NCBI GenBank assembly: GCA_022818135.1
Contig: JAFMSR010000009.1
Location: 18,695,853-18,759,852, forward strand
Reading direction: 5' to 3'
Length of the DNA: 64,000 bases
From: Saxidomus purpurata
Taxonomy: Eukaryota > Mollusca > Bivalvia > Venerida > Veneridae
Part shown: positions 1 through 64,000 of the stretch, one piece after another
Layout of the letters: every line of letters begins with the position of its first letter
Numbering within the stretch: the stretch's first letter is position 1
Program-made: the position numbers and the translations under genes
The notes under the pieces: model-generated
Told to the model about the DNA's origin: nothing
Databases searched by the model: none
The model's input: the letters and a program-made list of their open reading frames with translations, nothing else

Positions 1-400
1 AATGGACCTTGGTCATTAATTTACTTAGTTTGTGAATTATATCTGTGAAGTGCTCAGAATTTTTTCTACTACATTGTACCCAGCATAGGAAATGTTTATG
101 GTTTAGTATTGCCTTAATTAAAAGGTCTGAAGATTTGTGGTAATATTCGGTAAATGTTATAGGCAATTTATGGTACATTTGAAGCGATAACCCTGTAGAA
201 ATTACTTTACTTTTTGTCATCTAAAGGTTTCTTGTATTGAAATCGTCTAAATTGGAACTTGTATACAGCAGTTATTTAGATTCTAGCATTGTGAAGTAGT
301 CCTGCACCAAGTATGTGCAAATCGCACCTCTTGTGTTCAAATTTGCCGCACAAGGGGTCATTAATGTTTAACTGTCTTTGCAGTAACTGGAATACTTATA
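1..400. other. No gene seen
   Basis: AT-rich sequence with no convincing exon, RNA gene or repeat. It leads into the minisatellite that begins at 401. Confidence 0.5.
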
Positions 401-598
401 CGTAGTGATCCTCTAGCAGTTTGTCCAAATCGTGAACAATAGATATCATTGGTTGGGATGCGTAGTGATCCTCTAGCAGTTTGTCCTAATCGTGAACCTT
501 AGATATCATTGATTTGGAGGATGCGTAGTGATCCTCTAGCAGTTTGTCTTAATCGTGAACCTTAGATATCATTGGTTTGGAGGATGCGTAGTGATACT
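401..598. repeat. Minisatellite, about 3.2 units of 60-63 bp
   Basis: Units beginning CGTAGTGATCCTCTAGCAG start at 401, 461, 524 and 587 (the last truncated), giving periods of 60, 63 and 63 bp. Units 2 and 3 are closest to each other. The first unit lacks the GGAGG linker. No coding frame is kept across the units. Confidence 0.9.
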
Positions 599-599
599 A

Positions 600-2570
600 T
601 TTTAAGATTGTACAGAATGCCAGTTTGTTTTAGCAGAAACATGAAAGAAAAATTTGAAAAATGATCTTATCAGAAACAACAAGCACTAGACCGTAGATAT
701 TTTGCGTGTAGTGCTGTTTAGTTATCATCTACTACGATTCTTCAATGCGTATCACTAGGGTCACAATAAGCGCAGCCCGGAAGGTCAATTGGCTTACATA
801 GAAATTTAAAAGACTTACATGAAATGTATTCTTGTAACAAACTGCAAGTTTGCTGTTTACGCTCTGTGATTACTCCAACGTTTACTGTATCGTCAATGAC
901 TGAGCTAGACAAAGCTCTGTTGTTACAGTTCTTGGTAGGATCGTCTGTCCAAGTTGATGGCAGTCTTTTTGGAGAAATCCAAATAAACCACACTGAAGCT
1001 CATTATCGTGTGATGTTTCTTTACGTACTTTTTATTCTTATTGACAGCCAAACTTTTGGGCAATTTTATCTTTCTTGAAAGCCCACTTTCTTCTGATTAT
1101 TATTTTTCGACTAGTTGATTTTTATGTTTTGGTGCAGGCTTCCTCTTTGTAATTAAAAGAACAGGGCTTAATGTTTAAAATGATATACTTCTTATGCTAA
1201 TTCAATTTGTAACAAGCGGGCAATACATGTGCAAACCGTCATCTTTTGACCTTTGCCTTGCTAGATTTATTTCTAAAATTTCAATTTGGACAGAACCGTT
1301 AAGGGTCATATATCGAATCGGAATCGAACAAATCCCATAACAACACGCAGGGAACTTCACATATACACTGAATTAATCTGAACAGAAACCAAAAACTAGG
1401 AATATTTCTTTTTTGCCCCCGCCCCATCCTTCTAGAGCTCTTTTGTCTACATATTAAAATATATAGAAACCGTTTAAAATCCTTGGTGAAATATCTCTTA
1501 GCATAAAAAAGAACATTTTACATTATTTAAAGTGTCACATTCTTCTTGAAGCAGGGTTTTCAAACTTAAAGGATATATTTTTGATATTCTATCGTGAAAA
1601 CATGCAAATAATGCCCTGCCCCGAACTCCGTGCATTCTGCCCCTTTGAGGCCACCCTGACTTATCAGGCAGTCTTCAATAATCTCTACAGAACGAAAACA
1701 CGCCTATTCTGTAGGATTAGAATTCTACTTTTTTTAGGATTCGGTGACCTAAAACTAAGAAAGAAAAATTTGCTATTCCGTTAGTTCATGGTTGACACAA
1801 TATCCAACCTGCAACATGGAATCTCTCAAAAGTTTGCCAGATAACGAAATAGAAATGATCATAAAGGAAGATGATTTACACGGAACAATGCATCAAAAGG
1901 TTATGAACAAGACAGCTTAGAACCGAATACTAAAACAACTGGAATACACGGATAAACTTGTTTTAGACATACATATAATCTATATGTTATGCTTTAGAAA
2001 TTTCATTTGCGCTTTTTCTATAATACATGTACATGTACTGTTATTTCTGCTACCCCGTATGTCGCAACCATAGATTAAAATTGGTATAACTGTTTGATCA
2101 AATAATTTCAATTAGTGAATAAAGTGACTTACATTTTTAAAGCTGCTCGCTCTCAGATTTTGGTAAAAAATTAAGTTCTTCAAACTGTATGTAAATAACG
2201 TATTTTAGAACATATGGTGATATGAAAAGGCTCCAGAATAAATTCATGTCACGTACATCTCTAAATTTCGAAAAATACGCTACCAAATTCAAAAGCGTTG
2301 CAAACGCTTTTGAAATTTCAATATAAAGCGGTGCCGAGTAACCGACCTTTTCAATCGATTTCTGCAAATTCCTACATAGATTTTTGCTTATTTTTTATTC
2401 TAGCCTTTAGTTTTATATTTATGAATAAGAATGTCAATTTTTTTGAAAAATATTTTTTTCAACGGTAACGGAGAGCGAGCAGCTTTAATTAAAGTATACA
2501 AACGCCAATTACTTTTATTGCCCGTGAAGCTTTGTGTTTATTAGTTTCTTAGTTGTAAGAGAAGAATAAT
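600..2570. other. Non-coding, no supported gene
   Basis: About 2 kb of AT-rich DNA with only short open frames. A stretch near 820-970 is open on the minus strand and is followed by a GTAAGT, so it could be an exon, but no domain is recognisable. Nothing else is supported. Confidence 0.4.
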
Positions 2571-2600
2571 AGTTTCTGTCATGAGCACGAGGTTCAGATC

Positions 2601-2688
2601 GAAATATCCGTCACCGAGGGTAAATGTTTTGGCGGGAACGAGGCTCCGCCGAGTTCCCGTAAAACGTTCCCGAGGTGACGGATATTTT
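2601..2688. repeat. Hairpin repeat, GC-rich core (copy 1 of 3)
   Basis: The arms pair around a GAGGCTCCGCCGAG loop. The outer arms are AAATATCCGTCACC on the left and GGTGACGGATATTTT on the right. The core GGCGGGAACGAGGCTCCGCC recurs inside hairpins at 37657-37774 and 38199-38288. The flank at about 2700-2760 (CATACCGTCCTGCACTTTAA) also matches the flank of the 38.2 kb copy in inverted orientation, so the mobile unit is larger than the hairpin. Confidence 0.8.
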
Positions 2689-3466
2689 CATCTTAGCCAA
2701 GTGTCTCGTGATGGAAACTTTTCAGCATACCGTCCTGCACTTTAAAGTAGATTTCTAAATGCAAACTTATAAAAATAATGAATTATCAGAAAAACAAACG
2801 ATTTTCAGACGTTGTGTTTGGGAAATTGACGTCACAATGTTTAAACGTTACGTCAAAAAATTCACGGAGTCGTCTGTCATAGGAGGGGTGCCAGACCGGT
2901 TTTTCCGGCAGGGCAAAAACCAAAGCCACAAGAAGAATAAGTTCTGCTAGAGATAACGCCGATGTTCTCAAAATACATACAAACTAAACATTTTCTCCTT
3001 TGCATGTAAAAGCATATCATCATCATTAGAGAGTTTATAGTCACGGTCGATCTACGAGAGACCTGTTACAGCATATCTTCACTGTCGGCTACCAGGAAAT
3101 ATAATTATTTTAGTTTTTGCCATACTTAATGGTAGTTCCCATACAGGTTTCATACAGCTTCAATGCATTCTTTCAGTCAGTTGGTGAAACGTATACAGTG
3201 TCGTCTGCGTAAAGAAGGACACAATTTAATAAAAGTGCGCATTTTCTGTGATTTCGACAACGCTATTGTTGGCAGTTTTTTGCAACTTATGGTATATTGT
3301 TTTGTTCTAACAGAAATGGGAATGACGGTGATATTTTGTAAAGTGCTATGTTTGATATGAGGTAATGACGTTGAAGTACCGCAACAAGATTTTCAAATCA
3401 GAAACACAAAAAATGTACATGTAACTTTACGCATTACTGATTATTCAGTCACGTATATGTCGGTTG

Positions 3467-4126
3467 CTATAGAAACGATGAGGCTGCCTTGTGTGTTTAT
3501 GACAAAATAATTGTTTTGTGAAAACTTGTATGACAAATTCAAGTTTATATGTACGAAAACTCAAATTAAAATATTGAGTAATTTAAGAAATATAGCAATA
3601 GTCCGGTTAATTCTGGATCACCCCTCATACATGGTATGACGTTTAAATTATTTAGCCTTTTGACATATTACGTACCACGTTAAAAATGTACGGTTGACAT
3701 GTGAAGTCACTAACTTGTACCGGAATCAATTTCTCCAATTACGCCCTTTAGTTCCTTCTATTACTTGTACACAGAAATCTATATACCACAATAAATCGCT
3801 AGAACCATTAATTGCTCAGTAAAACAAATATGAATGGGACGTAGTTTAAAACGTTTGAGGTCCATTATCAAAAGGCTTATTATGAAAAGGCAGTTATTGA
3901 TTGCTAAAACTTGCTTTTAGAAATTGAATTTTATAAAAGAGATGTCAAATATACTGACATTAATAAACGTTATTTTAATGAATAAAAACACTCAAACAAT
4001 ACAAAAGTGTCATGCAATCCGCTCGTATTTTGTATTGTTTGACTGTATTTATGTTTATATAAACTTGAATTTCACAAAACAATAATTTTGTCATAAACAC
4101 ACAAGGCAGCCTCATCGTTTTTATAG
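3467..4126. repeat. Inverted repeat, 70-85 bp arms, 500 bp spacer
   Basis: The left arm (3467-3552) reads AACGATGAGGCTGCCTTGTG onward. The right arm (4055-4126) is its reverse complement, with a roughly 12-base insertion in the left arm. The spacer holds a smaller hairpin at about 3993-4043 (CAAACAATACAAAA with TTTTGTATTGTTTG). No ORF is inside. It fits a MITE-like or foldback remnant; no target duplication was identified. Confidence 0.75.
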
Positions 4127-4129
4127 TAA

Positions 4130-5016
4130 ATTTGGTAATAATTAATTTTAAACACAGTTAATGTATTTCATAAACCCAGACATTTTAATGTACGTAATTT
4201 AATTTATAAAAGTTCCAACATAAGGCGTTGCTACATGTAACCATTTGAAATAAGTTTGAGCCATGACCTTTAAAGGGGCATTCCCTACAACGAGCGAATT
4301 ATTTTCTCAAAACGTAACAATGAGCTAAATGTATGTAAAATGATAAATAAATATGTTTTTAAATGAGAACATATATCGAGAAATTATATCTCGTTTACAC
4401 ACGGTTTTCCAATATAGCGACATCTTATAATAAATCGCAATCCACCCCAAAATTTCGAAATAAGTCTTTCTGAAGGTTTTACGGAACTACAACACTCATG
4501 ATTATGCTATTGTTAGCGATGTTCGCTGGTACTCAGGTTTGATGGCAATCCGTTCAATTATTGGAATAAAAATGTTTTGATGTTTTTTTTTAATTGAACC
4601 CAGATTTAGGGTATGTCGCTTTAAGCCCTTGGACAGGCTGTACGTGTGTTACTTTGTATTACAATAATAAACATATGTGTACATTTTCCTAAAACTTTTA
4701 TATAAAGGCATTACTGTATTTAATGCTCTTTGTTCCGCCGTCTGTATGAAATGAGTAAAATAATCTTATCAATAATATAACTTCTTAACAGAATACATCT
4801 TAAATTGATAATTATATGAATATCTACATAAATGCAATAAGGAATTTGCTGAGGATTTTACTACCATCATTTTACATTTTATGCCTTTCCAATGAAACAA
4901 ATGCACGAAACCTCTTGAACAATCCACGTATGCGACAATGACGTGATTATGTACTCAGCAATGAATTAGAGAAATCAATCAAAGCAAACGACAAGATCAC
5001 TGGGATTAGAATTCCA
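4130..5016. other. Intergenic, upstream of the lectin-like gene
   Basis: AT-rich sequence without recognisable coding content. The promoter of the following gene should lie here, but I see no clear TATA or initiator element. Confidence 0.35.
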
Positions 5017-5329
5017 ATGAACGCCATGGAACCATATTTCCTACCATTCGTAGTACTTACCACCTTGAACAAATTTTATGGAGTACACTGTCTTGTTAAT
5101 AATGAACGATTCAGTCACGGCAAATATTATGACGGAAACGTTTGCGCCGATGACAACGTTATTCAAAGCAGCAATTATATTAGTAAAATCCGCTGTTTGA
5201 CTCGTTGTTCTAGTGAGTCGTCATGCCATGGAGTATTCATTGAAGAAGCTACGAAACGATGTGTGACTTGCTCTGCTCGGTTCTTTACGCAAAACGCAAC
5301 TACCGGCTCGAAGTTCTACAAACGTCATG
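5017..5329 (+). CDS. Exon 1: signal peptide and PAN/apple-like domain
   Basis: Translation starts at 5017 or, equally well, at an in-frame ATG at 5026. A hydrophobic stretch (YFLPFVVLTTL) looks like a signal peptide. It is followed by about 80 residues with seven cysteines, spaced as in apple/PAN domains: GNVCADD, IRCLTRC, SSCHGVF and RCVTC. The exon ends at CATG|GTAAGAAC, a good donor in phase 1, just after FYKRH. The reading frame stays open past the donor by chance for about 40 codons. The domain assignment rests on cysteine pattern and length, not a database match. A fast-evolving cysteine-rich domain of another kind remains possible. Confidence 0.65.
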
Positions 5330-8300
5330 GTAAGAACCTATTCTTGAAACTAATTATTAAACAAGTATTCTTAATTTTGAACGAATTTGTAAACCCAAAC
5401 TCATCTGATTACATGTTTTGCATTGAATATGTTATAAAGATTGAATGACTATATTATGACCATGGTGTTATATCAGTGAAGACAGGATTTGCAAATTTTT
5501 ATTTGCGCCATTATAAAATTCTGACGTTTTGAATTGCAATCATTTTGTTTCCGGCGGCGTGGGTCGAAGCCTTTAAATGTTTTAAAACGCTAAGGGTCGT
5601 CACTACTGAGGCAAATATTAGATTTACATAACCAAAGACTCTAACACTGTTCCAACGCACTATTTCCGGTCCATTTTAGGCATCGTTAGTCTTATAATAT
5701 GTTTGAAAAAATCAGCCAATCAGAAACGATGTAACAACATAACTCCTCAAACTATTTCGAGAAACATGTAGCGTATCGTATCCTTAGTATTGTTGATATA
5801 TTTTTTAACATGATGTCGTATAAGTGTTCGCTAAGAAATACAATTGTGTGACCCTAATAGTTATAATGGTTCAGTTAAAACGATAATCATAATACATACA
5901 ACAGCACTCTCATATAGTTTCATTTTTCCTTCAACACAAGTTGACTGTGCGATTTATAATTAAAGAATATACATTGAAAAAGAACTATTATTCTTGTCAG
6001 CAAAGATACGGAATTTCAGTTCAATAAAACTAGACAAGCAGGGAAGGGATATTTTAAACATATGAAAAACATTGCCAGCATTTTTAAGGATTCGATTAGA
6101 TAGTCTCCCTTGATTATCCCTTGGTTATCTATGAATCATGCCTGAATGGATTGAACACAACCTAGTTAGATAAGAATTGTGTCAGGGACAGTCCGGTAAC
6201 ATTTACTCTTTTGTCGGGCTGGGTTACCTCTCCAAAACACATTACCACAGTGTACAACCATGGAGACGATAACATATATTACCTATTTTTGGCCTCCATA
6301 CATATGTACCTAAAGTTCAATGTACATGCATTTGTTTCAATGGCGATGAAGGAGTGCGACTAAGTACACTTAAGTGTTGACATATTATTTTTTCTTTTCC
6401 ACAAAATTGGTGCAAATATTTTTTTACCGACTGGAGTCATCAGTAACTAAATTATATACATTGTGTACATCTGTATTGTTGTACAGACGTCTGATAACAT
6501 TATGTCAAAAGTGCTATTTATCCGCAGTTCACGTGTATTAGTTGTAATGCTATTTTGGGCAGAAAAAGAAGCAAACAAGCGATGCAAAACGGCTGAAACA
6601 CGCTATTGTCAGTGGTTTTCGCATTGTTCGACACCCCTGTTTCCGTTAAAACAAAAATTGACGGGTGCTGCTTTCACCTATAACCGTTACAAAAAGGAAC
6701 TGCTAATCCCGTTATCCAGATTCGTGTGCCTTGTCAACTTTAAACGCCTGCATCTCTTTTTAAACGGCATATTACAAGGTGACACTTGGCAGACTTTTAG
6801 AGAAATGGTTCAAGTTTGTCCCCGGTTATTCAATGTTTTTCATGTCTGAATATTAACTCTTATAATTAATGCCGAATGCGAAAATACTCGATTTTCGGCA
6901 AAACTTTCGTATTTACCTAGGATTTTCTCCTCATTTGCGGTGCCTGTTTAGACATAGTTTCACGGACTGATTCATTGATCTATGCTGAAACAGTATATAC
7001 TGGCCGTTACTCACAAAACCAACAGAAAAGGCAACAACATTCACAAATACCTACCCTGCGTAAAAACGCGCATTTGAATTTGGAGCTGCTGTCAACGCCG
7101 GAACTGTTGTCAACGCCGGAGTTGTACACTGTGTTTGCTGTTATCCAGAAACGATAGAGAAGTCGTATTGGTGTACTGCAAATTTACTCGTTTCAATTTA
7201 TGTCACAATTATTATTTGTTTTCAAAAGTATTTCTTCTTGAAGTAGTTCTTAAAAAGTGTTTCGGCGCGGATACTGATCTGAAGGGAAGCGGTGGTGTAG
7301 AGGTTAAGGTGTCGGCCGCTCATCCCGGAGGTTGCGGGTTCGAGCCCCACTGGGGTCACGACCGTACTTCCTCATATGACACCAGTAATGGTTTTTAGGA
7401 AGCGGCTCGAGAGTGACTCGTGCCCTTTCTTCACATGAGCTAAAAGTGTTAAACTGTAAACTAAACGTCGCGTGTTTTCCTACAATACATAACTGTAAAC
7501 TAAAAGTGTTTAAAGACAATTGAAAAGGAATGTGAGATATGTGGCCACAGGGGGGCTGACAGACCTGTGTATGCCTAAGAAATCAAATGTAAAATATTGA
7601 AGTTGATGCGTTTTTGTGATAAAAAACATTTGCATTGTTGGATAATAAATTTATTTTCTTAAAAAAACAACAACATGAAATAAGCAATAAACCAATAATT
7701 TCTACATGTCAATGAAATTGATAGTCTGTCCATTTGACTAAATGTCCAGTCTAAAGAAACTTAATCAGACAGTGTCTTATCTGGTAAGGGGTCACAAAGC
7801 AATTAAGTATTTTTTTTCATCTCCAGAATTATTCAAACAAAAACAGCTTAACTTTTCAGAAATTCACATTGGCATTTGCTGCTGCATGTTCATAATAAAG
7901 CGGAGGTGACGGGATCGTAGGGACCTCAGTCGCGACTCAATTTATTGTGCCAGCCGCGATGACACACGGGCATATTTTATGCTCCTGCAATATTGTGCAA
8001 TTGCTTTATTTTCGAAAGCAGCTTTGCTGACAATGGCGAGCATATGAAGTGTTATAATGGCAGTTCGTCGAATGAATGTTGAATCTCTTTGTAAGTCATG
8101 TTGGTGTTTATGTGTAATTTAGATAAGTTCAGTTGTTTTCTAGAGACTTCAGATGTATCATCCTATCTTCTGGTAACACAGCCAATGACATGGCACACGG
8201 CAAAGGTAATACATATTTATATTTTTGTTTAACCTTATTTCATTTTAGTATTCAGAACAAAAATAGCAGTTGTTTCAGTGCATAGTGAAAATAAAAGGTA

Positions 8301-11300
8301 TTCAGCATTACTGGTCAGTAACTGCGGTCCTATCAGTTAGAGGAGAGTCCTACCAATTGCTTATTTAGTCCTTAAACTATCGCGGGGTTTATGTCATCTT
8401 TATTACTGTGTGATTTAGGCCAATTATATATTAAACCAGTCTTTGCCAGACAATGAATAAAACAAAATCGAAAAGAAGTGGAAAAAATAGAAGAAAAGAA
8501 AAATAGCATGAATGTTCGATTCCCCGTCCGAGTAGTAAAGAGATGGAAGGTGCTCACCTGATCAAACCGATCGATTTTATCTGGGATGACCGGCGTCCCT
8601 TTGTTCCGTGTGCGGGTCTAACCCACAAAAAAAAAAAACAAAACACAATATATGATAACATCAGTTTACCGGAACCAATCGTACCTATATTGTGAGTTTT
8701 CAAAATTTTGTGTTTATTAGAGCAAAAACAATCTCTACTATTGCAATGTACTTTGCAAATTTTGTCTCTTTTGTAAATGCCAGAAATGAATTGAATACCA
8801 AGCAGCACTAATGGAAAAAGAGTTAATCAACACAAATTGATTATGCCGTCCTTCCTTCCTTTTAGTGCAGTACCGGTAATGACATGAATTTTCGTGTAAG
8901 ATGTTTTGGTATCTGCCCTTCCCTAAGGATCATTAATTCAGACCTTTTTTCTTAACTAATTCAAGACCATGTGATCGCAAAACCCACGTCCTTTCATTAA
9001 GAATGTTGACAATAAATAGAGAACTTCATAAAATACTTGAAATGATAATATATGTACACTTAATTAATTGTACACGGACTAGAAAATAAATGATTTAAAA
9101 AGAACAACACATATTGTTAACTTTGAAATCTTGTATATTTCAATGCTACTGTGACATTATCGAACGTTTATATCTTCCGTTCGTGACGGAATTTGACTTC
9201 AAACTTTACCATAAATCGGGAAATATTTCCGATGATTTAATTTTTAGCTATTTTTGGCGATTTTCCCATTTCGCTAAATTATAAGTCTTGCGAAAAATTA
9301 ATTTCACGTAAATGTATAATAAGAAAAGTATTCTTTCGAAATTTTTAAACTTGCGAACAAGTGTGTCCGCTATGAAATTTGAAATATTGGACAATTACTC
9401 AATTTACAGTTTAACTTATTTACAAAATCAATTTATCTAAAGCATTTCACAGGAAATGGTAAATCATATATGTTGTAATGTTCATTTATTAAAAACAAGT
9501 CTTTTGTTAGAGTTCTTTGCAATCGAAGAACATTTATTTACAAAACATCATGTATCGGACGAGCACGTTTTTTATCGACTTAACACTTTAACAAATATTT
9601 CTTAATGGTTAGATTGTAGATACTGTAGACTTGTTAGATTCGAAATATTTGAACGTAGGGTTGACACGTATGCAAGTATTTCCATTCGTGATAAATACAT
9701 GTTTCAGACTTCTACCGAACGTGGTGTTCCAGCAGTTAATTGTTCCACCTAAATGAATGTAAAAGTGATTAATTTACACGGGTTTGCCCACAATCACTGC
9801 ATTAGCAAACATACATTTCTAACGGAAATATCTTAGTTTATTCAATCATTTAAACTTTATTACAAGACAATGACTTTCTTACAAGACAATGAGTTATATT
9901 TCATTACAAACGTCCACTTGAAAAACTATTTTCTTTCATTCTTCTGTAAAATAACATTTATTTGCTTTTTAATTTTACTGAACGTCTTATTCTTGTGCTG
10001 ATAACAACTGTAAACATGCGCTATGGGAAAGTAGTTCAAGACAGACCAGATCAATCTTCTGTTTGAATGTCGCATTCGATAAGAACATATTACAGATAAA
10101 AACAGTACATACAACTTCAGTCGATTGCAGAAAGGTCCATAGTCCACATCAGGCAGCATTTTTTCACGGACTCTGTTTTAGAAATAACTGCAACACATAC
10201 CTGATTACGGAAGATATTCATATGCATATACGGTAATTTTCGGATTTTTACGAGCAACATACGGAGCTCTATAGTTGTACTTTGCCAATTTTCAAATTTC
10301 TGATGTTATTTCATAGTCAACTTTCTTATTTACGAACGATTACATATTCATTTGCGTAAAAATAAATTTCTTTAAAAAAAAGATATAATCTGCTTGTCAA
10401 GTTGGAGCCCAGTGAACGGTCTCACCGATTAGAAGGTTACCAAGAAGTAGTTTTATTTTTCGCTGTTATACACATTGTATAGTATTGCTGGCATTGTCTG
10501 TTTTAAGGTCTTGTCCTTAGTACACAATAATTTTCGATCCACATCATCAGATCATATCGCTTGAAGTTGAACAATGCGCAGATCAAATTAATTTTATATA
10601 TATTGGTCTCTTAAACAATTTATAATGTTGACCATATGATTAGCTTTCATTTAAAGTACTGTCGGGTTATGATTATTGTACAATGACGCAACAGAAGAGT
10701 CTACTTTTATCGGGTAAATACATTATCTTATTACAAGGGTACTAGTGGTAATTAATATCAATTTATATTATATTGTACAGTGTATTCAGTCGTGCTCACT
10801 ATAGTACATTAGGTAACGACTACGGTTCCTTATAATTTTGGTTGTGTCGAACAGGAGTTCGTATTTGGACTTATACATTCACATTTGTACTCTCTTTTTT
10901 CAGTAAGATAGATTTAATTTATTTCTTCTTTTTTGTTTCATTGATATGTTTTCTTCTATAATCATTCAAACTCATGTTTTCTGACTGTACTTAGAAAACA
11001 TTAAACAATCAAATGAAGATCAAATGTTGCCTTTATTTGACAACTCATTAAACAGCAACAGTTCAAAGGAACATGTTATGTACCTCATCACTTGCTGAAG
11101 AATTTTTCTCGGTCAAATCATCTTATTTTTGGTAATACTAGTTCAATGTACATATTCCATTACACGAGATGCCAGTAAGCACGAAATGCCCGTGTTTGAA
11201 ATGGTTATAAAATCTTTAAAAGTTTTAGTCATTTTACTTTCGTCCAGTGTTTATTGTTTGTCTTAAAAGATTGAAAAGAAGTATAAATCTACATTAATTA

Positions 11301-14300
11301 AAAACATGTGCCTTTTATTACTAAAATAATTCAGTGGTAAAAAATCGTAAGCTTCATTTACAATCAATATCAGTCCTTAAAATTTTTGACGATAGCACGT
11401 AGCACCTTACCCATTGTACCAACGCGCTATTCTATCACACTTTATGTATTTAAAAGCCTTTAACCTTTATCTAGCTAAGTACATACTCTATCCTCTTCTA
11501 AGCAATGCTTGTAAACTTTTGTGTACACATATATCTGTTACGTCACTGTCACATTATCAAAACTAGGTTATACGTTTTATAATAAAACAAACTTCCTTGC
11601 CATCCATATATTTGTTAATCATTTAATTTCGTCCTCTGCATATTTCGACCGGCACTTAAGGTAAGTTTCAGAGCAAACCACGAAGGTCAAAAACTGTTTC
11701 AAGGCGAGTTAATCTATAGCGCCTAGGCTCAAGCGCTCAGTCACTTGATTATATATTGGGTTTTCCCATCCCTGTTAGGGATAAGATCAGTAAGTGGCAA
11801 CAAAACTGTATTGTGGTGAAACAATTACCCAGCTGGACTTCACCACGTAAGGACAAGTATTATGTTTTATGAATAATGGTAATAGCTACCATTGCATACA
11901 AAATACATGTATTATGTTAAGTAATACGGTACTTAAATGTACAGTACTTCCATTACCCGAGATGTACAATTCAGGTTTGTAAGTATATATAGTCTGACCA
12001 AGGAACATGGATACTTATACGAACCCCTCTGTTCAAAGATATGTTTACATCATATTTTTTTCTTGGACATTATAGCATTTGCTGGTGTTGCAAAGTACAA
12101 CTTTGTGTCCGAAGAACCAGATTTTGACAAAGAAAATAATCAAATAACTTCAAGATATGTTTTAGAGATGTTTGACGGTATTTTACTATAATATTAAAAG
12201 TTTCAGTTGCAGTGGTTTCAGTGAGCGTAGGTAACGTTAATAAGTTTCGGCATCAGTTTTTAGTGTAACGGTTGCTGACGATTTTGCCATCCAACTGGCT
12301 CCGTTACCTGACAGTGTTTTCTATTCTAAATCTATGACGGTGACTCTGTAACATTCAAGTTCTGTTACAGATATATCGAGTTTGCTGACAACAAGTTCAA
12401 CACCAGACGACCCAAACAAAAACGTTGATTAAAAATGAAAAAATAAAGTAGAAAAGGCTAATTCGTAAAAAATACAGGCAATAATATTACAGGAGACTTG
12501 AATTCGGTCAAAATAAACTTAGTGGGAAACTGCTAACAACTAAGACTCTTTATTTTGTTTGGTACATGTACAAGTTTCCAACAGATAGGAAACATTTTTT
12601 ATGTATCAGATGTGATAATCTTGATATTCCCCCGGGTTAAACAACTTGTCTCAAATTACTATCATATATTAAAATATTGCATCTTCAATGCTGACTTGCA
12701 TTAAAAAAAGCATTACAGTAAATTCCATATATAACGACTCCGGATAAAGCGACATTCCGGATATAAGGAACAACTTTTTGAGCCAGATTTTATTCCGTCT
12801 TTATTTAATATGAAAATTTTATATGGAGATAACTCCGGATATAAGGAACACATCTAAATTGTCCGAAGAAGTTCGTTATATTCGGAGTTTACTGTATTTC
12901 AAATTTTTTTTGTGATGTATCGAAATATTGTCTTCTTTCAAAATGAACTTCTATTATAAGCTGGATTATATCCTTTATCCATGTATAGTCTATACCTACA
13001 CAGGAAGAGTTTAAAAAAGTTTTTCTTGTCCGTATGATTGAAAAAAATTGTTTGTCTAACCTCGAATACTTTCAATGTATTGAAATACTGATGAAAGACG
13101 ATTTCAAGTGATGCCAACTTGCGAAAAGTTAGGTAGTATAAGGCGATAATATAGCAGTTTAAACGCCCACACTTCTCTGGTAAAAAAACAAGAATAATTT
13201 ATTAAATTTTCAAGTAAAATTGATTGTATACAGAAGTTTCAAAACTGTTTCTTCCAACCAGATCAATGTCGTAATATAGACTGACTTGAAAAATTCCGTT
13301 TTTAGTACATGACTTTTTTTCTGAAAATAGACGGAAAACTTTCACCCATAATATCTATATCAAGATCAGACTTTCCAGCTGATTAATTCGCAAGGGCGCA
13401 CAAGGAACTAGTGTTTATGTACAATAATGAGTATTGTTTGATAAATTAATTTACATTAGTTTGAAAATAAAGTGTCAAAACTTTATTTTTACATCAAACT
13501 GATTGTACACGAAGAGTGTTAGGAAGATTTTACTTTGATTTTATCGAACTATATTGAGTATCGTATGAAAAAAATATGATGGTTGTTATAGGGCACAATC
13601 CAATTACGGTGCAAACCCCAAAGAAGTTGATAATTATAAAATAATCACCTTGCAATATCTGACGGATTTGTGTAAAACACATATTAACAAATCCTCAGCT
13701 TGAATTTAACCTAGTCTACTACAGTCATGACATGTCTTGATTTTTCAATGCAAAGAGCTTTGAGAAATATGTCCTGCTTCAAACTTATGAACAATATGAA
13801 CAATCTAACAAAGTGTATGAGGATTGTCGGTGGAAGAAACCGTTTTAGCTTGATGCGGTGAGATGCATGCGGGCAGGCAAAGAATCGACCTTGTAACCGT
13901 TTTAGCCAATCCCAGGAGCTCGCGGTCGGGAGTGTGCTGTCATCGACTTTAATTTGTATTTTACATTGTTATAAGTTAACCCACTGAAAACATTCAGCCA
14001 ACAAGGTGCATCGGGAATAAAATATAAAAGTTAAGATTCATGAAAAAATTGATTATGATTTGTTGGTGTGTTTCTTATGCCAGTGTGATAAAAGACGAAA
14101 CGATGTCCAAAAAGCACATCCCCATACGCGAGCTCCCATGTTGTTAATATGATTTTTGCTTCACTCTATTGTAGCAGCATTGTGAAGATCTCGGAGGACA
14201 TTTACTTATTATCACATCAGAAGAAGAGAATGGCTTCATTGTACCTTATCTTTATGCATCAGGTAAGAAACTTCAAAAGTCAAGAATACTCCTGTACAGA

Positions 14301-16060
14301 ATACAAAATGTAATAATAGCAATAATCATGAAAAGCGAAATATACTAGTAACAACATCAAAATTAAAAACAAATAAATAGACAGCTAGATACATTGCAGA
14401 CAGATAAAAAGGTTAGAATAATTACTAAAAGTACTGAATATTCATGTATGCATAGTCACTATCCGTTATTCATATAAAAATCTGGTGGAATTATGAAAAT
14501 GATTGTCCTAGCCTAAACTGATATAAATGAGCACAGATTACACTTAGTCTAGATTTACAGTGTATAGTGTTTCAAAATAAAGCCCATTAGGTAATACGTA
14601 TGTGTGATTCACAGGTTTTTTTTGACATAATAGGACGCTGCTCTGTAATGGACTACTATGGATATTGCATAAAGTCATAGATATATAAAAGATGGCTTTC
14701 ATGCATAATATAGGTAGTTTGTCAATGTATGTTGCAGTGGTAATAAATGTAATAAAGTTGATCTTACCCTTCGTTTAACAGGCTGTGAAATTGATCAATT
14801 AATGGTACATGTAGTGTCCACATTTTGAGATAGAAATGTCCATTTTTATGCCCCCGAAGGGCGGCATATTAAAATCGCACCGTCTGTCTGTCTGTCCGTC
14901 TGTCCGTCCGTCTGTGCGTCCCCACTTAAAAATTCGTGTCCGGACCGTAACTCTGTCATGCATTGAAGGATTTTAAAATAACTTGGCACACATGTCTAGC
15001 ACATCAAGACGACGTGTCGCGTGCAAGACCCACGTCCCTAGCTCAAAGGACAAGGTCACACTTGGAGTATGAAGTTTATGGAATCCTTTATATATGCACA
15101 CATTCGTGTCCGGACTGTAACTTTGTCATGCATTGAAGGATTTTAAAATAACTTGGCACAAATGTCTAGCACATCAAGACGACGTGTCGCGTGCAAGACC
15201 CACGTCCCTAGCTCAAAGGTCAAGGTCATACTTAGAGTTTGAAGGTAATGGATTCCTCTATATATGCATATATGCACACATTCGTGTCTGGACTGTAACT
15301 TTGTCATGCATTGAAGGATTTTAAAATAATTTGGCACAAATGTCTAGCACATCAAGCGGATGTGTTGCGTGCAAGACCAAAGTCCCTACCTCAAAGGTCA
15401 AGGTCACACTTAGTGTTTAAAGTAATGGAATACTGTATGCGTGGTTACTCTGTCATGCATGGAAGGATTTTAAAATGACATGGCACATTTATTGAGCACA
15501 TGGAGAGGACACATACTGAGGCACCTCTTTCGGGGGCATTCGTCACTTGTGAGGGACAGCTCTTGTTAAAAGTTACCAATGTACGGACTGATGCCGTTGA
15601 AAGGGGAAAAGAAGAATTAATTAATAGTGCAAATAGTCATAATGTCCATCTTATGAGAATCTAAGCATATAATCTGAAATGTCAGTATTATCTCTATATC
15701 TATGATTTTCAGCGTTCATACGGCTCTATTACTTGTTTTGCCGACATTTTGTCTGGTGGACATTTTAAAGAGGCATACCATACAAAACTCGAAATAACTT
15801 CGATCAATTCATTTTATCTGTCTTCAGTTCCAAGTAACACAAAGATCTACATAGGTGGTATAGGTACCGGTGGAAGAGCGGAAACGTTTAAGTGGGTCGA
15901 TGGTTCAACAATATCAGATGGATATACCAATTGGTACGGTGGTCAACCATACCCAGTTACTAATGAAGAACGGTATATTGAGATGATAAAGGAGTGGGGA
16001 CTCAGATGGAACGATGCAAAAGGTGTTTATCAAAAGTACAGTGTCTGTGAATTCGAATAA
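5017..16060 (+). CDS. Secreted PAN/apple plus C-type-lectin-domain protein (split gene, one exon missing)
   Basis: Exons seen: 5017-5329 (signal peptide and PAN-like cysteine-rich domain), 12076-12177 (linker, tentative), 14175-14262 and 15828-16060 (second half of a C-type lectin domain ending in a stop). Splice phases are compatible between exons 1 and 2 (phase 1) and between the two lectin exons (phase 1). Exon 2 ends in phase 1 while the 14175 exon starts in phase 0, so at least one further exon is needed. It should encode the start of the lectin fold, the conserved Cys and Trp before QHCEDLGGHL. I did not find it. Proteins of this design in molluscs are usually secreted recognition or adhesion proteins; ligand and role here are unknown. 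It is either an incompletely resolved gene or one that has lost an exon. Confidence 0.55.
5330..12075. other. Large intron, mostly featureless apart from a SINE
   Basis: About 6.7 kb of AT-rich sequence between exon 1 and the tentative exon 2. A 128-codon open frame at 6463-6849 has no recognisable domain and is probably chance. A short direct repeat (GTCAACGCCGGA twice) lies near 7090-7125. A SINE is at about 7282-7420. Nothing is supported from 7.6 to 12.0 kb. Confidence 0.4.
7282..7420 (+). repeat. tRNA-derived SINE head
   Basis: A Pol III box A-like segment (GGTGTAGAGGTTAAGG, near 7293) and a good box B (GGGTTCGAGCCCC, 7336-7348) lie at tRNA-like spacing. They are followed by non-tRNA sequence with AACTGTAAACTAAA repeats near 7450-7510. 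The acceptor stem does not close and there is no CCA-adjacent 3' end, so this is a retroposon head rather than a working tRNA gene. Confidence 0.65.
12076..12177 (+). CDS. Tentative exon 2 (linker) of the lectin-like gene
   Basis: A T-rich tract ending in ATTATAG precedes 12076. GACG|GTATTT gives a donor after 12177. The 102 bases keep phase 1 at both ends, matching exon 1. The 34 residues include AKYNFVSEEPDFDKENNQ and have no known domain. The acidic, asparagine-rich composition suits a linker. It could be a chance frame. A further in-phase stretch after an acceptor at about 12370 (DISSLLTTSSTPDDPNK) might be another linker exon but lacks a good donor. Confidence 0.35.
12716..12894. mobile_element. 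Pogo/Tigger-type MITE, 179 bp
   Basis: The ends are inverted copies: CAGTAAATTCC on the left and, reversed, CAGTAAACTCC on the right, each running on into ATATAACGA. Both are flanked by TA (12714-12715, 12895-12896). The interior has further CCGGATATAAGGAAC repeats. The CAGT start, TA duplication and lack of coding capacity fit a non-autonomous pogo-like element. It lies inside an intron of the lectin-like gene. Confidence 0.75.
12900..14174. other. Intron; the missing lectin exon should lie around here
   Basis: No splice-bounded exon with the expected first lectin cysteine and WxxA motif could be read on the plus strand. Sequence is AT-rich except for about 13840-13950. Confidence 0.35.
14175..14262 (+). 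CDS. Lectin exon A: middle of the C-type lectin domain
   Basis: The acceptor is TTGTAG before 14175, or CAG three bases later. The donor is TCAG|GTAAGAAA after 14262. It encodes QHCEDLGGHLLIITSEEENG followed by FIVPYLYAS. This matches the conserved lectin segment with the first half-cystine, GG.L..I and the S.EE.. motif. It starts in phase 0 and ends in phase 1, and joins exactly to the exon at 15828 (TCA-G|TT-CCA). Confidence 0.8.
14848..15572. repeat. Dispersed repeat with inverted TGCCCCCGAA ends and internal 170-178 bp units
   Basis: It starts TTTTATGCCCCCGAAGG and ends CTTTCGGGGGCATTCG plus the tail GACAGCTCTTGTT. After a CTGTCCGT-rich tract come units beginning ATTCGTGTC at 14932, 15102 and 15280 and a decayed one at about 15441. 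Each contains AACTTGGCACA and CAAGACCCACGTCCCTA. Open frames here are repeat translations. Related pieces are at 24559-24725 (left end) and 28262-28306 (right end). Confidence 0.85.
15828..16060 (+). CDS. Lectin exon B: C-terminal half of the C-type lectin domain and stop
   Basis: The acceptor TTTTATCTGTCTTCAG precedes 15828. The exon runs to TAA at 16058-16060 and encodes VPSNTKIYIGG, then FKWVDGSTISDGYTNWYGGQ, then GLRWNDAKGVYQKYSVCEFE. The WND and final VCE motifs and the W..G spacing are lectin hallmarks. Oddities: the two cysteines that normally form the inner disulphide are replaced (ERYIEM and NDAKGVY), and the sugar-binding EPN/QPD position reads GQP. Calcium-dependent sugar binding is therefore doubtful. 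An AATAAA at 16056-16061 overlaps the stop codon. Confidence 0.8.
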
Positions 16061-16380
16061 AACTAAACACACATCATATGCGCAGCGGACTATTTGCCGG
16101 AATAATTCATTAGTTGCTGTTCCGGCGAAAATGACAAACCCTTCTAGGTTATATGTACATTGGGAGGCAGACATATCCCAATGTTTTCGATATGTTTTGA
16201 TACAGCGTCGTCATTTCTGCAAATGGTCTTTAGATCAGTTTAGTTGCATAATGAAATATTTAGAAAATGAAAATATTGGAGACTGTTTTTGATTTCATTT
16301 AGACTGATCATAACCTCATCTAACAGCTGATTTAGCAAGCATAATATATTGTGTTCGTTCGTATGTTTCAACAATACTAT
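16061..16380. other. 3' flank of the lectin-like gene
   Basis: Presumed 3' untranslated or intergenic sequence up to the Tc1 element. No other feature seen. Confidence 0.4.
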
Positions 16381-16383
16381 ACT

Positions 16384-17930
16384 CAGCAAAACTAGAAACG
16401 TCCCTGTTTTATAGCCGGTGAAGCTTTGTCTGTGTAGTTGCTACATGTTCAATGTACATGTATTTTAAACTCTGGCGATCGTGTACAGTTTACGCGATAC
16501 GCACGGTTTACATATCGGCCAGTAACCAGAACGGTCATTTGCACGTTTTGCACGTGCATGCTATATATGTTGATTCAGTTCATGTCGTACCATTCATGCG
16601 ATAGGGGCTATTCTGAAAATTAAATTTTTTCTTTAATTTTTCACTGTTTTTCGATATGCCACAGCTTTCCGAAAACGAGCGAAATCAGGCAATTAGGATG
16701 CTTGCGGGTGGGGTGTCCGCCAGGGTAGTCGCGCGTCGGTTCGGGTGCTGTCGGAAGACGATTGATCGTCTTGCAGCCCGGTACCAGCAAACTGAGGCTG
16801 TTCACGACCGGCCGCGACCTGATAGGCCTCGTGTAACGACGGCTAGAGCCGATCGTTTCATTACGTTGACGCACTTACGTCAACGTCAATTGGAGGCCAC
16901 AGTCACTGCTAGGCAATACGGTGTCTCAGGGCAGACCATTCGCAACCGGTTGCGTCGTAACGCCCAACCAATCAGGGCACGCCGCCCGTACACTGGTCAG
17001 ATAATGACCCAACGTCACCGTGCTGCCAGGCTGTTATGGGCGCGACGTCATCTGAACTGGAGAAGGGCTGACTGGAACCGAGTTTTGTTCACCGATGAAT
17101 CTCGGTTCACAGTTAGTCATGCTGACGGAAGATTACGGGTATACAGGCGTAAAAATGAAAGATTCGCCGATTGTTGCATTGTTGAGAAAAACAGGTTTGG
17201 GGGAGGGAGCGTAATGATCTGGGATGGGATCATGGGAAACCGGAAGACATATTTGGTTGTTGTACAGGGCAACATTAATGCACAGCGTTATGTTGCAGAC
17301 GTGCTAAATGCATATGCCTTACCATTTATTCGCCAGCATGGTCCTGGTGTAACATTGATGCAGGACAATGCCCGCCCTCATGTAGCCAGGGTCACCACTC
17401 AATTCTTGCAGCAAAACAATGTCAACGTCATGCCATGGCCCGCGGTTTCCCCGGATCTCAACCCCATTGAGCACATATGGGATCAGCTGGGCCGCAAAGC
17501 ACGAGCTAACCATCAGATTGACAATGTTCGCGATCTTACACGGGCGTTACAACAGGAATGGAGGAATTTGCCCAACGCACTGGTATTGCGTTACGTTACG
17601 TCGATGCGGCGTAGGATCATTGCATGCATTCATGCAAATGGTGGCCACACTCGGTACTAACGAGATTTACTGGATGTGCCACATTTCTTATTGAAATTCC
17701 ATCTCTAAACATTCAATAACACCTTTCTGAGTTTTTGTGATTTTTGATTTTGACCCCTACCTCTCTTGACCGGTTATCTCTCGAAAATTTAACAAGATAG
17801 TCAGATGCAATTAATTGGTTTTAATACAGAAATGAATGAACTTGTTTTTCTATTTTGATTTATAAAAGTAACCCTTTTGGTTTTCGATAAATCTTTCCTG
17901 AAATATGGAGGGACGTTTCTATTTTTGCTG
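16384..17930 (+). mobile_element. Tc1-type transposon, 1.55 kb, apparently complete
   Basis: Terminal inverted repeats are 22 bp with one mismatch. The left starts CAGCAAAACTAGAAACG and the right, reversed, starts CAGCAAAAATAGAAACG; both end in TCCCT. TA dinucleotides lie beside both ends. Between them is one uninterrupted transposase gene. The element is clearly more GC-rich than its surroundings. It sits between the 3' ends of the two converging host genes. Confidence 0.92.
16656..17660 (+). CDS. Tc1/mariner-superfamily transposase (DD34E)
   Basis: This 334-residue protein is full length for a Tc1 transposase. Residues 1-110 hold two helix-turn-helix DNA-binding regions (LSENERNQAIRMLAGGVSAR onward, then TARQYGVSGQTIRNRLRR) separated by a basic DRPRPDRPR linker. 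The catalytic triad is visible: D147 in LFTDESRF, D237 in MQDNARPH and E272 in LNPIEHIWD, with 34 residues between the last two. A GGGSVMIWDGI box lies at about 182-192. There is no internal stop or frameshift. The start was chosen because the protein begins MPQLSENERNQ, normal for this family, and lies about 270 bp inside the left inverted repeat. Whether it is active cannot be told from one copy. Confidence 0.95.
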   Translation: MPQLSENERNQAIRMLAGGVSARVVARRFGCCRKTIDRLAARYQQTEAVHDRPRPDRPRVTTARADRFITLTHLRQRQLEATVTARQYGVSGQTIRNRLRRNAQPIRARRPYTGQIMTQRHRAARLLWARRHLNWRRADWNRVLFTDESRFTVSHADGRLRVYRRKNERFADCCIVEKNRFGGGSVMIWDGIMGNRKTYLVVVQGNINAQRYVADVLNAYALPFIRQHGPGVTLMQDNARPHVARVTTQFLQQNNVNVMPWPAVSPDLNPIEHIWDQLGRKARANHQIDNVRDLTRALQQEWRNLPNALVLRYVTSMRRRIIACIHANGGHTRY

Positions 17931-17934
17931 TATA

Positions 17935-18810
17935 GTATATTTAATTTCACGAGTATTAAAAATATATCTAAATGTATATACTTGTAAACGCCAATGTTCA
18001 CTTCCAACTACATATTATGGTACATGTATTGATGCATTAAATGCAAATGGTCTCTATACCAGTATATAGATAGTTCAGTAACATGATGAACTGTTTAGAA
18101 AATCCGATTTAATCATTAGTAGAATTGTGATTGTTATTGACTCATTTAGAGTTATCATGATTGAACGGCCATTTGCAGCTGATAAGACATATTTAATTGA
18201 CGTTTAATAAAGATGTCTGTCTGTGTTAATGTGTTTCAGCAATAACAGCATTTATTAATTAACTATTGTTTATTGCCTCTAATATTCTTTAACTACCCGA
18301 CGTAATAAGATAGGAAGAGGTATTATAAAATTGTAAGACAGGGCCAATAACAAAAAACTAAGGCCAATATCACTTATTGGGCCTGTCCAATAAAAGATTG
18401 CTGTCGAATGATTGGCTGTTGAGAAATCTGAGCTTCCGATTGGCTGATACTTTCAGATGTTTAGTTTCTTGAAAACGAAAACGGCCGCCATCTTGAATTC
18501 TATTGAAATCAGCATTGAAGATTGAATGTCAAAAATGAAAATCAACTTTTAATCAATTTCTGTCTGAAAACCCATTAAAAAGGATAGAAAATGCTCCAAC
18601 AAAGAAAATGATTACACACATCAATATGTTTATTTCAAAAATGAATATGTTACAGGTATTTCTAGTTACAGCTCTGCATGTACTGTCTGTTTCTGACGAG
18701 TTACATTACACTTGAAAATAGTAGCCGACAAAAAAACAAAAATAATATCAAACAGGGAATGCCACGTACCAAAAACGCAGCCTCCCCAAAACGAGCCCCA
18801 CAGCACCCAG
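17935..18810. other. Intergenic, with CCAAT/YY1-like motifs near 18410-18495
   Basis: No gene seen. Around 18405-18495 are two ATTGGCTG motifs (reverse CCAAT boxes) and GCCGCCATCTTG, a YY1-like site that on the minus strand reads CAAGATGGCGGC. The following minus-strand frame is only 12 codons long. It may be a promoter fragment or a repeat. Confidence 0.3.
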
Positions 18811-18815
18811 AAGTG

Positions 18816-18972
<157 letters not shown>

Positions 18973-18984
18973 CTAGCATACAAA

Positions 18985-19460
18985 GCAAACACACGAGGAC
19001 AAAACGAACAATTAAAGGAACACAGTGGGGCACCGCCTTGGAACGGTCAGTGGCAAAAACACCACTGGGGAGCTTAAACCGGTTTATGGTGCGCACCCAA
19101 CCTCACTCTTACCCCCACCATGTACCAAAGTCACAGGACAGTGTAAATAAAAGTAATCCCTGTTAGGTGAATCTCTAACACACGCAATGGAAACAAAAGG
19201 CATGGTATGTAAAACACAAAAAAGCTCGTGTATAAATATATAAAAAGCAAACCTTGAGAACCAAAAACCGTATGTACTCAATGCCTTTGCAGAAGGCAGA
19301 GCACCAAGAGAAACACCCTTAAGGGCCCGACGAAACAGGCCAGAGGACAGAAATCAAAACAGTTTCGTCCCAGTGGGATTTAAAAACTGCCCATCACAGA
19401 GTCCTCCCCCTCTTCCGTCAGACACAATCAAAGAGGGAAGCATAGCGTCCAACTGTAAAC
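18985..19460. repeat. Probable dispersed repeat, purine/GC-richer than surroundings
   Basis: The composition shifts away from the AT-rich background (GTGGGGCACCGCCTTGG, CCCAGTGGGATTTAAAAAC, CCTCCCCCTCTTCCG). No domain can be read in any frame. Together with the flank at 18755-18815 it looks like one old repeat interrupted by the microsatellite. I have no second copy in this window to prove it. Confidence 0.35.
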
Positions 19461-19469
19461 GGGTTGACA

Positions 19470-20035
19470 TGAATCAGAATTGTACGTATTAATCGTTTCT
19501 GTCGGTACTGTACATTGTTTACGTAAATGTTAACGAAAGTACAATAATGAAACTAGAATCCAAAGTAAATTTCCAAAATGATATTAAAAACCTACACAAA
19601 GATTAAACAACGGAATCGGCATGTTCGAAAACCGAAAGCCGACATAGCAATAAACAGCTATTACTTTCGAGACAACAAACGACTAGACCATCGAGAATTG
19701 TAATGCAAGTAGATAAGTTCAGCTGTAAAGCAAAAGTTCAAGCCTCGAAGAAAAACATTTATCTAAATGTTAATCAATTTACCAAATTGTGAGACATAAA
19801 AGGCACGATTATCCAAGACATCATTTCGCGAATGTTTTAGCCTGCTTAATAATAATAAAGTAGCAGTTATGCCAACTTTCATCACCAAAAGTATAGCTTC
19901 GAGAGACTAGAGTGTTCAGAGATTGCAAGAAAGGATTTTTTCGACCACCTACCACTAAATTAAGCCATTTTTTGACTGAAATTCAAAACATTATCAACAA
20001 TAATTGTTTCATATTCCAGTCTGTTTGACAACATG
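19470..20035. other. 3' flank of the EGF/IkBL-tail gene
   Basis: AT-rich, presumably the 3' untranslated region and intergenic DNA of the minus-strand gene ending at 20036. No clear polyadenylation signal was pinned down. Confidence 0.35.
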
Positions 20036-20535
20036 CTACGAAGTCAATCCGTTTATATCTTGTGAGATCACAGTCACTCTATCCAAAATTGTCTCCATTT
20101 CCTGAGTGTTTAAATGTTTTCCGAATTTCTGCATAAACCTATCGGGATGCCATCGAATCTTTTGTTCGCGTAAATAATTTTTTCCTTCTTCGGTTTCTGT
20201 ATCTACCCCATCAAAAAGAACGGATTTATCGTGTTCCTGTCCCTCTGTACTTGGCCATGCTATGTCAAGATAACCTAATATGGTGTCTTCATCAATGTCT
20301 AACTTATCAACCATCTTGGTAAATTCATTTTCATACTCCTGGCGTCGTTTAATGTTCATTTGTGTCTGCTGTATCCTGTTGCTTAACATTCTGTGCAAAT
20401 TAAACACAAACTCTTCAGCAAACAGATCGTCAGCACGCGTCTGTTCTTCCCTTCTTGGAGAATCAGTTTGCGGATTTTCTTCCGGATTTAAATGTACTCC
20501 TTCCGTGCTCGATTGGTAATTAGTTGCATGGAAAG
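20036..20535 (-). CDS. Last exon: cytoplasmic NFKBIL1/IkBL C-terminal-like domain
   Basis: The acceptor TTGTCTTATTTAG lies just above 20535 on the minus strand; the phase-1 join makes ACT (Thr) with the A left by the transmembrane exon. The next 165 residues are: an acidic, charged segment (1-40), a helical Arg/Glu-rich stretch with [12 protein letters not shown] (60-71), YLDIAWP (88-94), [17 protein letters not shown] (122-138) and [13 protein letters not shown] (149-161), then stop. The last three blocks correspond in order and spacing to the NFKBIL1 C-terminus as I remember it. HPD at 129-131 (codons at 20149-20141) also recalls the J-domain tripeptide, though this region is not a classical J domain. 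No ankyrin repeats precede it. Confidence 0.85.
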
Positions 20536-23500
20536 CTAAATAAGACAACGAATTAATTAAGGAATACAACAAAAACAGTGACGTAAATTCCGTTTATCAA
20601 CATACAGTTTTTTACTGAAATGAATTTACTGTTACAAAGTCATAAATGATTGACAGGGCTTACAAAACGACTGTGAACGTACATTGTATATGAAGTCGGC
20701 GAATTATGCTTATGCATATTAATCGATATCATGGAACTTCGTAAAGAAGACATATGTCTTAAACTAATATTATACTTACTCCTTTGTGATGAGGCTTTTA
20801 TGACAAAGAACAGCAACACAACAATGACAATCACGGCCAATCCTGCCTCAAATACCTGCAAAATGTGCATGAAACATTTGATTGAAAAACTTACTCACAT
20901 AGAGTTATTCAAAATGTATATATAATTATACCCGTTGAATATAACACAACAATAAATAATGCTGCGAAATCTGACTGACGAATTATTATATGCAGTCAGT
21001 TAAAAGGTAAAATCGAAGACGATAAATAGATCCAAATGACTTATTTACAATGGAAAACGTTTAAAGAAGGATTGTAGAAGATGCCTTCTTTCAGTATTGC
21101 ATTTCGATATTACTTTATCAAGCACCATGTAAAATATCTGTAAAATATGAGGAATAACAGTAGCACCATTTATTATAAAATCATTTGACGTATAGACTGC
21201 ATCGGAAAGCATTTATTAAACATTAACAAGAAAAAATGAGTTTAATAATTAAGAAATAAATGCGCCTTAAGTTTGTATTTTATCTTTGAATAAAATACAG
21301 TCAGGAGTTTGGATGCGTAGTTTGACTATTTTTCATATACGATACAACACAGGGACCTTTCTATTATGTCGATTATTACACAATATTACTCCGGACTATG
21401 ATCAGCGCGTAGCAACATTTCATTGTAATTTATAAACACTGGATGCGATTAGATTGCGTTTGAAAGCGTGCGTTATGTACCGCATGAGTTTCCCGTGGAA
21501 CACGTGATGTATTTTAGCGTTAAATAATGTACAGATACTTTTTTACTATATACTTATATTTATATAAGAAAAGTTGCGAATCGTGTTAGAAATGATGTTC
21601 TTATATGATCCACAAGAGCAACTTTATCTTGTCAAACACATATGTGTAATTTGTGCGACTTTTCGCTTACTACAATTTAATATCATACTTACAACATGAG
21701 CCCCCGAGAAAGATGAATGGCCCGTAGGTGGGTATTTTACCTCTGTATTTAAAACAAACAAAGCTTTTAAGAGGTGTGATATACATTTATGAGATGTATT
21801 ATACAAATATTCTACATAGACAGAATGGTTGCAAATTTTTTGAGATTATTCTAATTAGATTTGAACATTTAACATATTGTGATTTTTTTGACACAAATAA
21901 TGCGAATAAAATGGATATATAATGTATCCCCACATTCAGATAGTATAGCAAGAATCAAGTTAGGATAAAGTTAAATTTTGTAGTACAAAATGTTTGTATA
22001 AAATATTTTGATATCAACTTGTATGAATATTTTATCTTTCTTTTTACAAAGTAGATCTAGATCAAGGTATGCATATTCATACACCCTGTCATGTTAGCAC
22101 TGTGAACCACCTAATTTTAGCGTAAAACCTCTTATTATATTGAATTTTCTGAAGTTTTTCGCATGTTGAAGGTTTGCCACTATATCAGAATTGAAATTCC
22201 CGCAACCGAATTCAATTTGCTTAACAAAAATACCTAGCAAAACGGGAAAATTGATAGAAGCTACAATCAATTGGTTTACAGTATTAAAAATCATGTACTT
22301 CTTTGGCATCGTGTTCCTGTGAATCCACTGTCACAGATACACGTGTATTTGTTGACATCCTGAACACAGATTCCGTTCGTACAAGGATTTGAAGCGCATT
22401 CGTCAATATCTGAAACATAAAAACGTTCTTAAAATTTAAGTATACATGCATTCCGAAAAGAGATTTAACCCGTGCAAAAATCGGGTATGAAAGCTGAAAA
22501 ATATCAATCAGAAAAAAGAAAAATGAGGTTGCCAGATAAGAATATTATTTATCTTTCGTAGCCACTTTCTCAGTGTTTACTCTAGGCTTGATATAAAAAC
22601 ATTAATGGCACCTAAATTGATCTGATGCACATACAAATATATGAACGTATGAAATGTGAAAACAAAAACACATAGACGCATGTATATACAATGTATGATA
22701 TTTGTGTGCTTTCGTGCTTGCTCGTGATATCGCCTTTTAGTTTGCAGTTACCAATTTCACATCGTTTGCCTTGGTATCCACCCATGCATATACACTTGTA
22801 GCTATTAAGTCCATCTATACACTTTCCGCCATTCAAACAGCGATGATTTACACAGTCGTCAACGTCTAAAAAAATGAGAAGATACCAATAATGTGTTAGT
22901 AAGAAATAACGCCTTATACAGTCAAATGATACACGCTTAAAATACTAACACACAAATGTCATTGATCAATGGACAACAGCAGGCGAGCGTAGCAAAATTA
23001 TTTCAAAGCTGAAAACAAAAACGATGATTATCAAAACTATGTTTCCATTAATATAAATTCTAACTAGAAGTTAAAATATTTTAATTACGAGATCTGCGTC
23101 AACAAAAACAATATGTAGATACATATTTGCAAGACAGTCATACACAAAATGTTAGTGTTGCAAACAACTATAACAATTCAATGTGATACCGTGTAGAATC
23201 GTTTTCAGTGTACATCTTCAATGAAACATTACAGAAACTCTCCTATTTTGTTTTACACAATACCTTGGCAATTCTTTCCTTTAAATCCTTCCTGGCACTT
23301 ACAATAGTAACCGTTGTAAGTACCTGAACAGGTTGCCCTATTTAAACAAGGGTCCGAAACACATTTGTCTATTTCTGAAAGAATATGACAACAAGCATTT
23401 TGTTTCTAAAGTAAGAGACGTTAAAGAGTATTAATATATGACATAATGCATCAAACATTGCAACAAATATCTCTAAAATTTAATGATTACATGTACATGT

Positions 23501-26500
23501 TCCTGTCATATTTTGACCTGCCAAATGTACTATTTTAGAGTAAAAATGGGTTATAGTAAGAGGATAAGAAAATACAGGCATTTTACATTCACAAGAGTAA
23601 CGTGATACATTATATGATTACGACTTCGAATAAGAAAACATTACCCGACCCCCCACTTTTTTTTAAACATTACCCGAATAAATGACAAAAAAAGAGAAAA
23701 CATTACCCTTCCCGCACTGTGGTCCGCTATAACCTTTCTGACATACACAAGAATATCGATTGCTTCCATCTAAACATCTTCCATGAAAACATGGATTCGA
23801 GTGACATTCATCTAAATCTGTTAAACACATAACAAGATTTGTGAAAACACATACGATAAAAGTCACTGTGGGGAATCACGTGACTTTGTTTTGATAGACT
23901 TCACGGACAATGGCGGATGATAAACACCGGTAAGTGCCTGATTTTCGTACTTTTTCGTTCATATTACTTTCCACACATATTGATGATATTCAAGACATAT
24001 CCTATACCCTGGCCATTAAAATTCCGCGTGTTTTGGTTCCTTTCCCTCCGCTGAAGTATGCATAGATTGTTTGGAATGCATTCAAATGTAATCGTGGAAA
24101 AGAATTTTGTTTGGCTGAATTTCACGGACTATCTAGTATTTTTCCAAACAAAAGCATAAAAACTTACCATGTGACGTGTTTTTAGCCAAAATAAATGCTA
24201 GATATTATTGTTACATCGTATGGGTGTGAGCAGATTTCATTTCTTGAATTTTAAGGAATTATCACCATTTTGATAAAAATGCTAGATTACACGTGATACA
24301 ATTTTAGGCTAGATAACACGGCACTGGTATGATACACTACACGCATGAAATTATGTTGTACCTTTTCCGACATTCTGTGCATAATAATCTTGTGTAACAT
24401 ATGTATTTGTAAGACTCGTGGTTATTTTATGTATTCATTTAATTTAAATTCAATTTTAGATAGACAATTTGTAATTGTTTAGGCAGTTCAACTTCCAGGT
24501 AATAATAGATTAAACTGCTGTTTTAACGTTTTTCATCTTGGTTGATAGATGTCATCTTTTTATGCTCCCGAAGTCTGTCCGTCTGTATATCCTGCCTTAC
24601 ATTTCTTTGTGTCCGGGCTGTAACTTTGTCATTAATTGAAAGCTTTTGAAATAACTTGGCACAAATGTTCAGACGACGTGTCGCGTGCAAGAACTATGTC
24701 CCTACCTCAAAGGTCAAGGGTTTGAAGGTAATAGTCCAGGCTGTTGAAATTTTGACCCGGACAAAATTCATACAGAAATTATTTTTTGCATGCAGGCTGG
24801 AAATGGCTTGCTTAGGCACGAATCATAAAGTTCCCAAATAATTCAGGTCGGGAAAATGATTGTTGGGGCATTTTCTGCATTTTTTGATAATTTCATTGAA
24901 TTTCTGGAATACCCACATAACTCTGTAACCATTCAATCGATTTTCAAATTATTTTACAGGTATGTCCATCATTATTTGATGAACGCATACGCACATGAAT
25001 CTGGTAGTTAAATCAAAGGTCAATGTCAAATGAAGAGGTCAAAGGTCAAAAACGAGAACATTTCTACCATGAATTCATCATCTTTCATTTGCTATGTGCG
25101 CTCTTCCAACGAATGTGTCTTTAAGTATTTCACATTTTCTTTGTCCATCAAAACTGGACTGCCATGTTTGTTAAGTAATGGTAATACATATCTTCCATCT
25201 GACTGTCTATATGATGTAAGCCTGTAAAGTAGCGTCTTCTAAATCTTCAGTTACCCATTATAGTTTCTTTTAATTGTTTACATTCACTGTTTGTATTTAC
25301 TGGGATGGATCATGGGGGTGGGGATCCAAACTTCAGGTGACTGTGGCTATGTATTGTTTGTGAAATTAGTTTATTCACACTCTATTGTCATTATTTATAT
25401 CTCTAAGACCTTTCATAACTCTCTGAAAATACCAAGACATTCACATTCGCGATTTATCGTAATTTTGACTTCTCATAGTATATGATTTGTTTTAAATACA
25501 ACTGCTTTCAGTTTTTAAGAAGACGCTTTTTGGAGCCAGATTGGGCAATGTTACCAGCCTGGTTATGCACTGACCCTAGACGAACAATTTCGAGTACGAA
25601 ATAAAGTACGGGGATCAGTTATAGGTCACCAGCCTTATTTATAAGTAATGGACACTTTTTTAAGTATACCCCTGAAAGCAGTGAAAATGACCCCTATCTC
25701 ATGTTTATCAATCATAAAACTCTAAATTTGGCAACTCACCATTGTTTTTTATATAAAATGTTAAGCAATTGATCCTGTTTCACGAAACTACATGAATTGA
25801 GATTTCAAAATGTATTCAAACTGAAATAAAAATATAAAGAGAATTAGTTTCTGAAAAACAAAATGTAAAATTTGTAGTCATTTGTCAAAGTTTTTTTTCA
25901 TAATGTTCAAGCAATGAGAATTTTTTGCAGAAGAATTGTTCAAACATCACTTTATTGAAAACTAATTTAAAAATGATAGGTCACCAGCCTTTTTATTAAG
26001 AAAAATGAGCTGTTGTCTCGGGTGGGAGGGTGATGTTGGAGGGGAGGCCATGTGTATATTGCCACTGACGTAATACAAATCAAACCGCGATCAGGTAAAT
26101 CTCTCCTCTTTTCGGATTCAAAATTATATTTTTCTAGGCATGAAGGGAGACATGCCGGGGTCTCATCCAAAACATAAGTTAAAATTTAGCTTTTGGACGG
26201 ACTTTGATAAAATCTCTTTCAATTCAAATCAAAATATTTAGGGAGAACTAGGTCAATCACACTTAGATCTCATTGGTCGCCGTGATTGGCCTACTCTTTG
26301 GCAACCAATCAAATTCAACCTTGGGCTATACTGGCTGGAAATTGCAGTCAGGTAAATCTCTCCTATTTTGGAAACAGAAAAACACTTTTGATAGGTATAG
26401 GCATAATGGGAGACATGCCCAGGTCTCATCCACAAATTCAAGCTAACATATTTGCTCTTATGGACGGACCTTTATAAAATTTGCTTCAAATCAAATCAAA

Positions 26501-29500
26501 ACCGCGATCGTCTTTAAGAGATATCTGTTTCAGTTCCAGAGATATCTCTATTGCGTAACAAGATATCTTCCAAGAAATGATATCTCTTCTACTTACAGAG
26601 ATATCTCTGTCTCTGTACAGAAGATATATGTCTGTGGTACAAGGACACCTCTCAACGTGAAAAAGATATCATTATAAAAACGAAAGATGTCTCTTTGAAA
26701 TTAGAGAGATATCTTTTTTCAGAATAAATATTAAAATGGCTTGCGTGAAAAACGAATAGTGAACAAAATGTATTTTGACATGAATACAGACCGCTAATAG
26801 AATTAAATAGCTATTAGTTAACAGCACGAATTGTGTTCAGAAACATAAATATCATCGGATACTGAATGTTATTTTATATAATCGTGAAAAGAGTGAGGAA
26901 AAGGAATTGACACTGATGATTCTAGTGCCTGGAGGTTGCTTACCATTGATGTATACTCAGGGGCCCTAAGTCGATAACAAAAACATTTTTACACGTGTAT
27001 TTAAAAGTCGGGTGGAACAATACACTTCTGTATTCGTACATCAATGAATTTCAAAGTCTGCCAACTTTGAGTCGACTTTAAATAAATGAATTGAATTGAA
27101 TGTTTGCTTTGATCTGACTGACTGTTCAAAAGCTACTCATTAAGCCACGGATGATATCTTCGTAATCAAACTAACATATTTCTTATAAAATTAAGCAAAC
27201 ACCACACCTGAAGTCGTGATTCAACTTAATCGAAAACTCGGTGAATCATGCAAGTATTATGTTCACTGTGTATTTCACAAACCATAGCATAAAAGCGTGT
27301 TTCACTTATGTTTTCAACGTGTTTGTCATGAATCATAAGACTTAAAATAATCAAGCGAATAAGCTTGAGCGGTTTTCAAAAGAAGTGCAGACTATGAATT
27401 TACATAACGATGTTAGCAATGACATGCGGAAAAATAATTATTTTGTCACCTGCCAATTTAGTTGGTGAGAATTTTACACTAATAGAAATTATCCAAGCGA
27501 ATAAAATTCAAATTTGCGTACAAGGATATCTTATTGATACAATCTCATGCATTTGCAAGTAAAAATATTTGCCACATTGAAGACGAATGTGGTTATCATT
27601 ATTAATTGGGATATGCATGAAATAAAATGCAATATTTATTTGAAATTTGCAAAAAGCGTACTTTCGCATACATCACCGTCCTAAAATAGTGTGTTATTAT
27701 TAGTTACTTCAGTCTGCACATTTTCATCTCTGCCCGGGAATTAATCAAAACATTTGACAAAACCAAAAAAATGGCTAAAAACTACATATTTTACGTAAAA
27801 CGACAAAAATAAAGTGTTATGTCAAGTTAAAGAGAATTAATAAAGTATCATCACGCCTTGAATGCCAAGTCCAAAAACTAGGTTTTAATGAATATTGCCA
27901 ATTATATGTATATAATCAGTTAATTTCATAATAAAACGTAACTCCCTGTTACATAATTTTGAAAATTAGTTTCACGCATTTTTATATAACGTATGTTAAA
28001 GAAAATGCGTAGAACACCTATAACATATTCGTAGAGACTATAATATATCCCGTAAGCAAATGTACATTAATTTTGATCAAGAAAACACTTGGAAAATTAA
28101 AGTGTTTTTTTTTCAGAAGAAACAGGCATGAATACAATTAGGACACCATTGTAACGCAACATTTTAAGTTAAGAAAATATATTTTGAAAGAAGGGTAGCC
28201 TGAGGGAATATTAAAACTCAAACAGTTTTCCAACATGGCGAAGACACAGACAGTGAGACACTTCTTTACGGGGCATTCGTCACTTGTGAGAGACAGCTCT
28301 TGTTTTTTTATTAAACAATAAAGGACTCTTTACATGTGTACTCGCAATTACATATGAAATCAAATTATACATACATATCATATCAGATTTTTATTGTCTA
28401 TAAATATCTATTTCTATAAATAACATTAATGTACTTGCTTCACCTTTATATGTTCACGGTTTTCTTATTTTAATATTTTCGACTCTTTATACGGTTTTTA
28501 AAACAAAATATATACTTTAAAACCATATATACTGTCGCAAACGATATTAAACAGTTTACCATTTTCTAAGACACAATTGTGTGAGATGCGATCCTTACTG
28601 ATAGTTCGATTTTTGCGACTATATACGTTATTTACCCACGCAAATTTGAACGACATTAGCAACCTGGAATGGTGATTAGTGCGTTAGAATTGTATATGAC
28701 TGTCTTCGTTCCTCACTATTCACTATATCTGACATTTATTTGACAGTGTTTTGACCCTAACAGTAGCTTCAATTGCATATTGGCCCAAGTTACTTTTCTT
28801 TATTGTGATTTCTGATCATGGGAAGACATAAAACTAATTAGAGTCTGAAAAGGCAAAAAAATCCATACAAGAAAAATAAGATCATCTGTTCCTACAACGG
28901 AACAACTATGTGGAAAGCGAATACTGACCAAACACCCATAAAGTCGCCGATTCGGCAGTCACTTCAATCGCCAGATAGTTTATAATTCAATTTATCAAGA
29001 TGTCAGTTAAAGGACCACAGTAAAGAATCAATTTGTCATGGGCCACAAAGTTATGATAAGATACTACGTGATGACGAGTGTCTGTCAGATACCCATGAAA
29101 CTTCGCACTGTGTCATTTAAGAAATAGCAAACATTTCATGCTTTATTAACTGCACCATACATTAGTATGCATGATACTTATCGCTTCTGTGAAGTATCAT
29201 TAAAATTAATTCTGATCAGAGATGAGCAAAGAATTTGAAAGAGCCCTGTGACATTGACCTTTGACCAAGTGACCGGAAACATTGACCGTGCACAACTGTT
29301 GATGGCACTTAACACTTTTGCGAATATCATGAAATTGTGTCCAGGGGTTGAATAGATTACAAGTACAGAAGAATTAACTATCTCGAGCCCCTGTGACCTT
29401 GCCATTTAACCTAATGACCCGAAACACGGATCATACACAATAAGATATGGTACTTATTACTTTTGCGAATGCCTTAATGACTTTTGTTCAGTATCTTTAA

Positions 29501-32203
29501 GTTATTACCAGGGACTTTGGACATTAACCGTCCACATGATTTAACTAGCAAGTGTGCTATACCAGTTCCGTGTAATCTAGCCTAAAATTGTATCACGTGT
29601 AATCTAGCATTTTTATCAAAATGGTGATAATTCCTTAAAATTCAAGAAATGAAATCTGCTCACACCCATACGATGTAAAGAGAATATTTTGCATTAATTT
29701 TGGCTAAAAATACACGTCACATGATAAGGTTTTATGCCTTTGTTTGGAAAAATACTAGATAGTCCGTGAAATTTAGCCAAACAAAATTCTTTTCCACGAT
29801 TACATTTGAATGCATTCCAAACAATCTATGCATACTTCAGCGGAGGGAAAGGAACCAAATTACGCGGAATTTTAATGGCCAGGGTATAGGATATGTCTTG
29901 AATATCATCAATATGTGTGGAAAGTAATATGAACGAAAAAGTACGAAAATCAGGCACTTACCGGTGTTTATCATCCGCCATTGTCCGTGAAGTCTATCAA
30001 AACAAAGTCACGTGATTCTCCACAGTGAAAGTACCTTATCACACATATGTTCAATTAGAACGGATTTTAGAGAAGTATTGGGTTTCGTTTTTAGTCTTTA
30101 TCACTTAAAAGGTACTTGGATGTTTATAAGTACCAAATCTCGTCATCATTCATGTTTATAAAGGCTTTAACAGCTCTGTAAATCATGTGCCTAAATTATT
30201 AAAGTTATAAATATATCGTATTTATTATTTAGGGGTAGGTCTTAATACTTGTAGATTAATTACGCAGTACAACCAAACACTTGCAATAAAAACGGAAACC
30301 TGTATGAACCAAAAAATCGTATAAATTCAAAATCAAATTATCTGTACTACAACAACGTATCCTTATATCAACCCCCCCCCCACACACAAAAAGCACAAAA
30401 TGTAAAATTTCACCTTTTTAATGGAACGTTTTACCTGTTTGACACCTGTCCCCTCCAAAGCCATTGTGACATTCACACCTGTACTCGCCGATACCATTGT
30501 AACAACGAGCTCCGTTAAGGCAATGACCTGATGCACACTCATCAATATCTTAAAAAGATGTGATAAAAATTTCAAAAGTTTTATTCCATAAGTTATTTTT
30601 TTAATCAGCTAACCGTGATTGTATATGAATATAAAGTTTAAATTGATATAAATACAGTAAGAATAACCGAAAACACATAACCTGCAAGAAAGTCGTGGCC
30701 CTATCTGACTTGTTCAAAATGTGTACCAATATTTCACAGAATACGTGATATATTGCCCATAGTCCTAAACTTAAGTGATATTTTGAGATAACTTTGTCGC
30801 CATACATGTTATGTTAAACCCTTTTACCAAATGTGTTTTTCAATCGCGAGTGACAGAGGAAACCAAAGAAGTAGTGTAACGCAATTAACAACAGGACAAA
30901 ATTACCTTTCTTTAAGTCAATAATTGTACAACTAAAAGTGAAACGAGTATACACCAATAACGTTTGTGTAATTACAGTTCTGTAGACTAATTGCTCACAA
31001 ACTAGGACCAGAAAGACAAGCATGGTCTTTCATAAAACCAGACTAACTTGTAATGTGTAAGGCACTTACCTGTTTGACACCTTGCTCCAGTGTAACCATA
31101 TAGGCACCTGCATACATAACTATCACCACTTACGTCACAGATTGCATCGTTGAAGCAAGGGTTTGGGACACACTTACTGCTCACTTAAATTCATGGAAAA
31201 TCTATGTTTTAATATTTGAATCACGTAGGCAGAGTTGTAATAAAATTGCATTCGTATTTGTAAACACTCAACTTGATTTACTGTTTGCCGTGATGTCACC
31301 TTAGATCTCCGATGGGAAGTAACAATCTTTGTACATCAGCGTCTTATCGTTATTGGTTCTTCAATGATTTTAAAATTTCGAAACGTTCTAAATATTTATG
31401 ATCTGCACATACCCGGTATTCATATCGAAATACCTTTTTAAAATGAATGACGATTTTATGTGAATTAAATTGTCAAAACCAGTATAACAGAACGTTTTTA
31501 CATATCTTGAAATCCGCTTTAAGTTAAGCAGTCGTGATTCGTTTATTTAAATCTCTTACTTAAGTGTCGTTTCAACTAAAATTTCTTTAGATTTCAAACG
31601 ATCGAAAATGACATACCAGAACGCAGAAAATACAGACGACTGAGCCATGACCTATCACTAGAAATAGTGCAATAACAATCAATTTAAGTGACATATACAT
31701 GGAACGAAAATAGTTTTGACCTTGACATTTACTATCTAAGTGTAAATATATAATTTAGAAATAAAATATAAACAACTATCCGTGTATTTATCGGGTCAGG
31801 TTACTCTCGTACGAGAAAAATTGATATTACAGTAGGTGTTGAAGTCGCATTATATCGCTATCCATGCTGTTTTAAAGGTTATAAACATGATCCACTTGTC
31901 ATTGCAATCGTTGTTAACTTTTGTGTACTCTTTATACAAATATCTGCTTCGTCACGGTATCGTAAAGCTACCTGAAATGCGTGATATATATTTCAAATCT
32001 TTATCGCGGACGTTGAACTGGATACGATATTTGGATATTTGCCCGATAAATAATATACACTTTCAAAATAATTGATACATACCATTTAGTGGCTGATTTG
32101 GTTTAATTATTGTTTCATTGGCAAGTATGAATCGGTCGAGTGTAGAAAGCAGAAGAAAAGTAATAAGTCCTCTTTGATGAAATAAGCGACATTCTTTTCT
32201 ATC
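20036..32203 (-). CDS. EGF-repeat single-pass membrane protein with NFKBIL1-like cytoplasmic domain
   Basis: Ten exons on the minus strand join with matching phases: 32203-32083, 31183-31070, 30548-30435, 23817-23707, 23374-23264, 22865-22752, 22409-22299, 21742-21693, 20855-20780 and 20535-20036. The order is hydrophobic leader, six EGF domains (several with the D-[ILV]-D-[DE]-C calcium-binding start), a 17-residue stalk, a transmembrane helix and a 166-residue tail ending in a stop. The product is about 470 residues plus an unfound first coding exon. The tail resembles the C-terminal region of NFKBIL1, a nuclear protein that normally carries ankyrin repeats; here the ankyrins are absent and the region would face the cytoplasm. 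EGF ectodomains bind ligands or partner proteins, so a receptor role is plausible but inferred. Without the inserted 6.16 kb transposon, the EGF2-EGF3 intron would be only about 450 bp, like the other introns. Confidence 0.8.
20780..20855 (-). CDS. Transmembrane exon
   Basis: It is bounded by TTTTGCAG and by AGGA|GTAAGTAT. It encodes VFEAG, then [15 protein letters not shown], then ASSQR. This is one membrane-spanning helix followed by a short basic stop-transfer sequence. Phase is 0 at entry and 1 at exit. The other two frames contain stops, so the assignment is firm. Orientation with EGF domains outside and the IkBL-like tail inside follows from the leader exon and the Lys/Arg after the helix. 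Confidence 0.85.
21693..21742 (-). CDS. Stalk exon, 50 nt
   Basis: A 50-base exon bounded by AATACAG and GTT|GTAAGTATG. Entered in phase 1 and left in phase 0, it supplies [16 protein letters not shown]. It is exactly what is needed to join the phase-1 EGF exons to the phase-0 transmembrane exon. It is short and has no domain. It was inferred from phase logic and good splice sites. Confidence 0.65.
22299..22409 (-). CDS. EGF6 exon, calcium-binding type
   Basis: 37 codons, phase 1 at both ends. Sequence pattern: [28 protein letters not shown] and RCQR. All six EGF cysteines are present. The donor is GAA|GTACAT, weaker than its neighbours. Confidence 0.85.
22752..22865 (-). CDS. EGF5 exon, calcium-binding type
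   Basis: 38 codons, phase 1 at both ends. Sequence pattern: [33 protein letters not shown]. Six cysteines. A broken relative of this exon is at 62659-62767. Confidence 0.9.
23264..23374 (-). CDS. EGF4 exon
   Basis: 37 codons, phase 1 at both ends, acceptor TTCTTTCAG. Sequence pattern: [32 protein letters not shown]. Six cysteines. Confidence 0.88.
23707..23817 (-). CDS. EGF3 exon, calcium-binding type
   Basis: 37 codons, phase 1 at both ends. Sequence pattern: [31 protein letters not shown]. Six cysteines. The inserted 6.16 kb transposon begins only 47 bases upstream of this exon's acceptor. A broken relative is at 62985-63087. Confidence 0.9.
24559..24725. repeat. Left-end fragment of the 14.8 kb repeat family
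   Basis: TTTTTATGCTCCCGAAG, a CTGTCCGTCTG tract, TAACTTTGTCAT, ATAACTTGGCACAAATG and GACGTGTCGCGTGCAAG follow the order of the element at 14848. Its possible partner, the right end, is at 28262-28306. Confidence 0.75.
24726..26080. other. Transposon interior, no gene
   Basis: AT-rich with no recognisable protein. AGGTCACCAGCC occurs near 25625 and 25978, suggesting old internal duplication. Confidence 0.4.
26085..26510. repeat. Diverged direct duplication, about 170 bp units
   Basis: CAGGTAAATCTCTCCT, then GGGAGACATGCC, GTCTCATCCA, GGACGGAC and TCAAATCAAAA appear in the same order at 26093-26235 and again at 26348-26500. Confidence 0.75.
26520..26713. repeat. GATATC palindrome array with 21-22 bp period
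   Basis: Perfect GATATC at 26520, 26541, 26562, 26579, 26600, 26665 and 26708, with near-matches GATATA at 26623 and GATGTC at 26686. Nine of ten positions on a roughly 21-22 bp grid are filled, most within an AGAGATATCTCT context. It is either a decayed 21-bp minisatellite or an array of phased protein-binding sites. Confidence 0.8.
26714..28260. other. Transposon interior, no gene
   Basis: AT-rich sequence with no coding or repeat structure I can support. Confidence 0.4.
28262..28306. repeat. Right-end fragment of the 14.8 kb repeat family
   Basis: GGGGCATTCGTCACTTGTG followed by GACAGCTCTTGTT matches 15533-15570 almost base for base. Confidence 0.8.
29240..29530. repeat. Two diverged units with GTGACC...GACCNNAAAC motif
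   Basis: CCCTGTGACATTGACCTTTG...GTGACCGGAAACATTGACC and CCCCTGTGACCTTGCC...ATGACCCGAAACACGGATC are about 170 bp apart and share following CACTTTTGCGAAT-type sequence. It is an old dispersed repeat rather than a gene. Confidence 0.55.
30435..30548 (-). CDS. EGF2 exon, calcium-binding type
   Basis: 38 codons, phase 1 at both ends. Sequence pattern: [32 protein letters not shown]. Six cysteines. Donor CAG|GTAAAAC. Confidence 0.9.
31070..31183 (-). CDS. EGF1 exon
   Basis: 38 codons, phase 1 at both ends. Sequence pattern: [32 protein letters not shown]. Six cysteines. The D-x-D-E calcium motif before the first cysteine is replaced by SSK, so this one may not bind calcium. Donor CAG|GTAAGTGC is strong. 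Confidence 0.85.
32083..32203 (-). CDS. Leader exon with hydrophobic signal segment
   Basis: Bounded by TTTATTTTAG and AATG|GTATGTAT; 121 bases, phase 0 in and phase 1 out, matching EGF1. It encodes a basic start ([12 protein letters not shown]), a hydrophobic core ([16 protein letters not shown]) and [12 protein letters not shown]. This looks like a signal peptide with cleavage after ILA. There is no Met in this frame and a TAG sits just above the acceptor, so the initiator must be in an upstream exon I could not identify. Confidence 0.6.
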
Positions 32204-32209
32204 CTAAAA

Positions 32210-33190
32210 TAAAACAGGTAAAAAAAACTGATATATTATTATGTTCGGTCTACTGCAAAAACACAGAAAAGGGATCCTGTTTTAACTGATGTAGGGCACA
32301 ACTAAAGTCTTACTTAGATAAACAGTAAGGATAGACAACTGTGACATAATTGCTCTGCTCTAATAAGCACAATTGCAAACACTTCGACAAAACCTTTAAA
32401 ATGAATGATAAAGATTTGTATAAACATATCGGTTGCCCTTCAAATCAAATTCTTTCCAGATTGTCTCAATATCTGTATATGACACTTACAAGTTTACTTA
32501 TTTTTCAAATAAATAGTGCTTCTAACTATATCTTTATTTACAGTTTGCCCATACTTTCTGAGCCAATCGCCTGCTCCAGTTTCATGAAATTTACATTCTG
32601 ACTTAGACAGTATCTACAATATGAAATTTCACTATGACAGTGACATGATTATCAGAAAAAAGCCCTGTCTTCAATCTTTAATACGTGTGATTTAAATGCA
32701 AACATCCCTGTAAGCCGGTTATAGGTCGTTCATAAATAGGTAGGTAGAAATGTATATTAACACGGTTATAAACAGTTCATATATCACAGTTAAACATACT
32801 ACATTATTTAAATGACACGAAATAAAAATATAAAAATAGCGATGATGATAAGACAACATTGATCAGTGGAGAAGATGATTTAAAACACATTATACACCGT
32901 GGATAACACAAACAAGAGATACAAAGTTTCCCTTATCTCCATAGCGGTGTGTCTAGACATAGAGAGGCATGATGTTTGAACACATTTAATTTATGTGACA
33001 CTAAAATCAAAGCAATCACAATGGAGATCAGGTAACAGATAATAGATAATCATAATGTTAAAAATCTATTATTAAGTCTGACACAACAAACGTATATGTG
33101 AAATTCACTGCTGATGACATCATTCATTTCTACATTCATAATTGCCTTTTTATTCTAATATCTATACAATGTATACAGTTCTTGTCAGAA
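32210..33190. other. Presumed 5' region of the EGF/IkBL-tail gene
   Basis: It should contain the missing first coding exon and the promoter. One minus-strand ATG near 32594 is followed by potential donors, but none gives the required phase 0. Otherwise AT-rich and featureless. Confidence 0.3.
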
Positions 33191-33335
33191 ATTTAAACAA
33201 GAGGGCCATGATGGCCCTGTATCGCTCACCTGTCTACCATTGGCAAAAATAAAAGGTTATTAATAGCAGAAAGGATCAATTTTTACCTTTGGCTCATGAT
33301 ATCCTCTTAATAAGCCTATGTAAAATCAAAAGATT

Positions 33336-33722
33336 TGCTGTCTGATCATGATCTGCACTTTCATTATTTTGCTGTCTGATCATAATCTGCATTGTAAGCT
33401 ATTCATTATTTTGCTGTCTGATCATAATCTGCACTTTCATTATTTAGCTGTCTGATCATGATCTGCACTTTCATTATTTTGCTGTCTGATCATGATCTGC
33501 ACTTTCATTATTTTGCTGTCTGATCATGATCTGCACTGTAAGCTATTCATTATTTTGCTGTCTGATCATGATCTGCACTGTAAGCTATTCATTATTTTGC
33601 TATCTGATCATGATCTGCACTGTAAGCTTTTCATTATTTTGCTGTCTGATCATGATCTGCACTGTAAGCTATTCATTATTTTGCTGTCTGATCATGATCT
33701 GCACTGTGAGCTATTCAGTTTT
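33336..33722. repeat. Minisatellite, 10 units of about 35 or 45 bp
   Basis: Ten units contain GCTGTCTGATCATGATCTGC or a one- or two-base variant. Units ending CACTTTCATTATTTT are about 35 bp; those ending CACTGTAAGCTATTCATTA are about 45 bp. Open frames of 66 and 130 codons here are repeat translations. Confidence 0.95.
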
Positions 33723-34457
33723 TTAACAATTTATGGTACTTTCCAAAGTGATAGATGGAAGAGTACATATTCTTTTATGATATGCATAGGCATATTTGTA
33801 TTTGATAAATCTGATATCTTCCTATATGTTTTGTATATATCAAATATTGATTTAATTTTATATATGAACTTTCTTGTGATGTGAATGTAAAAATTACAAC
33901 TACATTTTTTGTACCAAAATCTTTAACATGGAAGTTCAACTAGGGGTCAAGAACATGTATTGCATCATCGCTATTTAAATCTTTATATAAGTGCCAATTT
34001 TAGGCAAGAGTTTTTATATTGCTTGGTTTATGGGAAGTTTTCTTAAATATTGAGTATGAAGGTCTTTTCCTACTGTATTGAACAGAGCACATATTGACTG
34101 CATATCTACTGCACCTGTCAATAATCGTCATTTTCGAACAAAATAAACACTTTAAAATAATTACTTTCAATTATATATCCCTACTATTCTGACACTTCAT
34201 TAACTAGTCTGTGGAGTCGGAACAGCGGAAATAATAAAAATAAAATGTCAGTTCATAATGTTATTGTTATTTTACCTTTCCAAAAAATAGGACAGGCAGT
34301 CGCATAAACCAAGAGATATAAAACTCTGGCCTTACCATAGAGAGATCCAAGATGTGTACTGATTACAAGACAAATGTCATTTATCAATCTTATGGTGTTA
34401 AAATACTGCAATAAAATTAGCAAATGAGGTGTTCAATAAACAACACATTATTAAAAC

Positions 34458-35200
34458 TAGAAATCATCGAAACAACCTTTCTGACAAATTTCAAGGATAT
34501 CTGGGCTGAAAATGTAACATCTAGAGTGTTAACAAGGGTTTTCCATATTTTGGCTCTGTGACCTAGTTTTTGACCCCAGATGACCCATATTCGAACTTGG
34601 GCTAGAAATCATCGAAACAACCTTTCTGACATATTTCCAGGATATTTGGGCTGAAAATGTTACCTCTACAGTGTTAACAAGGTTTTTCCATATTCAGGCT
34701 GTGTGACCTAGATTTTGACCCCAGATTACCCATATTCGAACTTGAGCTAGAAATCATCGAAACAACCTTTCTGACATATTTCCAGGATATTTGGGCTGAA
34801 AATGTTACCTCTAGAGTGTTAACAAGGTTTTTCCATATTTGGGCTGTGTGACCTAGTTTTTGACCCCAGATGACCCATATTCGAACTTGGGCTAGAAATC
34901 ATCGAAACAACCTTTCTGACATATTTCCAGGATATTTGGGCTGAAAATGTTACCTCTACAGTGTTAACAAGGTTTTTCCATATTTGGGCTGTGTGACCTA
35001 GTTTTTGACCCCAGGTGACCCATATTCGAACTTGAGCTAGAAATCAACCAAACAACCTTTCTGACAAATTGCCAGGATATTTGGACTGAAACAGTAGCCT
35101 CTAGAGCCTTAACAAGATTTTTCTATTTTTGGGTCATGTGACCTAGTTTTTCATCCGAGATGACCCATATTCGAACTCGTCCGAGTAATTACTGGGACAA
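34458..35200. repeat. Minisatellite, five 145 bp units plus a partial
   Basis: TAGAAATCATCGAAACAACC starts units at 34458, 34603, 34748 and 34893; a diverged form starts at 35038. The spacing is exactly 145 bp each time. Later units are more diverged. Confidence 0.95.
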
Positions 35201-35344
35201 ACATCCTGACCAAGTTTCGTGACAACTGAGGAAAAAAATGTGACCACTAGAGTGTTAACGAACTAAATGTGGACGGACGACGGACGACGGACATTCATCG
35301 ATCCTAATAGCTCACCCTGAGCCAGCTCAGGTGAGCTAAAAAGT

Positions 35345-36440
35345 CAGGATCAGAGGGTCTGGAGGGGACATTTCGAGTCGCAAAGCGGTTGTAAATGATC
35401 TTATCAAGTACAGCAAACGATTTCTTTGTTTTAAGTCCATAATAGGCTTATATTTTATATCATTAATACAAACAGACCATTCATAGTTCAACACTCCTGC
35501 GAGATAGGATTTTATTATCCCCGTAACCGATTAAATGGTGATCAAAGAGCAACTCTATACTAACCCTATCAACTTGATTTCAAACAAAGCATATAATTTA
35601 TCTATACTAACATTGTAATTCAATTTTGTTAAATATTATTCGTATATGTAAACGGACTAGACAATACATTACACTCATATCTATCTATAATAAACATATT
35701 TGTTATATCTAAAGAAATTTCAAGATTGAATTGAAAGGCATTGCTATATAATTATATGTATTATGTTTAATCAAAGCGTGTATAAATGTGAAAAAATACA
35801 TGTTTGATTGTATCAAGCACAGAAAACTTTACACAATACCATATGTTTTATATTTTTCTTGAGCCGATTGTGTATAGCATAACACTTCCTTCTCAACCAA
35901 TCAGGGATGGTTTAACTTCTTCTATTTTACATAAAAAATAAGTATCTCTTAAACTCTAGACATAAGATGTAATTTCACAGCTGATACCAAAATGAAAGTT
36001 TTACTATTCAAGAGAAGGCTTTTATAATTATGTTTAAATTCTAGAAATGCATTGAAACTTTATCAGTGAAGTAGTATTTTATCGGAATTAACATGACGAT
36101 TAATATAAATATTAACATAATCGATCGCATTTGTGAACAGTCGTTTCTCATTCTTAGGTTTCACGCAGCATTTTATGTAACCTAGTTGTCAATATGTTTA
36201 TAAATGTACTTCTTCCAAATAAGTTAAAACGAGCGGTAAGATCGATACTTATTCAAAGTTTGGTTAGTTTATTGATCACTATAAATGTTTGCTAATTTAT
36301 TTATTCCCGATTGCAAAACTATTTCTTACAACTTATATTAATCGCTCCCGAGACTAACTCCAGATAGAATAAACCTCGAAATGAGAGATAGGCAATGTGG
36401 AATTATCTGTGTCTTACCTAAGAACACTACCACTACAATG
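35345..36440. other. No gene seen
   Basis: AT-rich intergenic DNA with no supported feature. Confidence 0.4.
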
Positions 36441-36523
36441 TATTTGGGCATTTGTGAGGATCGTACCAGAGACCCTCCTCCGGTCCTGAGGTTGATGCAG
36501 TAACCACTGTACCAAGGCGTCTC
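36441..36523 (-). repeat. tRNA-like SINE head (copy 1)
   Basis: On the minus strand GACGCCTTGGTACAGTGGTTA resembles box A and GGTACGATCC a damaged box B. Copy 2 at 40961-41038 keeps the intact GGTTCGATTC. Confidence 0.6.
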
Positions 36524-37656
36524 CATCTTTAGTTTATTGTTTACTAATAGTGAAAATCTAGTATACCATAAAATAAAAAAACTTACAAACCTTGACAAAA
36601 TTGTTTTAATTTCTTCTAGGAAATCTAAGACGATCGAAATGAAGTCCTTTCCTCGGTTCATAATAAAAAGTTTAAGTTATCTTAAAAAGATGCATACCAG
36701 ATCTACTCACTGTCAGATTAAGAGTAAGGGATACCTTAACATATTGACATGAAAACTCATTCATTCTTGTGAAAATCAAATACAGCAATGAAGGATATCT
36801 GTGTATTTCTCGATTAAATGTACTTTCGATTTAAACCTGTGTTATATTGCGTTTCATATACGTATTAAAAGATATTGAACGATTTTCTTTTGAAACCCAT
36901 TATTGTTGGTTCGAATAAGAAAAGCCTTTTCCTGAAGATTTATATGATAATCGTTTAGTTAAAAAAACCAATATAAATGTTTGGAACTATTCATTTCATA
37001 TGTACCCATCACTAATCTAGAATTTCATGTTTTATAATTAAAAACAATTGATTGGAATGTGTCAGCACAAATGATTGGCTTTCAAGTGCGAAATAATGCC
37101 TTAAACATCATAAATCACGGAAATAATAATCGTTTTGTAGTATATCTAATTAGTCAAAATGGATAACACTTACATGTAATGTATTCTCCATTATCTTAAA
37201 CCCTTTTCGAACAACCAGTATTGTGTAATAAATTTTACATTAATTATTTGGTAATATATTACAAGTTTATTACCAGCGTCGGATCCCGCGGTCTATACGG
37301 AATACACCGTGGGAAAATTCATAAATGGTGTGAATAACCTGGGTACCGAGGATGGTTTATTACATCCGAGAAAAGGACGTTACACATGTTCAGACTCTAC
37401 ACATTCCAATATCATTGCACATTAGGATCGAGAGTTAGAGTCGTATTGCTATACGTATACCTCCAATTGAAATTGAATCTAATGAGCAAAAGCTTTATCC
37501 ATCTTTTCGATTCATCAATACACCCGCATTGAAAAAAGTTGTGTTTGAATTATAACATAAGTTACAAAGAGAGTGCACGTAAATCTTCTTCCTATCTCAT
37601 AAAATAGGTTTATGAGTCATGATAGCCAAGCAAGATAATAAGAATATTTCACTGGT

Positions 37657-37774
37657 TGCACGTGCAGATCGGAATATCTGGTTCGAGGGTAACTGTTTTG
37701 GCGGTAACGAGGCTCCGCCGAGTTATCGCCAAAAACAGTTACCCATGAGCTGCACGTGCAGCCAGATATATATT
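37657..37774. repeat. Hairpin repeat (copy 3 of 3)
   Basis: GCACGTGCAG and CTGCACGTGC pair at the outside, GGGTAACTG and CAGTTACCC further in, around GAGGCTCCGCCGAG. Confidence 0.8.
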
Positions 37775-37949
37775 CTGTTTTTTTTTGCATACCATATTCT
37801 ACTAATAGTAGCAGAAATAAAAGAAAACTAATGAATTGTATTTACGCGGTATTTTCTTGTAGTGATGCACAAAGTTACATATTCATTCATAAAAGTAGTT
37901 CTTTCTGACGTCAATAAGTCGTCTTACACCAAGGGGTGTAAGATGGGGT

Positions 37950-38385
37950 TTTCTGGCATACCAGATGGGGATAACTGCAGATTTTACCAGTGCAGTCCAT
38001 GTAAGACGATTCGCGTGAATTACTTGTGACGTAACGTTATAAACAATGTGACGTCACTTTACGAAACACAGCATCTGTATAACGTTTGTTTTTAAATTAA
38101 AATGCATCATTTCGATAAGTTTGTAATTAAATATTTATTTTAAAGTGCAAGACGGTATGCAAGAAAAAGTTTCTACCATGAGATACTTGGTTCAGATGGA
38201 AATATCCGTCACTTTGGGTAACTGTTTCACGGGAACTCGGCAGAGCCTCGTTCCCGCCAAAACAGTTACCCGCAGTGACGGATATTTTCATCCGAACTGC
38301 GTGCTCATGTAAGAAACTAATATTCCAGCACTGGTAAAAACTGGTAAAAACTGCAGATATCCTGATCTGGTATGCAAGAAAAGCG
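37950..38385. mobile_element. MITE-like unit containing hairpin copy 2
   Basis: The left arm GGCATACCAGATGGGGATAA (from about 37955) is inverted at about 38345-38380 (ATCCTGATCTGGTATGC). Both arms continue into GCAGATTTTACCAGTGC or its complement. The internal hairpin at 38199-38288 has the same core as 2601-2688. Copy 2 of the duplication holds only one arm at this position. Confidence 0.7.
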
Positions 38386-40960
38386 TTTATTGTAACTCGT
38401 AAACAGACACTTAGCTGCAAAAATCAATACATTATGGTAAACACACATAATCAAACCAACTACATGTATATATTATCATGCCTATCATTTTGCCATTACA
38501 ATTTGGTTAATGTATGTCGCAGATTTGTTTGTTGGATATGTTTGTTTCAATTGTATTGTCATTGGGTTGATTATACATACTGCTGACAGTCTAAAACTGC
38601 AGTAAGCTAAATACATTGTAGCTTAAATTGAATCTTGCACAACGTTTAGCAATTAGATGTAAAAGCGATGTGTATTATGGCCAACATTAATTTATGTAAT
38701 CCATAACAAATCTTCATTATTTACATTAGTATAGTTGTTATGTATCTGCACTTCCGTAATAATTATAATTATTTAAACAAACACAAACTGTTTAAGTGAA
38801 ATAAAGGATCAAATCTTTATTTTTCGCTTTGGAAATTGCAGAAAATGAAAGGTGCATGTTATGGTTTATAAAGCATTTAAAATATTAATCGAAACTACTA
38901 GTACACAGCATGATGAAATTGTTAAACGCCCCTTCGAAGTATTACTGTATTATATTTATAAAGTGTACGACGTGGCTAATATTAGAAAACACGGAATTCC
39001 ACATATGACTAGGATTTGTATACATGTTCGCTTTGATAATATCACCACAAGAGGTAACACGTCAAATAAAAAAATGACCAACATTAAACAGTTACAATGT
39101 AATAACTTTGATATTATACATGCTTTTCTATTTGAAACAACTCTTTGTTGCCGACTTTTAAAGAGTTATTTTAAAAAGAAAAAAAAAGTTATACTTATCA
39201 TTCCCTGAGGAATATTTTAAAGTATTTATTATGATATTATTATACATTGTTGAGTACAGTACTGAAATATATTGAACGCATAATATTTCATCTCATTGCT
39301 ATCAACGAGTCTATAATGATTCAAACATGCAAGAAGACTCGTTAAGAAAATGAATGTGACGTATTGAATTGCAATTTGCTTCAAAACTTATGTATTTGGA
39401 TAAAAATGGCCCAGCAATATGTTTATTTCAGACATAAATATTCTAGATTAATTTTTGTTTTGGTCTGTTTTTGATAACTTGCCAAACCAAATATCAGAAC
39501 ACAACATATAACACAAGAAACAAATTGGTGAGTATCCAACTACATTATATCTACCCTTTTCACCAATTGCGATGAAAGTAGAGATATCATTTGTCTTGCG
39601 TGGGGGCAAATATAGATTTAATAATCTCGTCACACCCACATGAATGTGTTTTTGTAAATACTGTACATCACTTTAATGTTATGCTAATTTTGGTTTCTAC
39701 CGTAAATGTTGTATATTTCAGCAAACAGAATGAGTAGGATTTTATTGGCTTACCTAGAGTGGTCACGCTGTCTATTAACATGTGCATAGACTATTTCTAT
39801 ATTTTTTGATGAAAGGTCGTTTTAAGCATATTTCTAAGATATCAATATCCGGGTTTAAGCTTGACATGTCTGCTTCGTGTCTATGAAAAGAAATATTTAC
39901 ACGCGATCAAAACAAAAATCCAACAGAGGCATCAGCGTTCCTGCAAGAAGTGTTTGGAAGGGTTTTTTTTGTACCCCCTATTTGAGTAAACTAGGGGTAC
40001 GAAGACAAAATTGGGCGTGCAAAGTTTACATTAACTTTACAAAATTGTATACTAAGAAGAAAGTACATGTATAATGTGTCAACTAAAGATTTTGAGAATG
40101 CACACGTTATGCAGTCTGTGTTCTTTTTATTAGAGTCCAAACTTTGCCAAAAAACGTATTACAGCGTGTTACAGTTATTATTGATGCCAACATCACTTTC
40201 GGTGTTTTTATTTTGTTGGCACGGTTCCGATCTAAGACTCCCGTCGCCATTTAGTCCACATATCAGGTATTTTATCATCCGAAACTCAGGCTATTCATTA
40301 CGCATTGAATCACCAGAGAGAAGCGGAAGAATTAACCGTGGGTTGCGACGATGCAGGTATTTTTGCCTGCGCAATTATTCAACTAAGTATTTATTGTATG
40401 ACGCTTGGCATATTTGACTGCTTCTTAAAATTTCCCGTTGGTGATGTGGCGAATAATATCAGAAGAAAAGAATCTGTAAATAATTCTAAATTTAGGACAT
40501 TTTTAAATAAACTACAACACGGCAAAAATACTCCGTTTACAAAAAGAGATTCCCGGATTGATGTAAAATGCGTTTTGGGTTAATTTTGTGCGTGATTCAT
40601 ATACATATTTACATAAATGGATTGCTGAGGCATGTTAACTGAACTTTTTAAAATCTGGTAATATCGCGTGAAATGTCGTTTTCAAGGTGGTCTAAAAGAG
40701 TCAGCATTTGACTAAGATGTCTGATATTTTTGTAATATAAATATCGGCAGATCCTTTAAACTCATACAGACAAAACATGTCTCATACGATAAGTGTTGAT
40801 TCTATGGAAGGTCGAACCTGTCTCAACCCGCGTATACGGTTACGGCTGCAAAGATATATAATTATTGCACACATAATAAAACGAGGTCAGGTTTAGTTTA
40901 CTTTAATCATATCTTATATTAATTCACACATACATACATCAAACATACAAAGCATATTTG

Positions 40961-41038
40961 TATTTGGGCATTTGTGAGAATCGAACCAGAGACCCTCCGG
41001 TCCTGAGGTTAACGCACTACCACTGCACCAAGGCGTCT
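40961..41038 (-). repeat. tRNA-like SINE head (copy 2)
   Basis: Minus strand: TTGGTGCAGTGGTAGTGCG (box A-like) and TGGTTCGATTCTC (box B). No closed cloverleaf, so not called as a tRNA gene. Confidence 0.65.
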
Positions 41039-43966
41039 AAATCTTTAGTTTCCTTGTAGCGGAAATCTAGTATACCATAAAATAAAAAAAGTAACGAACC
41101 TTGATAAAATTGTTTTTATTCCTTCTAGGAAAACTAAGACGATCGAAATGAAGTCTTTTCTTCGATTCATAATAAGGAGTTTAAGTTATCTTAAATAGAT
41201 GCATACCAGATTCTTTCACTGTCAGATTAAGTGTAAGGGATACCTAGACACTCTCAGATAAACATATTGTCATTATAACTCATTCATTCTTCTGAAAATC
41301 AAATACAGAAAAAGTACGGATATGTTAAATGTACTTTCGATTTAAACTTGCGTTATATTACGTTACAAATGCGTATTAAAAGGTATTGAACGGTTTTATT
41401 TTCGAAAAAGAAACCCATTAGTGTTGGTTCGAATAAGAAAAGCCTTTTCATGAAGATTTATATGATAATCATTTAGTTAAAAAATCAATGTACCCATCAC
41501 TAATCTAGAATTCCATGTATTATGATTATAAAACAATTGATTGGAATGTGTCAGCACAAATGATAATGTTTGGCTGTCAAATGCGAAATAATGCCTTAAA
41601 CATTCTAAATCACGGAAATAATAAACGTTTTGTAGTATTTCTAATAAGTCAAAATGGATGACACTTACATGTAATGTATTCTCCATTATCTTAAACCCCT
41701 TTCGAACAGCCAGTATTGTGTAATACATTTTGACAATTATTTGGTATTATATTACAAGTTTATTATATACGATAAAGGGACGTTACACATGTTCAGACTC
41801 TACAATAGCCGGCTTAGGCATTCCAGTATCATTGCACAACTGGGATCGATTTACTATACATGAGCCGGAGATTTTCAGCCAGTAATGTATTCTTTTTTCT
41901 TGCATACCATATTCTACTAATAGTAGCAGAAATTTAAGAAAACTAATGAATTATATTTACGTGCTATTTTCTTGTAGTGATGTACGAATTTACATATTAA
42001 TTCATAAAACTCGTTCTTTCTGACGTCAATAAGTCGTCTTACACCAGGGGATGTAAGATGAGATTTTCCAGCACTGGTAAAAACTGCAGATATCCCGATC
42101 TGGTATGCAAGAAAATCGTTTATTGTAACTCGTAAACAGACACGTACCTGCAAAAATCAATACATTATGGTAAACACACATAATCAAACCAACTACATGT
42201 ATATATTATCATTCCTATCATTTTGCCATTACAATTTGGTTAATGTATATCGCAGATTTGTTTGTTGGATATGTTTGTTTCAATTGTTTTGTCATTGGGT
42301 TGATTATACATACTGCTCACAGTCTAAAACTGCAGTAAGCTAAATAGCTTAAATTGAATCTTGCAAAAAGTTTAGTAATTACAAATGTAGCTGTAAAATC
42401 GATATGTATTATGGTCAACATTATTGTATGTAATCCATAACAAATCTTCATTATTTACATTCGTATAATTGTTATATATCCGCACGTAATTATTATGATT
42501 ATTTCAACAAACACAAACTGTTGAAGTGAAATAAAGGATCAAATCTTTATTTTTCGTGGCGGAAATTGCCGAAAATGAGAGGCTGCATGAAATGGTTTAT
42601 AAAGCGTTTAAAATATTAATCGAAACTACTAGTACACTAAACTTCTCAAAGCATGAGGAAATTGTTGAACGCCCCTTCTAAATATCACTGTATTACTGTA
42701 GTATATTTATAAGTCGCTTTGATCTACGGCTAATATTAGAAAACACGGAATTCCACATACACTGTATGACTAGGATTTGTATACATAAGTTACGAAAGGT
42801 GTTCGCTTTGATAATATCACCACAAGAGGTAACACGTCAAATACAAAATGACCAACATTAAACAGTTACAATATTATAATTATGATATTATACATTGTTG
42901 AGTACAATACTGAATTATGTTGAACGCGTACAGAACTTAAATAAATAACTGTAATATTTCATGTCCATTGTTAAACATTATTGCTATCAAAAGGTCTATA
43001 AGGATTTAAATATACAAAAAGACTAGTTTAGAACATAAATGTGGTGTATTAGATTGCAACATTAACTAACTTTGATAAAAATGGCCCAGCAATATGTTTA
43101 TTTTATACACAAATACTCTACAATAATTTTTGTTTTGGTTTGTTTTTGAAAACTTGCCAAACCAGATATTGCGTCTTCCAATCAGAATATACAAAATATA
43201 TAACACAAGAAACAAATTGAGTATCAGACTACATTGTATCTACTCTTATCATCGATTGCGATGAAAGTAGAGATATTATTTGACTTGCGTGGAGGCAAAT
43301 AAAGATTAAATACTCTCGGCACACCTACATGGATATGTCTCACGTAAATACTGTACTTCCCTTTAATTTTATGCTAATTTTGGTTTCAACGTACATTTGT
43401 ATATGTTGTATACGAAGTAAACACTGGGGGTGCAACGTCTACCTTAGCTTTACAAAATTATATACTATATAAGGAAGAACGTATAATGTGTCAACTGAAG
43501 AGTTTGAGAATGCACACATTAGGCAGTGATTGACCTCTTTATAACAGTTTAAACGTAGCCAAGAAAATTCAATAAACAAATTATATTTGAAATTCTTCGG
43601 CGTGTTACAGTTATAATTTATGCCAACATCACTTTCGGTGTTTCTATTTGGTTGGCAAAGTTCAGAATTAATACTCCCATCGCCATTTAGTCCACATTTC
43701 AGGTATTTCATCCTATGTGACCCAGGTCATATATTACGAAGCGGAATTAACCGTGGGTTGCGACGATGCAGGTAATTGTGCCTGCGCCATTATTCCACTA
43801 CATATTTATTGTATGACTTCACGCCGTGCACTGGTTGGCATATTTGACTGCTTTTTAAAACTTCCCGTTGGTGATGTGACGAATAATAAAGTAAATCCAG
43901 TCAGGGTGACAGAATCTGTAAATAGTTCTTAATTAAGAACTTTTTTGAATAAACTACAACACGGCT
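40961..43966. repeat. Tandem segmental duplication, copy 2 (3.0 kb)
   Basis: Collinear with 36441-40522 but shorter. Shared stretches include TTCGAATAAGAAAAGCC, CCATATTCTACTAATAG, AATCGAAACTACTAGTACAC and CCGTGGGTTGCGACGATGC. Divergence by small indels and substitutions is clear, so the duplication is not very recent. Confidence 0.9.
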
Positions 43967-44216
43967 GCAGGGAAGTCTACATTTATGTTAGCTTGTATTT
44001 TATTTATAGTCAGTAATCATGTACGGTTAACACAGAGTCAAACGACATATTGGCAAAGACAGAAGTATTGAAACACAACATCAATGCATCGTAGCTACTT
44101 AATTAGGTTAACGGAATACCATGTTTTTATGGATTGCCAGACATTTACCAATAAGCATTACATTTGTAACTTCCCACGTAGTTTCACGATATGAACGAAC
44201 TGTTGCACTGTGAAAG

Positions 44217-45383
44217 CACAGGTGGAAGGAACATACCTTTGACTTTTTTTTCTTAAGCTAATGCTTTTTTCTATGCATTTAAAATTTATATCAGAATAAA
44301 TAAAAAATTGAAAAAATTTTTTTTCTTCTAGCTCTTTTACTATATACAAGGTTCCCAACACCTCTGTATGAAAACAAGCATGTCGCTCTGAAAAACTCTT
44401 CGATTTCTTTCAATTTGAGTTACGTTAAACAAATTTGAACGAATTCTAGAGAGAAATGATAGGCTTTAAGAAAATTGTTTACTTCAATGGAAAATTCCAA
44501 GCCGTTTTCGTTCTACAAGCGAAATGCCAAAGCTGTAGAGCGATTTTCGCTCAAACCAGAAAATGTCACACTTTCCAGACGGTGATTTTCACTAAATTCT
44601 CCAATACTATTGCGGTAATGCGAGAGGAAACTATCAAAACATGCAATTATATGTTTAGACTTCAAATCATGTCGTAGATCGTACTTTTATCAAAATGGGT
44701 TCGATGCTACGGCGGATTTTTCATTTTTTGTTGACTAAATGCTTTTACTTTCACTTTCAATCGCCTTCGGTATGTTTTGATAATGTCCTTGAATAGCTGT
44801 TACAAATCACTGCGCAACCTCTCGGCCCTTCATGGCCCCCTCCCCCCCCCCCCCCCCCCCCCAATACTTTTGACAATTACAAAAACCGCTGAAAAATCCG
44901 CTGTAGTATCGAACCTGATGTAAAGGTACGATCTACGCCATATTTGTAGTCTAATATTATTTTCTTGTTTTATGGTTGTCTTTCGCAGTACCGCAATATT
45001 AGTGGAGAATTTGCGAAAATCACTGTCGGATATGTGTGACTTTTTCTGGTTTTGCGAAAATCCTATATCAGCGTTGGTATTTTCCTTGTAGAATGAAAAC
45101 GGCTTGGAATTTTCCATTGAGTAAACTCTTTCTTAAAGCTCTACCCTCATTTCTCTCTATTTCCCCCCGAATTCGTTCAATTTGTTTACGTAACTCAAAT
45201 TTGAAAGAAATCGAAGAGTTTTTCAGAGCGACATGCTTGTTTTCATACAGAGTGTGTTGGGAACCTTGTTATAGTGAGCTATGAAAAATTTTTTTCAATT
45301 TTTTTTTTTTTATTCTGATTCATTTAAATGCATAGAAGCATTAGCTTAAGAAAAAAAGTCAAAGGTTGTCCTTCCACCTTGTG
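44217..45383. mobile_element. Foldback element, 1.17 kb, with poly-C hinge
   Basis: Left arm about 44217-44800, right arm about 44880-45383. Shared segments include TTCTTAAGCTAATGC, GACATGCTTG, GTTCCCAACAC and AAATTCCAAGCC or their complements. The ends read CACAGGTGGAAGGA and, reversed, CACAAGGTGGAAGGA. AAAG flanks both sides (44213-44216, 45384-45387). The centre holds a C homopolymer (44842-44862). No coding capacity; non-autonomous. Confidence 0.85.
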
Positions 45384-45389
45384 AAAGCA

Positions 45390-45653
45390 AAACGCTGGCC
45401 AAAATCTCGAAGAAGAAATGCTTTTCAGAATCTAAACGTCCATAATTATTTCTGAAACTAGTGATTTAAACTCGTTCTGAAATCATTTATGAATAGACGA
45501 GATGCCCAAGATGCCTATTCAATAAGAGAAAATTTACAGAAGTAGAAAGATTTTATGAAAAAGGGGTCTTTGTAATCATGAAATTTAAACAAGTTCGCGA
45601 GACACAGGACCAGCGTGCACAGGTCTTATTTTTATGGAAAAAAACGAGATTGT
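45390..45653. other. Short spacer, no feature
   Basis: AT-rich sequence between the foldback element and the first 5.5 kb element. Confidence 0.4.
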
Positions 45654-45655
45654 TA

Positions 45656-48600
45656 CAGTAGTCGGAACGTAACAGTTGTCACACGGAGTGCACGATACAC
45701 GCACGATGTACGCACGATACACGCACGTTAGACGCACGTTGCACGTTCGGTAAATACACGATGAGCGATTCAGAACGATACACGATATACACGATGTACG
45801 AAGCGCACGCTACACGCTACACGATAAACGGATTATACACGTTATACGATCACTTTGAGATTTCACATTTTATCTAGACTTAGACCTTTTAATCAGACCG
45901 AAAGAATGAGATCAATTAGAAGTTTCATACCTTAACAATAAAAAATGACATCGATAAGTGTCAAAGATCCACAGTTTTCATATCACAGTATGTGTCAAAT
46001 TTGAACACCTGTCGGAGTGACTTTGGCAGGAAATTGATCCCGATGTGCAAGAAAACGGGCGTAATTAATGTTAATTGCCATCTACACTTTTCGTTAAATA
46101 AATTCTACATTAAAGACACTTTTTAGGACCGTGTTCAAGTATAATAATTTTATACTGGAACCTTGAATTGATATGTTGATGGGTGTCAAGTGGGTGGGGT
46201 AAATTGACATTGAAGAAACTGAAAGCTTGAAATGGCGTTTTCGAATAAATCAAGCATTTGGAACGGGGTTTTTAATGTTATTTTGTAGTATTTATAGTTG
46301 TGATGATTATACAGCCCCTAATTTTGACCAATGTTTTAATAGAAAAAAGTTTTGAACAATATTAAGGTTTTTTCCGGTAGCCCGAAAGTGAAAAATGTCC
46401 CTCTAGAAATCTAAGATTATTCTTAGAGGAGAGAAGATAATTAAAGCGCAATGCAGTATTTATGTACTGTGGACTATGGTGATTAATTCTATGTAAAGTT
46501 TTATATCATATTACTTTATATTGTGTTTTAGTGGGCCTATTCTTTAGGTGGGGTATATAAAAACACATAGAAAAAATGAACCTCTAGGAAACAGTGATAT
46601 TTTCTAGAGTGAAGAGGGTTATTAAAGTTAATCTTTATTTCAATGTAGTTTAATTCTTGGCACGCAGTTTCATATACTTTATGTCACTGCTACCATTCTT
46701 TTAGATTCAGAACCCCTGTTGAGGTGGTTTGAGTAATACTTTATTGGGGTAGTAATAAATTTAAAGTAAAATTAAACAGACTGTTATGTATTATAAATTT
46801 TCTCATCCATTTTGGGATAAAAGTTATAAAACTTTCTAGGAAATGAACCAAAAAACAGATTAAAAATCATTTGCAAAATTATTTTGGACCCTCTGTAGAA
46901 TAATGGAATGGTCCAATTGCATGACACAACTCTGCATCCAGTGGTGGATAGCAGATTCAATTAGAACCCTGGAGAAGACACATCTCACAGCCTAGATTAT
47001 ACAGTCTCAAAATGCCATATATGGTGTTAACATATCCATTATATATACATGAAACATATAATCTTATATGGAATTATATGTTTATTTGATATACTGATGA
47101 TGAAGAAGATACAATGAACATCAATGGATGGTTAATTACTGGGCAGAAAAATGATGTACATTCCAATATCTAATTTATCTGATGGCATTTTTTACATAAG
47201 TAGTTTCATCAGTATAAAGGCTATGAGATAATAGCATTTAGATTTTGTTTGCATATCCTATGTACATAAGTCTGATGATATTATGAGGTGGTAACACATG
47301 TACATATACCGTCTCCCTTGGTCTAGTGGTTTAGGCATCCGCCTTTGGAGTGGGAGGTCGAAGGTTCGAAGCCCACCAGGGGTCCGTTCTGATATAGCTG
47401 GTTGGTGAGCCGCCAGCTAGTTAAATAATGATTACCGTATGCCTACCTGCCGGGTGCCTGGCATTAAATGGTAGGATTCGGGAGGTACATGTGCTCAAAA
47501 AGTCTCTCATAAGTCAGAAATGGCTGGCCCTTTAAATAGGGGTGACACTATAATAAAAAAGCACTTTACCTTTTACTTTTATACTATACATGTAGTAGAT
47601 CATTTGGAAAAATTGTTCTTGGAATACACATGTAGCATTAGCAAATAATTTGATGGAAGACTGACAACAATATGAAAGAGCTAAGCAACACTCTATATTT
47701 ATAAAGGGGGGTGTAACCTCACATGTTTCAAAAACCTCAATAACTATGAGACTGCAGAATAGAGCTCTGCAATGATGGTACTCATGTTTTGTTTTAGTTA
47801 TTTTGGAATTTAGATATGTAGAAAGAACTTAAAAGATCTATATTTGTTCAAATTGATGTAAGCTAGGCATTTTAAGGAAACTATCAGAGATGAGGAACAA
47901 ATTTAATAAACCGGACAGAGTTCAAGCACCACCTCTGCCACACTTACAGGAAAAAAGGCCCTTTGAAAGATTTCTAAAATGGTTTCAATTTATGAAACTA
48001 ACCAGAGGAGATCAGTGTCAGAAGTACTATATGACTACATAACTATACAACCGGTCTACTGAGACCAGAGTAAATTGTGACTTAGTAATAGATGTGATTT
48101 TCATATTATTTTCTTTATTAAGCTATTAAGATTACAAACTACACACAATTAACATAGAGGTGTTCAAAAATAAAACTACAAAAAAATAGGTGTTAGCCGG
48201 TATCACTGGCTTTACGGGAAGTCCACACAAGCACAATTTTGCCATCTTAGCCTTAAAAGAAATCTTATTTTTTAAAATGTTTTATTCATTTTATACAACA
48301 TGATTATGGTACTCTTTTAGTGATATTATACTATTGTATACTTAAATAATGAGCTCTTTGCAGAACTTACTACTTAATTTAATTAGGATCTTCAGTAAAA
48401 TAACTACTTGTAATACTAAAATACAATTATTAATCAAGTGTGAGGGTTCTCACAAGACTGATATATATTACAAATCTAATAAAACCTATTTCAATGTATA
48501 CAACTTGATTAAAATCAATTTTTTCTATGTGCCTCCTTCTGAAGTAAGAGAGTAAGAGTCTGTTATAGTTAAACTGGTAAGAAAGATGCAGGTGATCAGA

Positions 48601-51181
48601 TGTAGCATCTGTATGGCCAGTGGCCAGTCCAAACCTGCAAGGATCTACTTACTGATCATGATAAAAGGGTTGATGTTTCATTCAATTGGAGGTAGTACAA
48701 GTAGGTTTGTAAGTAGAAACCGGCTTACATTTATCCTGAACCCGCCCCCCTACCCCCTCCGTCCCCAACATATTACAGATAATAGCCAGTGAAATTTTGT
48801 TTAATTATAATATTATATGGTGCCATACAGACAGTGCAAACTACCATACAGTATTAAATTATATATAAGATATAAATTACAGTTACAGTATTTTATAACT
48901 GAAACAGGCATGTAACAGGTACAGTGGTTGGGCAACCCCTACCAACATGTCACCCGTCACTCCCTGCTAATTTCTGTTATGTGCAGACTATGATTTGCTA
49001 AATAATAACAAGATTGAATTTTTATGTTTTGGGTTGCCAATTTAAATCAACACCCACTAACCAGTGAAACAGCATGTTTACTACTACAATTAAAATACTA
49101 AGTACTTACTGAATATAAAAAATTGCATTTATACAAAAATTGTTTAGGATTTTGACTAGTGACCTACAGGATGGGGTCTGATAGCAACTGGAGTAAATTA
49201 GATAACTAATTTTATCAGTCATTTGACAGTCTACTATGTTATTCTCCAACAACCTTTATACACATTAACTTAGGGCTTTTCTTAGACTGAGAATAATTAT
49301 TAATAGTGAAACCATGCAAGTCCAAGCTTATCCATTTCTGGCTTGAATTTAAGTCTCTGTGTTGTGAAAGCTATGCAGTCAAACAGCCAGTGAGGGGTGT
49401 TACATTTTACAATGCACTAGATGCAAACCTGGTCAACCCAAAGTATGTACCAACCCGAGCTGGTTGGTAGTAAGTTTGCGCCCAGCCTAAGACGTGTGAT
49501 TGATTTGTCCATTTTGTAATTTGTCAAGTATCCCATAGGACGGCCAGGTCGCACTGTTTTGCGGCAAAATGTGTTTGTTTTAAGTTTCAATTCTCTACAC
49601 CATCCATCCAGGATAGTGGTTCGAATCCCGGCATATATTTCTGTGGGTGAGTATGGTATGTCCTGGATCATGGCCCCTAAACCAGGCCCCTTTTGTCTGC
49701 ATCATCTGCTCTCATTACCAGATATTATCATAAACCTACATGAGCTGGGCACTATAACATGGTAACTGGTAAGCCTGTTTTTAGGCATTGATAAAATTTA
49801 TGAATAATAATAATGTATTCAATAACTCTGGTCTAGAATGACTGTTTTTTTATTTCATTGAGAACAGAGATGATAGTGAATCTGAAAATATATACAATAT
49901 AGCAAGTTTTTTAGGTTGATGATGTAAAAGACAGCTCAAGGCAGTGTCTATTGTTATCATTTCTGGTATAAATGCAGGAACAGGTTATAGAGTATTTCTG
50001 ATAAATGGAACAATAATTTGTCAATCTTCCTATGATGGCAACATACATGTTTAGATGGATTACAACAGCTGAAGCTAATATACCAGAGCCTGGATTTTTA
50101 GACCCATCTGTGTATATATGTAGATGTCCAGAATAAAAATATCTGATCTATCATTTGAGTTTCTAACTTTGCGAGATGCGGTATGTCAGATTTGATCATT
50201 TTGTTTTCATAGGTCACTTGTAGGAGAATCTTACAAAATAGCCGTGCTTTATGATCTCACTGACCAAAACCTTGACTTTCGCTCAATATTTGAGAATCTA
50301 TTCCTGGCGCCCCAGTCTAAGGAGCGAACCCCAGCCTCAAGTTCAAACAGGTAGGCAGGAGTAGAAGACAACGCACAAAGGGCCAGCTGGAGGCCTTAAT
50401 TAATTTTGGACAATATTCAGACCCTGTTTTGAATAACAATGAGGCATTTGATGAGACTCAAACTAATTATTCAGTCAAAGACAATACCTAATTACCTTTC
50501 TCTTTATGTCAGCTAACGGATATATTATTCCAATCAGGCAGTATAGGGGACATTTTGGTCATATGGGGGACGTTTTGGTCTGGGGACGTTTTGTTTTGGG
50601 GACGTTTTGGATTGCTTCGGACTTTAAATATTTTCGTAAAAGTGTAGTTGATTCGGCGTATTATTTGCATATAGCCAATAAAACACTTGTTAACATCATA
50701 CCCACGATATGTTGCTTCGATACAGGCGTACCTTGTCTGCTGCACTTTAAGGAATGCATTGACAACAGCAGTTTAGATAAAAAAGATGTCCTTTCCGTTG
50801 CAAAAATAGACCTAAATTTCGGATATGAGGTGAAAATATCTTCGACCTGTCCCGGAAGTCTTTCTCGCTCGCAACTACACCAAATAATATAAACTGAAAT
50901 CAGCACTTTTTTGGGGGAGATGTGCACGCTAAGTAAAACGATTAACTACGAAATACACCATCGAATCGTACGTATACCGTATGGATTATCGTGCATCGCG
51001 AATCGTATATCGTGTATCGTGTATAGTATATGGTGCACGTTGCACGATGAATGATACGATATGATACACGATATACGATTGACAAAATACACGATGAGTG
51101 CACGCACGTTATACGCACGTTGCACGCACGTTATACGCACGATATACGCAAATTTTGACAACTGTTACGTTCCGACTACTG
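45656..51181. mobile_element. 5.5 kb TA-flanked element, copy A
   Basis: The ends are inverted: CAGTAGTCGGAACGTAACAG continuing to TTGTCA, and its complement at 51156-51181. TA flanks both sides (45654-45655, 51182-51183). Subterminal regions are rich in ACGCACG and ACACGATA repeats. The interior has a SINE (47308-47575) and no protein domain I can name. TA targets with a CAGT start fit the Tc1/mariner/pogo group or an unknown family. Without a transposase it is probably non-autonomous. Confidence 0.85.
47308..47575 (+). repeat. tRNA-derived SINE inside copy A
   Basis: Box A-like GGTCTAGTGGTTTAGGC and box B GGTTCGAAGCC lie in a tRNA-like head (47308-47385). The tail contains GCCGGGTGCCTGGCATTAAA and TGGCTGGCCCTTTAAATAGG and ends in an AT-rich CTTTACCTTTTAC. 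It is also present in copy B at about 58235-58515, so it was inserted before the element duplicated. Confidence 0.75.
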
Positions 51182-51183
51182 TA

Positions 51184-52559
51184 GACCTGTCTGAAAATAA
51201 CATATTTTAATACGAACCATCAAATAAAATGGTTTTAGTATAAATGCATGTAATGTATTCCTGTATTTTTGAAATTATACGTTACAAATAATTTTGAAAT
51301 ATAGTGTAGCGGTTCCGTAAAATCAAGCTTAAAAGCAATTTCAACAGATTTTCTCAATTGTTACTGAAATGACGTCACATTCACCGGTAATTAAGGAGGC
51401 CTGAAAAGGGATATGTAAAACTTCAAATTAAAAAAACACTTAGTGGCAATCGCGATACACTTACTTGTCATCCGTTTGTAAGCTGGTAATGATGCATAGT
51501 ATCAATAATTCTTGAAAACATATTTTGAACCGTTAATAACTCTTACAAAGTCATAAGTATTGCCTCGCAGAAAATGATGAAAAACTGGATGTCACAGCCA
51601 TATATATACAATCACACTTGTCTTAGGTACATCAAATGTGGCCAATTAATTTATTAGATGTGTAAATAGTCTAAAGACGACAGATTAAAGATTATCTGTT
51701 TTGTTGCTGCTTAATGAAGGTGACCACTACATTGTAAAACAAGTTCACACGTGTTTTGCCATTTGTCTTTACCCAAGACCAGTCTAAGAAAACCAGGGGT
51801 ACAACATCAACCCATGGATGACAAAAGAGTAAGAAATAAACAGATGTGAAAATATATAAATCTATGAGGCTTTCTGTAACATTACGTAATTATGGCAACA
51901 ATGAACATTCTAATGACCATTCATGCCGAAAAGTATAAGTCCCAGAAGCACGTTGAATTCGCTTCATGCTCTGATATGAAAAAATGAATTTACAGGTAGA
52001 ATAATGCTGCTATCTCTCTAAACGTTGTTTTTAGAACACGTTGCCTTTTTCGCAATATTATTGTAAACACTAATGCGCTATATGAATGTATGTATTGTAG
52101 TTCTTTTGATCAACACATAAAAGCAATTATTGGAAAGTATTTCGTACAAATAATTGCCAGTTTCACTGGTAAGAGATCTCTCTTGGTATTATAAAGGTTA
52201 CAAGTACATTTTGTAATTTTACATCCAAAGTGCTCCTCAGACTCTAAATGTTTAGTACACTTTAGACGCCTTGAACACTTTCTCTTTGGGCCTGTTAACG
52301 ATAATTTATGCTGCCGCATCATTGAATAATGCAGACAAAACAGGATGTCAAGGCCACCCGCCACTAGGTGAAAGAATTTTGACTGTGTCACAAGATATAA
52401 AAACTCCGTGTAAAGACTAATCGGAAATACGGGGTTTTAGAATCAGTCACCATTACGTCAAACATCTGGGGCTCCCTGATAGAAAGTGAAAGTACACCTG
52501 GACAAGCTCGTTTCTTAGGCAAAAAAAACCCCGTGGCATGGTAAAAAAAGTAGGGTCGG

Positions 52560-52560
<1 letters not shown>
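51184..52560. other. No gene seen
   Basis: AT-rich spacer. A 93-codon frame at 52110-52391 (minus) has no recognisable domain. Confidence 0.4.

Positions 52561-52592
<32 letters not shown>
52561..52592. repeat. (TA)n microsatellite
   Basis: About 30 bp of alternating A and T. Confidence 0.95.
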
Positions 52593-52595
<3 letters not shown>

Positions 52596-52809
52596 GCATC
52601 ATCATGAATGTGAAAGTACTGTCTGCTGTAAAGAATCTTTGACATTTGAAAATCAATATCGTTTGAAACATTGTTTGGTTATCATTGTTGTAGCGATACA
52701 GGGTAATGATCACTAAAACTTAATAAACAACCGTAAAAATTACGAAACAGATTCAAACTGATGTCAGTGGTTTACATTCTTGCAGATATCCGTAGATATT
52801 TTTAAGAAC

Positions 52810-52930
52810 AGTAAAACTTTGTTAATTCGAGCATCAATAACTCGAGGTCCTGGGATAATTCGAGATATCTCCTTTCCTGTACGTTTAACTTCACATCATC
52901 ATGGATAACTTGAGCATCGGTAACTGTCAG
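52810..52930. repeat. Possible pogo/Tigger-like MITE fragment
   Basis: CAGTAAAACTTTGTTAATTCG with AATAACTCGAGG and ATTCGAGATATC resembles the ends of Tigger-like MITEs. A partial inverted end (GAGCATCGGTAACTG) is near 52912-52926. Confidence 0.35.
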
Positions 52931-52934
52931 CGCA

Positions 52935-53865
52935 TCTATATCGTTGACATATTGCGAGATTACTTTCTATGTTTAATTGTCATTGAGTGTTTGTTAAATG
53001 TCGATCAATTGTCCATTTAGTGTATAAACTGTATAAAATATTCACATTTAATTGTCTCCAACTAAGGTCTCCAACTAATTATTTGATTTAAAGAAACAAA
53101 AATTACAAACCCGGAGTTATATGTACATAAGATGGCGGACGAATACCGACGGTTTTTATTCTTTTCAATACTGTACCAGCGTCATTTCTAGACATTCAGT
53201 TTTATCCTCTTCTCCAGACTGTTAGTAAAAATGTGTAGCTGATTTGACGCATTTAAATTTACGATGAATTATTGACACATAAAGCTAATTTAATGTTTTA
53301 ATGCGAATCTACAGAAAAGGTTAAACAAAACATGAAGCGATTTGAGACTAAGAAATCAGTATTCTGGGACTTTAAAAATAACGCAAGAACAATTAGGAAC
53401 AGAGAGTTGGAATATTGGCGCATTTATTAGTTTGTTTGCCACCTTACACTGAAACAAAACACTTTTGGAATGAAAGTCACTTAAGGGGGAAAATGCTGAA
53501 AATCAAAATAACAAGACATTTTATTGATCCTGTTTTTTATAGAGACTAACAGATTGCTAGTTAATTTCTGGACAAATAATGACGGGTCGATGACTTTACT
53601 TTTTCGCAATATTAATCTTTAGTGATACACTATCAAATCAAGGTGCTATATGCAGAATTAGCTAGAATTTTGGTACTGTAAACTTTTATGTATGTGGTGT
53701 ATCTTTCAGAAAAGGTATCAATTTTCCATCTTTTCTAATGAAAGATGACATACTTTAGGATGAATAATTAGGGATAATGGTATTTTCTATATTGTTTATG
53801 GTAATTGTTAAAATATGTACGGTAACGAAACAAGAAAACATATTTCTAATTTTGACTTAAAGTTT
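52935..53865. other. No gene seen
   Basis: AT-rich. AAGATGGCGGACGAATACC at about 53130 starts a short open frame (MADEYRRFLFF) that stops quickly, so it is not called. Confidence 0.35.
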
Positions 53866-53870
53866 TGTAG

Positions 53871-54660
53871 ATCTGCTATGGTGAAATAGCCGATATTTTA
53901 GAAAAGCCAAAGCAGACAAAGCAACGAACGCAAAAGAATAACGAAATAGTAGAACAGCGATCATCTAGGACAATAACGATCGGTTTGAAATTAACGAATG
54001 GATTGGACAACTTAGGACCAAGTGCTAGGAATCGTTTCTTTGAGATTATATTATAACACAATGTAACAGACAAAGAGTAACTGCTGCAGAAAAATCTATC
54101 TTGGCCGTATCCATAAAGCATCTTAGTAAAAATATTATAAGACTTTCCTTAGTTTTTCTTATTTTGGTCTTATAGTTTTAATTTAATTTTATAAAGCAAT
54201 GTCCATGGATTTCTTAGCATATTCTTTCCTTAATCTACCGATTTTTTAATTAAATATCAAGGTGACATCGGATAAAAAGTTAATTGAAGCTATCTCTGCA
54301 GCAATAGTTGCATCACTCGGGAGTTTGTTTGAATCTATGCTTCAACCAATACGTAAAAACAAATTAGATCCACAAAGTACATGCAATTTTGACATAAACT
54401 AAAACATGATGAACAAAAAAGAACAATGAACGTTTAAAAAACTGAAAATTACAAACTAAAATCTTGGTTAAGAGACAGTGAGGTAAGTGTTGAGTCTGTA
54501 GTAGGAAACATCGATGACATAGAAAAGTACGGAAGAAGAACTTCTCTTCGCAATCATCGAGTATTACTCTCGTCTTGTGAAACTCTGGACCCATCTCCAC
54601 CCCAAACTCCAAACGAATCTCCCGACGAAGCAATAAAGTATAATCTGATAAGCTTGTAAA
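53871..54660 (+). pseudogene. Decayed retroelement ORF1-like fragment
   Basis: Three open pieces in the plus direction lack starts and are separated by stops. 53871-54053 encodes YGEIADILEKPKQTKQ. 54262-54402 encodes KKLIEAISAAIVASLGSLFE. About 54485-54658 encodes VVGNIDDIEKYGRRTSLR. The last resembles the ...LEQYGRRTSLR... coiled-coil segment that I recall from ORF1-type proteins of animal non-LTR elements. No endonuclease or reverse transcriptase follows. The first piece may be unrelated. Confidence 0.5.
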
Positions 54661-54664
54661 AAAC

Positions 54665-56600
54665 TAAGAGTCCACTGCCAGCAACCGATCTACGATCTCG
54701 TATGTTATTTAAATATATGTGAACAAGAATGTGAAACATTTGGCCACAGGAGTCCAGAAAGACCTATTTATTCACAGTAGGGGTCTTAGCCAAAGATAGA
54801 CTAACTTCTGTTTTTGTAATCAATTAATGTATAGCTACTTTTATAGTAGGTGAAAAGTTGATTAATAATGGTATACATGGTTAAAAGAGTTAAAACGTTC
54901 ATATTTGAAGAAAAAGATAAAAATGAAGAAAATTACTAATTTTACTTATGCTTTTCAATAGCATCTACGCATACTTAACATGCATTGTGATTAGTACATT
55001 GTCCATGTAATACCATAAAGGTATGCTTTTTTCTGTTTCAAATTGAGTATATGGACTATTTTTTCTGTGAATTGTTGATATTTACTTCATTTCTGATCAA
55101 CTTAATGCATTTTCCTTGCAGAGTGAAAGCAAGCTTAAATACTATGTAATACAGGAAGTAAATTGTAGCATAACTTGTAGGGGAGACAACAATGTTGAGC
55201 ATGCTCTTTATTCCTATCTGAGTTAATTCTTTATTGCCCTTCTAATGCATATAACTTATTTGTTAACAAAAAGAGAGAAAAAAATTAGATGATAAAAAGG
55301 TTAAAGACCAGTGCGAGATATCCCTTAGTCTAACATACATAGATCTTTTCTCTTAATAAATTTAAAAATAAACGTGAAAGAAACAGTGCAGCCACTTGAA
55401 AATCCCAGATCTGCTGACACTCTTCAATAATTATTATCAAGCAATGACATATACTAAATGAAACTTAATTATCGACCCTTCCAATATCTGCCAGCTGAAT
55501 TGTAGCAATCGATGCACGAAAGCTATCATGTCTTGCATTTATGAAGACACTTGGTAGATACTTCCGTTACATGAATTTCAAAAAGATTGAGTGATACAAA
55601 TTGTATATGGAAAAGAAGTTTAAGAGTTGGTTTCCGAATGAAGAGCACCAAGGCAATAACCCATGTTAAGTCTACAGGTGGTTACACGTTAAATTCAATT
55701 TCATTCAATTTGAAATTATGTTAAAGAAGTATATATCCTTTGTCTTCATAAATGCAAAACATGATAGTTTTTGTGCATTGACAGCTAAATATAAGCTGGC
55801 AGGCATTGGAAGGGTTGATAAGAAAAAAGGCAGGTGGTGCGTAAGATTTCGTTTATTATATCATTATACCATGTTTTATCAATCAAATTCGATCATATCC
55901 TGCAGTTTCTTTGCAATGTAGGATTATGTCTTCATAAGAGACTTTGTAAGGTTTAAACTTGTGTTGAAATATTTAGAAAAATGTCATTTTCGAGCTAACA
56001 TTTCCCTGCTTACACTCAACGCATATGTATAGTTTTATTTTTCCTACTTAGTTTGGAGAAATAGTTTGACTTTTATCAATGGACAACCCCGGCAAAGTGT
56101 TAGGCTCCAACATTTAAGAGTGGGCGTGCCTCTGCTTTCAACATATGTGTTTGTAATAACGTAATAACATAATAATACATAGTAATTTCATAATAACATC
56201 TGGGACATCTGGTGTACTAGTATATAAGTTATATAGAGTCTTGATGGGGTATACGGCCTCGTACAGCCTGTTTGAATCGATATAACCCAAGCCGTCAAAT
56301 TACAATGTCAAATAAACGAACAATTAATGTGAACACTGTATTCTACGGTACTGCATGATACAATGAAAATTGGCAAAGGATGGCGGTTTTAGCGATTAGC
56401 TGTACGGACTATTTCATTTGTTTGCAAATATCGTTTTAATGAGGTTTATATGTGGGAGTTTGACAGTTTCTTTCAATTAGGTAAACTATGGTCTTAAAAT
56501 GAAAAAAAAAATCATTTTCAAGTAGATGTAAAAGAGTCTCATTATTAAAATAGTTCGATTTTTTAGGGCACGCAATACCAATTCTGGTTACAAAATGATA
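54665..56600. other. No gene seen
   Basis: AT-rich spacer between the retroelement remnant and copy B. A 67-codon frame at 55718-55921 has no recognisable domain. Confidence 0.4.
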
Positions 56601-56604
56601 CGTA

Positions 56605-59600
56605 CAGTAGTCGGAACGTAACAGTTGTCACACGGAGTGCACGATACACGCACGATGTACGCACGATACACGCACGTTAGACGCACGTTGCACGTTCGGT
56701 AAATACACGATGAGCGATTCAGAACGATACACGATATACATGATGTACTGAAGCGCACGCTACACGATAAACGGATTATACACGTTATACGATCACTTTG
56801 AGATTTCACATTTTATTTAGACTTAGACCTTTTAATCAGACCGAAAGAGTAAGATCAATTAGAAGTTTCATACCTTAACAATAAAAATGACATCGATAAG
56901 TGTCAAAGATCCATAGTTTTCAACACAGTATGTGTCAAATTTGAACACCTGTCGGAGTGACTTTGGCAGGAAATTGATCCCGATGTGCGAGAAAATGGGC
57001 GTATTAATGTTAATTGCCATCTACACTTTTCGTTAAATAAATTCTACTTAAAGACACTTTTTAGGACCGTGTTCAAGTATAATAATTTTATACTGGAACC
57101 TTGAATTGATATGTTGATGGGTGTCAAGTGGGGGGGGTAAATTGACATTGAAGAAACTGAAAGCTTGAAATGGCGTTTCGAATAAATCAAGCATTTGGAA
57201 CGGGGTTTTTAATGTTTTTTGTAGTTTTATAGTTGTGATAATTATACAGCCCCTAATTTTGACCAATGTTTTAATAGAGAAAAAGTTTTGAACAAATAAG
57301 GTTTTTCTCCGGCAGCCCGAAAGTGAAAAATGTCCCTCTAGAAATCTAAGATTATTTTAGAGGAGAGAAGATAATTAAAGCGCAATGCAGTATTTATGTA
57401 CTGTGGGCTATGGTGATTAATTCTATGTAAAGTTTTTATCATGTTACTTTATATTGTGTTTTAGTGGGCCTATTCTAAGGGGGGTATATAAAAACACATA
57501 GAAAAATGAACCTCTAGGAAACAGTGATTTTTCTAGAGTGAAGAGGGTTATTAAAGTTAATCTTTATTTCAATGTAGTTTAATTCTTGGCACGCAGTTTC
57601 ATTCTTTATGTCACTGCTACCATTCTTTTAGATTCAGACCCCTGTTGAGGTGGTTTGAGTAATACTTTATTGGGGTAGTAATAAATTTAAAGTAAAATTA
57701 AACAGGTCAGGCTTTATGTATTATAAATTTTCCACCCACTTTGGGAAAAAATTTATAAAACTTTCTAGGAAATGAAGCAAAAACAGATTAAAATCATTTA
57801 CAAAATTATTTTGGACCCTCTGTAGAATAATGGAATGGTCCAATTGCATGACACAACTCTGCATCCAGTGGTGGATAGCAGATTCAATTAAGAGACCCTG
57901 GAGACAGACCCATCTCACAGCCTAGATTATACAGTCTCAAAATGCCAATATATGGTGTTAACTATACATGTATGTACATGAAACATATAATCTTATATGG
58001 AATTATATGTTTATTTGATATACCGATGATGAAGAAGATACAATGAACATCAATGGATGGTTAATTACTGGGCAGAAAAATGATGTACATTCCAAATCGA
58101 ATTTATCTGATGGCTTTTTAAAAGTAGTTTCATCAGTATAAAGGCTATGAGATAATAGCATTTAGATTTTGTTTGCATATCCTATGTACATAACTCTGAT
58201 GATATTATGAGGTGGTAACACATGTACATATACCGTCTCCCTTGGTCTAGTGGTTTAGGCATCCACTTTTGGAGTGGGAGGTCGAAGGTTCAAGACCACC
58301 AGGGGTCCGTTCTGAATAGCTGGTTGGTGAGCCGCCAGCCCCCCCTACGTTAAATAATGGTTACCGTTCCATGCCTCCATGCCGGGTGCCTGGCATTAAA
58401 TGGTAGGATTCGGGAGGTACATGTGCTCAAAAGCCCGTCTCTCATAAGTCAGAAATGGCTGGCCCTTTAAATAGGGGTGACACTATAATAAAAAAGCACT
58501 TTACCTTTTACTTTTATACTATACATGTAGTAGATCTTTGGAAAAATTGTTCTTGGAAACACATGTAGCATTAGCAAATAATTTGATGGAAGACTGACAA
58601 CAATATGAAAGAGCTAAGCAACACTCTATATTTATAAAGGGGGCTGTAACCTCACATGTTTCAAAAACCTCAATAACTATGAGACGCAGAATAGAGCTCA
58701 GCAATGTTGGTATTCATGTTTTTTTTTAGTTATTTTGGAATTTAGATATGTAGAAAGAACTTAAAAGATCTATATTTGTTCAAATTGATGTAAGCTAGGC
58801 TTTTAAGGAAACTATCAGAGATGAGGAACAAATTTAATAAACCGGACAGAGTTCAAGCCCCACCTCTGCCACACCTTACAGGAAAAAAGGCCCTTTGAAA
58901 GATTTCTAAAATGGTTTCAATTTATGAAACTAACCAGAGGAGATCAGTGTCAGAAGTCTATATGACTACATAACTAATACAACCGTTCTACTGAGACCAA
59001 GAGTAAATTGTGACTTAGTAATAGATGTGATTTTCATATTATATTAAGATTACAAATTACACACAATTAATATAGAGGTGTTCAAAAATAAAACTACAAA
59101 AAGGTGTTAGCCGGTATCACTGGCTTTACGGGAAGTCCACACAAGCACAATTTTGCCATCTTTAGCCTTAAAAGAAATCTTATTTTTTAAAATGTTTTAT
59201 TCATTTTATACAACATGATTATGGTACTCTTTTAGTGATATTATACTATTGTATACTTAAATAATGAGCTCTTTTGCAGAACTTACTACTTAATTTAATT
59301 AGGATCTTCAGTAAAAGAACTACTTGTAATACTAAAATACAATTATTAATCAAGTGTGAGGGTTCTCCACAAGACTGATATATATTACAAATCTAATAAA
59401 ACCTATTTCAAGGTATACAACTTGATTAAAATCAATTTTTTCTATGTGCCTCCTTCTGAAGTAACAGGGGAGGAGTCTGTTATAGTTAAACTGGTAAGAA
59501 AGATGCAGGTGATCAGATGTAGCATCTGTATGGCCAGTGGCCAGTCCAAACCTGCAGGATCTACTTACTGATCATGATAAAAGGGTTGATGTTTCATTCA

Positions 59601-62051
59601 ATTGGAGGTAGTACAGTAGGTTTGTAAGTAGAAACCCCCGGCTTAACATTGACCTGACCCACCCCCCCCCCTACCCCCCCCTCCCCAACATATTACAGAT
59701 AATAGTCGTGAAATTTTGTTTAATTAAATATTTATGGTGCCATACAGACAGTGCAAACTACCATTATACAGTATTAAATTATATATAAGATAAAATTACA
59801 GTTACAGTATTTTATAACTGAAACAGGAATGTAACAGGTACAGTGGTTGGGCAACCCCTACTAACATGTCACGCGTCACTCCCTGCTAATTTCTGTTATG
59901 TGCAGACTATGATTTGCTAAATAATAACAAGATTAAATTTTTATGTTTTGGGTTGCCAATTTAAATCAGCACCCACAACCAGTGAAACAGCATGTTTACA
60001 CTACAATTAAAATACTAAGTACTTACTGAATATAAAAATTGCATTTATACAAAAATTGTTTAGGATTTTGACTAGTGACCTACAGGATGGGGTCTGATAG
60101 CAACTGGAGTAAATTAGATAACTAATTTTATCAGTCATTTGAGTCTACTATGTTATTCTCCAACAACCTTTATACACATTAACTTAGGGCTTTTCTTAGA
60201 CTGAGAATAATCTTAATAGTGAAACCATGCAAGTCCAAGCTTATCCATTTCTGGCTTGAATTTTAGTCTCTGTGGGGTGAAGCTATGCAGTCAAATAGCC
60301 AGTGAGGGGTGTTACTTCAATGCACTAGATGCAACCTGGTCAACCCAAAGTATGTACCAACCCGAGCTGGTTGGTAGTAAGTTTGCGCCCAGCCTAAGAC
60401 GTGTGATTGATTTGTCCATTTTGTTATTTGTCAATATCCCATAGGACGGCCAGGTCGCACTGTTTTGCGGCAAAATGTGTTTGTTTTAAGTTTCATTCCC
60501 TACACCATCCATCCAGGATAGTGGTTCGAATCCCGGCATATATTTCTGTGGGTGAGTATGGTATGTCCTGGATCATGGCCCCAAACCAGGCCCCTTTTGT
60601 CTGCATCATCTGCTCTCATTACCAGATATTATCAAAACCTACATGGCTGGGCCTATAACATGGTAACTGGTAAGCCTGTTTTTAGGCATTGATAAAATTT
60701 ATGAATAATAATAATGTATTCAATAACTGGTCTAGAATGACTGTTTTTTATTTCATTGAGAACAGAGATGATAGTGAATCTGAAAATATATACAATATAG
60801 CAAGTTTTTTAGGTTGATGATGTAAAAGACAGCTCAGTGCAGTGTCTATTGTTATCATTTCTGGTATAAATGCAGGAACAGGTTATAGAGTATTCCTGAT
60901 AAATGGAACAATAATTTGTCAATCTTCCTATGATGGCAACATACATGTTTAGATGGATTACAACAGCTGAAGCATATACCAGAGCCTGGATTTTTAGACC
61001 CATCTGTGTTATATGTAGATGTCCAGAATAAAAATATCTGATCTATCATTTGAGTTTTAACTTTGCGAGATGCGGTATGTCAGATTTGATCTTTTGTTTT
61101 CATAGGGCCTTGTAGGAGGATTACAAATAGCCGTGCTTTATGATCTCACTGACCAAAATCTTGACTTTCACTCAATATTTGAGAATCTTTCCCCCCCCCC
61201 CTTCTTGCGCCCCCCCCCCACGGCCCCCCCCCCCTCAAGTTCAAACAGGACAGGAGTAGAGGACAACGCACAAAGGGCCGCTGGAGGCCTTAATTTTGGA
61301 CAATATTCAGACCCTGTGTTGAATGACAATGAGGCATTTGATGAGACTCAAACTAATTATTCAGTCAAAGACATACCTAATTACCTTTCTCTTTATGTCA
61401 GCTAACGGATATATTATTCCAATCAGGCGTATAGGGGACATTTTGGTCATATGGGGGACGCTTTGGTCTGGGGACGTTTTGTTTTGGGGACGTTTTGGAT
61501 TGCTTCGGCTTTAAATATTTTCGTAAAAGTGTAGTTGATTCGGCGTATTATTTGCATATAGCCAATAAAACACTTGTTAACACATACCCACGATATGTTG
61601 CTTCCATACAGGCGTACCCTGTCTGCTGCACTTTAAGGAATGCATTGACAACAGCAGTTTAGATAAAAGATGTCCTTTCCGTTGCAAAAATAGACCTAAA
61701 TTTCGGATATGAGGTGAAAATGTCTTCGACCTGTCCCGGAAGTCTTTCTCGCTCCCAACTACACCAAATAATATAAAATGAAATCAGCACTTTTTGGGGA
61801 GATGTGCCGCTAAGAAAAACGATTAACTACGAAATACACCATCGAATCGTACGTATACCGTATGGAATATCGTGCATCGCGAATCGTATATCGTGTATAG
61901 TATATGATGCACGTTGCACGATGAATGACACGATATGATACACGATATACGATTGACAAAATACACGATGAGTGCACGTTATACGCACGTTGCACGCACG
62001 TTATACGCACGATATACGCAAATTTTGACAACTGTTACGTTCCGACTACTG
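56605..62051. mobile_element. 5.5 kb TA-flanked element, copy B
   Basis: Same orientation, ends and interior order as copy A, with TA at 56603-56604 and 62052-62053. It is slightly shorter (5447 against 5526 bp) through many one- to four-base gaps. It also has expanded C runs at about 58339, 59660-59690 and 61190-61235 where copy A has mixed sequence. The two flanks differ completely, so this is a separate insertion rather than an assembly echo. Confidence 0.85.
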
Positions 62052-62053
62052 TA

Positions 62054-62655
62054 TATCAGCCAAGTATTGATTGACTGGAATGAGTGATGTTTTGCATAGA
62101 GTAAAAATACAGAGAAAACATTTTTAGGAATGTCTATCAAGATGATTGATATTCACATTTGAAAGTACAAACCTTCATTCATATGAAAAGTCTTTTTCAA
62201 AACAAGATGGCGGACGGCAAGTGAAATTTCTTACCATATAAGTGACGTCGCAGTTTCCCCTAATGGATGACGTCATGTATAAACACCAATATTGAATCGA
62301 GTATATTTATACACAATAAAGAAAAATGAACATGGTGAAATAGTACGCTAGTTGTCTGACAAATTTCAAGATTCATTTATTGTTGTTTGGTAACATAATG
62401 CCATTTTGTTCATATTCAGTATGACAGTATATAATAAAAGACTATTGAACTTATTACTTGAACAAATAATTCACGAATCTGAAAGTTCAGATAAACGACA
62501 ATTATACCAGATACTAATATTAATTATATTTCATACGGTTTGTTCTAAATTAATACTCTAGACTTGATATCAATGACAACAATACCGACAAGTACATGTA
62601 CATGAAACGTACACAATGTATGTGAGTGCATGTTATTTTAGTTTCAATTTACATT
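62054..62655. other. No gene seen
   Basis: AT-rich. An AAGATGGCGGACGGCAAG stretch near 62203 (YY1-like, with an ATG) begins only a very short frame. Confidence 0.35.
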
Positions 62656-62658
62656 TCC

Positions 62659-62767
62659 CAATTTCACATCGTTACCCTTTGTATCTGTCCTTGCATATAC
62701 ATACTATTAAATCCATCTATACATTTCCCGCCATTGAAACAGAGGTGTTTTACACAGTCGTCAATAT
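62659..62767 (-). pseudogene. Broken EGF exon, relative of EGF5
   Basis: The minus strand reads [22 protein letters not shown], then loses frame where EGF5 has SYKCIC (a short deletion), and the donor GT after GAAATTG has become GG. Acceptor and phase are still recognisable. It is a disabled duplicate. Confidence 0.8.
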
Positions 62768-62984
62768 CTTAAATAATGCACACTAACGATTTTTTGCCCG
62801 GCTGTAGGCAATTTGAAATAAAATGATTACGTGTCAAATGTTAACCTGCAAGATGTACAGTATTGACTAGGCAAAAAACAATTTAGTACAATAACGGGAT
62901 AAGGAGCATAAATATCTCACAATGAATGTAGTTACGAGGTATGCTAAATAATTGAAATTTAGGCATTAAATAAGAGCACATTAT

Positions 62985-63087
62985 CCTTCTTGCACTCTGG
63001 TCCGCTTTAACCGTTCTGACATATACAATAACAATCGATTGCTTCCATCGGCTTTAAAACGTGGACTTGGGTAACATTAATCTAGAT
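62985..63087 (-). pseudogene. Broken EGF exon, relative of EGF3
   Basis: Nucleotides match EGF3 closely (GATGGAAGCAATCGAT, AGCGGACCA.AGTGC). The frame begins DLD-stop where EGF3 has DLDECH, there is a second stop where Tyr stood, and the donor is AT instead of GT. It lies upstream of the EGF5 relative on the minus strand, as in the intact gene, but no relative of EGF4 is recognisable between them. Confidence 0.8.
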
Positions 63088-63089
63088 CT

Positions 63090-64000
63090 GTTAAAAACGT
63101 ATTCAGATAATAAAAAGCTTATCAAAAAGACGTTAAATTAGAGCGTAGTTTTTTGTGGTGTGCTTATTCAGAACGTTTTCCTTAGTCCTTTCGTTAGTTT
63201 CTGATGCAAATGTTTCTCTCTGATGTTCCGATTGCATTTACTTTAAATAGTTTTGGTTAATCTAACACTTAATCCAACAGCGCAATTTCGATTATTTTTT
63301 TCTGGGGAGGGCCGTTGGCTAATGTTGTAAGTAGTTATTGTCCGACCCATTTTGCATTTCTTATAATGCGTTTGTATTTTAGTGTATGTTATCTTGACAT
63401 GTAAAACATCAAATAATAATTATCAAACTAAACCGTAGACAAGGATATTGCTGATGCGAATCACGTACCTTATACAACATGTGCACATACAATAGTTTTG
63501 ACAGTAACAAATACCCTGACTTGAAATATGATGTGCATATATCACTGAGCAAATACGACTGTCAAACAAATCTTCGTGTTATTATTGATATCGTGTTGCG
63601 GCCTTTTGTGACACTAACTATCAAAAATCAACTCACTCAAGCGTACACAAATTCGACATTTGAAATTAAGGTAGAACACCATTTCCCATATAATAGTGGG
63701 CGCGGTGAATGTTTTTTCTTTAAAATTGTTTTCTTTAAATATCAAACTTATTTCGCTTGGTTGGGATGCCATAATATTAAAGTTTACTTACACTTTTAAT
63801 ATATACTAGATAGAAATTAGTGAAGTATAACGACAAACAGATACACCTGGAAAAATTACCTTGCTCGTTCACGAATAAAGACTGTTAAATGACAGAATCA
63901 ATGGAAATAAAGAAACTAAAAAATAGTTTACATCGCTATCAGCACACTGTTGATTCTGGTCATTTACTTATTATACCAAATACATACGTTGAAAAGTTTC
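63090..64000. other. No gene supported
   Basis: AT-rich. A 106-codon plus-strand frame at 63479-63799 lacks a recognisable domain. Further relic exons of the EGF duplicate could lie beyond the window. Confidence 0.35.

Follow-up and report, generated by a model that had tools for sequence, protein, structure and literature searches.

The window, the whole 64,000-nucleotide stretch of Saxidomus purpurata DNA analysed here, contains a predicted gene on the minus strand that runs from position 32203 to 20036. Rebuilt from the window sequence, it consists of ten exons (Table 1); all nine introns are of the GT-AG type, and the joined exons form a single open frame of 1,422 nt, corresponding to 473 residues and a stop codon, with no stop other than the terminal one. 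The intron phases are consistent, the EGF exons being in phase 1 at both ends, while the stalk is joined to the transmembrane exon in phase 0 and the transmembrane exon to the tail exon in phase 1. This agrees with an earlier note on this DNA, which had proposed ten minus-strand exons with matching phases. In favour of the model, the intron between the membrane and tail exons measures just 244 nt and opens with the donor GTAAGT. Against it, weak donor forms were found at exon 4 (GTAATG), exon 5 (GTATTG) and exon 7 (GTACAT), and the nearest downstream AATAAA lies about 1.4 kb past the stop codon.

Table 1. Exons of the predicted gene, in the order of transcription; positions are those of the window.
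Exon	Feature	Positions	Strand	Basis
1	leader-like stretch, without start codon	32083..32203	-	rebuilt frame, hydropathy
2	EGF domain 1	31070..31183	-	rebuilt frame, Pfam
3	EGF domain 2, calcium-binding type, DIDEC	30435..30548	-	frame, Pfam, residues
4	EGF domain 3, calcium-binding type, DLDEC	23707..23817	-	frame, Pfam, residues
5	EGF domain 4	23264..23374	-	frame, Pfam, residues
6	EGF domain 5, calcium-binding type, DVDDC	22752..22865	-	frame, Pfam, residues
7	EGF domain 6, calcium-binding type, DIDEC	22299..22409	-	frame, Pfam, residues
8	short stalk	21693..21742	-	rebuilt frame
9	transmembrane helix and stop-transfer residues	20780..20855	-	frame, Kyte-Doolittle
10	predicted 166-residue cytoplasmic tail, NFKBIL1 C-terminus-like, then stop	20036..20535	-	frame, alignment, shuffles

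The 5' end of the model is incomplete. Exon 1 contains no in-frame ATG and is immediately preceded, before its acceptor, by an in-frame TAG, implying that the start must come from an unlisted 5' exon. A simple scan of positions 32204-40000 returned eight phase-0 ATG...GT candidates for such a start exon, none of which stands out. The leader that had been claimed for this gene is therefore upheld only in part: exon 1 does encode a hydrophobic, leader-like stretch, but this stretch is weak (best Kyte-Doolittle value of 1.16 over 19 residues), incomplete and devoid of a start codon.

A Pfam search of the model identified six EGF stretches (PF00008, E 6.2e-38), and 36 cysteines fall within residues 41-265; the hEGF and EGF_CA families also match the tandem domains. 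The array is followed by a transmembrane helix at residues 283-301, which has a Kyte-Doolittle value of 3.06 over 19 residues, the leader (1.08-1.16) being the only other stretch above 1.0. An array of six EGF domains followed by a transmembrane helix was thus recovered, as previously described. Three of the EGF repeats carry the O-glucose consensus CxSx(P/A)C, and one carries the O-fucose consensus, as in Notch-like repeats. Tandem EGF domains, phase 1-1 EGF exons and a single helix are shared with proteins of the Notch, Delta/Jagged, Crumbs and MEGF types. Those families are marked by DSL, LNR or laminin-G domains, whereas Pfam found none of these here, and the tail belongs to no Pfam family.

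The human NFKBIL1 sequence with which the tail was compared was not taken from a database record. Against this provisional sequence, the tail aligned with the NFKBIL1 C-terminus at 28 of 79 identical positions (60 bits) and reached a Smith-Waterman score of 135, while 2,000 shuffles gave a mean of 34.1 (s.d. 5.5) and a maximum of 70. Masking of RWHPDRF left a score of 78 against the provisional sequence, compared with a maximum of 59 in 2,000 shuffles. The motifs that had been reported in the tail occur in the claimed order: YLDIAWP stands opposite FGDVPWP, RWHPDRF is identical in both sequences, and a 13-letter stretch of the tail is aligned with VMGAVTALSQALN of the provisional NFKBIL1 sequence. 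The core of the tail thus has in common with this provisional NFKBIL1/IkBL sequence the order of (F/Y)xDxxWP, RWHPDRF and an SQxxN end. It differs from NFKBIL1 in what precedes this region, as the ankyrin half is gone and its place is taken by a leader, the six-domain EGF array and the transmembrane helix. Judged by the alignment, the tail is very likely homologous to the NFKBIL1 C-terminus. Pfam reported no family in the tail, in its 87-residue core or in the C-terminus of the provisional human NFKBIL1 sequence; because the human region is blank as well, Pfam provides no HMM verdict for or against a relationship to NFKBIL1. A sequence search of the PDB found no solved structure of the NFKBIL1 C-terminus.

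A likeness to NFKBIL1 raises the question of NF-kB, to which the earlier note had suggested that the protein could be coupled. An et al. reportedly dealt with NFKBIL1 and splicing in 2013. Ankyrin repeats are the part of NFKBIL1 that defines IkB proteins, and they are absent among the 11 Pfam families listed for the whole model at E up to 1. The anatomy of the model consequently lends no support to NF-kB coupling, and given the missing repeats we did not retain the reading of the tail as an NF-kB inhibitor. Moreover, according to a 2013 review (PMC3639191), human IkBL itself had no identified REL partner.

The RWHPDRF motif contains an HPD (protein residues 437-439) preceded by basic residues; in J-domain proteins, HPD sits between helices II and III. 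HPD is the means by which auxilin and cysteine-string protein, for example, recruit Hsc70 at membranes. The tail might accordingly be a working J-like domain that, through its HPD, brings Hsc70 to the membrane and stimulates it there, allowing the receptor to remodel protein complexes or endocytic coats, a reading that we regard as unlikely. The chain 6rzy, an Hsp40 type II J domain, was the only PDB match both of a two-sequence profile (E 0.14, insignificant) and of a query restricted to the 87-residue core of the tail (E 0.32, insignificant), the HPD and a following helix-like stretch being aligned and the HPD in register. It also came first of six PDB matches of the provisional human C-terminus (E 1.2), again with the HPD in register; when the whole tail was the query, however, it ranked fourth of five (E 1.1). 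When WHPDR was fixed and its flanks were shuffled, 57 of 5,000 sequences reached the score of the tail against the printed stretch of 6rzy, but this test was run against a chain already picked as best. Against a similarly provisional sequence of the E. coli DnaJ J domain, 2,676 of 5,000 shuffles scored as well, that is, there was no signal beyond the motif, and BLASTP aligned seven residues only. Furthermore, Pfam found no DnaJ family in the model, the tail or the core. An AF2 model of the core placed helices at 37-45, 52-59 and 65-82 around the HPD (51-53) with low confidence; the structure models are poor (mean pLDDT 58.6 and 58.2), and no J domain was among the Foldseek and VIA matches of these low-confidence models. 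Searches of the open-licence PMC literature returned nothing on NFKBIL1 together with a J domain, and nothing on an NFKBIL1 domain as such.

Since the interpretation depends on the tail being part of the EGF gene, we considered whether the locus might instead hold two genes, with the EGF-transmembrane gene ending elsewhere and the tail exon belonging to an adjoining downstream NFKBIL1-like gene or a retrocopied fragment. The tail is encoded by one 500-nt exon, as expected of a retrocopied 3' end. In the frame of this exon, the first Met after the upstream stop is at tail residue 50; translation beginning there, or at the Mets at residues 60, 75, 135 and 147, could yield a truncated product in which the conserved core is preserved. 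A start at Met 50 would nevertheless forfeit tail residues 1-49. In addition, the membrane exon ends in a donor and so requires a further exon, and a good acceptor of the right phase is found 244 nt past that GTAAGT. Finally, tblastn of the tail and the EGF part across the window revealed no second copy of the tail. We therefore consider two genes improbable, and it is likely that the EGF, transmembrane and tail exons are fused as modelled. The joining could also be recent and non-functional, confined to one genome, either as an artefact of assembly or splicing or as a copy in decay. The neighbourhood is indeed full of transposable and duplicated DNA and includes decayed copies of EGF exons at 62642-63101. 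Yet the ten-exon frame is open, its splice sites are intact and the NFKBIL1-like residues of the tail, which decay would erase, have been kept, making such an origin very improbable.

If the gene is a single one, its tail might be freed by Notch-like proteolysis at the membrane and act in the nucleus as NFKBIL1 does. The O-glucose consensus of three repeats and the O-fucose consensus of one are Notch-like and would fit this course of events. So would an EGF array with one helix and a tail related to NFKBIL1/IkBL, a protein described as nuclear in PMC3639191. On the other hand, Pfam at E up to 1 lists neither a Notch negative regulatory region nor any other Notch domain, and the ankyrin repeats are absent; release of the tail thus appears quite improbable.

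The exon structure, the EGF domains, the membrane helix and the similarity of the tail, all read from the DNA, are in our view best explained, with moderate confidence, by a type I single-pass EGF protein with an ankyrin-free, NFKBIL1-C-terminus-like tail that would dock NFKBIL1-type partners at the membrane. Such a gene may have arisen when an EGF-transmembrane gene was joined to the last exon of NFKBIL1 or to a copy of it. Its product would be a surface protein for adhesion or recognition. The EGF array would bind a ligand or an adjacent cell, and the cytoplasmic tail would gather at the membrane the proteins that bind the NFKBIL1 C-terminal domain. Taken by itself, the docking of NFKBIL1-type partners by the predicted tail is a tentative proposal. 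An Hsp70-class chaperone as the partner is a guess prompted by the retained HPD motif. It is doubtful whether the EGF ectodomain and an NFKBIL1-type, J-like tail make up a class of receptor that recruits Hsc70-class or splicing/NFKBIL1 machinery upon ligand binding.

The pairing of an EGF surface stalk with an NFKBIL1-like tail looks unusual. We found no EGF-NFKBIL1 protein in the open-licence PMC literature, which need not cover all that is in print; for NFKBIL1 together with molluscs, this literature yielded one oyster transcriptome. Pattern searches gave 30 matches and no confirmed relative among prokaryote contigs, which contain no animal genomes, so that absence is expected there, and two matches and no confirmed relative among viral contigs, which likewise contain no animal genomes and provide no evidence of absence.

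A natural protein that keeps the NFKBIL1 C-terminus without the ankyrin half would mark this region as an independent domain, and the gene would offer a simple system for finding its binding partners. Were the architecture to prove conserved among related animals, it would represent a further, putative class of surface receptor. Should the receptor reading prove true, the NFKBIL1 C-terminal domain would be a portable module, with a signalling or chaperone role, that was relocated from nucleus to membrane in the course of evolution.

The gene most likely encodes a type I EGF membrane protein that carries the C-terminal domain of NFKBIL1 as its tail, an anatomy that can be read from the DNA sequence. 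Joining its ten minus-strand exons yielded a single open frame of 1,422 nt, corresponding to 473 residues plus a stop, with GT and AG ends at nine of nine introns, which bears out the earlier note in its claim that these exons join with consistent phases over 32203-20036. All six EGF exons are entered and left in phase 1, while the junction between the stalk and membrane exons lies in phase 0 and that between the membrane exon and the tail in phase 1. The acceptor required for exon 2 is TTTAAG; a second AG, at most five codons' length downstream, would break the phase. The donors after exons 4, 5 and 7 (GTAATG, GTATTG and GTACAT, respectively) are weaker than the other donors of the model. Because exon 1 contains no in-frame ATG and is directly preceded by an in-frame TAG, the start must sit in a further exon, for which we identified eight candidates in 32204-40000, none favoured over the others. 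Hydropathy of the leader is weak, at 1.16 versus 3.06 for the membrane helix.

A Pfam search of the model returned 11 families at E values up to 1. EGF ranked first, matching six stretches of the protein at E 6.2e-38; the two lowest-ranked families are weak, chance-level matches. Four of the EGF repeats open with D(I/L/V)D(E/D)C, the form seen in calcium binding. The Asx-hydroxylation consensus is present in three repeats, the O-glucose consensus in three and the O-fucose consensus in one, and two N-glycosylation sequons lie ahead of the first EGF domain.

Several other features of the window were recorded alongside the gene. The decayed EGF exon copies are a remnant of a related EGF gene. The inverted pair probably represents copies of a non-autonomous transposon, and the C-type lectin frame may belong to a lectin gene just downstream of the 3' end of the EGF gene.

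Features of the window, with positions in window coordinates
Feature	Position	Strand	Details
EGF gene model	32203-20036	minus	ten exons
Membrane exon (exon 9)	20780-20855	minus	
Tail exon (exon 10)	20036-20535	minus	
Frame	5017-5448		no Pfam family
C-type lectin frame	15749-16060	plus	end of C-type lectin domain, Lectin_C E 2e-05
Tc1-like transposase frame	16656-17660		334 residues, intact-looking; DDE_3 E 7e-16, HTH_Tnp_Tc3_2 E 1.4e-07
CA repeats	18818-18971		53 repeats, then a C-rich run; source of long but spurious open frames on either strand
Inverted pair	23863-24338 and 29551-30028		95.8% alike over 478 bases; within intron 3 of the EGF gene
Direct duplication	45654-51183 and 56603-62053		about 5.5 kb, 95% alike, spacing about 10.9 kb
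tRNA-Gln (ttg) calls	47311 and 58235		one in each duplicate
Decayed EGF exon copies	62642-63101	minus	exon 6 (80% over 142 aligned bases) and exon 4 (75% over 145), order and strand as in the gene, internal stops

Counting from the end of the membrane exon, the tail has 166 complete residues; it is acidic overall (33 D+E, 19 K+R) and lacks cysteine. Its likeness to NFKBIL1 was assessed against a human reference sequence not taken from a database record. BLASTP of the tail against this human C-terminus gave 60 bits with 28/79 identical residues, and the Smith-Waterman score against the whole human protein was 135, compared with a mean of 34.1 and a maximum of 70 for 2,000 shuffles of the tail. 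Masking of the heptad RWHPDRF left a score of 78, still above the shuffle maximum of 59 (n = 2,000), so that the likeness reaches beyond this heptad. No Pfam family was detected with either the whole tail or its 87-residue core as the query; the human region is likewise without a Pfam family, which explains the silent HMM scan. The NFKBIL1 relationship put forward in the earlier note holds in the pairwise comparisons with this human reference and draws no answer from Pfam.

The tail could instead be part of a separate gene starting at the Met of tail residue 50. Traced backwards, its frame meets a stop within the intron, this Met is the first one available, and a protein beginning there would still keep the conserved core. 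However, the membrane exon ends in a GTAAGT donor, and the tail exon starts 244 nt on, after the acceptor TTATTTAG, in the required phase. A single gene is the simpler reading. No second copy of the tail was found in the window by tblastn.

The HPD of the tail (residues 437-439 of the protein) suggests a J-like domain. In comparisons with the PDB, a profile of two sequences (E 0.14) and the tail core (E 0.32) each matched a single chain, the Hsp40 J-domain chain 6rzy. This chain also ranked first of six matches of the human NFKBIL1 region (E 1.2), but it came fourth of five with the whole tail (E 1.1). When the motif was held in place, 57/5,000 shuffles reached the score against 6rzy, a chain that had been picked as the best match, and 2,676 of 5,000 did as well against E. 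coli DnaJ. Single-sequence structure models were poor (pLDDT 58.6 and 58.2), and no J domain was among their structure matches.

NFKBIL1 is termed IkB-like on account of its ankyrin repeats. Because such repeats are absent from the EGF gene model, and because IkBL had no known REL partner according to a 2013 review (PMC3639191), the coupling of the tail to NF-kB that the earlier note had considered is unsupported. The review also describes IkBL as nuclear and as lowering TNF-alpha and IL-6 expression (PMC3639191).

Plain NFKBIL1 has been reported from oyster transcriptome and genome data (PMC4892480). The EGF-NFKBIL1 architecture was not found in the literature searched, which covers only part of published work; it probably arose through exon joining. 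Its partner, ligand and pathway are what we infer: the protein would act in surface recognition or adhesion, its tail keeping the partners of the NFKBIL1 C-terminal domain at the membrane.
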